Source: a virus
Direction: 5' to 3' (one strand)
DNA length: 28,880 nucleotides
Virus record (IMG/VR): IMGVR_UViG_3300028920_000216
Span: 1-28,880 of that record
In this document: positions 1 to 28,880 of the stretch, piece after piece
Numbering within the stretch: the first letter of the stretch is position 1
How the letters are laid out: every line of letters begins with the position of its first letter
Notes under the pieces: model-generated
What the model was told of the DNA's origin: nothing
The model's database searches: none
Seen by the model: only the letters and a program-made list of their open reading frames with translations
Program-made: the position numbers and the translations under genes

Positions 1-208
1 ACAAAACATCCTGTATTTTCTGTTGGCAATTATAACAAAGATCACGCATTGCATAAGCAACTGTTTGACCATTACCCACTGCTCGTTTTAATCCGATTAG
101 TTTGTTGTTACTGGATTTATTAAAATTAATTGTCAGTTCTCCAAATCCATCTTCCCAGCTTCCCGCTGTTACATCTTTACCGCATCGGTCGCAAATAGTT
201 CTATTCAT
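1..208 (-). CDS. Small zinc-finger protein, 3' end outside window
   Basis: The visible 69 residues start MNRTICDRCGKDV and contain two CxxC pairs (CDRC near residue 6, CYNC near residue 58). This suggests one zinc site formed by the two ends of a small domain. The C-terminus lies beyond the left edge. ATG at 208 overlaps the stop of the upstream gene (ATGA), and a GGAGG-type ribosome site lies just upstream, so the start is well supported. The function is unknown. Similar small treble-clef or zinc-ribbon proteins are common in phage early operons. Confidence 0.75.
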   Translation of the reverse strand, partial: MNRTICDRCGKDVTAGSWEDGFGELTINFNKSSNNKLIGLKRAVGNGQTVAYAMRDLCYNCQQKIQDVL

Positions 209-399
209 TGTTCACCGTCCTCCTGTTTACGTGGAAGTTCATTATAAAGAGCTACAGTGCGCTCCTTGCCCTCGTTAAAATTAATTGTCATACCGCAGTT
301 GTTGCAGTATACAAACCAGTCACTATTCATAGGATAGTGATTGAGTTCTAGTTCGGTAAAGTTACAATTGGGACATCGTTTCAGTTTAATCTCGCTCAT
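205..399 (-). CDS. Lar-like zinc-ribbon protein
   Basis: 64 residues starting MSEIKLKRCPNCNF. The pattern CPNC, about 20 residues, CNNCG, then a short helix ending near LYNELPRK resembles the restriction-alleviation (Lar) family layout of CPxC...CxxCG...A-x-x-WN-x-R, although the usual WN is LYN here. Lar proteins of Rac prophage modulate type I restriction, but most phage members are untested. The reading frame is open further upstream, into the structured RNA at 434-620. The ATG at 399 with its nearby purine-rich site is the natural start. It overlaps the next gene by ATGA. Confidence 0.7.
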   Translation of the reverse strand: MSEIKLKRCPNCNFTELELNHYPMNSDWFVYCNNCGMTINFNEGKERTVALYNELPRKQEDGEQ

Positions 400-433
400 T
401 GTTCTCCGTCCTTCCTGTTGGTTTATAAATATG

Positions 434-620
434 GATTTGTTCGACATCCCAAGGAGGACGGCAGCGCGGGATGTGCCGCCACTCAGCAACGGGCGCTCAT
501 ACGCCTCGCCCCCGCTTCCAGGGTGAAGGGCGTTGCTGTGATCCCCGTGGTTTTCGGCTTTTGACCGTTCCAGTCCCGCGCACGGCCTACCGCCCCCACG
601 TTCAGGATGTCGAACAAATC
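434..620 (-). ncRNA. GC-rich structured RNA element bounded by a 16-bp inverted repeat
   Basis: Positions 605-620 and 434-449 form a perfect 16-bp inverted repeat (GATTTGTTCGACATCC and its complement). The interior is much richer in G+C than the flanks. Read on the minus strand the interior folds into nested helices. One is an 11-bp helix (GGGGGCGGUAG with CUGCCGUCCUC) that needs G-U pairs on this strand. Others are GCGCGGGA/UCCCGCGC, CAGCAACG/CGUUGCUG, and a GACUG-GAA-CGGUC hairpin. The wobble pairs favour a minus-strand RNA. Size, GC content and inverted ends are reminiscent of HEARO/omega-type RNAs of IscB/IsrB elements, but no nuclease gene is present, so that identity is only a suggestion. 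Confidence 0.7.
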
Positions 621-720
621 GTTTCACAACTACCTCATTTGAATATTCGGTCTGGTATCTTAACAGCTTTTTTCCATGGGCTATAAGATACAGGATCTGT
701 ATGTTCTATGAGTGTTTAGT

Positions 721-993
721 TCATTTGCCCTCTGAATCTATCCAAGATTCTATATACGTCTCTGCTCCAGAGGTATTATTGAACATAGAAGTCGTTTTTG
801 CTTTTCTTCTAAGTGTATAAGTTACCCTTAGCTTCAATCCCATGAATTCAAGACTCTGACCATATTTTATGCCACTATTAACACCATCTATCACAAAACA
901 CCACTTATGCATTACTGGATTAATGTAGCCTGCAAGATAACATCTATGTTCGTTTTTGTTATGAATAATATATGGTATTTCATTTTTAATCAT
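721..993 (-). CDS. Hypothetical protein
   Basis: 90 residues starting MIKNEIPYIIHNKNEHRCYL. I chose the ATG at 993 because GAAGGAATA precedes it. An in-frame ATG at 1017 has no ribosome site. The sequence looks like a small mixed alpha/beta domain with beta-rich stretches around residues 15-65 and no motif I recognise. It is followed by about 100 bases of unremarkable sequence before the structured RNA at 434-620. Confidence 0.55.
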   Translation of the reverse strand: MIKNEIPYIIHNKNEHRCYLAGYINPVMHKWCFVIDGVNSGIKYGQSLEFMGLKLRVTYTLRRKAKTTSMFNNTSGAETYIESWIDSEGK

Positions 994-1075
994 TATTCCT
1001 TCGCTTTCCTGATACATCTGAATTGTGTAATTTTTTATCTTTCATTCTGGTGATTTCTTAAATAAATATGGAGTT

Positions 1076-1108
1076 TATAAAACCCTCACCACACATCAAG
1101 GGTGAGGG
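1076..1108 (-). terminator. Rho-independent terminator
   Basis: On the minus strand CCCTCACC (1108-1101) pairs with GGTGAGGG (1090-1083) around a 10-nt loop and runs directly into TTTTAT. This is an 8-bp GC-rich stem with a short U tract. It would end leftward transcripts that come from 1203 and beyond. Confidence 0.75.
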
Positions 1109-1127
1109 CACATACTAAATATGTTGT

Positions 1128-1196
1128 TTATTTCATTGCCAGGCCTCCTTTTTCTTTCACCTCTTCATCCGTCATTTTACGTCTAACCCCGTCCAT
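1128..1196 (-). CDS. Possible 22-residue peptide
   Basis: An ATG-started frame encodes MDGVRRKMTDEEVKEKGGL and four more residues, a charged peptide lying between the 1203-1442 gene and the terminator at 1076-1108. No clear ribosome site is seen, apart from weak purines. It is listed because the composition is protein-like and the space would otherwise be empty. It may equally be untranslated sequence. Confidence 0.2.
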   Translation of the reverse strand: MDGVRRKMTDEEVKEKGGLAMK

Positions 1197-1202
1197 CCAT
1201 AC

Positions 1203-1442
1203 TTAGGATATTATTTTGCTTCTACGGATAAGGCACACCTCTCTGAGCCAAGCATTTCCATAATGTTTGAATGTTTTAACAACTCCTTCTTTATTTCTCA
1301 TAGCATCAATATGTTCTCTATATGTGGGATTGAAATGTCGTAGACGTTTTAAGGCAAATTCGCATGCTTTTTCTTTTTTTCTAAAAACTTTAATAAATTG
1401 ATGGTTTTCTCTGGGGTCATTAGCAACTACATAAACAATCAT
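1203..1442 (-). CDS. Hypothetical small basic protein
   Basis: 79 residues starting MIVYVVANDPRENHQFIKVF. The upstream GAGGAG at a normal distance fixes the start at 1442, and this ATG overlaps the stop of the preceding cysteine-rich gene (ATGA). Lys/Arg-rich, with a beta strand followed by a long helix (residues 20-45). I do not recognise the family. It is the last confident gene before the terminator at 1076-1108. Confidence 0.65.
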   Translation of the reverse strand: MIVYVVANDPRENHQFIKVFRKKEKACEFALKRLRHFNPTYREHIDAMRNKEGVVKTFKHYGNAWLREVCLIRRSKIIS

Positions 1443-1609
1443 AAATTCTCCTCTTCTTTCTCTTCTTCTGATTTGTATTCGCACTCACATTTAATATGAT
1501 CAACCTCTTGCTCATGGCCCTCTTTACAGCGGCAAAAATTATTGCAACAGGTATGAAAAACAGCATGGATACAACCTTCACATATTTCATTGTGTGAAAA
1601 CAGACTCAA
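1439..1609 (-). CDS. Cysteine-rich metal-binding protein, TTG start
   Basis: 56 residues. Translation begins at TTG 1609, placed 6-7 nt after AGGAGGTG and overlapping the stop of the upstream gene as TTGA. It ends overlapping the next ATG (ATGA). The sequence contains nine cysteines (CEGC, CC, CRC, CEC arrangement) with several histidines, followed by a Glu/Lys-rich tail. This points to one or two zinc sites. The reading frame, ribosome site and both overlaps fit this operon's pattern, so I regard it as real despite its size and start codon. The function is unknown. Confidence 0.65.
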   Translation of the reverse strand: MSLFSHNEICEGCIHAVFHTCCNNFCRCKEGHEQEVDHIKCECEYKSEEEKEEENL

Positions 1610-2232
1610 TCTTCACCTCCTATTTCTGATAGAGCTTTTCTGTAATGTTGCTTGGCTGTGGACTTTGAATATCCTCTGAACAAGCCATACGCTATTGTAA
1701 ACGATATTCTATCACCCAACTCGCGGTGAAGATTTTTTATGGCCCTCCTATACACCTGGAAAAAAGACTCTCTGGTGCAGTTCTTTTTCCCTACATTAGA
1801 AAAATCAGACGGCTTATTCTTATATGAGTACCAGTACATCATGGCCATTCCTGGTCTAAATATAGATGTCCAATACATGTTGCCTATTTCACTGACAGCA
1901 TTGCAGAGTTCTCCGTCTGGTAATTCTTTACTGAGCTTGATGAACTTATGTCTGGTAAGCTTGTTTTCCTGTGAAACCTCTTTCGGACATATACCAACAG
2001 TATCTATGCCAACCGTTGATGAGTTCCTGTACACTTGCATGAAGAGATCTTTTGGTGAATTAGTTTTAAATTCTATTGCAATCATCTCTTCTTTCTTCGG
2101 ATATATCATTAAGAGGTCCATATGGTTGTTATTTGAAAACCTGGGAACTTCCGAGTATGCCTTAACTTCTTCAGGCTTCCATCCACCCAGAAGACATTCT
2201 GTTATTCTCGTTGCATATTCGTTCTCATTCAT
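1606..2232 (-). CDS. PD-(D/E)XK nuclease-like protein
   Basis: 208 residues. The N-terminal half has the hallmark of the restriction-endonuclease-like fold: an Asp at the end of a strand (HMDLLMIYP, D39) then a second strand carrying E-x-K (MIAIEFKTN, E54 and K56), with a helix following. The remainder is helical and Lys/Arg-rich, ending in a possible helix-turn-helix near FRGYSKSTAKQHYRKAL. Family members cleave or process DNA, but many phage versions are uncharacterised. The ATG at 2232 is preceded by AGAAAGG. The C-terminal stop overlaps the next gene's TTG. Confidence 0.55.
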   Translation of the reverse strand: MNENEYATRITECLLGGWKPEEVKAYSEVPRFSNNNHMDLLMIYPKKEEMIAIEFKTNSPKDLFMQVYRNSSTVGIDTVGICPKEVSQENKLTRHKFIKLSKELPDGELCNAVSEIGNMYWTSIFRPGMAMMYWYSYKNKPSDFSNVGKKNCTRESFFQVYRRAIKNLHRELGDRISFTIAYGLFRGYSKSTAKQHYRKALSEIGGED

Positions 2233-2276
2233 ATTAAAAACCTTTCTCGCTCTTTCTTATACCAGGATTTCCAGAT

Positions 2277-2471
2277 TTATTGTGTTGTGTATACCTTTTT
2301 CCAGCTTTTATGGTGATGCGATAGCTTTTCATGTGGGATATTAGGGCATTCGCATCTTAGTTTATATCCATCAAAAGTTTTTTTATATATAAACGATCGG
2401 CATCTGTTACACCACCACCCAACATGTTTCCGATGATCGCTCGACACTTCTTTTATTTGTTTTTCACTCAC
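2277..2471 (-). CDS. Zinc-ribbon-like small protein, GTG start
   Basis: 64 residues. The start is GTG at 2471, overlapping the preceding stop as GTGA. Contains CNRC near residue 21 and CEC near residue 40, with HHH and HK further on, so a single zinc site is plausible. The tail is rich in His and Lys. No family was recognised. Confidence 0.6.
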   Translation of the reverse strand: MSEKQIKEVSSDHRKHVGWWCNRCRSFIYKKTFDGYKLRCECPNIPHEKLSHHHKSWKKVYTTQ

Positions 2472-2686
2472 TCCGCACCGCCTTTCTTTACCATATCAAT
2501 GTTAATATTAATAACATCTGCAACCATATCTTCTAGCCATCTTATATTTTTATTCCATACCTCTTCAAATGTCAGTTCACCAGAATCAAGTTCATCCTGA
2601 TGTATACACTCAAATCCAGTTATTTCCTCGTATTTCTGCATGGCTTCTCTTTGTTCTTTTGTTGCCTTCTCTGCATAAACTGTCAT
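2468..2686 (-). CDS. Hypothetical acidic helical protein
   Basis: 72 residues starting MTVYAEKATKEQREAMQKYE. Predominantly helical by composition. ATG 2686 overlaps the upstream stop (ATGA), and its own stop overlaps the GTG of the next gene, so it is embedded in a translationally coupled run. No motif was recognised. Confidence 0.65.
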   Translation of the reverse strand: MTVYAEKATKEQREAMQKYEEITGFECIHQDELDSGELTFEEVWNKNIRWLEDMVADVININIDMVKKGGAE

Positions 2687-3129
2687 TTTAACACATCCAA
2701 GAGTTCGCCCAACTCACAATCCTTTTCATGCTTGATGTCCTCTGGCATCCACCCTTCAGCCTGACAGAACAGGCATTTAATGGGTTGACAGTCATCAATC
2801 AATACAGGGAGTCCTGTGTATGAGTGCTTATTCAAAAACTGCTTTACCTTCTCTATTTTTTTAGTGCCTCCGTCAGATCGAGCGCTGTTATTCGATAATA
2901 CGATATTATAGGCCCACCTGAGACCATCTTTAGTTGGATTTTCCTTCTTTGTAAGTAGACCAGCTTCAATGCATATTTGTCTAATAGTACGACCATTTCC
3001 ATAGCCAGCAACTTTCTTAAACAAACACATGGCCATCAGCTTCTTTCTACCCTCATCTGTTTTGCTGGCTGGCCCAAAATCAGTACCTTCAAACAACTCT
3101 TCTATTCTCTTTTCAGTTAATAGCATCAT
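2683..3129 (-). CDS. Hypothetical protein with C-terminal zinc-site candidate
   Basis: 148 residues starting MMLLTEKRIEELFEG. GGGAG sits 5-7 nt upstream and the start overlaps the previous stop (ATGA), so an in-frame TTG at 3141 is less likely. The N-terminal part (residues 1-75) looks like a helical DNA-binding-type domain with a recognition-helix-like stretch near GRTIRQICIEAGLLTK. The C-terminus carries CLFC, HEKDC and nearby acidic residues, a possible metal site. The function is unknown. Confidence 0.6.
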   Translation of the reverse strand: MMLLTEKRIEELFEGTDFGPASKTDEGRKKLMAMCLFKKVAGYGNGRTIRQICIEAGLLTKKENPTKDGLRWAYNIVLSNNSARSDGGTKKIEKVKQFLNKHSYTGLPVLIDDCQPIKCLFCQAEGWMPEDIKHEKDCELGELLDVLK

Positions 3130-3320
3130 TCTTTCTCCCAAACTGGTGCTTTTAATGGTCCAACGAATTCACCGACCAGTTCTGTGTCTGGGCCTTCGTA
3201 TACAACACTCCAGTACTCTTTACGCGATCCTTTCCCTTCCTTCACGTAGCATTCTGGCAGCCACCACCACAATGCAATATGTGTTGGCTTTTTCAATCTT
3301 TCAACTTTACTTTTTCCCAT
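3126..3320 (-). CDS. Hypothetical Trp-rich small protein
   Basis: 64 residues starting MGKSKVERLKKPTHIALWWW. Contains a WWWLPE motif and further Trp residues, and looks like a small beta protein. An AAGG-type ribosome site lies upstream. The stop overlaps the start of the gene at 3129 (ATGA). No homologue was recognised. Confidence 0.6.
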   Translation of the reverse strand: MGKSKVERLKKPTHIALWWWLPECYVKEGKGSRKEYWSVVYEGPDTELVGEFVGPLKAPVWEKE

Positions 3321-3334
3321 AGGAATCCGCCTTT

Positions 3335-4141
3335 CTAAATCTTCTTAAATAGGTGATATTTGGTAATCTTTTTCATGTCCCTGGACACTCTCTTCATATA
3401 TTTTTTGAAGCTTACCTGACTCCTTCTCTTCTCTTCGAATCTCTTGAACTCAGACACCTTGAACTCATTAAACTTTTTCTCGTAATCACGTATTATCTTT
3501 GTCCTGCTGATCACCTCGAGACGTTTCTTTTTGCTAGGAATATTATCCAATATTTCATCTGCTGAGGAGATAATGGAATTGACAGGTGATATCTGAATTG
3601 TAAACCCAGCCTCAGCTGGTATTGCATATCCATTGCCTCCTAAAGCTTTGTCCCAATCTCTTTCGCGCCTACTCCATTCTTTATCAGAAATATCCTCTGG
3701 TCTATCAGTGCTATCCTGATAATGATACTCTTTAATGGGAAGCTCTCGAAATAGGATGTCTTCCAACTCCTTCTTTTCGCAGAAGTACATACCAAGCAAT
3801 TTACTCCCTGTTACGGGGAAAACAACCATGGACAGATCAAAATCTACCTCTGGATCACGAGTTGACGTTTTCTTTATCTCATCGGTTCTCTCGCAAAGTC
3901 TGAAAAACGAATGCGTAATGGGACAAAGGTTTCTATTTTTGAATTCCTCAATCTGATCCTTTGTAAAAAGCTTGAATGTTTTCATGTCGATAATTCTTGC
4001 GATATAAGCGCCTGCAAAACTGTTATACATTTTCCTTACAAGCTCTGTGACCTTCGGCCTTAGATTGTCTATTTCCTTCTTCAGTGAGACGAGGCTCATT
4101 TTTTTAGTGAAAATAATGCCATTGTAAATCTTTGTGCTCAT
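3335..4141 (-). CDS. Hypothetical 268-residue protein
   Basis: Starts MSTKIYNGIIFTKKMSLVSL. The N-terminal half contains alternating helices with a Pro/Asp-rich centre (DSTDRPEDISDKEW). The C-terminal 80 residues are very Lys/Arg-rich and helical (SFKKYMKRVSRDMKK). ATG 4141 directly abuts the upstream stop (TAAATG). Proteins that begin MSTKIYNG and carry a long basic tail occur in other large phages as uncharacterised early proteins. I cannot assign a role. Confidence 0.6.
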   Translation of the reverse strand: MSTKIYNGIIFTKKMSLVSLKKEIDNLRPKVTELVRKMYNSFAGAYIARIIDMKTFKLFTKDQIEEFKNRNLCPITHSFFRLCERTDEIKKTSTRDPEVDFDLSMVVFPVTGSKLLGMYFCEKKELEDILFRELPIKEYHYQDSTDRPEDISDKEWSRRERDWDKALGGNGYAIPAEAGFTIQISPVNSIISSADEILDNIPSKKKRLEVISRTKIIRDYEKKFNEFKVSEFKRFEEKRRSQVSFKKYMKRVSRDMKKITKYHLFKKI

Positions 4142-4324
4142 TTAGTTCGTGTCTCCATCAATTAAGTTGATTATTTCTTTTTTGCTGTAACCATGGTACT
4201 CACCACAGTTAGTTTTCGGGTTTACTGCCTCCCATACCACCCTTTTATCTGGTCCGTAATATCCGTGACATGAGATTATGAATCCCTTGTACTCGTATTT
4301 ACCAGCTCTAATTCTCTTGGCCAC
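4142..4324 (-). CDS. Small beta protein, GTG start
   Basis: 60 residues. The pattern of a basic start, E-Y-K-G-F-I-I, W-E-A, then a GYSKKEIINLID helix resembles small phage proteins of about 60 residues often found in early regions (strand-strand-Trp strand-helix). The start codon is GTG at 4324, with AAGG six bases upstream, and it lies inside the end of the preceding gene. The function is unknown. Confidence 0.55.
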   Translation of the reverse strand: MAKRIRAGKYEYKGFIISCHGYYGPDKRVVWEAVNPKTNCGEYHGYSKKEIINLIDGDTN

Positions 4325-4760
4325 TGAATACCTTACGACCTTTCTCAGTTATCTTGAAATATTCATCTGGAACAAAAGACTTTTTTCCTGCAGATACCAT
4401 CAGGCCCTTTTTCACAAGGTCCTGCATATCTTCGCTATCTCCACAGTACAGTCCATTTGCTGCCCTGTGCATTGTGTGATCCAGGATTTCTTTCTGTTCC
4501 TGGTTGATTGTAATTTCCTTCGGTTTCATTGCCATAGCTGCTATCTTAGCCTCTCTTCTTTCGTTGAATAGTGATGAGCTGCAACCGCATCCAAACATTG
4601 GATACATGCATTTGAACTCTGCTTTCTTTATCTCTTCGTATTTGCTGCACAGGTTGTCCTTTGTAAGGAACTTACACTGCCCCTTTTCTTCGTCCCATTC
4701 TCCATATGCACATGGACGCACAGTGCAGCAATATCCACACTTCACACATTCAAAGATCAT
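4308..4760 (-). CDS. YkgJ-like cysteine-cluster protein with winged-helix-like tail
   Basis: 150 residues. The first 60 carry a dense cysteine pattern (C5, C8, C11, C12, C17, C29, C38, C51, C58, C60) starting FECVKCGYCC. This is the layout of YkgJ-type cysteine-cluster proteins, thought to bind zinc or iron. The C-terminal 60 residues (LVKKGLMV ... YFKITEKGRKVF) resemble a winged helix with its beta wing. This combination suggests a metal-binding regulator, which is inference. ATG 4760 overlaps the upstream stop. Confidence 0.55.
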   Translation of the reverse strand: MIFECVKCGYCCTVRPCAYGEWDEEKGQCKFLTKDNLCSKYEEIKKAEFKCMYPMFGCGCSSSLFNERREAKIAAMAMKPKEITINQEQKEILDHTMHRAANGLYCGDSEDMQDLVKKGLMVSAGKKSFVPDEYFKITEKGRKVFSGQEN

Positions 4761-5299
4761 CCTTTTACTCCAATTTCTTTAAGGCCATCTCCCATCGAGA
4801 TGGATCCAGATTTTTTCTGTGTTCCGATTTGGAGAGTAGATGGATCAATTTCTGCCGCTTTCCGTGTGTTATCGTAGCAGTCGATGAAGCTTTTCCTGAC
4901 CCACTGCTCCTCTTCTTCGAAGTTCTGATCCTTGATAAATCGCATCCCGCCCATTCCGCTGACGGCCTTCTGTACGATCGGAGGCATGTCTGTTACATCA
5001 TCCCTGGAATAATCATGTGCGCGGCTTTTCACCAAAGCCCAGGCCTCTTCTGGCGTTGGGTATTTATTACCCTTGGCCAGCTTGATTATTCTGGCGGGGG
5101 AGGGGAAGAAGTCGTCTTCCCTGGCAATTCGGTTTACTGCGTTTTCGAATGCATCATCGTCAAGGTCAGACATTAGCCGATAAAGCATTTTTCTATTCTC
5201 GATGAAGTTGTCGTCCTTTTCTTCGTCAAGTGCTGAAGGCACTCCTTTCATTATCGAAAGGATACAAAATCCTTTCTTAAAAACATCTGGTGATAACAT
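4757..5299 (-). CDS. Replicative helicase loader/inhibitor-like protein
   Basis: 180 residues. The N-terminal helical domain includes the block DDFFPSPARIIKLA (residues 62-75) followed by EEAWALV (84-90). This pattern is seen in phage helicase-loader proteins of the G39P/gp59-like group, which deliver the hexameric helicase to the origin and often have a flexible C-terminus. Here residues 100-180 are polar and low in hydrophobics. It lies immediately downstream of the initiator-like gene at 5325-6185, the usual order for initiator plus loader. GGGAG lies upstream of ATG 5299. Confidence 0.6.
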   Translation of the reverse strand: MLSPDVFKKGFCILSIMKGVPSALDEEKDDNFIENRKMLYRLMSDLDDDAFENAVNRIAREDDFFPSPARIIKLAKGNKYPTPEEAWALVKSRAHDYSRDDVTDMPPIVQKAVSGMGGMRFIKDQNFEEEEQWVRKSFIDCYDNTRKAAEIDPSTLQIGTQKKSGSISMGDGLKEIGVKG

Positions 5300-5324
5300 T
5301 GTGATCTCCCAATAGGATTAAAAG

Positions 5325-6185
5325 TTATATCGGAGTATTCATCCAGGACTCAAGACTGGATTTTTTCTTCTTCCCACTCCTGTACTTTCCTTCAAAAATT
5401 TTGACAACAGTATCGTCCGATCGGAAGGCAAAATCAAAGTCGGCCTTCCAGCCTCGGTCATTCTCTCCGAGCAGGAATGGAGATTCTGTTATGTGAGCGA
5501 TGTACTGGGTAAAGCTGTCAAGGATATCATTGCCGTCATAGAGTTCATGGATTACCTTTGATCGGTTCCGAATTGCTCGCTTTCGTTTGTCGGTGAGCTT
5601 CTGTATTTTTGGCAGTCCGAATGCATACGCATTCCACAGAGTAACGACCTCTTCGTAAGGGGGGTATATATCTTTATCCTTTACTTCCTTAACCTCCTTT
5701 ACTTCCTTAACTTCCTTAGAGGCTTGTAACTCGTTGATGCTTGCCTCTTTACAACGATCGCTGGTAGCATCGCTGGTAGCACCGCTGGTAGCACCGCTGG
5801 TAGCACCGCTGGTAGCATCGCTTGTAGCATCGCTTGTCGCAGATTTGCAACCAGCGGAACCATTCTTTTTGCGCAGTCTGCTGAAGTCTTTCATAGACTT
5901 ATATTTCAATACTTCGAACGACGACAGATCAGACTGATTCTTTGCTCGGGTAAACTTTATATATTTGCCATCAAGAACCTTGATATTCCTCATGACCGTA
6001 TGTCTACTCACACCAAGGTCTGAAGCCATGTCTCGGATTGAGACTTTGTATATTCCCTTGTCTGGTTCAAACATTTTCGCATTTACGAGAATATGCACGT
6101 AAACAGAAAGAGGCGATCCAAACAGCTTGGGAATGTGTTCATCTATCCCTACGCTTAGGGGAACGAATAATTCATCTGTTTCCAT
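5325..6185 (-). CDS. Replication initiator-like protein with internal repeats
   Basis: 286 residues. Residues 45-70 (SIRDMASDLGVSRHTVMRNI) form a clear helix-turn-helix. A low-complexity linker follows, with seven Ala-Thr-Ser-Asp/Gly units (about 115-142) and a KEV repeat (about 155-168). The C-terminal domain ends with FLLGENDRGWKADFDFAF and VVKIFEGKY, the signature of phage O/DnaD-type initiators that contact helicase or loader. The DNA behind the linker is a 12-bp tandem repeat (5757-5840) that could be the replication origin, as in lambda O. The helicase-loader-like gene follows. Confidence 0.7.
   Translation of the reverse strand: METDELFVPLSVGIDEHIPKLFGSPLSVYVHILVNAKMFEPDKGIYKVSIRDMASDLGVSRHTVMRNIKVLDGKYIKFTRAKNQSDLSSFEVLKYKSMKDFSRLRKKNGSAGCKSATSDATSDATSGATSGATSGATSDATSDRCKEASINELQASKEVKEVKEVKEVKDKDIYPPYEEVVTLWNAYAFGLPKIQKLTDKRKRAIRNRSKVIHELYDGNDILDSFTQYIAHITESPFLLGENDRGWKADFDFAFRSDDTVVKIFEGKYRSGKKKKSSLESWMNTPI
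5757..5840. repeat. Seven 12-bp tandem repeats, candidate origin iterons
   Basis: Seven consecutive 12-bp units of the form AYCGCTGGTAGC: 5757, 5769 (ATCGCTGGTAGC), 5781, 5793, 5805 (ACCGCTGGTAGC), 5817 (ATCGCTTGTAGC) and 5829 (ATCGCTTGTCGC). They encode the Ala-Thr-Ser-Asp/Gly linker of the initiator-like protein. The position inside the initiator gene parallels the iterons of lambdoid origins. A T/C-rich pyrimidine tract lies beside it at 5683-5719 (A/G-rich on the other strand). A simple codon-repeat expansion is the alternative. Confidence 0.8.
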
Positions 6186-6205
6186 TCGGAATCCTGTTCA
6201 TCGTG

Positions 6206-6394
6206 TCATTCTCCTGAATTCTTTATGAGCCTGTTATACATCTCTTCAATAAGCTTTGCCTGGTGAGATGTCATCTTCTTTCCATTCATCTTTCTGATTT
6301 TTATTTTATTTAGAAGACTCAAAATCTCTGTATGCTTGGTAGGATATGCTTCGAGCCTTTTCAGCATCCATGATGCCTTTTTGTAAGAAGTCAT
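6206..6394 (-). CDS. Hypothetical small basic helical protein
   Basis: 62 residues starting MTSYKKASWMLKRLEAYPTK. All-helical by composition and strongly basic. ATG 6394 overlaps the stop of the ribbon-helix-helix gene (ATGA), so the two are probably translated together. No family was recognised. Confidence 0.6.
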   Translation of the reverse strand: MTSYKKASWMLKRLEAYPTKHTEILSLLNKIKIRKMNGKKMTSHQAKLIEEMYNRLIKNSGE

Positions 6395-6576
6395 AGCATA
6401 CTCAGATCTACTGGAGTGTTCTCCATCGCTTCCTGTTTTAACTTCTCAACCTTTAGAAATCTTCGGTATGCCTCCTTAGTGAAATGAGACAGGCTTATAT
6501 TTCTGCTCTCGATGTGAGAATATACATCATTCATCAGTTCATCATCACCAAGATAGATTGTTTTCCTGGCTTCCAT
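6391..6576 (-). CDS. Ribbon-helix-helix (Arc/MetJ-type) regulator
   Basis: 61 residues. The strand RKTIYLGDDEL is followed by two helices (MNDVYSHIESRN and LSHFTKEAYRRFLKVEK), the ribbon-helix-helix layout of dimeric DNA-binding proteins. It is the first gene behind a strong promoter (6612-6640) overlapped by two inverted repeats, so autoregulation is likely. It may set the expression of the initiator and loader genes downstream. AGGAG precedes ATG 6576. Confidence 0.65.
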   Translation of the reverse strand: MEARKTIYLGDDELMNDVYSHIESRNISLSHFTKEAYRRFLKVEKLKQEAMENTPVDLSML

Positions 6577-6592
6577 TGCATTCTCCTAAATT

Positions 6593-6635
6593 AGTATGTT
6601 TGAGTTACAACATCATACTTCCTTATAAGTTGTAA
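6593..6635. promoter_or_regulatory. Candidate operators over the promoter
   Basis: Two inverted repeats overlap the promoter: TTACAAC (6605-6611) with GTTGTAA (6629-6635), and AGTATG (6593-6598) with CATACT (6614-6619). Ribbon-helix-helix dimers bind such paired short sites. The adjacent gene encodes one, so autoregulation is the natural inference. Confidence 0.5.
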
Positions 6636-6640
6636 GTCAA
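6612..6640 (-). promoter_or_regulatory. Sigma-70-type promoter for the regulator-initiator segment
   Basis: On the minus strand TTGACT (6640-6635) and TATGAT (6617-6612) are separated by 17 bp, close to consensus. The start would fall near 6605, about 30 bases before ATG 6576. Confidence 0.75.
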
Positions 6641-6656
6641 GTAAAAAATATTTTTT

Positions 6657-7265
6657 TTAATTCTTCGGCATGATTAAAAGATTATCCTTGAAGAACGCAA
6701 CTCCCTTGTCAAGGACTTCAAAATAGTGTATGTCACAAAGGGTTATGAATCTGTACCCCATTCTGAACTCAGTTATTAGCTTTGAATGAAAATCTTTCAA
6801 ATCAAATGTTTCGCCTGGATTGCCGCACTTCACACACGCCTTACTTTTATTTGACACATTTATATGGTGCAGCAGTTGGCTCTGGTCTTCCTTGGCCCCA
6901 GACATGTCAAAACCATTGTCCTCACAGAATTCCTTTATAGACTGTATGGTCATCGATGCCTCTTCCTTCATGAGGTCTGTGAATGTGTCCACGCCAAGTC
7001 TTTTCTTTAGATACTGTTGCATTACTTCAGGAGTTCTGACATCATCAGGCAGATCGGTTGATTGCCTGACGATGTCAAAAATCATTGATTTAATCTTTTC
7101 CTTCTGAAGTTTTGTGACACGATACTCCTGATCAGTGTAGATTGTCAGGTGGTGTTTGCTCAAACGAGCAGCATTGGCAAGAACAACATCTTTATTCTCA
7201 TTCTCATCAATTACAAATTCGATGCTGTTCTCGCCAATTCTTCTGATCCTTCCTGTAAATTGCAT
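6657..7265 (-). CDS. HNHc-like nuclease family protein, degenerate core
   Basis: 202 residues from ATG 7265, which has AAGGAG six bases upstream (an in-frame TTG lies at 7280). The N-terminal two thirds resemble the substrate-binding part of phage HNHc-type recombination proteins (FTGRIRRIGENSIEFVID). The C-terminus holds CVKCG (residues 144-148), a strand, and LCDIHYFEV (176-184). The family normally has a D-x-HH or DIHH motif after the first Cys pair, but here it reads FDLKDFHSKL. Cleavage activity is therefore doubtful, and a structural or recombination-mediator role is possible. Confidence 0.55.
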   Translation of the reverse strand: MQFTGRIRRIGENSIEFVIDENENKDVVLANAARLSKHHLTIYTDQEYRVTKLQKEKIKSMIFDIVRQSTDLPDDVRTPEVMQQYLKKRLGVDTFTDLMKEEASMTIQSIKEFCEDNGFDMSGAKEDQSQLLHHINVSNKSKACVKCGNPGETFDLKDFHSKLITEFRMGYRFITLCDIHYFEVLDKGVAFFKDNLLIMPKN

Positions 7266-7276
7266 TTGTAACTCCT

Positions 7277-7933
7277 TCAATGATGAGATGAAATGTGACT
7301 TATAACTCCTTCATACACAAGGCCCTGTATGCATCCAGCATAGAGCCATTGACTTGTATTCTGCAAATGCCAGTTAAATTCATCCTTCATTTTTATGGCT
7401 TCACAGTTCGCGGCAAAGCCAATCTGGAACCCATCCTTAGAACAGTTGAGGCTCATTGATGCATGAGTTGCCCTGTTATATGATAATATTGTGGACTTCT
7501 CGTGTGCTATCATATCTCTCAGCTTCTTTACAGCCTCATCTGTTATCTCATATGTGGATTCTATCTGATCAATCATATCTTCTGCATGGGGTATGTTCTT
7601 TACAACTCCACCGTTATTCTTCTTAATCTTATACAGAAGATCGAGATCTATTTTTTTCTTGTATATCTCAGCCTCTGCTTTTCTCTCCTCAAGTGTCATG
7701 GGAAATTCTGAAGGAGGTCTGTTTCCGATGCTGACACCATCCTTATTGATATCGAAAGAAAAGAAGTGCTCATGTCCATTGCGATCAACGGCCTTGAGAT
7801 ATCCTATTCCATTCATTCTCTCGAGTCGCTCTTTTGGCTTTTCTCCCATATCCATATACAAGTCAACGTCGATATTATTTTGTATTGACTTAATAATCTT
7901 CTTGCGTTTTTCTCTTGCGGCGAGTGCCTGCAC
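7277..7933 (-). CDS. Hypothetical protein, GTG start
   Basis: 218 residues beginning with GTG at 7933 (MQALAAREKRKKIIKSI...), chosen because AAGGAGG lies seven bases upstream. A longer frame to 8017 would overlap the preceding gene by 128 bases. Even so it overlaps that gene by 44 bases. The sequence has a Lys-rich start, a beta-rich segment with GHEHFFSFDINKDG, and a mixed helical C-terminus. No motif was recognised. It precedes the HNHc-like gene and may belong to a recombination module. Confidence 0.55.
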   Translation of the reverse strand: MQALAAREKRKKIIKSIQNNIDVDLYMDMGEKPKERLERMNGIGYLKAVDRNGHEHFFSFDINKDGVSIGNRPPSEFPMTLEERKAEAEIYKKKIDLDLLYKIKKNNGGVVKNIPHAEDMIDQIESTYEITDEAVKKLRDMIAHEKSTILSYNRATHASMSLNCSKDGFQIGFAANCEAIKMKDEFNWHLQNTSQWLYAGCIQGLVYEGVISHISSHH

Positions 7934-8456
7934 CTTTTTTCCTCCTTGTGGTTGGTTTTCTGACAAGCTTTGTAACAATCGTAAATTCTTCATCGCTGAC
8001 TTCATACACTGTATCACCAGGCTTCAGGGTTAGGTTCGAAACATAATCTTTCGTCTTGCTGCCTGGGTCAAAAACAACCATGTCTTTCTGCTTGACATCT
8101 TTTGCCTTTGCCATGCTCATGAGTTTATTCTGGACCTCATACGCAGCTTTAAGCTTATAAATCTTTGTCGTCTTTGGTATCTTTCTTCTCTCTATCGATT
8201 TGTCATCTGCAGACTCCACAGATCCATTCGCTTTTATCATCAAATAATCACCCACAAAATACCTCCTTAAAAGTTTTAATTTGTGTATCGGCCTTGACTT
8301 TTTCTCGAACTTCTGCACCTGCGATAAAAGCTCTTCACACTTATCTATCTTTTTACATGAGAGACATGTGCCACAGTGGACCTTTTTACCTTCAGGGCAG
8401 TTGAAGAACGTAAGTCGCAGCCTTGAGTTCTTCTGTATTTTTTCCTTGATTGTCAT
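7890..8456 (-). CDS. Hypothetical protein with zinc pair and very basic tail
   Basis: 188 residues from ATG 8456 (MTIKEKIQKNSRLR), preceded by GGAG and overlapping the upstream stop (ATGA). An upstream GTG at 8468 is less likely. Contains HCGTCLSCKKIDKC (residues about 27-40), a probable metal site. The C-terminus (TTRRKKGAGTRRKRKTQEDY) is extremely basic, which suggests nucleic-acid binding. The family is unknown. Confidence 0.55.
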   Translation of the reverse strand: MTIKEKIQKNSRLRLTFFNCPEGKKVHCGTCLSCKKIDKCEELLSQVQKFEKKSRPIHKLKLLRRYFVGDYLMIKANGSVESADDKSIERRKIPKTTKIYKLKAAYEVQNKLMSMAKAKDVKQKDMVVFDPGSKTKDYVSNLTLKPGDTVYEVSDEEFTIVTKLVRKPTTRRKKGAGTRRKRKTQEDY

Positions 8457-8632
8457 GTGGCTCTCCACTTGATTCTATTAGACATATCTGAGTCTAACCA
8501 TAATTTTGATGTGCGTCTATGCGATGCCACTAGCTTTCCTTTGATGAATTCATACACAACAGATTTTTCCAGTATTGATCCGTGGTCATCTAATTTTCTT
8601 TCTATCATGCATACAGACTTTACAATCTTCAC
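8453..8632 (-). CDS. Small hypothetical protein, GTG start, coupled at both ends
   Basis: 59 residues. GTG at 8632 overlaps the preceding stop (GTGA) and has GGAAGGTG just upstream. The stop overlaps the next ATG (ATGA). The sequence starts MKIVKSVCMIERKLDD and continues with a mixed alpha/beta composition ending SNRIKWRAT. The unbroken chain of stop-start overlaps on both sides is the main evidence that this 180-base stretch is a gene. No function was recognised. Confidence 0.6.
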   Translation of the reverse strand: MKIVKSVCMIERKLDDHGSILEKSVVYEFIKGKLVASHRRTSKLWLDSDMSNRIKWRAT

Positions 8633-8793
8633 TTAACACCTTCCAGGATGCAAAGGTCTGCATTTATAGGATCCCATGATATTGTACCATCATCCAAGTA
8701 TATTATGGCCTTTATATAATCAAAGTCTTTTTTCTTTACAAGGATGATGGACTTAATGAATTTCTTCTGAACAATCACAGAGTACATTTGCAT
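8629..8793 (-). CDS. Small hypothetical protein, start uncertain
   Basis: About 54 residues if it starts at ATG 8793 (MQMYSVIVQKKFIKS). The frame is open to 8847, and an ATG at 8829 follows GGAGGGG by about 11 bases, but that start lies within the stem of a strong terminator (8798-8835). The C-terminus IYLDDGTISWDP looks like a beta hairpin. Either readthrough of the terminator or a longer product from 8829 is possible. Confidence 0.4.
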   Translation of the reverse strand: MQMYSVIVQKKFIKSIILVKKKDFDYIKAIIYLDDGTISWDPINADLCILEGVK

Positions 8794-8797
8794 AATT

Positions 8798-8835
8798 AAA
8801 AAAAAGAGCGCATGAATAATAGAATCCATGCGCTC
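8798..8835 (-). terminator. Strong rho-independent terminator
   Basis: On the minus strand GAGCGCATG (8835-8827) pairs with CATGCGCTC (8814-8806) around a 12-nt loop and is followed by eight T. It ends the transcript of the 8848-9486 gene and separates the first leftward genes from the long early operon. Confidence 0.9.
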
Positions 8836-8847
8836 AGGCCCCTCCAA

Positions 8848-9486
8848 TCAGGCGTTAAGCAACCGCTTTGTTGCCAACAGCCGATCAAGATTATCTTCGA
8901 GGATCTGGTTTGACATCTCCTCCTTTAGAGTGCCTTTGACCCTCTTCATGATTTCCTCCCCTTTCTCGACCTGTCTCTGGTAATACTTGAAGCGGGACTC
9001 TATGATATCCCTCCTGGGAAGTACCACCTTAAGACTCTTCAGGGATAGGGCTCTCTCTCTTGCTGGCTTGCTTCTGTTCTCGGCCAGGAACCAACCGAGA
9101 AAGGACAGGACTTCCTCGAACTTGGTGAGAGTCTTGTCCTTGTGGGAGACCAACTCCCTGGTGTCCTGCTCACAAAACGGCAGAACATTTGCCGCGAGCA
9201 GATGGCCGCTAGAACTGTGGACCTCAAACAAGCACATCATCTCTTTCGAGACCTCGTGTTTGTTCTTCTGAATTCTGATTGTAACAGGGAAGCGCTCCCC
9301 GTCCTTGATCTCAAGGCGATCACCCTTGCGATCTATGCTGCCATCCTCTTTGAGAGGGAACCGTGCAATCCTCATGGAAAGCTTTCCCTCACGATACAAG
9401 ACAAACGGCACTGTCCTGTTGAGGACCTTTTGAAGCGTAATTACATTATCACGCAGTGTTGAGAATGCATTCTCTATTAACATCAT
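8848..9486 (-). CDS. Hypothetical early protein
   Basis: 212 residues. AAGGAG precedes the double ATG at 9486/9483, and the second is equally possible. The N-terminal 120 residues look beta-rich (strands around VPFVLYREGKLSMRIARF and FPVTIRIQKN). A long basic helical region (residues 130-200) follows, with RERALSLKSLKVVLPRRDI. Base composition is richer in G+C than the genes further left. It is one of the first genes leftward of the non-coding array, and a strong terminator follows directly, so it is probably expressed as a separate short transcript. No family was recognised. Confidence 0.6.
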   Translation of the reverse strand: MMLIENAFSTLRDNVITLQKVLNRTVPFVLYREGKLSMRIARFPLKEDGSIDRKGDRLEIKDGERFPVTIRIQKNKHEVSKEMMCLFEVHSSSGHLLAANVLPFCEQDTRELVSHKDKTLTKFEEVLSFLGWFLAENRSKPARERALSLKSLKVVLPRRDIIESRFKYYQRQVEKGEEIMKRVKGTLKEEMSNQILEDNLDRLLATKRLLNA

Positions 9487-9551
9487 ATTCTCCTTGTCTT
9501 TGTGTTTGATTTTTTTTTAATATCCCAATCCTTTTACCTATGACCTAAAAC

Positions 9552-9605
9552 TTATATAGGCCAGTATTTCCTGAATACGTTCCACATATAGAATGTAGAT
9601 CTCAT
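9552..9605 (-). CDS. 17-residue leader peptide candidate
   Basis: The peptide MRSTFYMWNVFRKYWPI follows one of the best ribosome sites in the window (AAAGGAGGTGATGACC then ATG 9605). It is rich in aromatic residues (Phe, Tyr, Trp). It lies between the genes at 9649-9918 and 8848-9486. A short CCTAT/ATAGG repeat follows. It could be a translational leader controlling the 8848-9486 gene or a tiny effector. Confidence 0.5.
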   Translation of the reverse strand: MRSTFYMWNVFRKYWPI

Positions 9606-9648
9606 GGTCATCACCTCCTTTCGTATTCAGTAAAAAGGTTATTGTTGA

Positions 9649-9918
9649 CTACGCCCTCTCCAGGTAGCATCTGCCCAGGCACCGCGCCTCGGAAGCTATG
9701 TCCTGGGCTTCGCGAAACCCAGGGGTCGAGAAGCGGAAGACATACTTAAATAGGTATGTGCCTAGGTTGTCGGCCTTTTTCTCGATCTGCTCGAGCTCGA
9801 GCGCATGCTCGAGGAGCTCGTCGGAGCTAAGACTCTCCATCACGAAGAGAGACTTTTTCTTCGCTATGGCTCCTTTCATCCGAGCCATGTCCTCGTAACA
9901 CCATGTCCATAATCCCAT
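9649..9918 (-). CDS. Hypothetical early protein, first gene after the leftward promoter
   Basis: 89 residues from ATG 9918 (MGLWTWCYEDMARMKGAIAK), fixed by GGAGGTGATT just upstream. An ATG at 9930 lies within the ribosome site itself. Mostly helical with a Leu/Glu-rich heptad region (SDELLEHALELEQIEKKA) and four cysteines. G+C content is above that of the rest of the leftward operon. It is the first gene after the promoter at 9957-9986, where host-takeover proteins often sit, but the function is unknown. Confidence 0.6.
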   Translation of the reverse strand: MGLWTWCYEDMARMKGAIAKKKSLFVMESLSSDELLEHALELEQIEKKADNLGTYLFKYVFRFSTPGFREAQDIASEARCLGRCYLERA

Positions 9919-9956
9919 AATCACCTCCATAATAGGTTAATAAGCCTCTTATAATT

Positions 9957-9986
9957 GTTATACCAGAATTTAGCATTGCAATTCAA
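9957..9986 (-). promoter_or_regulatory. Leftward extended -10 promoter at left edge of the array
   Basis: On the minus strand TTGAAT (9986-9981), 18 bp, then TGG-TATAAC (9965-9957), an extended -10. It would serve 9649-9918 and the genes beyond. The same core TGGTATAAY occurs at 13005-13013 on the other side of the array. Confidence 0.6.
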
Positions 9987-10083
9987 AGGTTTTATCTAGC
10001 ACTGGGTCCCCCAGTAGCGGAGGATTTGTAGACCTTATTGTATCATTACGAACGTGTCGTCCGCTGCTACAATTGAATGCTAA
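9970..10083. ncRNA. Structured unit closing the left end of the array
   Basis: Outer pairing TTAGCAT (9970-9976) with ATGCTAA (10077-10083) continues into CAATT (9979-9983) with AATTG (10071-10075), then GTAG..CGGA (10014-10021) with TCCG..CTAC (10060-10070). The nested helices enclose about 115 bases with no protein gene. Its right-hand part (minus-strand 5' side) overlaps the -35 region of the leftward promoter. Strand and function are undetermined. Confidence 0.5.
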
Positions 10084-10108
10084 GGGGAAGGCATAGGCTT
10101 GATTAACT

Positions 10109-10124
10109 TGTTTCACGTGAAACC
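10109..10124. other. parS-like palindrome
   Basis: TGTTTCACGTGAAACC matches the widely conserved bacterial chromosomal parS (TGTTTCACGTGAAACA) at 15 of 16 positions. The central 14 bp form a perfect palindrome. It is not part of one of the array's 7-3-7 hairpins. Host ParB/Spo0J binds such sites in many bacterial phyla. Confidence 0.6.
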
Positions 10125-10288
10125 CGTAACGGATTTCATAGGGCCATTCTAAGTTCTCATATCTCTGTGCCCTTGAACTCATCTACCTGATGAGTTCGAG
10201 GCCACGTAGAAGGTAGGTGATGATTTAATGCAATATATGTGTATCACATATCCAGGCAATGGCGATTCCAAATGTATCAAACATCGAC

Positions 10289-10311
10289 GCCTTCAGGGGC
10301 AGCCTGAAGGC
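10289..10311. ncRNA. Array stem-loop
   Basis: GCCTTCAGG (10289-10297) pairs perfectly with CCTGAAGGC (10303-10311) around a 5-nt loop. It is the main stem of the unit between the first two 7-3-7 hairpins. Confidence 0.6.
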
Positions 10312-10392
10312 AAGTGAGTGTGATATTGTTTTACGGCAAAGCAGCTGTTAACAGATGCATATACGAAAGCCATGTCCTGATGTTATATTTGA

Positions 10393-10442
10393 GGCCTGAA
10401 GACTCTGGTCATCATGCAATGATGACCTCTCGCTTCAGGGCC
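10393..10442. ncRNA. Array two-helix hairpin
   Basis: Outer helix GGCCTGAAG (10393-10401) with CTTCAGGGCC (10433-10442, one bulged G). Symmetric 5-nt internal loop. Inner helix GGTCATCAT (10407-10415) with ATGATGACC (10419-10427) and a GCA triloop. Confidence 0.65.
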
Positions 10443-10522
10443 TACAAAGTATCGTGTTTGTTATGATTCTATCATGGATGTATCATCCATTGAGCGACAT
10501 TCAATATGAATACAATAATTAT

Positions 10523-10552
10523 CGCGGGCCATATCTTCCGATGTGGCCCGCG
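10523..10552. ncRNA. Array 13-bp hairpin
   Basis: CGCGGGCCATATC (10523-10535) pairs with GATGTGGCCCGCG (10540-10552). The one non-Watson-Crick pair is T-G on the + strand. The loop is TTCC on + and a GNRA-type GGAA on minus, so the strand cannot be decided from it. Confidence 0.65.
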
Positions 10553-10931
10553 TGTAAATATAATTAATGAGGCTTTTATACGTCCAAGATGTTTCATCTT
10601 GATAGACAATGTGCTCAAGTTTCTATGGTATAGGTGAGGGAGGGCACCTCCGTCCGCGTGTTGTTGTCAAACAACTGCGACGGGGAGCTCCTCCAAACAC
10701 TATCCCAGTGTTTTCTTTGCTGCCTTAACCCTGGAAAGTATCTTTCCAGTCTTTCCACATGCTATAATTATAATATGAACGGATCACAGCCGCACTTGAC
10801 CATGGTGACGACTCGCTCGTCCCCAGGGTCCAGGGCGTCTGGATCTCGTGGCATAAAGTGTTCCATACGTTATTTTTCATCCAGTATGTTACATACTGCA
10901 GAGCCATGTGATAAATCCTAAACTACATAGA

Positions 10932-10971
10932 AGTTCATCCTGAAGATTCGAAGACTCTTCGGGGTTGAACT
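10932..10971. ncRNA. Array nested hairpin
   Basis: AGTTCA (10932-10937) with TGAACT (10966-10971), an inner CC/GG, then GAAGA (10942-10946) with TCTTC (10956-10960). Confidence 0.5.
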
Positions 10972-11054
10972 ATGAAACTTGCTGTAGCTAACTTCAGGGG
11001 AAGAGCGTATCGCTCTTCATTGTCGATTTTTGAAATATCCAAATACTATCTTGT

Positions 11055-11126
11055 GACAACCCCCAAACGCTGAAGCTCGCACTCTCCTACCAGGAGAGGC
11101 TGAGCTGCATGGCGTGATGCGTTGTC
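11055..11126. ncRNA. Array multi-helix unit
   Basis: GACAAC (11055-11060) with GTTGTC (11121-11126) encloses AGCTC (11075-11079) with GAGCT (11102-11106). The terminal helix is CTCTCCT (11082-11088) with AGGAGAG (11092-11098) and an ACC triloop. The terminal helix is also 7 bp with a 3-nt loop. Confidence 0.6.
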
Positions 11127-11350
11127 TTATCAGGTACTTATGCAAATGCATGCGTATCGCATGCTTTGACGATATCCAAAGGCAAAGTATCCATGGAGCC
11201 CATGAGAGCAGACGTCGGAAACCATGTCACCGTCAGTAACATTCATTGATGTCATGGACCGATTATAGAGCGCCCAGATAGAATTATTGTTAATACATAT
11301 CGGCGGAAGCGTATCGCGTCCAATTACGATATCCAAATTATATATTCTGA

Positions 11351-11378
11351 GACCAGGATCCTAGAGAGGAACCTGGTC
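11351..11378. ncRNA. Array hairpin
   Basis: GACCAGG (11351-11357) with CCTGGTC (11372-11378), a single A-A mismatch, then TCCT (11359-11362) with AGGA (11367-11370) and an AGAG loop. Confidence 0.6.
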
Positions 11379-11460
11379 GGTGAGTGTATCTTGCTTTGTT
11401 TTTCTGTGAGGGCGTATCGCCCGCTAATGCGATATCCAATGGTGTGACATTATTATAAGA

Positions 11461-11502
11461 ACCAGCAGCAGGAGGTGCGTCCATGCAACTCCTGCTGCTG
11501 GT
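11461..11502. ncRNA. Array perfect 14-bp hairpin
   Basis: ACCAGCAGCAGGAG (11461-11474) pairs perfectly with CTCCTGCTGCTGGT (11489-11502) around a 14-nt loop. Confidence 0.7.
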
Positions 11503-11681
11503 AGTTTGTATCAGATGATTTATCGTCGCAATTGTATCAATTGCCGATTCGATATCCAAAGCTTATAGGGGTCCGAGATGCGTTGCAGCATGCGAAGCAT
11601 CATCAGCCACATATATAATCCATACTTATTGATTCTGTGCAGGTGTTTCTCCTGCAAGGGCGATATCCAAAACTTATAGCG

Positions 11682-11725
11682 TCACCACATCTGGGGCTAT
11701 CTTTTATGGCAGCGGATAGTGGTGA
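11682..11725. ncRNA. Array two-helix hairpin
   Basis: TCACCA (11682-11687) with TGGTGA (11720-11725), stacked on CTATC (11697-11701) with GATAG (11715-11719). A 9-nt bulge lies on one side. Confidence 0.5.
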
Positions 11726-11799
11726 TGTGTTGATATTTTCTTGTTTCTGTGTGAACGTAGCGCTCACGAGAGCGATATCCAAAGGTTACATTAAACCTG

Positions 11800-11858
11800 A
11801 GCTTCACACGGGTCTGTTGGCGAGCTAATAACAGCTCGCCACAGACAGTTGTGAAGCT
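11800..11858. ncRNA. Array long three-helix hairpin
   Basis: AGCTTCACA (11800-11808) with TGTGAAGCT (11850-11858), then GTCTGT (11812-11817) with ACAGAC (11841-11846), then GGCGAGCT (11819-11826) with AGCTCGCC (11833-11840). The loop is 6 nt. All 23 pairs are Watson-Crick with 3-nt internal asymmetries, one of the strongest structures in the window. Confidence 0.75.
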
Positions 11859-11939
11859 ACTAGTTGAGTTATAAACTTGCTGAGTTTCCTCGATCGGGAT
11901 GTATCATCCTGGTTGGCGATATTCTGTGCTAAAATTACT

Positions 11940-12011
11940 GGAAATCTGTCTCCCCCAGATTTCCGCGAGATCGTTAGGCAGAATCGTCAACGCGATTATG
12001 TGTTAACGATC
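11940..12011. ncRNA. Array unit with two hairpins
   Basis: GGAAATCTG (11940-11948) with CAGATTTCC (11956-11964). It is followed by GATCGTTA (11969-11976) with TAACGATC (12004-12011), enclosing an AATCG/CGATT helix. Confidence 0.65.
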
Positions 12012-12154
12012 CAAGATATTGTGTTGGGTTGTTAACGTAGAAAGCGTATCGCTTCCGTATACCACAAAAAAATATCTGCCATGCAAAGGTTATTATAAAT
12101 GCGAAACATATGAAATTTATGTGAGCATTTATGCTGCGCATCTTCGGTCTGCGT

Positions 12155-12191
12155 GATTATTCTTACTGCGAAGGATTCGCAGAGAATAATC
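12155..12191. ncRNA. Array two-helix hairpin
   Basis: GATTATTCT (12155-12163) with AGAATAATC (12183-12191) encloses CTGCGAA (12166-12172) with TTCGCAG (12176-12182) and a GGA triloop. Confidence 0.65.
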
Positions 12192-12295
12192 TTCGCAGCT
12201 CCCGTGAGATCGCAAGGTATTGTGTTTATTTTTTAGCTATCGGGAATGTACCATCCCCTTGAACCATGATAGATATCTTGTTATGCAAAGATTAC

Positions 12296-12342
12296 CGCAG
12301 ACAACAGTCTGCGTGAAAACCTTCATTAATACGTATTAATGA
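12296..12342. ncRNA. Array hairpin and 20-bp perfect palindrome
   Basis: CGCAGAC (12296-12302) with GTCTGCG (12307-12313). Then the perfect palindrome TCATTAATACGTATTAATGA (12323-12342), flanked by TGAAAAC/GTTTTCA. A related TCATTAA...TTAATGA pairing recurs at about 12363-12389. Confidence 0.6.
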
Positions 12343-12486
12343 CATGTTTTCATAGAAAACTGTCATTAACTACACGCTTGTATTAATGATAGCGTTTTCA
12401 AGGAATTGTATATATTTCTTTCCATCGAGAGAGTAACTCTCTCATTGACCATAAAGATATCTTATTCTACAATGAATTAAAGGGAG

Positions 12487-12510
12487 AATCCCAGAGCGAT
12501 CTCTGGGATT
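12487..12510. ncRNA. Array 10-bp hairpin
   Basis: AATCCCAGAG (12487-12496) pairs perfectly with CTCTGGGATT (12501-12510) around CGAT, flanked by a further GGAGA/TCTCC pairing. Confidence 0.65.
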
Positions 12511-12614
12511 GCAGTCTCCATTTTCGGTTCGATTATTGTGTTTCCTATTCGACATAGTATGCGTATCGCATACAGATACATATCTTCTGGCATCTGAATC
12601 TGGTAACATTGGAG

Positions 12615-12636
12615 CCGCCGCGTATACACGCGGCGG
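12615..12636. ncRNA. Array GC-rich hairpin
   Basis: CCGCCGCG (12615-12622) with CGCGGCGG (12629-12636) around TATACA, inside a TGGA/TCCA and GCATC/GATGC frame. Confidence 0.65.
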
Positions 12637-12882
12637 AAATCCATGTGTATTCTTTGATGCTTAAGCGTCATCAGCGTATCGCTGATAGAGCATGCCTTGT
12701 ATCTTGTCTTACATCGTTTTCAGAATGGTCCCCGTTCTCCATTGGAATGAACGGCAGACCTGATCTGATGCTGTGTTGTGGTAATTGTTGCTACGCACAG
12801 ATGTATCATCTGCATTATCATACAAAGGCAATTATCCATATGTTACAAGAGAGCGGCTTGTGCCCCTTGCAGTGAGCGTGGA

Positions 12883-12899
12883 GTTATTCCCCGAATAAC
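12883..12899. ncRNA. Array 7-bp hairpin, CCC loop
   Basis: GTTATTC (12883-12889) with GAATAAC (12893-12899) and a CCC triloop. It lies within a larger GTGCCC/GGGCAC and GCAGT/ACTGC frame. Confidence 0.55.
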
Positions 12900-13004
12900 C
12901 CAATAGCGAACTGCCCCTGGGCACTTATGTCCTCTGAAGTGGATTAACTTTTTATCCTATTGAAGTGTATCACTTCATAAAGCGATAAATATGCCTACAT
13001 CATA

Positions 13005-13013
13005 ATTATACCA
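13005..13013 (-). promoter_or_regulatory. Leftward extended -10 promoter entering the array
   Basis: On the minus strand TGG-TATAAT (13013-13005) is a perfect -10 with TG extension. The -35 region is poor (GTTAAA at about 17 bp). Transcription would run leftward through all 20 hairpins. Confidence 0.55.
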
Positions 13014-13051
13014 GAAATAAGTTTATTTTTAACGTAAAACAAAATTTAGAC

Positions 13052-13079
13052 TTGACAATAACTGAGAGCACTATATAAT
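13052..13079 (+). promoter_or_regulatory. Promoter of the rightward virion operon
   Basis: TTGACA (13052-13057), 16 bp, TATAAT (13074-13079): both hexamers are perfect consensus. The start lies near 13086, about 33 bases before ATG 13119. Confidence 0.9.
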
Positions 13080-13118
13080 TGAATTAAATCTTATTCCTTA
13101 CCATGGGAGGAACTAAAT

Positions 13119-14084
13119 ATGCCAAACGTGAATCCCCAGTTATTTGGCGAGTGGGGTAAAACGGCTTCCACGTCATATCTTACGTCTGGCTCATCTCTTA
13201 ACTCGGAAATCGCTAAGATTGCAGTTGAGAATGATCTGAACCCAGCGCAAATAAAAAGGGTGTGTGAAAACGCCAACCTTACAACATACAAATCTTTATT
13301 CTTCAATTCAAGGGACAAAGCCCTTGATTTTGACATTGCCACTCCTGAGAAAGTAGCACAGGAAATCGGAGCCGTTGAGACAGAACCCACGAGCATGGAC
13401 TACCTCACTCAGCCAAACATTAAGAAAGAAGCCAACCTTAAGAAAGTCGAGAAGATCTTCGGGCAGATCCCTGAAGATGCTGATGACACTCAAGAGAAGG
13501 TTAAGGTTGCCTCGAAATTCAACAGGCAATTGTCTGCAGCCGAAAAGGAAATGAACAGTAGGCTGTATCTTGCAACAATGAAGAAAGAGGCATCTGAGAA
13601 AAGGCTTTACAATATAATGAAGCAGATGGTTATGGGTGGCCATGACTTCAAGAAACTTGCCGCAGTCGTTGTTGATCAGGCACCAAAGGTTGATCTAAGA
13701 GACACTATGGTAAGAGCTTATACAAAGATGAGAGACGAAGGAGTCCTCGGTGTTAGAGAGAAAGTAGCCGTGGAAATGCCGAATGATATTATCCAGACCG
13801 CGATCGAAGCTGACCAGGCAAAGGCTAAAAAAAATGGGGCCCCAGAAACAGTAAACAGTAATCATCCCCTCGTACAAGAGGTTAATACTCTTCAGGAAAG
13901 CCTAATAAGCGAAGACAACACCAGAAAAGGTATTTGGCTGTTAAAGGATACGGCCAATGTTGTGAAGGGTAAGATAGAAAATCTTAATTCCTCTGAGAAA
14001 AGGGATAAAGCCGTCAAGGAGATAACAGGAGAAGATGACTCCAAAACAGAAGCTTATGAAGTCTTTACTCACCAGCCAGGATGA
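13119..14084 (+). CDS. Virion-operon protein with LFGEWGKTA motif
   Basis: 321 residues starting MPNVNPQLFGEWGKTAS, after GGGAGGA. This is the first gene of the late operon. The N-terminal motif (hydrophobic-F-x-E-W-x-K-T-A) is related to short motifs in several other small proteins of this operon. The remainder is charged and largely helical (NDLNPAQIKRVCENANL and a long Lys/Glu-rich centre), with no enzyme motif. A minor virion or assembly protein is likely from position only. Confidence 0.6.
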   Translation: MPNVNPQLFGEWGKTASTSYLTSGSSLNSEIAKIAVENDLNPAQIKRVCENANLTTYKSLFFNSRDKALDFDIATPEKVAQEIGAVETEPTSMDYLTQPNIKKEANLKKVEKIFGQIPEDADDTQEKVKVASKFNRQLSAAEKEMNSRLYLATMKKEASEKRLYNIMKQMVMGGHDFKKLAAVVVDQAPKVDLRDTMVRAYTKMRDEGVLGVREKVAVEMPNDIIQTAIEADQAKAKKNGAPETVNSNHPLVQEVNTLQESLISEDNTRKGIWLLKDTANVVKGKIENLNSSEKRDKAVKEITGEDDSKTEAYEVFTHQPG

Positions 14085-14343
14085 GATAGAGAAGGACGCA
14101 GTCTTTGGTATGATTGGCAAGCTGATCGGTAAAGCTGGTGGTTATGGTGGAAAACTTTTAAATCCTCTTGGAAAGTCCGTAGGAAAGGCCGCCGTGGGTG
14201 CTGCGGCAGTTCCAGCAGCTCCATTGCTATGGATGGCTAAAAAGAAACCTTTGACAACCGCATTTTTAGGTCATGGAGCATACACCGCTGCAAAGGGTGC
14301 AAAGGCAACTGGAGGGACTTCAAAATTGAGGCGGATATATTAA
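14035..14343 (+). CDS. Small Gly/Ala-rich virion-operon protein
   Basis: 102 residues starting MTPKQKLMKSLLTSQDEIEK. It overlaps the end of the preceding gene by 50 bases. AGGAG lies only three bases before ATG 14035, so ATG 14056 is an alternative start. It carries DEIEKDA followed by a Gly/Ala-rich region with KKKPLTTAFLGHGAY, which recurs as KKHPLTTAAGGGIL in the 22459-23001 product. The hydrophobic small-residue segment could insert in a membrane. The function is unknown. Confidence 0.55.
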   Translation: MTPKQKLMKSLLTSQDEIEKDAVFGMIGKLIGKAGGYGGKLLNPLGKSVGKAAVGAAAVPAAPLLWMAKKKPLTTAFLGHGAYTAAKGAKATGGTSKLRRIY

Positions 14344-14363
14344 GATTTGAGGAGATACCTAAA

Positions 14364-15086
14364 ATGATTCCAGATGAATACAGGGAAAGGGTTGATGAAA
14401 TAAGATCTGACATCATGGAGAAGGTTGCTGAAGGTCCGTCAGAGCTTGTTAATTACATATCTTTCTCTCTTATTAACAATGGTTTCGACGAAAAAGATTG
14501 CGATGATTTTATAAAGAAGGCCTTTATTCTTTACAGCAACAGTGGAGCAGAGTCAAAAAAGGAAGGTAGTTTCAAGGAAATCTCTGAGGGAGCCAAGGTA
14601 GTACGAGGTGCTGTTGGTGGAACTGCAGGAACAATAAGGGATGTGAAAGATATAGCAACCGTACTTGCGCCATTCACTCCATTTGGTCGCCAGACTTTCG
14701 GACAGAAAATAACATCTGCAATTGGAAGGCATCTTCCTCTGGCAATTGGCTCTGCCGTGTTGGGTGCATTCGGGGCAAAGAAACTCCTCGAGAAGAGTAA
14801 AGAAAAGGCAATGTCATCTACAGCATTTGCTCAGATACTTGAAGAGAAGCCCGAACTCGCTAACGATCCGAATATAGAGAAGTATTATCAGACTATTACA
14901 AGATTTGCACCAGCTCTCGCATCAGATAAGCATATACTTGAGAGCGCATTAGAGCATGCACACGAATATGGTCGCCTTGATTATCCTATGATGAAAGAGT
15001 TGATCGAGATGCAGACAAAGATTGACCCGAGGCAGCCTTATTTTCAGACAGCAAAAACAGTTTCTTCTATTGGATCAGTTATTTAA
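14364..15086 (+). CDS. Virion-operon protein with glycine-zipper-like segment
   Basis: 240 residues starting MIPDEYRERVDEIRSDIMEK, after GAGGAG. Residues around 125-145 (PLAIGSAVLGAFGAKKLLEK) form a hydrophobic Gly/Ala-rich stretch resembling a glycine zipper. The rest is helical. It shares this architecture with several neighbours and may be a minor capsid or ejected protein, which is inference. Confidence 0.6.
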   Translation: MIPDEYRERVDEIRSDIMEKVAEGPSELVNYISFSLINNGFDEKDCDDFIKKAFILYSNSGAESKKEGSFKEISEGAKVVRGAVGGTAGTIRDVKDIATVLAPFTPFGRQTFGQKITSAIGRHLPLAIGSAVLGAFGAKKLLEKSKEKAMSSTAFAQILEEKPELANDPNIEKYYQTITRFAPALASDKHILESALEHAHEYGRLDYPMMKELIEMQTKIDPRQPYFQTAKTVSSIGSVI

Positions 15087-15088
15087 TT

Positions 15089-15538
15089 ATGGCCAAGCGC
15101 AAGAAGAAGTCAAATTGGGTATATTCAAGTGCTGGTGGAGCTTTAGGTTATGGTACAGGAGAATCTCTTGCGGAGTATTTGGCGAAGAGATCAAAAAAAT
15201 TTAAGAAATTAGGCCGCCTCGGTAGAATGCTCGGGGCAGCAGGAGGAACACTGTTGGGAACATTGATTGGCCAAGGCGTTGGAAAGCTCGCATCAGATCC
15301 CAGGGAAAGGCTTCTGCATAGTCTTGTTGAGTTTGACAAATCTGCAGGGCGGCCATCGGCAGGAATGACAAAAAGACAGAAGTCAAGCCTTGTACGTAAG
15401 GCCAGAGAAGGTAAGGATATTGGTAAACCTGGGAAAAACTTCAAAGCTGTTGCTGCAAAGGCTGCCAAGAGGTATGGTAGTGCAGAGGCTGGAAGGCGAG
15501 TGGCTGCAGCGGCCATGTGGAAAAACAGAGGTAAATAA
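15089..15538 (+). CDS. Basic Gly/Ala-rich virion-operon protein
   Basis: 149 residues starting MAKRKKKSNWVYSSAGGALG. Three parts: a glycine-zipper-like segment (GAAGGTLLGTLIGQGVGKLA), a motif VEFDKSAG near residue 92, and a very basic tail (KPGKNFKAVAAKAAKRYGS...AMWKNRGK) of a type common in phage proteins with unknown role. The tail suggests DNA contact. It starts three bases after the previous stop. Confidence 0.6.
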   Translation: MAKRKKKSNWVYSSAGGALGYGTGESLAEYLAKRSKKFKKLGRLGRMLGAAGGTLLGTLIGQGVGKLASDPRERLLHSLVEFDKSAGRPSAGMTKRQKSSLVRKAREGKDIGKPGKNFKAVAAKAAKRYGSAEAGRRVAAAAMWKNRGK

Positions 15539-15541
15539 CCT

Positions 15542-17245
15542 ATGTATAAAATAATAGAACCACAGCAATCTCTCATTGAAGCAGAACCGATCGTTTCCGT
15601 TATTGATCTTCACGAAGACTTTCTGACAAAACACGCTTCGGCTGATTCAGAGATCGCAAAGTATGCCAAGAGTCTGAAACCAAGGGAAGATGGTATCTAC
15701 CTTCATATCAATGCTTTAGGTGGTGAAAACTGGGGCAGTAATGCAAATGGAGATTATTTCGAGAGTGAAGTTCTTGCTCACGAATGCCCGATGGATGGCG
15801 AAACACCAAGAATGGAAGACTATGGCTTTAAAACTTTTGAGAAATATGCATATCCGTACAAACATCACGTCAACAAAGACCCAGAGAAATCAGTAGGAGA
15901 GCGCGTAAAGTTCGCATCATACAATCCGAAGGTTGATCGGGTTGAGTTGATAGTATTCGTAGACAGAAATAAGGATCCAGAGCTCTGCAAGAAAGCGGAG
16001 GTCGGAGAAGCCATACCTGTCAGCATGGGAACAAAAGTTCTTTATGACGTTTGTTCTATATGCGGAAATGCTGCAAAGAAAACGGTTGATTACTGCGAAC
16101 ATCTTAAATATGCGATGAACAAAACTCTCGGGGACGGCAGGAAAGTCTACGCTATGAATAAGTATCCCCGTTTCTTTGACATATCTTTTGTTCTCGTGCC
16201 TGCAGAAAAAGCTTCTTACGTTATGAATAAAGTCGCAAGCGCCAGAAGCTCTCAAATAGTTGTGCCTTCAGCATTTATAGCTGAGGCTTTGAAGATTGAA
16301 GAACCAAAGCGGGCTGAAGATAAGTCTGCTGAAATAAAGAAAGAAATACCGATTACCGAGGTGCAAACCGAACAGCCAGGAAGGGATGTTATAAAGTCTT
16401 TCTCGTCTCTCGTCCCCAAGGTCACATCTTTAGAACCCTCTCTTTCAGAGGGCACGATGGAGGAATTAGCTGATTTCCCGCTAAGCGACATTCTTTCTAC
16501 TGCCACAGGAATGGGTATGGTTCTTAAGCCTGGCGAGTTCACTCGAATCGTAGTCATAAAGGGTGCGAAGCCTGCTGAAAAGCCTGCTGAGCAGCCTGAG
16601 ATCTCGCCAGATGCCATTAACACAAAGGTGGCATCGATCCTTAAAGACTACGTAGTAGATAGGAGCTCGTTCAGACCAGCACTTCGTGCAAGACTGGTAA
16701 AGTTAGCGAACCAAGGTCCTGTAACAATAGATGAGACTCTCCAGCAGGACGTGGTTTCGAAAGGTCTGCCATCTGCCGCTGCTTTAACAGCATTGTACGA
16801 TATGTATAGGTCTAAGGTGAATAAGATGCCTGGCGGATACCTCACTCAAGCTCTCGAACGCAAGCCTTTGCTTGGTATTATACTCGGGGCGATCGCTGCT
16901 GCAGGACTTGGTTTAAGCCAGTCCCTGGAGAAAACTGCGAAGCTCGGACGTGCAGGTAAGGCCGCTGTGGTCGGGTCATTGGCATATCCATACTTTGTCA
17001 AGGCTCATAAGGAGCAAGAGTACTTTAAGAAAGGTAAACCGCCTGGAGACATAGGAAAGCTTTTTATCAAACATCCTGGATTGATTGGCTTAGCTTCCCT
17101 TTATCCTACGCTTAAAGTAATGCGTAAGTTTGCATCCGTATCTGATGTGGTCAGGCAAAACAAGGTTCTTACCTGGCCGTTGGTAGAGGATGCCCCTGTC
17201 GATATGGTTGACAGGGCAATTGTTAATGGTTTTGTGAATTTGTAA
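15542..17245 (+). CDS. Prohead maturation protease-like protein with long C-terminal extension
   Basis: 567 residues. Residues 1-235 match the layout of phage head-maturation proteases: KHHVNKDPEKSVGERVKFA (HH 108-109), SMGTKV (S161), a zinc-type site CSICGN...YCEHLK (C171, C174, C185, H187), then FFDISFVLVPAE. By family analogy His and Ser are candidate catalytic residues. The remaining about 330 residues include scaffold-like charged segments, a Gly/Ala-rich stretch (LLGIILGAIAAAGLGLSQSL) and EKTAKLG. A protease-scaffold fusion is the likeliest reading, with the protease processing capsid proteins during maturation. It lies upstream of the capsid genes as expected. Confidence 0.7.
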   Translation: MYKIIEPQQSLIEAEPIVSVIDLHEDFLTKHASADSEIAKYAKSLKPREDGIYLHINALGGENWGSNANGDYFESEVLAHECPMDGETPRMEDYGFKTFEKYAYPYKHHVNKDPEKSVGERVKFASYNPKVDRVELIVFVDRNKDPELCKKAEVGEAIPVSMGTKVLYDVCSICGNAAKKTVDYCEHLKYAMNKTLGDGRKVYAMNKYPRFFDISFVLVPAEKASYVMNKVASARSSQIVVPSAFIAEALKIEEPKRAEDKSAEIKKEIPITEVQTEQPGRDVIKSFSSLVPKVTSLEPSLSEGTMEELADFPLSDILSTATGMGMVLKPGEFTRIVVIKGAKPAEKPAEQPEISPDAINTKVASILKDYVVDRSSFRPALRARLVKLANQGPVTIDETLQQDVVSKGLPSAAALTALYDMYRSKVNKMPGGYLTQALERKPLLGIILGAIAAAGLGLSQSLEKTAKLGRAGKAAVVGSLAYPYFVKAHKEQEYFKKGKPPGDIGKLFIKHPGLIGLASLYPTLKVMRKFASVSDVVRQNKVLTWPLVEDAPVDMVDRAIVNGFVNL

Positions 17246-17256
17246 GGAGGCCAATA

Positions 17257-17889
17257 ATGGCTGGTAACACTATTGATGAAATTTTTGCTGCTCTTATCAA
17301 TGAAGGCGAAGAAGTTAAGACTGCTGGCGAAGAAGTAAAACCCGAAGAAGAGGCCAAGGTTGAAGGTGAGAAGAAGCCCGAAGCTGAAAAAGTTGCTGCT
17401 CTGGCAGAGATTCTTCCTGAAGAAGCCCTCAACGTTCTTCGCGAATACGTGAAAGAGGCAGAAGAGGAAGAGAAGAAGGCCGAACAGGTCAAAGAAGCTG
17501 AAGAAGCAATTGCTACAGGTCGTTTTATGGCTCGTGGTTTCGTTGCTGAACTCCAGAAACTCGGTGCCGACTATGGCGAACCCATGGAAGTTGCTGATTT
17601 CTCTGACAAGGCTGTCATTCAGGGTGCCGCTGATGTTCCGACACCTGCAACCAGCAATATTGTTCAGGATGGTTCCACTGCTCTGACCCAGGCAAAGAAA
17701 GAAGATGCTCAGAAGTCTCCTGTCAGCCCGACCGCACGTCAGGACGTGGTTAAGGCTGTGAAGAAGATTATCAGTGCTGCTGACGTAGCATCCAAGGGTC
17801 AGGATCCGCAGGAAGTTCCGAATAACCTGGGCGTTAAAGAAACCGCAACAAGTGGCAACAAATCAAGCCAGCCCAATAACGTTGCGTAA
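17257..17889 (+). CDS. Acidic scaffold-like virion protein
   Basis: 210 residues starting MAGNTIDEIFAALINEGEEV after AAGGAGG. The first 90 residues are strongly acidic and helical (Glu/Lys/Ala-rich). Then comes MARGFVAELQKLGADYGE and FSDKAVIQGA, and a polar C-terminus. The next gene repeats the same order (acidic part, MARSFLDEIEKEAG, YSEKAVIAS), so the two are paralogues. Composition and position suggest a scaffolding or internal head protein. Confidence 0.6.
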   Translation: MAGNTIDEIFAALINEGEEVKTAGEEVKPEEEAKVEGEKKPEAEKVAALAEILPEEALNVLREYVKEAEEEEKKAEQVKEAEEAIATGRFMARGFVAELQKLGADYGEPMEVADFSDKAVIQGAADVPTPATSNIVQDGSTALTQAKKEDAQKSPVSPTARQDVVKAVKKIISAADVASKGQDPQEVPNNLGVKETATSGNKSSQPNNVA

Positions 17890-17932
17890 TCAGGTTGACA
17901 AATTGTAATTTTTTTTAGTTAGGAGATTGATA

Positions 17933-18522
17933 ATGAGTCTCGCAGAACTTTATAACGAGATGTACAATTCCGAAGAGCCTGAGAAGGTTGCTGAAGAAAC
18001 AAAAGTAGCAGAAGCTGAAAAGCTTGCAAGTGTCATTGAAGACCTGAGCGACGAAGATGCAGAAAAGCTGGCAGAAGCATGTGACCTGCTTGACCATAAT
18101 GGTTATCAGTTCGAAGATGCTGAAACCAAGCTCGCTGCAGCTGCTGAGGTTGTTGATGGTGTTGAAAATGGAACCATCGAGATTGAAGAAGATGAAGATG
18201 ATTCCGAAAAAACCGCAGCAGAATTTGACGCTGCTGGCCGTATCATGGCTCGCTCATTTCTCGATGAAATCGAGAAGGAAGCTGGCGATCAAAAAAAAAT
18301 TACTCTGAAAAGGCCGTAATAGCCTCTAAGGGTGGTTCTGTCTTGAAGAAGGTCCTTTCTTTACTGAAACCTTCTGGAGTAAAGGCAGATGTTAAAGCCC
18401 TGCTTAAGACGCAGGGGTTAACTTCAGCTAAGGCCAAGAAAGAAGCCCTCAAACGGTTAGGCATTCGTGCTGGAATCGGTGCTGGTGGGGCAGCCACAGC
18501 TGGATATGTTGCAGGAAAATAA
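17933..18522 (+). CDS. Paralogue of 17257-17889, probably completed by -1 frameshift
   Basis: From ATG 17933 (AGGAG seven bases upstream) the zero frame stops at 18319 after 128 residues ending DQKKITLKRP. A -1 shift at the A run 18291-18299 (A-AAA-AAA, 18292-18298) continues to 18522, giving about 196 residues. The added part begins NYSEKAVIASKGGS, aligning with FSDKAVIQGA of the upstream paralogue. It ends in a Gly/Ala-rich tail (GIGAGGAATAGYVAGK) like that of the next gene. Purine-rich GAAGGAAG lies about 10 bases before the slip site, as in dnaX-type stimulators. A homopolymer sequencing error is the alternative. Confidence 0.7.
18291..18299 (+). other. Slippery A9 tract, candidate frameshift site
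   Basis: Nine consecutive A. In the zero frame the tract reads CAA-AAA-AAA-ATT, giving a perfect A-AAA-AAA heptamer for tandem -1 slippage or a substrate for polymerase slippage. It is used to explain the fusion 17933-18522. Confidence 0.6.
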
Positions 18523-18529
18523 ATATCTT

Positions 18530-18565
18530 CCCAGGTTGAAAAGCCTGGGGAGATTTCCAAATCTC
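18530..18565 (+). other. Tandem hairpins before the next gene
   Basis: CCCAGG (18530-18535) with CCTGGG (18544-18549), immediately followed by GAGATTT (18550-18556) with AAATCTC (18559-18565), ending just before AAGGAGG. There is no U tract, so this is not a standard terminator. It may influence translation of 18579-18836 or RNA processing. Confidence 0.5.
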
Positions 18566-18578
18566 AAGGAGGATTAAC

Positions 18579-18836
18579 ATGGCAGGCAAAGCACGTACAT
18601 TAGGTCGCGTCTTGAAGCTGGGATTACCAGCTCTTGGACTTGGTGCTGGTGGTGCTGCCGCTGGTTACTCCGTGGCTGAAGGAAAAGGAAAAGAAAAACT
18701 CAGAAACCTTGGAGCAAAAGCCACAAACGTAATCAAAGGTCAGCAGAGGCTTATTATGACTCTGGCCAGGCAGAATCAGGCCCTGGCAAGTGCCTACAGG
18801 AGACGGGTTGCTTCTAGCAAATCTGGAGGAAAATAA
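18579..18836 (+). CDS. Small Gly/Ala-rich protein
   Basis: 85 residues starting MAGKARTLGRVLKLGLPALG, after AAGGAGG. LGLGAGGAAAGYSVAEGKG is nearly the same as the frameshifted tail of the preceding gene (GIGAGGAATAGYVAGK). It could be a duplicated C-terminal domain now expressed alone. The basic C-terminus contains a long helix. Likely a minor virion component, function unknown. Confidence 0.6.
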   Translation: MAGKARTLGRVLKLGLPALGLGAGGAAAGYSVAEGKGKEKLRNLGAKATNVIKGQQRLIMTLARQNQALASAYRRRVASSKSGGK

Positions 18837-18837
18837 T

Positions 18838-19200
18838 ATGCCAACGATCGAGCAAATTTGCGATTCTATTCTTGAGGGAAAAACAATATCGGGAATAGAT
18901 GTCGAATTACATGAAAAGGCAGCGCAAGAAAAAAATAATCAAACACAGGACGAAATACCTGAATACGAGAGAATTGCTCGTGTTCTTGACGATATCAGCA
19001 ACTCCTCTGACGAAGATAAAGAGGTTGTTGAGGAAGAAGTGGAAGAAGAAACAAAAGCAGAAGAAGATGTCACTCCTCCTGCAAATGGCAGGATGGAAAA
19101 GATGGCAGTGGCAGCTACTATCCTGGATACATTGAGTGAACTTTCCGAAGATGGTAGCGCTGAAAAATGCTTCAAAGAATATTTTCAGGAGAGGGTTTAA
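18838..19200 (+). CDS. Acidic virion-operon protein
   Basis: 120 residues from ATG 18838 (MPTIEQICDSILEGKTISGI), fixed by GGAGG. The frame is open further upstream, inside the previous gene. It has a highly acidic central stretch (Glu/Asp-rich, residues 60-85), then GRMEKMAVAATILDTLSELS. The acidic-then-motif layout resembles the 17257 and 17933 products, so it may be a third, shortened member of that scaffold-like set. Confidence 0.6.
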   Translation: MPTIEQICDSILEGKTISGIDVELHEKAAQEKNNQTQDEIPEYERIARVLDDISNSSDEDKEVVEEEVEEETKAEEDVTPPANGRMEKMAVAATILDTLSELSEDGSAEKCFKEYFQERV

Positions 19201-19203
19201 CCA

Positions 19204-19560
19204 ATGGAAAAACAAGAAGCTATTAAACAGGCCGCTGTTAAGCTGAGAGATTTCGCGAGCAAGAATGAGGAGCTTACGAAAGAAAACGAAAAAATTGCAT
19301 CCGAAAAAGAAGCTGTCGTAAAAGAGTTGAAGGCGTACAAGACAGCATGTCAGCTTGTCTTAGATGGCGACCTCGACGTTGGTGAACTCACCGAAAAAGT
19401 AGCTTCTTTTATGGAAAAAAGCGAGGATGAAGTTCAGCGGGAACTTCAAAGATCTCAGCTTATAAATGGCGGGCTTGGCCAGGTTAAAATGGCCAGTGGA
19501 TCACCAGATGGCACTGGAGAGTCGGATCCATTAACGGATTTTCTTCATTCATTAGGTTAG
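19204..19560 (+). CDS. Coiled-coil protein
   Basis: 118 residues starting MEKQEAIKQAAVKLRDFASK. Residues 5-50 show heptad-like Lys/Glu/Ala repeats consistent with a coiled coil, and the rest is polar, ending DPLTDFLHSLG. AGGAGAGGG lies upstream and the gap to the previous stop is three bases. The place just ahead of the decoration/capsid genes suits a scaffold or assembly helper. Confidence 0.6.
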   Translation: MEKQEAIKQAAVKLRDFASKNEELTKENEKIASEKEAVVKELKAYKTACQLVLDGDLDVGELTEKVASFMEKSEDEVQRELQRSQLINGGLGQVKMASGSPDGTGESDPLTDFLHSLG

Positions 19561-19573
19561 GAGGATTTAGCTC

Positions 19574-20017
19574 ATGGCTAAAAAGATTTTTAATATTGAG
19601 ACTGGCTATGATATGGTCGGCAAGATGAACGTTGACCCTGCAGCGAGTAACACCATCAACACATGTATGTGGTTTACTCTGGATGCATCAGGTAACGCTA
19701 TTGTTGCTACCACAACTCATCGCCTCGTATACTTCTGTTCCGCTGGTATGGAACGTCCCGACGTGTACGATTCTGTTGTAAGTGGACCTACGGGTTCTAT
19801 TACTGGTTGTTATGGAAACTTCGTTCTCGAAGTAGATTCCAATGGTTATGACACTGGTGGCACGTATGCCCTCGACACAGCCCTCAAAATCGACAGCGGC
19901 AAGCTCGTTGACGGAACTGATGGGACTGATATTATTGTCGGTCGGGCCCTCGGCGCGGTGGCTGACGGGAAACTTCGTTGTCACATTAACTGCCCTGTGG
20001 TTGTGGCTGACATTTAA
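19574..20017 (+). CDS. Capsid decoration protein candidate
   Basis: 147 residues starting MAKKIFNIETGYDMVGKMNV. Beta-rich with many Gly, Thr, Asp and Val, ending GRALGAVADGKLRCHINCP. Small beta-barrel head-stabilising proteins encoded directly before the major capsid gene have this size and ending (a G-R-A-L...DG-x-L pattern). The start follows GGAGG. The assignment is by position and composition. Confidence 0.5.
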   Translation: MAKKIFNIETGYDMVGKMNVDPAASNTINTCMWFTLDASGNAIVATTTHRLVYFCSAGMERPDVYDSVVSGPTGSITGCYGNFVLEVDSNGYDTGGTYALDTALKIDSGKLVDGTDGTDIIVGRALGAVADGKLRCHINCPVVVADI

Positions 20018-20043
20018 TTTCTGATTTGTAAGGAGGGTTTACG

Positions 20044-20928
20044 ATGGAACAAGCTGCTATTCTGAATGATCTCTTCGCTTCTGCGCTCAGCAATCCAGAA
20101 GAGAAGGAAAAACTCGCTGAAGCTGGCGGTGCCTTTGTGCGCCAGAAGCTGCGCGAACTGTCTTTCGCAAGACGGATTGTCCCCCCTGTCATGGTAACAA
20201 AAGACGACTGTCAGCGTTCTGAAGATCACGACGGTCTCGTCAAAGTTATCGACAAAGAACCTGATAGCTCTGCTATGGCTATTAGTTTCAGAGGCAAGCC
20301 CGAAGCGAAGTATATTGAAGGCGAACGCTATACGGTTAAATTCTTTACCGTGAGCTCCGAACGCTTTCAGAAAACAGAACAGGAACTTCTGTCCTATGAA
20401 ATGCCGATCACCAAGGTTATCGAAGAGAACTCGGTGAAAGACATTCAGAAGATCGAAGACTCCCGTTTCAAAACCTGGATGGATTACGCGATCGCAGCCA
20501 GTAGCCTGACCCAGACCATTTCCGACACAACTGTCGAAAAGACTGGTATCGCCGCTCTGTCTCGCCTGATCTCCACCAAAGAACTTAAGCTGGATACCAT
20601 TCTCATGACCCAGCTGGACTTCAACGACATCCTTGCCTGGAATGCAAATTCCTTCGGTGACAAGGTTGCAAGTGAAGTTGTTGTTGATGGTTACAAGTAT
20701 GAAACCGTAATGGGTTACAAACTTGTCACAACCATTAAGAGCGACATCATTGATGAAGGTAAGTTCTACGGTTTCGCTGCTCCTCAGTTCCTGGGTAACT
20801 TCTTTATCCTCAACCAGACCAAGTTCTGGGTTGACAAAGAAGCCAACCTGATCAGTTTTCAGAGCTGGGAAGACGTTGCAATGGGTATCGGCAATGTTAA
20901 TGCAGTTGCCGAAATCGAACTGTCGTAG
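20044..20928 (+). CDS. Major capsid protein
   Basis: 294 residues after AAGGAGG. Blocks such as SFARRIVPPVMVTKDDCQRS, VKVIDKEPDS, FFTVSSERFQKTE and LSYEMPITKVIEENSVKDIQ match a family of phage major capsid proteins with the HK97 fold. Gene order (protease-like, scaffold-like, decoration-like, this gene, terminator, connector genes) and codon choice typical of a highly expressed gene agree. Where the maturation protease would cut is not clear. The N-terminal 35 residues are the helical candidate for removal. Confidence 0.85.
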   Translation: MEQAAILNDLFASALSNPEEKEKLAEAGGAFVRQKLRELSFARRIVPPVMVTKDDCQRSEDHDGLVKVIDKEPDSSAMAISFRGKPEAKYIEGERYTVKFFTVSSERFQKTEQELLSYEMPITKVIEENSVKDIQKIEDSRFKTWMDYAIAASSLTQTISDTTVEKTGIAALSRLISTKELKLDTILMTQLDFNDILAWNANSFGDKVASEVVVDGYKYETVMGYKLVTTIKSDIIDEGKFYGFAAPQFLGNFFILNQTKFWVDKEANLISFQSWEDVAMGIGNVNAVAEIELS

Positions 20929-20941
20929 AATCATGTTCATT

Positions 20942-20980
20942 AAATGGGAGGGACTCACCTCCCTCCCATTTTTTATTTTT
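20942..20980 (+). terminator. Rho-independent terminator after the capsid gene
   Basis: AAATGGGAGGG (20942-20952) pairs with CCCTCCCATTT (20961-20971) around 8 nt and continues into TTTTTTATTTTT. It would give high capsid expression with partial readthrough into the neck and tail genes, which have no separate promoter that I can see. Confidence 0.9.
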
Positions 20981-20994
20981 ATGAGGAAAAGACA

Positions 20995-21681
20995 ATGCCA
21001 AAAATCAAAGCTCTAAAGAATGTAGGCGCTGCTGGCGCTTTCAGACTCCTTCGTGAAAACCGCGAGATTGACCTCCCTGATGATAAAGTTAATGCTGGAG
21101 TGATAAGACTATGGAAAAAAGGGTCTATTGTTATTGACGGAGAGGCTTATAGCGCATCAAGTAAGTATGTCCCGAAAGAAGAGAAGACACCAGCTGTTAA
21201 GACAGATACAGCAGTGAAAAAAGAAGAGGTTAAGGAAACAGAAGAAGCTACCTCAGAAGCTGAGGAAGTTAAGACAGAAGAAACAAGAGAACTGAAAGTC
21301 GAAGATACTGAGCCGCCTGCTCAGCCTGAAAAAGAGGAAACTACAGAGCCAGAACCTGAAGAAGGTGTCGAGCCTGTTCAAGATATAGAGCCTCCGCATA
21401 CTGAGGACGTTGTTGATTCTGATGGCACCGATGACTCAGAGGAAAAAACCGAAGACAAAGCCGAAGAACCTGCTGAAGACAAGACGGAGGAAGATAAGGG
21501 CGACGCGATTGCAGAGTATGTTCTCAGCCAGGCACCTGGATTTTTCACTTACGAGGCTCTCGCGAAGAAGAAACTCAATGTTGTCAGAGAAATTGGTGAG
21601 AAGGTCGGCATAGAGGTTAAGACGAAGAAAAAAGGCGCTAAAGATATAGCTAACAAGGTGGCAGACATACTTGCCCAGTGA
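20995..21681 (+). CDS. Head-region protein with acidic linker and C-terminal helical domain
   Basis: 228 residues from ATG 20995 (MPKIKALKNVGAAGAFRLLR), with GAGGA upstream. Three parts: a small N-terminal beta domain (residues 1-60), a long Glu/Thr/Pro-rich disordered linker (60-165), and a C-terminal helical domain (residues 170-228, FFTYEALAKKKLNVVREIGE) that resembles a small winged or SAP/Rho-N-like fold. First gene after the capsid terminator. A head-completion or capsid-associated role fits position only. Confidence 0.55.
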   Translation: MPKIKALKNVGAAGAFRLLRENREIDLPDDKVNAGVIRLWKKGSIVIDGEAYSASSKYVPKEEKTPAVKTDTAVKKEEVKETEEATSEAEEVKTEETRELKVEDTEPPAQPEKEETTEPEPEEGVEPVQDIEPPHTEDVVDSDGTDDSEEKTEDKAEEPAEDKTEEDKGDAIAEYVLSQAPGFFTYEALAKKKLNVVREIGEKVGIEVKTKKKGAKDIANKVADILAQ

Positions 21682-21691
21682 GGAGCAATGA

Positions 21692-22141
21692 ATGAGTGCA
21701 ACCCTTAATCAGCTCACTCAAAAACTGAACGCGTTCCTCAGAGATGATCCAGTCCTTAATGAACTGATCGATGGGAAGGAGTCGAGTCCTGCTCAGCTAA
21801 GAGATGCGCTTGAAGCGTCACTCGATGATTGGAATACGACTCCTCCGCCCATACCCTTCGTAACCTACGATACTCATCCGAGCAAAAGATTATTAATTCG
21901 AGGAGCAGTTATTGAAATTCTCGAATCAGCTGGTATACTACAGTCAAGGAACAGGCTGAATTATAATGACGGAGGTATAAGCGTCTCCGTGTCTGATAAA
22001 GCTCAGTCATATGCAAGCTGGATAAGTGCATTTGCGAGCAGATACGAACAGAAAAAACTTGAGATCAAGAAATCAATCAACATTACCAGGGGGTGGGGAC
22101 AAGCTCCCTCTGAGTATTATACGATACACGGAGAGAGATAA
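21692..22141 (+). CDS. Head-tail connector candidate
   Basis: 149 residues starting MSATLNQLTQKLNAFLRDDP. Helical, with LLIRGAVIEILESAGILQSR and ISVSVSDKAQSYASW. This length and helix-rich layout are common for connector/neck components encoded behind the capsid gene. GAGGAG lies upstream. The stop overlaps the next ATG by one base. Confidence 0.5.
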   Translation: MSATLNQLTQKLNAFLRDDPVLNELIDGKESSPAQLRDALEASLDDWNTTPPPIPFVTYDTHPSKRLLIRGAVIEILESAGILQSRNRLNYNDGGISVSVSDKAQSYASWISAFASRYEQKKLEIKKSINITRGWGQAPSEYYTIHGER

Positions 22142-22437
22142 TGGATCCAAAAGAAGCTATGATGTATGGGTTTAACGATGAGATGAGTAAGCTTGGATTT
22201 AATCCATTTAACCCAGCCGTTATGAAAGGTATTAAGTCTTTCATGAAGGGCTGGAAGGGAGTAGGTAAAGCTTTTATGAGGGGTGGAAAAACCAAGGCTG
22301 GTGGTTTCGGTAGGGCGGTAAACGCTTTTGGTAAGCAAATGAAATACAACAAAGGTTTTAGATACGGAACACTTGGGGCTGGAGCCCTTGGTGCTTATAC
22401 ATTAGGTAAAGATAGAGACAGGTATAGAAGATTCTAA
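22141..22437 (+). CDS. Small basic protein with FNDEMSKLG motif
   Basis: 98 residues starting MDPKEAMMYGFNDEMSKLGF. The N-terminal GFNDEMSKLG matches motifs in at least four other proteins of the operon. It is followed by a Lys/Gly-rich part and the small-residue stretch YGTLGAGALGAYTLGKD. Its overlapping start suggests coupling to the connector candidate. Probably a minor virion protein. Confidence 0.55.
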   Translation: MDPKEAMMYGFNDEMSKLGFNPFNPAVMKGIKSFMKGWKGVGKAFMRGGKTKAGGFGRAVNAFGKQMKYNKGFRYGTLGAGALGAYTLGKDRDRYRRF

Positions 22438-22458
22438 TCAGTTTTCGGAGGAAAGTAA

Positions 22459-23001
22459 ATGCCAGCAGAAAGTAAAAAACAACAGATGGCTGCAGGGATG
22501 GCTCTGGCGGCCAAAGAGGGAAAGATGGATCCTTCGGAGCTGAAGGGTGCGGCGAAGCAGATGTATGATTCAATGACTGTGGAACAGCTTAGAGAATATG
22601 CTCAGACGAAGCACACCAATCTTCCCGAAAAGAAGAAAGAGGCGTCCTTGATCATGCAGGGGTTTATGGAAGAGATTGACAAGCTCGGAGCAAACAGGCT
22701 TGGTCTCGCATGGAGGGCTTTAAGAGGAACTCTTAAGCCAAGCAGCGTTGCCAAATGGCATAAGGTAAAAAAACTTGGTGGCAAGCAGGCTTATGAAGGA
22801 TACATGAAGGGTATTGAGAAAATGAGAGGTATCGCTGCTAAGCGTGGAAAAGGAGCTGGAGGGGCTGCAGGAAGCGCTCTTGGATTTGCCAAAAAGCATC
22901 CTCTTACTACTGCTGCAGGTGGAGGAATTCTTGCTGGAGATTTGCTTGATCCAGTTCAGGGTAAAAATCGCAGGGGTGGCGGAACATATTATTTCGGATA
23001 A
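22459..23001 (+). CDS. DUF3008-like domain fused to motif and Gly/Ala-rich tail
   Basis: 180 residues after GGAGG. Residues 1-60 (SKKQQMAAGMALAAKEGK... MYDSMTVEQLREYAQTKH) match the small DUF3008-type domain that is a stand-alone protein in many phages and bacteria. Then come IMQGFMEEIDKLGANR (the operon's shared motif), a basic region, and KKHPLTTAAGGGILAGDLLD. It is a fusion of a widespread small domain to this phage's own virion-protein architecture. The role is unknown. Confidence 0.6.
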   Translation: MPAESKKQQMAAGMALAAKEGKMDPSELKGAAKQMYDSMTVEQLREYAQTKHTNLPEKKKEASLIMQGFMEEIDKLGANRLGLAWRALRGTLKPSSVAKWHKVKKLGGKQAYEGYMKGIEKMRGIAAKRGKGAGGAAGSALGFAKKHPLTTAAGGGILAGDLLDPVQGKNRRGGGTYYFG

Positions 23002-23011
23002 TTAGGTTGAA

Positions 23012-23785
23012 ATGCTTGAAATATATGATCAAAGCGTTGATTTTCACAGTATCAAATATCTTACAGTCAGCTGGAAGATTAAGCCGACTACGGAAGATGT
23101 ATCTCTCTATACATTTACTGTCATGCGGGCCCTATCACCAGAAGGCCCATTCAATGCATTACTCGATCTGACAGAACAGTTTGTATATCACGATGCTGAT
23201 GTCAGTCTTAAAAATAAATACAGACAGTTCTTTTACAAAATCAAAGTTTTTGAGACGGCTGATCCAGACGACTATATGGAATCTGATGTTGCATATCTGC
23301 CATCAAAGCCCGACCTTATAGCTGCAGAGATCATCAGAAGAAACGATCTTCTTCTTGAGAGAAAGGTCGGAGTCAAATGCATGCTGTATAAGATTAAATC
23401 TTATGGCCAGTATTGCACGAATTGTTTTGATCACATCAAGAAGAGGAAGCGGATCTCCAACTGTCCTGTATGTTTTAATACTGGTTTTGTCCATGGATAC
23501 TTTGGCCCAATAGAAGCATACGTGAACTTCAATCCGTCTCAGAAGATGATTAAAATGGCTGGCTTTGAGATGCAGCCTGATAATATTGCAGCCTGGATGG
23601 GAAATTATCCCCCAATGGTCCCAAAAGATGTTATAATAGAGAATGGAACGAGACGGTGGAGGGTTGTTCAGCAGAGTCAGACAGAGAAAAGACGAATTCC
23701 AGTTCACCAGATGTTGCAACTGGTAAGAATAAATCACGGTGACATTGAGTATGAGCTTCCATATAAAACTTTAACAGAGGATTAA
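23012..23785 (+). CDS. Neck protein candidate: FN3-like domain plus zinc site
   Basis: 257 residues starting MLEIYDQSVDFHSIKYLTVS. Residues 12-78 read as a fibronectin-III-like beta sandwich (YLTVSWKI ... FTVMRALSPEGPF ... FFYKIKV). A four-cysteine zinc site follows (C135, C138, C151, C154 in YCTNCFD and NCPVCFNTGF), then a beta-rich C-terminus. This arrangement occurs in uncharacterised neck/tail-completion proteins of contractile-tailed phages. AGGTTGA is the weak ribosome site. Confidence 0.55.
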   Translation: MLEIYDQSVDFHSIKYLTVSWKIKPTTEDVSLYTFTVMRALSPEGPFNALLDLTEQFVYHDADVSLKNKYRQFFYKIKVFETADPDDYMESDVAYLPSKPDLIAAEIIRRNDLLLERKVGVKCMLYKIKSYGQYCTNCFDHIKKRKRISNCPVCFNTGFVHGYFGPIEAYVNFNPSQKMIKMAGFEMQPDNIAAWMGNYPPMVPKDVIIENGTRRWRVVQQSQTEKRRIPVHQMLQLVRINHGDIEYELPYKTLTED

Positions 23786-23795
23786 GGAGTATATC

Positions 23796-24014
23796 ATGGC
23801 GAGAAAAGAAGACAGACTTCATGGAGTAGACACAAGCAAGAAAGTTGATATAAGAGAGTATAAGCAAATGGTGCAGGGCAGGTTCGGAAAGGATAGCGTC
23901 AATGAGAAGATGCTCAATGTTATGGATAAAGCTGTTGGTGGAAAGAAGGCTACTGTGAAGCACTTCAACCACCTGAATGCAAAACTTAAAATCGGCAATC
24001 CGAACGAGAGATAA
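23796..24014 (+). CDS. Small basic protein
   Basis: 72 residues starting MARKEDRLHGVDTSKKVDIR, after AAGGAG. Lys/Arg-rich and helical, with no recognised motif. It overlaps the next gene by one base and sits between the two neck/tail-completion candidates. Confidence 0.55.
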   Translation: MARKEDRLHGVDTSKKVDIREYKQMVQGRFGKDSVNEKMLNVMDKAVGGKKATVKHFNHLNAKLKIGNPNER

Positions 24015-24439
24015 TGATAAAGACATTTGAAATAACAAATAACGGATCACCTGTCGATCCAAAGGGAATGGCCGAGATTACGAATAAGGCCGTCAGGAAT
24101 ATTAAAGACTACCTGTCGGCTGGAATATTCAAGAGTTCGACTGGAAGGCTGAGAGACAGTATTTTAGGATATGCAATGGGAAATGTGGTTCATATCAAGT
24201 CAGATGTAGAGTATGCTGATGATCAGAACGATGGTGTTTCTTCCCATATAATGTGGTATCTTCTTGGAAAGACAGTTCCTGTTAATACGAGAATGGGTGT
24301 TGTTTACAGGAAGGCCACAATATCATCGTTCATCAGAGGAAAGTGGAGACACCCTGGTTATCCAGGAAAGAAGTTTGTTGAGGCTGGAATGGCAATGGTT
24401 AAAAACGAGTATCCTGGCGTTACAATAAGAGAGGTTTGA
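24014..24439 (+). CDS. Tail/neck completion protein candidate (HK97 gp10-like)
   Basis: 141 residues starting MIKTFEITNNGSPVDPKGMA. A helix followed by a conserved-looking core (YADDQNDGVSSHIMWYLLGK, then WRHPGYPGKKFVEAGM) resembles the fold class of HK97 gp10-type tail completion proteins, where an H-P-G-x-P-x-x-x-F segment near the C-terminus is typical. Position between neck and sheath genes agrees. Confidence 0.5.
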   Translation: MIKTFEITNNGSPVDPKGMAEITNKAVRNIKDYLSAGIFKSSTGRLRDSILGYAMGNVVHIKSDVEYADDQNDGVSSHIMWYLLGKTVPVNTRMGVVYRKATISSFIRGKWRHPGYPGKKFVEAGMAMVKNEYPGVTIREV

Positions 24440-24441
24440 AA

Positions 24442-24861
24442 ATGTTAAAACTATCTGCTGACTCAAGAGCTCTCGGGAACATGTCAAATTCTCGGTCCCC
24501 AAAGACCGCTCTTAAGAAGAAGCTTATACCATGCAATAAAGAGATAAAGAAAGAGGCATTGGATCCTAGAATTATGGGGCTTATAATCGGTGCCCTTGTA
24601 GGAGCCAAGGCAGGAACCAGGATAAGCGATGCTATAAAGGCTACGGCAAATAAACTGGGTAAGGCGAGCAAAGTAACTGGACCTGTTACAGGTGGCGCTG
24701 CAGGGGCGTTGCTTGCTCATCTTGTAACCCAAGGAGGAGATGTGTCATCTGAAGCGTTGGCCAATGTTGATGCTATGCCTCCGCAGGATCCTCAGCGCAA
24801 GTTGAGCGTTCAGGGAGTATCAAATGTATATGGTCAACCAGGTTACAATCCGAGATATTAA
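24442..24861 (+). CDS. Gly/Ala-rich virion-operon protein
   Basis: 139 residues from ATG 24442 (MLKLSADSRALGNMSNSRSP), preceded by GAGAGG. An in-frame TTG lies six bases earlier. EIKKEALDPRIMG leads into MGLIIGALVGAKAGTRIS and GPVTGGAAGALLAHLV, two hydrophobic glycine-zipper-like stretches, and the tail is Pro/Gln-rich. Likely membrane-active or minor virion protein, by analogy to its neighbours. Confidence 0.55.
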   Translation: MLKLSADSRALGNMSNSRSPKTALKKKLIPCNKEIKKEALDPRIMGLIIGALVGAKAGTRISDAIKATANKLGKASKVTGPVTGGAAGALLAHLVTQGGDVSSEALANVDAMPPQDPQRKLSVQGVSNVYGQPGYNPRY

Positions 24862-24872
24862 GGGGTAAGGAC

Positions 24873-25361
24873 ATGAACGAATCTTTATGGAAAGACACAT
24901 TCTTCGAGAAACAGGCATCTGTTAAGGCAGAGGCTCGCGGTATGCTTAAACTTATGCTGCCTCATCTACCAACGGGTCTTCAGACAAGGCTTGGCAAAAC
25001 AGCTCTTATAGCTCTTATGACACCAGCTATGACAAAGGAACAGATCAGAGGACTGTCTGGTAAGGGAAGGGCTCTTTTGCAGAAAATCAGCCCCAGTGTT
25101 GCCGCGCATGATTATGTGAAAAGATGGCAGCATGCAGCCAGTCAAGGTAAAACCATTGGTCAGATTGAGCGGGCCATGGCAAGAGAGGATAAGATTAACA
25201 GAATCATTGATACCGTTATTGATCCTGCAAAAAGAGGTAAAGCCCTCAAGATTCTCGCTGGAAAAGTACAGAAAGATCCTATCCTGTCTGCAGTGGTTAC
25301 TGGTGGAACAGGTGCAGCTGCAGGCGCATTGATCGCAGCTCTCGATGACGAAGAGGAATAA
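24873..25361 (+). CDS. Virion-operon protein with TFFEKQA motif
   Basis: 162 residues starting MNESLWKDTFFEKQASVKAE. The short N-terminal F-F-E-K-x-A motif recalls the shared motif of this operon. The middle is helical and basic. The C-terminal SAVVTGGTGAAAGALIAALD is a glycine-zipper-like segment ending in acidic residues. The next gene starts immediately after its stop. Confidence 0.55.
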   Translation: MNESLWKDTFFEKQASVKAEARGMLKLMLPHLPTGLQTRLGKTALIALMTPAMTKEQIRGLSGKGRALLQKISPSVAAHDYVKRWQHAASQGKTIGQIERAMAREDKINRIIDTVIDPAKRGKALKILAGKVQKDPILSAVVTGGTGAAAGALIAALDDEEE

Positions 25362-26000
25362 ATGATATACACTGATGTCGTAAAAGATAAAATCTTAATG
25401 TTTCTACAGCAGCTTTTTGCCCAAGAGCATCTGTATGGAAATAGCGAAGATGAATCCATGCGAAATGAATTCAGATGGCATCTTGACGACAATCAGACCA
25501 AAATAATGATAATGGATACGAATACGGAAAATTTAGAAGCAGTCGAGAAGCGGCCTGCTTTGATAATCACAAGATCTCCCATTCAGTGGCAGAAGTTAGC
25601 CATAGATCAGAGGTTCAGGTACGATTGGCAGAAAGATATAAGTTCTTATTCTGATCTTTTATCTTCAAGCCTGCGTGTTAACTGTTTTTCTCGGAACGGC
25701 CTTGAGGCAGAGTTTCTGGCAACAATAGTGTTTCAATGTGTGCAATTCTTCGCGAAAGATCTGAAACAGATGGACGAGATATTCGATATCACATCAGTTC
25801 AGATTGGAGAGGAGGCTATTGTACTTTCTGACTCACAGATAGAGTTGTCGGTTGTCCCTGTTATCATAGGGGTTTATTTGAATAACACATGGAAGGTGAG
25901 CAGCGAAGGCACAATCGTCAACAGTTTTGGCCTTACCCTGAATTACGGTTCGAAGCTACAGGATGGTCGTTCTAGCGGGAAATATGAAACAGATCCATAA
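25362..26000 (+). CDS. Tail completion/terminator candidate
   Basis: 212 residues starting MIYTDVVKDKILMFLQQLFA. Alpha/beta composition with strands in KRPALIITRSPIQWQKLAID and IELSVVPVIIGVYLN. Position directly before the sheath gene, and size, fit a tail terminator or sheath-associated protein of contractile-tailed phages. This is inference from order and not from a recognised motif. Confidence 0.45.
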   Translation: MIYTDVVKDKILMFLQQLFAQEHLYGNSEDESMRNEFRWHLDDNQTKIMIMDTNTENLEAVEKRPALIITRSPIQWQKLAIDQRFRYDWQKDISSYSDLLSSSLRVNCFSRNGLEAEFLATIVFQCVQFFAKDLKQMDEIFDITSVQIGEEAIVLSDSQIELSVVPVIIGVYLNNTWKVSSEGTIVNSFGLTLNYGSKLQDGRSSGKYETDP

Positions 26001-26017
26001 ATTTTTAGGAGAGTGCT

Positions 26018-28330
26018 ATGGGAACTCAAATACCTAAGCCAGATGTATTTGTTGAACAGGTGTTTACAGAGGAGCAGGCAACTCTGTCAACCCCTGGTCT
26101 GCCAGCCTGTATCGTGGGCATGAACAGGCAGATTGTGTATCAGGAAGATGCTGGTGAATATGATGGTTCAGCTCAGTCATATTCTTACCCTCTTCTTGAA
26201 TCAGGGGCGGTAGTCGATACGTCAAGCGTCCTTGTGTTCCTTGACACCACATACGGTACATTTGCAGTTGATAGCTCAGACTTCACTGCTGATGCAGATT
26301 CCGTTGATGTTGAGGCGAATATCAGCATTGAGAGAGAGGTTGTTGATACATCGACAACTGGTATCTCTGCTGCAGTAAACAATTACCAGGCCATTGATGC
26401 TGGAAACGGTGTAACTACTGCATCTGCATTGACATTCACAGATGCCACAGCTACATTCCAGACAGATGGCGTTGTTCCTGGACAGAGGCTGTCTATTATG
26501 GGAACAGGTTCAGATGCTGGTGTCTATGAGATCGCGAGTATTGACAGCGAGACTCAGTTGACTGTTAAAGCCACACCGTGGAGTGGATTCACGGCCTTCA
26601 GTGGAGACACAACTCTTGATTATCGTGTCGGTGCTGATTATTCAGTATTTGGCGACAATGATGCAGACTTCCTGGATGACGGAGTTGTCGCTGGCATGTA
26701 TCTTCGGATATCAAGCACGAACAACGCTGGCGATTTCAGAATTGACGAAGTTGTAAGCGACACTCAGATTAACGTCGATATGGCCCTGCTCGAATCTGTT
26801 GAGACTGGCGAGACAACTGCCGCCTCATCTGACTTCGAAGACTCCAGTGTTGACCTAAGTCAGTTTGCTGTAGGCGACATTGTTGTTATTGAAAGCGGTG
26901 CAGATGCAGGACAGTATGCTATTACAGAGGTTGTTAGCTCTGATAAGGTTGTTCTTGACTCAGATCTGACAGCAAGCGCGACAGGGATTCATTACAGAAT
27001 CGATAAGAAGTTTGCAGTATCCAGTGCTCAGAGCTACAAGATTGTGGATAAGAGCAATGAGATGACTGGCGATATTCTTATTTGTTACAAGGCTTTAAGA
27101 ACAGACAATGTAAGTAGCCTGATCACCATCAACAACAGTGATGAGATTGTTACGAAACTCGGCCTGATTCACCCTGAAAACCCAGTAGCTTATGGAGCTT
27201 TCCTGGCTGCTCAGATTACAGACAAGCCTTTCTATGTAACCTGTGTATCCGCTGACACATCAGTTGCACATGCTACAGCAGCTTCTTTCCTGGAAACCAA
27301 GGAAGTCTACGGACTGGCTATCCTTTCCCAGGATACAGAAGTCAATCAGCTGTGGGCTGCTCACGTAGCAGCACAGAGTAGCCTGTATTCGAAGCATGAA
27401 AGGATTTGCTTCATTAACAGCTATCTGTACACTAAAACAGAGCGCATGGACGGAACTGACGGTGCGACAAGCTCAACAGGGCTGGTTTTCACATCTGCCA
27501 CAGGTGGATTTGAAGACAATGGAGTTATCCCTGGTGATTATGTTGTTCTTGCTGATGAAAGTGCAAGGGTCCTGAGAGTCGATGATGACAACACCATCAC
27601 TCTCGTTTCTCCTGGCCTCACAGCAAGTCAGACAGGCCTGACCTTCGATATCGAAAGCAAGCCTCTTGATAAGACAGAACAGGCTCAGTGGGTAGCAGCT
27701 TATTCTGCTGCATTCGGAACCAGACGTGTTTATCACGTATGGCCGCCCAGCTATAAATCGGATTATACCGATTGGGATGACACTGTTATCGACAGTGCTG
27801 ACCTTGATGGTTATTTCTACTGTGCTCAGGCTGTGGCCCAGGTACAGCAGTTCTTCCCGCAGATTCCTCATACGAATCAGCCGCTGGTAGATACTCGCTC
27901 CCTGAATTACAGCAATGAATACTTCACTCCTACCCAGTTGAACATTATCGCTGGTGGTGGAACGTATATCATTGCTCAGGACGAAGAAGATACGGCTCCT
28001 TACTGTCGCATGCAGATATCCACGGATGTCTCTACGATCGAGCAGAGAGAGCTTAGCATCACAAAGATTGTTGACCATACAGCCAAATTCATGAGATCGG
28101 TCCTGAAGCAGTTTGTTGGAAAGAACAACATTACGCCTCAGTTCATTAAACAGATCACCATGATCGCTGACACGGTCATCTCGAGACAGGTAGACAATAG
28201 AGTTCTTCTTCAGGATTCTAAAGTCACGAAAGTCGAGCAGGATGAGACCCAGGCTGACCAGCTTCTTATTACCGTTCAGCTTGAAGTTCCGTATCCTGTT
28301 AACTACATTAAAGTTAAGCTCGTTATTTAA
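26018..28330 (+). CDS. Tail sheath protein with inserted beta repeats
   Basis: 770 residues. The N-terminus (IPKPDVFVEQVF) and the C-terminal 100 residues (ITKIVDHTAKFMRSVLKQFV ... VPYPVNYIKVKLVI) are typical of phage tail sheath proteins, whose C-terminal strand links neighbouring subunits. Residues about 131-204, 205-258, 265-328 and 478-546 are four related beta domains (F-x-D-x-G-V-x-x-G ... D-x-I-V-x-I). They probably lie on the outside of the tail. The family minimum is about 400-500 residues, so these inserts explain the large size. AGGAGAG lies upstream. Confidence 0.85.
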   Translation: MGTQIPKPDVFVEQVFTEEQATLSTPGLPACIVGMNRQIVYQEDAGEYDGSAQSYSYPLLESGAVVDTSSVLVFLDTTYGTFAVDSSDFTADADSVDVEANISIEREVVDTSTTGISAAVNNYQAIDAGNGVTTASALTFTDATATFQTDGVVPGQRLSIMGTGSDAGVYEIASIDSETQLTVKATPWSGFTAFSGDTTLDYRVGADYSVFGDNDADFLDDGVVAGMYLRISSTNNAGDFRIDEVVSDTQINVDMALLESVETGETTAASSDFEDSSVDLSQFAVGDIVVIESGADAGQYAITEVVSSDKVVLDSDLTASATGIHYRIDKKFAVSSAQSYKIVDKSNEMTGDILICYKALRTDNVSSLITINNSDEIVTKLGLIHPENPVAYGAFLAAQITDKPFYVTCVSADTSVAHATAASFLETKEVYGLAILSQDTEVNQLWAAHVAAQSSLYSKHERICFINSYLYTKTERMDGTDGATSSTGLVFTSATGGFEDNGVIPGDYVVLADESARVLRVDDDNTITLVSPGLTASQTGLTFDIESKPLDKTEQAQWVAAYSAAFGTRRVYHVWPPSYKSDYTDWDDTVIDSADLDGYFYCAQAVAQVQQFFPQIPHTNQPLVDTRSLNYSNEYFTPTQLNIIAGGGTYIIAQDEEDTAPYCRMQISTDVSTIEQRELSITKIVDHTAKFMRSVLKQFVGKNNITPQFIKQITMIADTVISRQVDNRVLLQDSKVTKVEQDETQADQLLITVQLEVPYPVNYIKVKLVI

Positions 28331-28343
28331 GGAGAGATAATCT

Positions 28344-28880
28344 ATGGCTAAAGAACAACAGACGACAGAAGGAATCAACACTTGGGAATTCTCAAGTCGT
28401 CATGTCCAGGATAATCTCATTGGGCATGACTTTATCAGTGCTAAGAGCGTCCTGATTGCCGCAGGTCCTCCGAGAAAAGAGGATATAGGTTCCAACTGGA
28501 ACTCACTGTATCCTGTCGGTGTAGTTGACAATGTCGGCATAGGACAGAACAAAGGTCTGCAGCAGCTTTTTGAAGTTGGATCCAATCGGTCTTACTTCCT
28601 GCCAGGTCGTACAGTCAATTCCGTTACATTCGGAAGAGTTCTGTTTTACGGCCCGTCTCTGCTGAGAGTCCTGTATGCGTATTATCCGCCAGATCAGATG
28701 GGTGCAAAGTCCATACATAACGTCGGACAGGATGGCGTTCTGGATGATCCCGATCGTACTCCTCAGATCTATGATCCCCCAGGTTCTTCTGGAGGTGGAG
28801 AACGCGAATATAACACAGATTTCTTTATGAATCTGGCATCAGATCTTTTCGATAAACCGCTCGGGCTTATGCTCTGGATG
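28344..28880 (+). CDS. Probable tail tube protein, 3' end outside window
   Basis: 179 visible residues starting MAKEQQTTEGINTWEFSSRH after AAGGAGAG. The block VGIGQNKGLQQLFEVGSNRS and YFLPGRTVNSVTFGRVLFYG matches the general layout of contractile tail tube proteins (lead-in, G-x-x-x-x-x-L-x-E-x-G-S, then strands). The gene directly follows the sheath gene, the normal order. Confidence 0.6.
   Translation, partial: MAKEQQTTEGINTWEFSSRHVQDNLIGHDFISAKSVLIAAGPPRKEDIGSNWNSLYPVGVVDNVGIGQNKGLQQLFEVGSNRSYFLPGRTVNSVTFGRVLFYGPSLLRVLYAYYPPDQMGAKSIHNVGQDGVLDDPDRTPQIYDPPGSSGGGEREYNTDFFMNLASDLFDKPLGLMLWM

Follow-up and report, generated by a model that had tools for sequence, protein, structure and literature searches.

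The window, by which we mean the whole 28,880-nucleotide stretch analysed here, is virus record IMGVR_UViG_3300028920_000216, in which minus-strand genes form a block on the left and the head and tail genes, on the right, are plus-strand. Its head and sheath-like proteins have distant relatives only, in Salmonella phage Arash and the Vibrio phages D69, D148 and D181. Near the left end lies an inverted repeat with arms at 434–449 and 605–620, complementary at 16/16 nt and separated by 155 nt. An earlier note on this DNA had described perfect 16-bp inverted ends around a GC-rich island, and both are real: base composition predicts 0.002 inverted repeats of this kind per window, while the inner 155 nt are 67–68% GC, the highest value among all 155-nt stretches of the window (59% for the next-best stretch outside, against a window mean of 43%). 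The Lar-like gene said to lie next to the island was likewise recovered directly downstream, with its ATG at 399 and a match to PF14354 (E=8e-6) that falls slightly under the Pfam cut-off. The neighbouring open reading frame at 721–1017 has no relatives in IMG/VR.

Folded as RNA, the minus strand reaches −93.2 kcal/mol (z=−4.29), and the plus strand gives z=−4.27, with 0/200 shuffles equally stable in either case. Given such nearly equal scores, the strand cannot be picked by folding energy alone.

A second copy in an unrelated phage

An exact scan of IMG/VR with the 16-nt arm returned 22 stretches, of which only L004 and L021 are real copies, the others being single chance matches. L004 and L021 are contigs of a single phage species, 99.9% identical over ~27 kb; with two separate IMG/VR contigs carrying the copy, an assembly artefact is excluded. 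This relative encodes its own polymerase, exonucleases and portal protein, and differs from the window record in size (33.6 and 39.4 kb vs 28.9 kb) and in GC content (56% vs 43%). Comparison of the whole records reveals the element, matched at L004:2236–2454, as their sole DNA or protein similarity. As nothing else is shared, the element was transferred or inserted on its own, apart from the remainder of the genome. In both phages it has the same orientation and lies directly upstream of the Shine-Dalgarno sequence (SD) of a gene, yet these genes are unrelated, Lar-like in the window and SbcD-like in the relative. Comparison of the copies, together with folding and analysis of the edges, gives the following features in window coordinates.

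434–620, minus strand: the 16-bp inverted repeat of the earlier note with its interior, from arm complementarity
440–636, minus strand: element proper, 197 bp, reading GAGGTAGTTG... to ...GGGATGTCGAA on the minus strand, from the limits of similarity to L004 and the flanking 5-bp direct repeats
621–636, minus strand: conserved 5' leader GAGGTAGTTGTGAAAC, identical in the relative, where it also occurs once without the rest of the element, from comparison of copies
602–620, minus strand: 5' strand of the outer helix P1, GATTTGTTCGACATCCTGA, from folding and comparison
434–452, minus strand: 3' strand of P1, TTGGGATGTCGAACAAATC, of which 434–439 are probably flank, from folding and comparison
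562–636, minus strand: conserved 5' block, 66/74 aligned nt identical (89%), from alignment to the relative
563–587, minus strand: hairpin P2, GGCCGU...ACGGUC, G-U in the window and G-C in the relative, from pairing in both copies
487–561, minus strand: variable middle, without relation to its 88-nt counterpart in the relative, from alignment against shuffles
439–486, minus strand: conserved 3' block, 45/48 nt identical (94%), from alignment to the relative
458–482, minus strand: hairpin P3, GUGGCGGC...GCUGCCGU, U-G in the window and C-G in the relative, from pairing in both copies
435–439, no strand: CAAAT direct repeat (ATTTG on the plus strand) on the minus-strand 3' side, putative target-site duplication, from edge analysis
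637–641, no strand: CAAAT direct repeat (ATTTG on the plus strand) on the minus-strand 5' side, from edge analysis
205–627, minus strand: open frame that begins at a GTG after the leader GAGG, crosses the element and joins the Lar-like gene in the same frame, probably with no conserved protein, from open reading frames and comparison of copies

The most conserved portion is the first 32 nt, GAGGTAGTTGTGAAACGATTTGTTCGACATCC, comprising the leader and the first arm and identical at 32/32 positions. The natural unit thus extends 16 nt past the arm first noted, to position 636. Between the two blocks the 75-nt middle of the window and that of the relative resemble each other at the level of shuffles.

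The note's nested helices of 16, 11, 8 and 8 bp all exist in the window as complementarity, the inner ones being GGGGGCGGUAG/CUGCCGUCCUC (11 bp, with the three G-U pairs on the minus strand that the note had cited), GCGCGGGA/UCCCGCGC and CAGCAACG/CGUUGCUG (8 bp each), but only the outer helix is kept in the relative. There the 11-bp helix is broken, with 5/11 pairs lost, the first 8-bp helix carries one mismatch, and the third falls within the unrelated middle. The conserved helices are instead the outer helix, P2 and P3. On the minus strand, both copies form 30/30 of their pairs, whereas on the plus strand 24 and 27 of the 30 would form and the window copy would have 6 A-C mismatches. Read on the minus strand, each of the three substitutions inside these helices swaps a G-U and a G-C pair, and none is a double compensatory change. 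With two sequences to compare, this weakly favours a minus-strand RNA, as the note had proposed.

Further searches returned chance matches or none. Exact scans of IMG/VR with the 3' block, the leader and the 5' block found L004 and L021 only, the rest being coding coincidences; a match in L036 falls inside a gene and was rejected. The arm–gap–arm pattern occurs in five more stretches (L047–L051), which show no further resemblance and were judged coincidences, and all five matches of an 18-mer from the 3' block in a genome scan are due to chance. Distant blastn against phages and plasmids gave nothing convincing, the match in Pseudomonas phage UFJF_PfPro being a small protein gene, and covariance model R1, run over 398 genomes belonging to one phylum and over two phage records whose head genes are similar, made two chance matches. 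The element is absent from relatives of the SbcD-like neighbour (≤42% identity). The earlier note had named two outcomes that would together tell against it, the lack of a covariance-model hit and the lack of other copies with the same boundaries. Only the first occurred; a second copy with the same ends does exist, in one phage species. No empty site was found.

Open frame, leader and downstream genes

Part of the element recurs in the relative: at L004 2741–2778, ~310 nt from the full copy, CTCCGAGCAAAGCGAGGTAGTTGTGAAACGATTTTGTT (38 nt, 92% identical) repeats the leader upstream of a 79-aa frame. The folded body is absent from this site, and the sequence that follows is unlike that after the full copy. 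Possible readings are a decayed copy, an empty site and a separate signal.

The reading frame stays open through both copies, as it also does in 28% and 15% of shuffles. That the conservation reflects coding, either of a short protein or of an N-terminal extension (MKRFVRHPER...), is in our view very improbable. It would fit the GAGG–GTG start context and open frame of both copies, and the way in which the window frame joins the Lar-like gene while the L004 frame ends at an ATGA overlap with SbcD. However, a 1-nt indel early in the frame means that near-identical DNA is read in different frames in the two copies, and no protein is therefore conserved. Moreover, the conserved blocks (in an alignment read by eye) hold 2 synonymous and 2 non-synonymous changes besides the frameshift, with no synonymous excess, and tblastn with the frame against phages found no relatives.

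The position of the element also raises the possibility of a cis-acting mRNA leader, traded between phages, that would control the Lar-like or SbcD-like gene through a 3' block that pairs in the outer helix or, alternatively, with the SD region downstream; translation of the upstream frame could then open the outer helix. Consistent with this, orientation and position just upstream of the SD are the same in both phages, the frame is open in both, and all three helix substitutions preserve pairs (G-U to G-C). Furthermore, the 3' block has complements near both SDs: in the window its CCGUCCU pairs with AGGACGG at the SD (shuffle p 0.04), and in L004 its UGUCGAACG pairs with UGUUCGACA adjoining the SD (shuffle p 0.10). 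Complementarity to an SD is cheap, however, and the predicted folds differ, the SD being mostly free in the window vs paired in L004. The downstream genes are unrelated, the frames could be open by chance, and they shift between the copies. We therefore regard such a leader as unlikely, while noting that it would be an example of regulation traded between phages.

Rather doubtful, too, is a trans-acting phage small RNA, in which the leader GAGGUAGUUGUGAAAC and the structured body would act on a host or phage target. This would account for the complete conservation of leader and first arm, and for the G-U pairs on the minus strand; the leader that recurs upstream of another gene in the relative might represent a target or else a related site. 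Against it, a simple sigma-70 consensus scan of the minus strand over window 1–1600 detected no promoter-like site or terminator, and the middle is not conserved.

Edges of the element and its relation to known mobile elements

In the window, CAAAT stands immediately before GAGGTAG and again immediately after GGATGTCGAA; in L004 the repeated pentamer is CGCAC, found before TCCGAGCGAAGAGAGGTAG and once more immediately after GGATGTCGAA. Both copies are thus flanked by 5-bp direct repeats whose right edge is the identical element position. Both edges fitted, with a shared right edge, in 2/100,000 shuffles of the flanks, a p-value that is optimistic because the edges were partly chosen post hoc. 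The left edge in L004 lies within one base of the start of the 38-nt stretch that recurs in the same phage. Such repeats are what insertion leaves behind when it duplicates 5 bp of the target site, although the choice of edges weakens the support. The left ends nevertheless differ, the relative having 12 nt extra before GAGG, and the inverted repeat TTCGACATCC/GGATGTCGAA, present in both copies, leaves 22 nt outside one arm. In the 16-bp arm, the six outermost pairs seem to come from flank, CAAATC (the 5-bp repeat plus one base), that happens to pair with internal GATTTG. A similar CAGATC follows the element in L004 and can pair with the same GATTTG, which may be chance or a sign of target choice. 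Were the latter so, this would be a new class of mobile element whose folded strand helps to pick the target, GATTTG pairing with the flank at both sites and lengthening the outer helix: base-pairing-guided insertion of a structured nucleic acid with an exchangeable middle as cargo. We consider this scheme highly improbable. Directly past the element, L004 2190–2245 contains a further hairpin, CAGATCAGCGG...CCGCTGAATCTG, within GTCGAAC...GTTCGAC, which reaches as far as the SbcD-like gene's SD and would have been in place there before the insertion.

The best explanation, to which we give roughly even chances, is a mobile DNA element that is small (~200 bp) and non-autonomous, has a palindromic body with a strong fold, was carried between unrelated phages and is moved by an enzyme supplied in trans. 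Its ends are conserved, its middles and its carriers are unrelated, and direct repeats flank both copies; the palindromic body and a GC content far above that of the carrier also speak for it. From these features we infer insertion of a transposition type, a trans-acting enzyme and an importance of folding. The element would insert between phage genes and duplicate 5 bp of the target site. Because it encodes no enzyme, a transposase or recombinase would have to come in trans, from the host or from another element, and would act on the conserved ends of ~75 and 48 nt. The middle would be dispensable and would have been exchanged, and operon transcription (of the minus strand in the window) would let the element fold into a rod closed by the outer helix. 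Against this explanation, there is one relative only and one full copy per phage, whereas an active element should be found more often; the 12-nt difference between the left ends is at odds with the normally fixed ends of transposons, and the arms do not stand at both extremes. Neither an empty site nor a partner enzyme was found, a Pfam scan of 20 open reading frames of the relative, in a partner search that covered few records, detecting no transposase.

Miniature inverted-repeat transposable elements (MITEs), including the Tn3-derived TIMEs, are non-coding, with inverted repeats, conserved ends, an exchangeable middle and a short flanking direct repeat, and 5-bp direct repeats are typical of the Tn3, Tn7 and Mu classes. 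The present element resembles them in being non-coding and ~200 bp long, with inverted repeats near its ends, conserved ends around an exchangeable middle, a flanking 5-bp direct repeat (its edges partly post hoc) and copies in two unrelated phages. Unlike a MITE, it has one arm 22 nt inside and differing left ends, it is GC-rich and very stable as RNA, and no partner transposase was found in the few records searched. Rickettsia palindromic elements, which are in-frame selfish elements, are comparable by description only: they too are palindromic, sit in unrelated genes and leave the frame open throughout, whereas this element is phage-borne, lies between genes or at a gene start and has a flanking direct repeat.

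The earlier note had likened the structure to the HEARO/omega RNA class, possibly as an orphan or trans-acting element since it saw no nuclease gene, and had remarked that the 16-nt arm is about as long as an omega RNA guide. An Rfam covariance search, at the gathering threshold and at E≤10, of window 350–720 and L004 2180–2500 detected no HEARO (RF02033) match; four weak matches were returned, far below gathering scores, with no family near its threshold and no group I or II intron. The absence of RF02033 is not decisive, because that model matches only 65% of HEARO nuclease 5' UTRs (PMC9755519). The RRXRR (IscB/IsrB-type) domain was not matched in the window record or in either record of the relative, a weak negative, as these records are fragments and the control matched nowhere; the TnpB/OrfB zinc ribbon PF07282 was absent from the same three records, with controls matched in 6 genomes. 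No such nuclease having been found, and the downstream genes being Lar-like and SbcD-like rather than nucleases of this family, the HEARO/omega RNA reading is not supported. Nor is the arm a guide, since it is paired and 10/16 of its nucleotides are conserved element sequence. An orphan omega RNA of IscB/IsrB type could still use the leader as its 5' guide, the layout being such that ~16 nt precede a closed, structured body ~180 nt long and an open reading frame comes after it, with the leader sequence recurring elsewhere in the relative's genome. Omega RNA guides, however, vary with the insertion site, whereas these 16 nt are identical in two unrelated phages. The element is akin to HEARO/IscB omega RNAs (RF02033; PMC9755519) in being a GC-rich structured RNA of similar length upstream of an open reading frame, with a possible 5' segment beyond the fold; lacking a covariance match and a detected nuclease, and having a leader shared by unrelated phages, it is extremely unlikely to be one. 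Group I and II introns of phages are likewise mobile structured RNAs (PMC12350094, PMC11878797), yet the element matches no Rfam intron, is intergenic and has no exon junction.

Our conclusion, from comparison of the sequences, is that the element is structured, probably mobile and of a type without prior description. That it is a real and conserved small palindromic phage element, new, apparently mobile and outside Rfam, we hold with moderate confidence, because the verdict is based on two copies. Tiny non-coding mobile elements are little described in compact phage genomes. If the mobile-element explanation is correct, a family shared by unrelated phages and marked by its conserved ends, its exchangeable middle and its 5-bp footprint would reveal a route for small modules between phages, and would point to a mobilising enzyme.

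Other features of the carrier genomes

Window 9980–13080, 3.1 kb without plausible genes between the two gene blocks, is dense in hairpins and holds all 14 of the GTATC-apex stems counted in the window (0.08 in shuffles). A motif of CGATATCCAA type repeats there every ~100–155 nt, and 10940–11840 has an RNA fold z of −8.4; the region has no credible Rfam match and no phage blastn match. At 5735–5854, a 12-bp tandem repeat (CGCTGGTAGCAC) within a replication-initiator-like gene (5325–6185) encodes repeated ATSG/ATSD. In the relative phage, L059 3420–9116 (record G002) carries radical SAM genes, a TET-associated glycosyltransferase and a uracil-DNA-glycosylase-type gene, a content which suggests that the DNA of this phage is hypermodified.

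Follow-up and report, generated by a model that had tools for sequence, protein, structure and literature searches.

We found an array of twenty small hairpins of one geometry in a gene-free tract of the phage DNA analysed here (the window, a 28,880-base fragment of a virus record), and the way these hairpins vary strongly supports selection on a single-stranded structure. The array lies between replication genes, which run leftward up to position 9930, and a structural operon that runs rightward from 13119. A first-pass annotation had called about 3 kb of this region gene-free, and indeed no open reading frame of at least 100 aa occurs at 9487-13090. The reading that we tentatively prefer is a leftward non-coding RNA with about 20 binding sites for one protein, which could serve as a sponge or a scaffold.

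All hairpins were recovered as the first-pass annotation had listed them (Table 1). Each of the 20 consists of a 7-bp stem around a 3-nt loop of the form T-W-N, closed by an invariant G-C pair, and neighbouring hairpins are 103-239 nt apart (median 144). The earlier division into twelve perfect stems and eight with a single defect was likewise reproduced; the non-Watson-Crick pairs of the latter are A.C in four cases, A.G in two, and G.T and T.T in one each. Allowing at most one mismatch, a search of 10100-13050 returned 21 matches, namely the 20 hairpins, 12 of them perfect, and a weak one at 10120. Dinucleotide-shuffled sequences (n=1000) fail to reproduce this array, with a mean of 0.1 matches (maximum 3) and 0.008 perfect ones (maximum 1), and the other 25.9 kb of the window hold one match and no perfect one.

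The stems also covary. When the 20 units are aligned, 95% of the stem cells are paired (61% in shuffles), 60 are altered on both sides (18 in shuffles) and the covariation score reaches 0.98 (0.27 in shuffles), values that none of the shuffles attained. Sliding the helix by 1-3 columns lowers the paired cells to 29-49%, so that even a single-column shift destroys the pairing, and six of the seven stem pairs vary on both sides with pairing kept. Because shuffles fail and stems covary, the earlier proposal that shape is kept while sequence is free, and that selection thus acts on a single-stranded structure, is strongly supported.

The hairpin, which the first-pass annotation had taken as the conserved unit, proved to be only the core of a larger one that includes sequence-conserved flanks. 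This module has a frame of about 54 nt in fixed register, with conserved positions up to 25 nt away: on the left T at -21 (16/20), T at -9 (14/20) and C at -4 (14/20), and on the right C at +6 (16/20), A at +8 (14/20) and T at +9 (13/20). In a leave-one-out test with a profile built from the flanks only, 16 of the 20 units ranked within about the top 5% of all positions in the array. The left-out units scored 4.3 on average, whereas displaced control sets averaged -3.5 (sd 0.6). On the plus strand, the consensus reads as a T-rich flank, C-R-T-C, the hairpin RNRRRYG-TAT-CRYYYNY, four free bases and R-C-N-A-T, which six middle units extend with CGATATCCAA. Pairing between left and right flanks is no greater than in mismatched units (p 0.54 and 0.96); the flanks therefore appear to act as sequence rather than as an outer stem. 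We also rejected a pseudoknot between loop TAT and the ATA of GATATC, since by eye the flank does not track the loop variants, as well as a tRNA anticodon arm, T arm or permuted-tRNA acceptor stem, whose bases do not fit and for which ARAGORN and Rfam returned nothing.

Between the modules stand strong hairpins of unrelated sequence, which share neither loop nor length. The mean folding z-score of the region is -4.2 on the plus and -3.6 on the minus strand, compared with -0.6 elsewhere in the window.

Table 1. Array, modules, intervening hairpins, promoters and adjoining genes, in window coordinates
Feature	Position	Strand	Description or basis
Array of 20 modules	10235..12977		geometry, shuffles, covariation; first hairpin 10235-10251, last 12961-12977
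Hairpin starts 1-10 (17 nt each)	10235, 10474, 10585, 10732, 10882, 11001, 11148, 11305, 11408, 11528		
Hairpin starts 11-20 (17 nt each)	11639, 11751, 11895, 12040, 12242, 12427, 12557, 12670, 12797, 12961		
Sub-run with CGATATCCAA	11171..11782	+	6 nt 3' of hairpin; units 11148, 11305, 11408, 11528, 11639, 11751
Top-scoring 54-nt module	11383..11436	+	43.6 bits; T-rich left flank, hairpin 11408-11424, then NNNNGCGATATCC
Module with flank variant GACCATA	12402..12455	+	42.5 bits; perfect hairpin 12427-12443, loop TAA
Degenerate extra unit	10048..10064		ACGAACG-TGT-CGTCCGC, 5/7 pairs; model 16.3 bits, E 0.4 (model span 10022-10076)
Possible degenerate unit	10341..10358		GCAGCTG-TTAA-CAGATGC, 4-nt loop, in the widest gap of the array; seen in sequence
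Spacer hairpin, 17 bp	11461..11502		ACCAGCAGCAGGAGGTGC / GCAACTCCTGCTGCTGGT; seen in sequence and folding
More spacer hairpins	10289-10311, 10395-10439, 10523-10552, 10787-10841, 11071-11109, 11351-11378		
Further spacer hairpins	11800-11858, 11940-11964, 12296-12313, 12487-12510, 12615-12636		
Extended -10 promoter into array	13005..13032	-	TTAAAA-16-TATAAT with TG, core TTCTGGTATAAT (13016 to 13005); consensus match
Second promoter core at left end of array	9957..9968	-	TTCTGGTATAAC; reads into gene 9930..9649
Next leftward gene beyond left end of array	9930..9649	-	
Promoter of structural operon	13052..13079	+	perfect sigma70-type, TTGACA-16-TATAAT
First gene of rightward structural operon	13119-14084	+	

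Leftward transcription of the array is supported by its right edge, where an extended -10 promoter is predicted to read into it. The window contains exactly two copies of this promoter's minus-strand core, TTCTGGTATAA (13016-13005 and 9968-9957): besides the one at the right edge, its exact 11 bases recur only at the left end of the array, before the next leftward gene. In related phages, TTATACC-type motifs were seen ahead of leftward genes.

The hairpins themselves lean modestly to the same strand. Their mean pair probability is 0.87 in minus-strand and 0.63 in plus-strand RNA, but flank-shuffled controls give 0.80 and 0.67, so that the excess strand difference of the array is only 1.7 sd. 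As the first-pass annotation had counted, of the five informative mismatches four form G.U exclusively on the minus strand and one exclusively on the plus strand, a ratio that is not significant. The spacer hairpins lean the other way, with summed folding energies of -752 (plus) and -670 (minus) kcal/mol and with G.T to A.C mismatches of 5:2 in plus folds and, in plus-strand terms, 6:2 in minus folds; composition accounts for about half of the strand difference in folding. Mismatch types taken over all stems have no clear strand preference. The earlier view that the strand is not settled thus holds, and on these sequence data the minus strand is favoured.

Searches for relatives started from the major head protein (20044-20928), which has 365 confirmed relatives among IMG/VR contigs, many of them 175-195 kb long. 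The closest are 61-64% identical, and the very few sequenced phages among the relatives (Salmonella phage Arash, Vibrio phages D69, D148 and D181, and Bacillus phage G) match more weakly. As the first-pass annotation had proposed, a covariance model (R1) was built from the array, whose own 20 units score 26-44 bits, and run on relatives; it found nothing credible in 14 records, most of 145-196 kb, or in other loci, with best scores of 22.8 and 21 bits. Scanning IMG/VR for the sequence pattern yielded single matches attributable to chance and nothing more, arrays with a different loop were absent from 2.6 Mb of other loci and from another 77 loci, and blastn against phage and plasmid records found no match to the array. 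Rfam 15 had no match in the window above the gathering cut-off, the best permissive hit being a chance one of 20.4 bits against a cut-off of 90.

Absence of the hairpins from relatives, which the first-pass annotation had named as evidence against its proposal, was observed in a weak form: head-protein relatives with 45-64% identity are without the array, which does not undo its internal covariation. Since these relatives have no such array, it was most plausibly added in the lineage of this phage. Closer relatives were sought with the proteins at 13119-14084, 7277-8017 and 26018-28330, and none was found. Two leftward genes that were tested had no match in six of the relatives; truly close kin are therefore probably absent from the database.

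Some other features were observed in the relatives. Two loci, L168 and L058, carry small groups of 4-7 hairpin copies; in L168 (genome G007) seven repeated hairpins with the inner sequence ACGACCT lie within 3 kb, at about 18380-18400, and are perhaps a tandem repeat. Large relatives have clusters of 21 and 16 tRNA genes away from the head genes (L161 and L162 of G007; L174 and L175 of G016), and one of them also has a tmRNA gene; in the window itself, neither ARAGORN nor Rfam found a tRNA fold and thus no tRNA gene cluster. The prohead-protease homologues of G001 (L005, contig 16503-19256) and G004 (L198, contig 5277-7520) match in separated pieces within frames of 955 and 992 aa, compared with about 570 aa in the window, which makes an in-frame insertion, possibly an intein, probable.

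No similar array was found in the papers searched, and the earlier statement that no described phage element of this layout was known stands for the array as a whole, but not for its single hairpins, since a closely similar geometry is known from the promoters of phage N4. Other systems share some traits with the array. CsrB and RsmZ are non-coding RNAs that each bear several hairpins, in which loops and closing pairs are conserved and stems vary, and that titrate one protein, as is proposed here. Their hairpins present an A(N)GGA motif in loops of 5-8 nt, which none of the array's loops has (20/20 are TWN), and the array is about 3 kb long and combines triloops with fixed flanks; as GGA loops define this group, the array does not belong to it. 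ROOL, GOLLD and OLE are large non-coding RNAs with extensive structure, some of which occur in phages, but each is one complex fold, whereas the array repeats one small module and matches no Rfam family. CRISPR arrays have near-identical repeats and spacers of similar length, while here the stems are unrelated and the spacing is uneven. We rate the array as categorically new in layout, with two qualifications: a single contig is its only source, and we infer its function.

A chance origin of the array is already excluded. Its occurrence on a single contig leaves a little room for a low-complexity or assembly artefact, but shuffles, covariation and leave-one-out flanks all argue against chance or artefact and the copies are too diverged for an assembly repeat, which makes explanations of this kind highly improbable. 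The array might instead act as DNA, as a single-stranded signal such as a site of replication, priming, strand transfer or nicking, or an injection stop like that of T5. We regard this as unlikely, although the array sits at the divergent junction where the GC skew switches sign and its mismatches, taken over all stems, fit a role without strand. The injection stop region of T5 is reported to contain many inverted repeats (PMC13250531). Compared by description only, it resembles the array as a hairpin-rich non-coding phage region, but its two-step transfer, DnaA-box layout and terminal position are not evident here. Two relatives that share the divergent junction with the window (G021 and G022), with an orthologue of the 13119-14084 gene heading their structural operon, have only a short intergenic spacer at that point and no array, and the hairpin spacing of 103-239 nt would be irregular for such a signal. 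Moreover, the window encodes an O-like replication initiation gene (5325-6185, minus strand), within which six and a half tandem repeats of 12 bp each lie at 5757-5834. Repeats inside the initiator gene are the usual place of lambda-type origins. As the O-like gene has tandem repeats of its own, the sequence points to this gene, and not to the array, as the likelier place of an origin.

Somewhat less probable still is that the hairpins are DNA promoters. Supercoiling of the DNA would extrude each 7-3-7 palindrome, and a single-subunit phage RNA polymerase like that of the N4 virion would read them, which would yield about 20 short RNAs. The early promoters of N4 (Schitoviridae) are template-strand hairpins with a 3-nt loop whose stem bases are free if pairing holds (PMC4496689; PMC3715699). 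Judged by analogy, the N4 hairpin is the nearest known geometric match: the array shares its 3-nt loop, a stem within the range of 5-7 bp, free paired bases and a base conserved at a fixed distance. With the plus strand as template, 17/20 units have A at the centre of the loop, where N4 has a purine at -11, and the conserved C at -4 lies 12 nt from the loop centre, compared with 11 nt for the +1C of N4. This C near the +1 position is the only one of the N4 bases that fits, since the loop is TAT (plus) or ATA (minus) instead of G-R-A, and the second stem base is T, C or A instead of -8G. Furthermore, the conserved flanks extend to 21 nt from the hairpin, none of the genes elsewhere in the window has a hairpin of this kind in front of it, and N4 has three hairpins, each before genes, so that twenty in a gene-free tract with extended flanks would be strange. 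The polymerase search covered relatives, this phage itself being known only from its 28.9-kb fragment; no match to the T7-like polymerase family was found in 16 relatives, and the N4 polymerase core was unmatched in 9, while N4 itself scored. The least probable of the functional alternatives, by a small step, is that a long precursor is cut into about 20 separate small RNAs, in which the constant module would signal processing and each variable hairpin would become one of the RNAs. This would explain the alternation of constant modules with sequence-unrelated hairpins, but the lack of a common loop or length among the latter argues against it, as does a terminator count that is not above chance, by which we also rejected these hairpins as terminators.

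The sponge or scaffold RNA is favoured over these alternatives because its pattern fits a protein-read hairpin and because about 20 sites share one molecule. Fixed shape, loop and closing pair, a free stem and fixed flank bases suggest a protein that reads the hairpin in its context, and the presence of about 20 of these sites in a single molecule points to titration or scaffolding. We infer that the array acts as RNA, that its sites are read by a single protein and that titration follows. Host RNA polymerase would transcribe a non-coding RNA of about 3 kb leftward from the extended -10 promoter, and this RNA would hold about 20 copies of one composite binding site, made up of a triloop hairpin, in which shape, closing pair and loop are read and the stem is nearly free, and of single-stranded flank bases from -21 to +9. 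The stable hairpins of unrelated sequence could hold these sites apart, and some 20 sites per molecule could titrate or scaffold an abundant RNA-binding protein of host or phage. For an RNA we count the covariation, the fixed flanks, the folding stability, the lack of genes, the leftward promoter at the right edge, the minus-strand pair probability and the G.U mismatches on the minus strand; against it, the plus lean of the spacer hairpins, the small strand excess and the lack of a homologous array among the searched genomes. In its fullest form, which we hold with slightly more reserve, the proposal is that of an undescribed phage non-coding RNA whose roughly 20 shape-selected triloop hairpins titrate or organise one host or phage protein in early infection.

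Few natural sequences show selection on shape repeated twenty times in one molecule with such free stems. The array amounts to a mutagenesis series performed by nature, which defines a binding site without an experiment. If it is indeed an RNA sponge, it would represent a strategy new for phages and give a lead to the protein that it captures; if its hairpins are DNA promoters, they would extend N4-type hairpin transcription to an unrelated family of large phages.

Follow-up and report, generated by a model that had tools for sequence, protein, structure and literature searches.

In E. coli dnaX, −1 ribosomal frameshifting takes place at an A_AAA_AAG heptamer accompanied by a Shine-Dalgarno (SD) sequence and a stem-loop, and the spacing between the SD and the heptamer there is the basis for what we term a dnaX-like placement below. 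In Thermus thermophilus, dnaX is instead subject to transcriptional slippage at a run of nine A's, and nine A or T is also the length at which selection against slippage shows in a large proportion of bacterial genomes (PMC1088944). A run of 11 A's in Citrobacter rodentium tssM1 gives a short and a long form, both of which are required (PMC4256274). Among structural and assembly proteins, frameshifting extends the coat proteins encoded by T7 and T3 gene 10 and those of Lactobacillus phage A2 and Listeria phage PSA, while CsoS2, a shell-assembly protein of alpha-carboxysomes, comes in two lengths, short and long, through −1 frameshifting (PMC5009743). Beyond the known coat-protein cases, the literature, as judged by title and abstract, yielded no example of a phage scaffold gene with frameshifting or slippage.

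The locus described here lies in a viral DNA stretch of 28,880 bases (the window), which is the whole of IMG/VR virus record IMGVR_UViG_3300028920_000216, and centers on a run of nine A's (A9, 18291–18299) at which a gene for a scaffold-like protein meets an open −1 frame. All features lie on the plus strand unless stated. Its likeness to E. coli dnaX consists of an in-frame A_AAA_AAA heptamer (18292–18298) and an SD-like AAGGA (18275–18279) 12 nt upstream; it differs in that the shift would yield the longer product and in that no convincing stem-loop stands at the right spacing. Like Thermus dnaX and tssM1, as described in those reports, it has a poly-A run within a gene, where extra A's would lead to short and long forms sharing an N-terminal part. 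In Thermus dnaX, however, the long form is the zero-frame product and slippage was measured, whereas the long form in the window would arise via the shift and is deduced from sequence (PMC1088944). The long form of tssM1 depends on slippage, on 11 A's compared with nine in the window (PMC4256274). The phage coat-protein cases are similar in that a head protein also occurs as a minor form with an extended C terminus, but there the protein is the coat and the extension Ig-like, while the window has a scaffold-like gene and a Gly/Ala-rich extension (PMC5009743). CsoS2 is likewise an assembly protein of two lengths produced through a −1 shift, although its long form is the zero-frame product and the protein is unrelated to that of the window (PMC5009743).

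From 13.1 kb onward, the window contains a block of head and tail genes. By protease and head protein, its named relatives are Salmonella phage Arash, Vibrio phages D69, D148 and D181, and Bacillus phage G. The head modules of Arash, D69 and phage G contain a protease and a major head protein homologous to those of the window; in Arash and D69 the Gly/Ala-rich protein is a separate gene at the corresponding place, and no split gene was seen. In the window, the prohead (head maturation) protease is encoded at 15542–17245 (phrog_18299, E 6e-9) and the major head protein at 20044–20928 (phrog_2522, E 8e-19), and between them are two acidic genes sharing a motif, a small Gly/Ala-rich gene, and others. 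The slip-site gene is thus located between protease and head protein, an order kept in relatives. The prohead proteases of three related loci (L003:515-3379, L006:726-3617, L128:529-3360) contain an intein-like insert that matches LAGLIDADG endonucleases (PF14890, PF14528).

The first acidic gene, the upstream paralogue (17257–17889), encodes a scaffold-like protein of 210 aa that contains FSDKAVI. The second is the zero-frame ORF of the slip site (17933–18319), which has the SD TTAGGAGATTGATA before its ATG and encodes an acidic, scaffold-like short form of 128 aa. The shared motif reads MARGFVAELQKLG in the paralogue and MARSFLDEIEKEA (18245–18283) in the slip-site gene, is also common to the short and long forms of relatives, and is the region over which blastp aligns the paralogue with the short form (E 0.002). 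The third, tail-only gene (18579–18836) encodes 85 aa, Gly/Ala-rich, from its own ATG and SD. Against known scaffold families, the slip-site gene had no PHROGs match and sub-threshold Pfam matches only, and its product is called scaffold-like by position, acidity and resemblance only. Further along, a Gly/Ala-tailed protein with a GFMEEIDKLG motif (22459–23001) starts with a DUF3008 domain (PF11450, E 7e-20), which indicates a motif-plus-tail module joined to different N-terminal domains. Ahead of the block, positions 10200–13100 form a region of ∼3 kb with few ORFs and a weak coding signal; scans of the whole window, this region included, gave neither a tRNA nor an Rfam match.

A sequence-only reading of the window had proposed that a −1 shift at A9 fuses 128 residues to a 74-codon open frame, that NYSEKAVIAS after the junction matches FSDKAVIQGA at the same place in the paralogue, and that the product ends in a Gly/Ala-rich tail typical of the operon. 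The frame break itself is borne out: the −1 frame has 17 stops at 17953–18265 and is then open for 84 codons until 18520, while the zero frame ends six codons past A9 at tandem stops (TAA TAG). The extension (18298–18522) comprises 74 codons plus a stop, as had been read, whereas the fusion uses 122 residues of the first frame rather than 128, for a product of 196 aa. Its charge is −28 over the first 122 residues and +12 over the last 74, which begin NYSEKAVIAS and end in GIGAGGAATAGYVAGK. Off-frame segments free of stops reach 84 codons in 0 of 625 cases in the 22 plus-strand genes of the block. The 74 extension codons have a coding log-odds of 0.55 per codon, compared with a mean of 0.47 for in-frame windows, and none of 646 off-frame windows exceeds −0.04. 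In-frame A_AAA_AAR heptamers occur four times in 23 genes, the −1 frame thereafter being open for 2, 1, 74 and 7 codons, so only the one at A9 leads into a long −1 frame. The tail claim also holds, since 12 of the 16 residues at the end of the extension are G or A, the maximum in the block; six of the 23 listed genes reach at least 8. The paralogue match is real, its 7-residue score (YSEKAVI with FSDKAVI) being reached by 5 of 5000 shuffles and four of the five base differences over these seven codons falling at third positions of the −1 frame, but "the same place" is approximate: the distance to the EIEK/ELQK motif is 5 residues shorter for NYSEKAVI than for FSDKAVI in the paralogue. Taken together, the second frame very probably encodes the C-terminal portion of the protein that starts in the first gene.

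The extension could instead be a separate small gene of 59 aa, read without a shift from TTG 18343–18345, the only ATG, GTG or TTG in its frame. A weak SD-like TAAGGGTGG sits 7 nt before this TTG, and tail-only genes do exist, at 18579 and in three related loci (L003, L102, L103). On the other hand, ATG is the start codon in 21 of the 22 other listed genes, mostly behind clearer SDs, and the 22nd was listed with a start displaced by 3 bases from its ATG. The 15 codons leading up to the TTG also score 0.66 per codon in the −1 frame compared with −0.42 in the zero frame and include the match to the paralogue, which argues that the protein is read through the run and makes a separate TTG gene highly improbable.

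The junction carries the features of two kinds of slippage, and both fit. A run of at least nine A's sits where the frames meet, and one extra A in the RNA reaches the second frame, as transcriptional slippage would need; the same site is an X_XXY_YYZ heptamer in the zero frame, as a dnaX-like −1 ribosomal shift would need. An A9 is in itself unsurprising (P = 0.51 in codon-shuffled genes), but A or T runs of at least nine are rare among relatives, with 5 in 1.48 Mb of related loci, some of them overlapping, compared with 2 in the window. The second of these, at 9510–9518, is T9 on the plus strand and A9 on the minus strand, upstream of the minus-strand ORF 8848–9486. AAGGA is present in the corresponding span at 1.0% of 4728 codon positions, and any Shine-Dalgarno-like core at 5.2%. 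A hairpin predicted directly after the run (18300–18335) is weak evidence: it is not significant at short range (81 nt, z −0.67), while over 121 nt z is −2.58 and 4 of 200 shuffles are as stable, and at dnaX spacing none is convincing. Of what the sequence-only reading had put forward as a programmed −1 frameshift, the purine-rich stretch upstream of the slip site is thus confirmed as AAGGA, and the heptamer and SD-like element stand. Conservation does not support it, since an A run of at least 7 or an A_AAA_AAA was found in 0 of 15 homologues and the nearest relatives are without the extension. Its suggestion that homologues might show either a conserved slippery site or a continuous frame was answered by the latter, as one-frame long forms do occur among relatives.

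Relatives were fetched as 30 loci by head protein and 67 by protease, and as a further 40 by head protein with two-sequence alignment, partly overlapping the earlier 30. Forms were assigned by visual reading of filtered gene listings rather than with a blind classifier, with duplicate loci collapsed; two listings were filtered by motif and could miss forms, and 17 loci (10 + 7) were re-listed unfiltered and 6 more partly. The counts leave out loci with no recognised homologue (e.g. L111), and of the later 40-locus set 7 new loci were listed and most others uncounted. In a head-protein tree of 30 rows (the L015 row left out, its ORF not having been recovered), the window groups with L002/L003 (99/98), followed less surely (84/75) by the L040/L053/L055/L088 group. 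With the fused protein as blastp query, homologues were found in L102 (E 3e-21), L103, and L003 (E 1e-15). In these nearest loci (L002/L003, L102, L103) the short form stands alone, with no extension; in L003, L102 and L103 a tail-only gene, syntenic with 18579–18836, comes directly after the short form. Compared with them, the window has an extra ∼200 nt before its tail-only gene, and this is the second frame.

Across the relatives, the tail is part of one continuous frame, forms a gene of its own, or is missing. A short form alone is present in L004, L008, L026, L048, L065, L091 and L129 as well as in the nearest loci; the short forms of L026, L043, L048, L065, L078 and L091 stop soon after the motif, and in L026, L048, L065 and L091 they do so within about a dozen residues of it, the position of the A run in the window. 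A one-frame long form with basic part and Gly/Ala tail is found in L017, L018, L022, L024, L028 and L128, and one that continues into a further C-terminal region in L040, L053, L055, L056, L069 and L088. The long protein of L128 (GRIMARAFLDELDKEAG... GGTLAAGTAGGYAAGK) strikingly resembles the fused protein of the window (GRIMARSFLDEIEKEAG... ending as given above), with 50% identity over 48 residues of the motif region (blastp, E 4e-9). A tblastn search of 99 records with the extension matched nothing other than the window and its copy, L001, so the tail sequence is not conserved even where the kind of tail is.

Six distinct loci have neighboring short and long genes, in an order that varies among them. 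By blastp, the two members resemble each other in L128 (E 2e-31), L078 (4e-12), L022 (3e-8), L018 (6e-8) and L028 (2e-4), the best pair being that of L128, where proteins of 179 aa and 94 aa are 56% identical over 93 residues. The sixth pair, in L016, was judged by reading and not by blastp, and a single in-frame TGA falls within its long member. In-frame TGA is also present in several further genes of this contig (IMGVR_UViG_3300007512_000217, L016 / L049), which suggests that this phage probably reads TGA as Trp. L043 has a short form and a separate tail gene with no mutual similarity at E 0.01, and was not counted as a pair; in L023 both genes are short and no tail is present. No short partner was seen for the long forms of L017, L024 and the L040 group, so a pair is not required in all relatives. 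Its occurrence in six loci nevertheless makes it biologically plausible that the window's phage makes both products.

That relatives have long forms in one frame also opens the way to a one-base indel in the A run, which, natural and artefactual cases taken together, we place a little short of an even chance. In the artefactual case, sequencing or assembly has misjudged the run, and what looks split is an ordinary long form encoded in one frame. The run is a homopolymer known from a single contig: a DNA search found 0 near-identical contigs spanning the junction. Protein searches with either half of the protein confirmed no relatives, a DNA search of a phage collection gave no match, and a search for the major head protein among genome contigs confirmed none. 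Yet none of the 22 neighboring genes has a within-gene frame break, including the gene with an A8 run at 13827, and a genome with the long form only would be unlike the nearest loci; we regard such an error as decidedly unlikely. A poor assembly with many frame breaks was rejected, since no other break falls inside a gene of the 13.1–28.9 kb block; outside the block the frame-break scan is noisy, the codon model being untrained there. Were the run length wrong, the lesson would be a smaller one, an ordinary long form with a one-base error.

In the natural case, A9 is real but a recent or variable one-base change, the ancestral gene (and that of sister genomes) being a one-frame long form, so that this genome would make the short form and a leaky long form with no selected ratio. 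Homopolymer runs are easily mutated (PMC1088944), the extension is still fully coding-like, as a recent break predicts, and the slip site is not shared by the 15 homologues. The short forms of the nearest relatives, however, make the short form a natural product in its own right, and AAGGA has its dnaX-like position; we consider a recent change rather unlikely.

We give about an even chance to the reading in which slippage on A9 lets the phage make and use both products. In this model, most products would stop six codons past the run, as the acidic 128-aa form, while slippage would give the 196-aa form, in which that acidic part and motif are joined to a basic, Gly/Ala-rich tail. The extra A could be inserted by RNA polymerase, or the ribosome could move back one base on A_AAA_AAA, with its dnaX-like upstream context. 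If the phage has its own RNA polymerase, slippage would depend on that enzyme, and in Arash the virions do contain RNA polymerase subunits (PMC10585845). The short form may be the bulk internal scaffold or core protein, and the long form may co-assemble with it via the shared part and bring the tail into the prohead. We infer the occurrence, level and type of slippage, and the roles of both forms, from these comparisons. Arash virions were found to contain Gp222-Gp226, the Gly/Ala-rich Gp224 among them (PMC10585845, Table 2), which makes a virion role for tail-bearing proteins plausible.

One gene here would then do the work of two neighboring paralogues in relatives. More broadly, and tentatively, short and Gly/Ala-tailed long scaffold-like forms may be a functional pair in the lineage related to Arash and phage G, supplied either by neighboring paralogues or by programmed slippage on A9, a generalization we find possible rather than probable. 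If true, a head-assembly scaffold-like gene would be added to the few phage structural genes that are read in two frames, and slippage would set the ratio of plain to tail-bearing scaffold in the head of a dsDNA phage. The same pair, supplied by neighboring genes in relatives and by slippage in the window, would then offer a natural comparison through which the required ratio could be measured.
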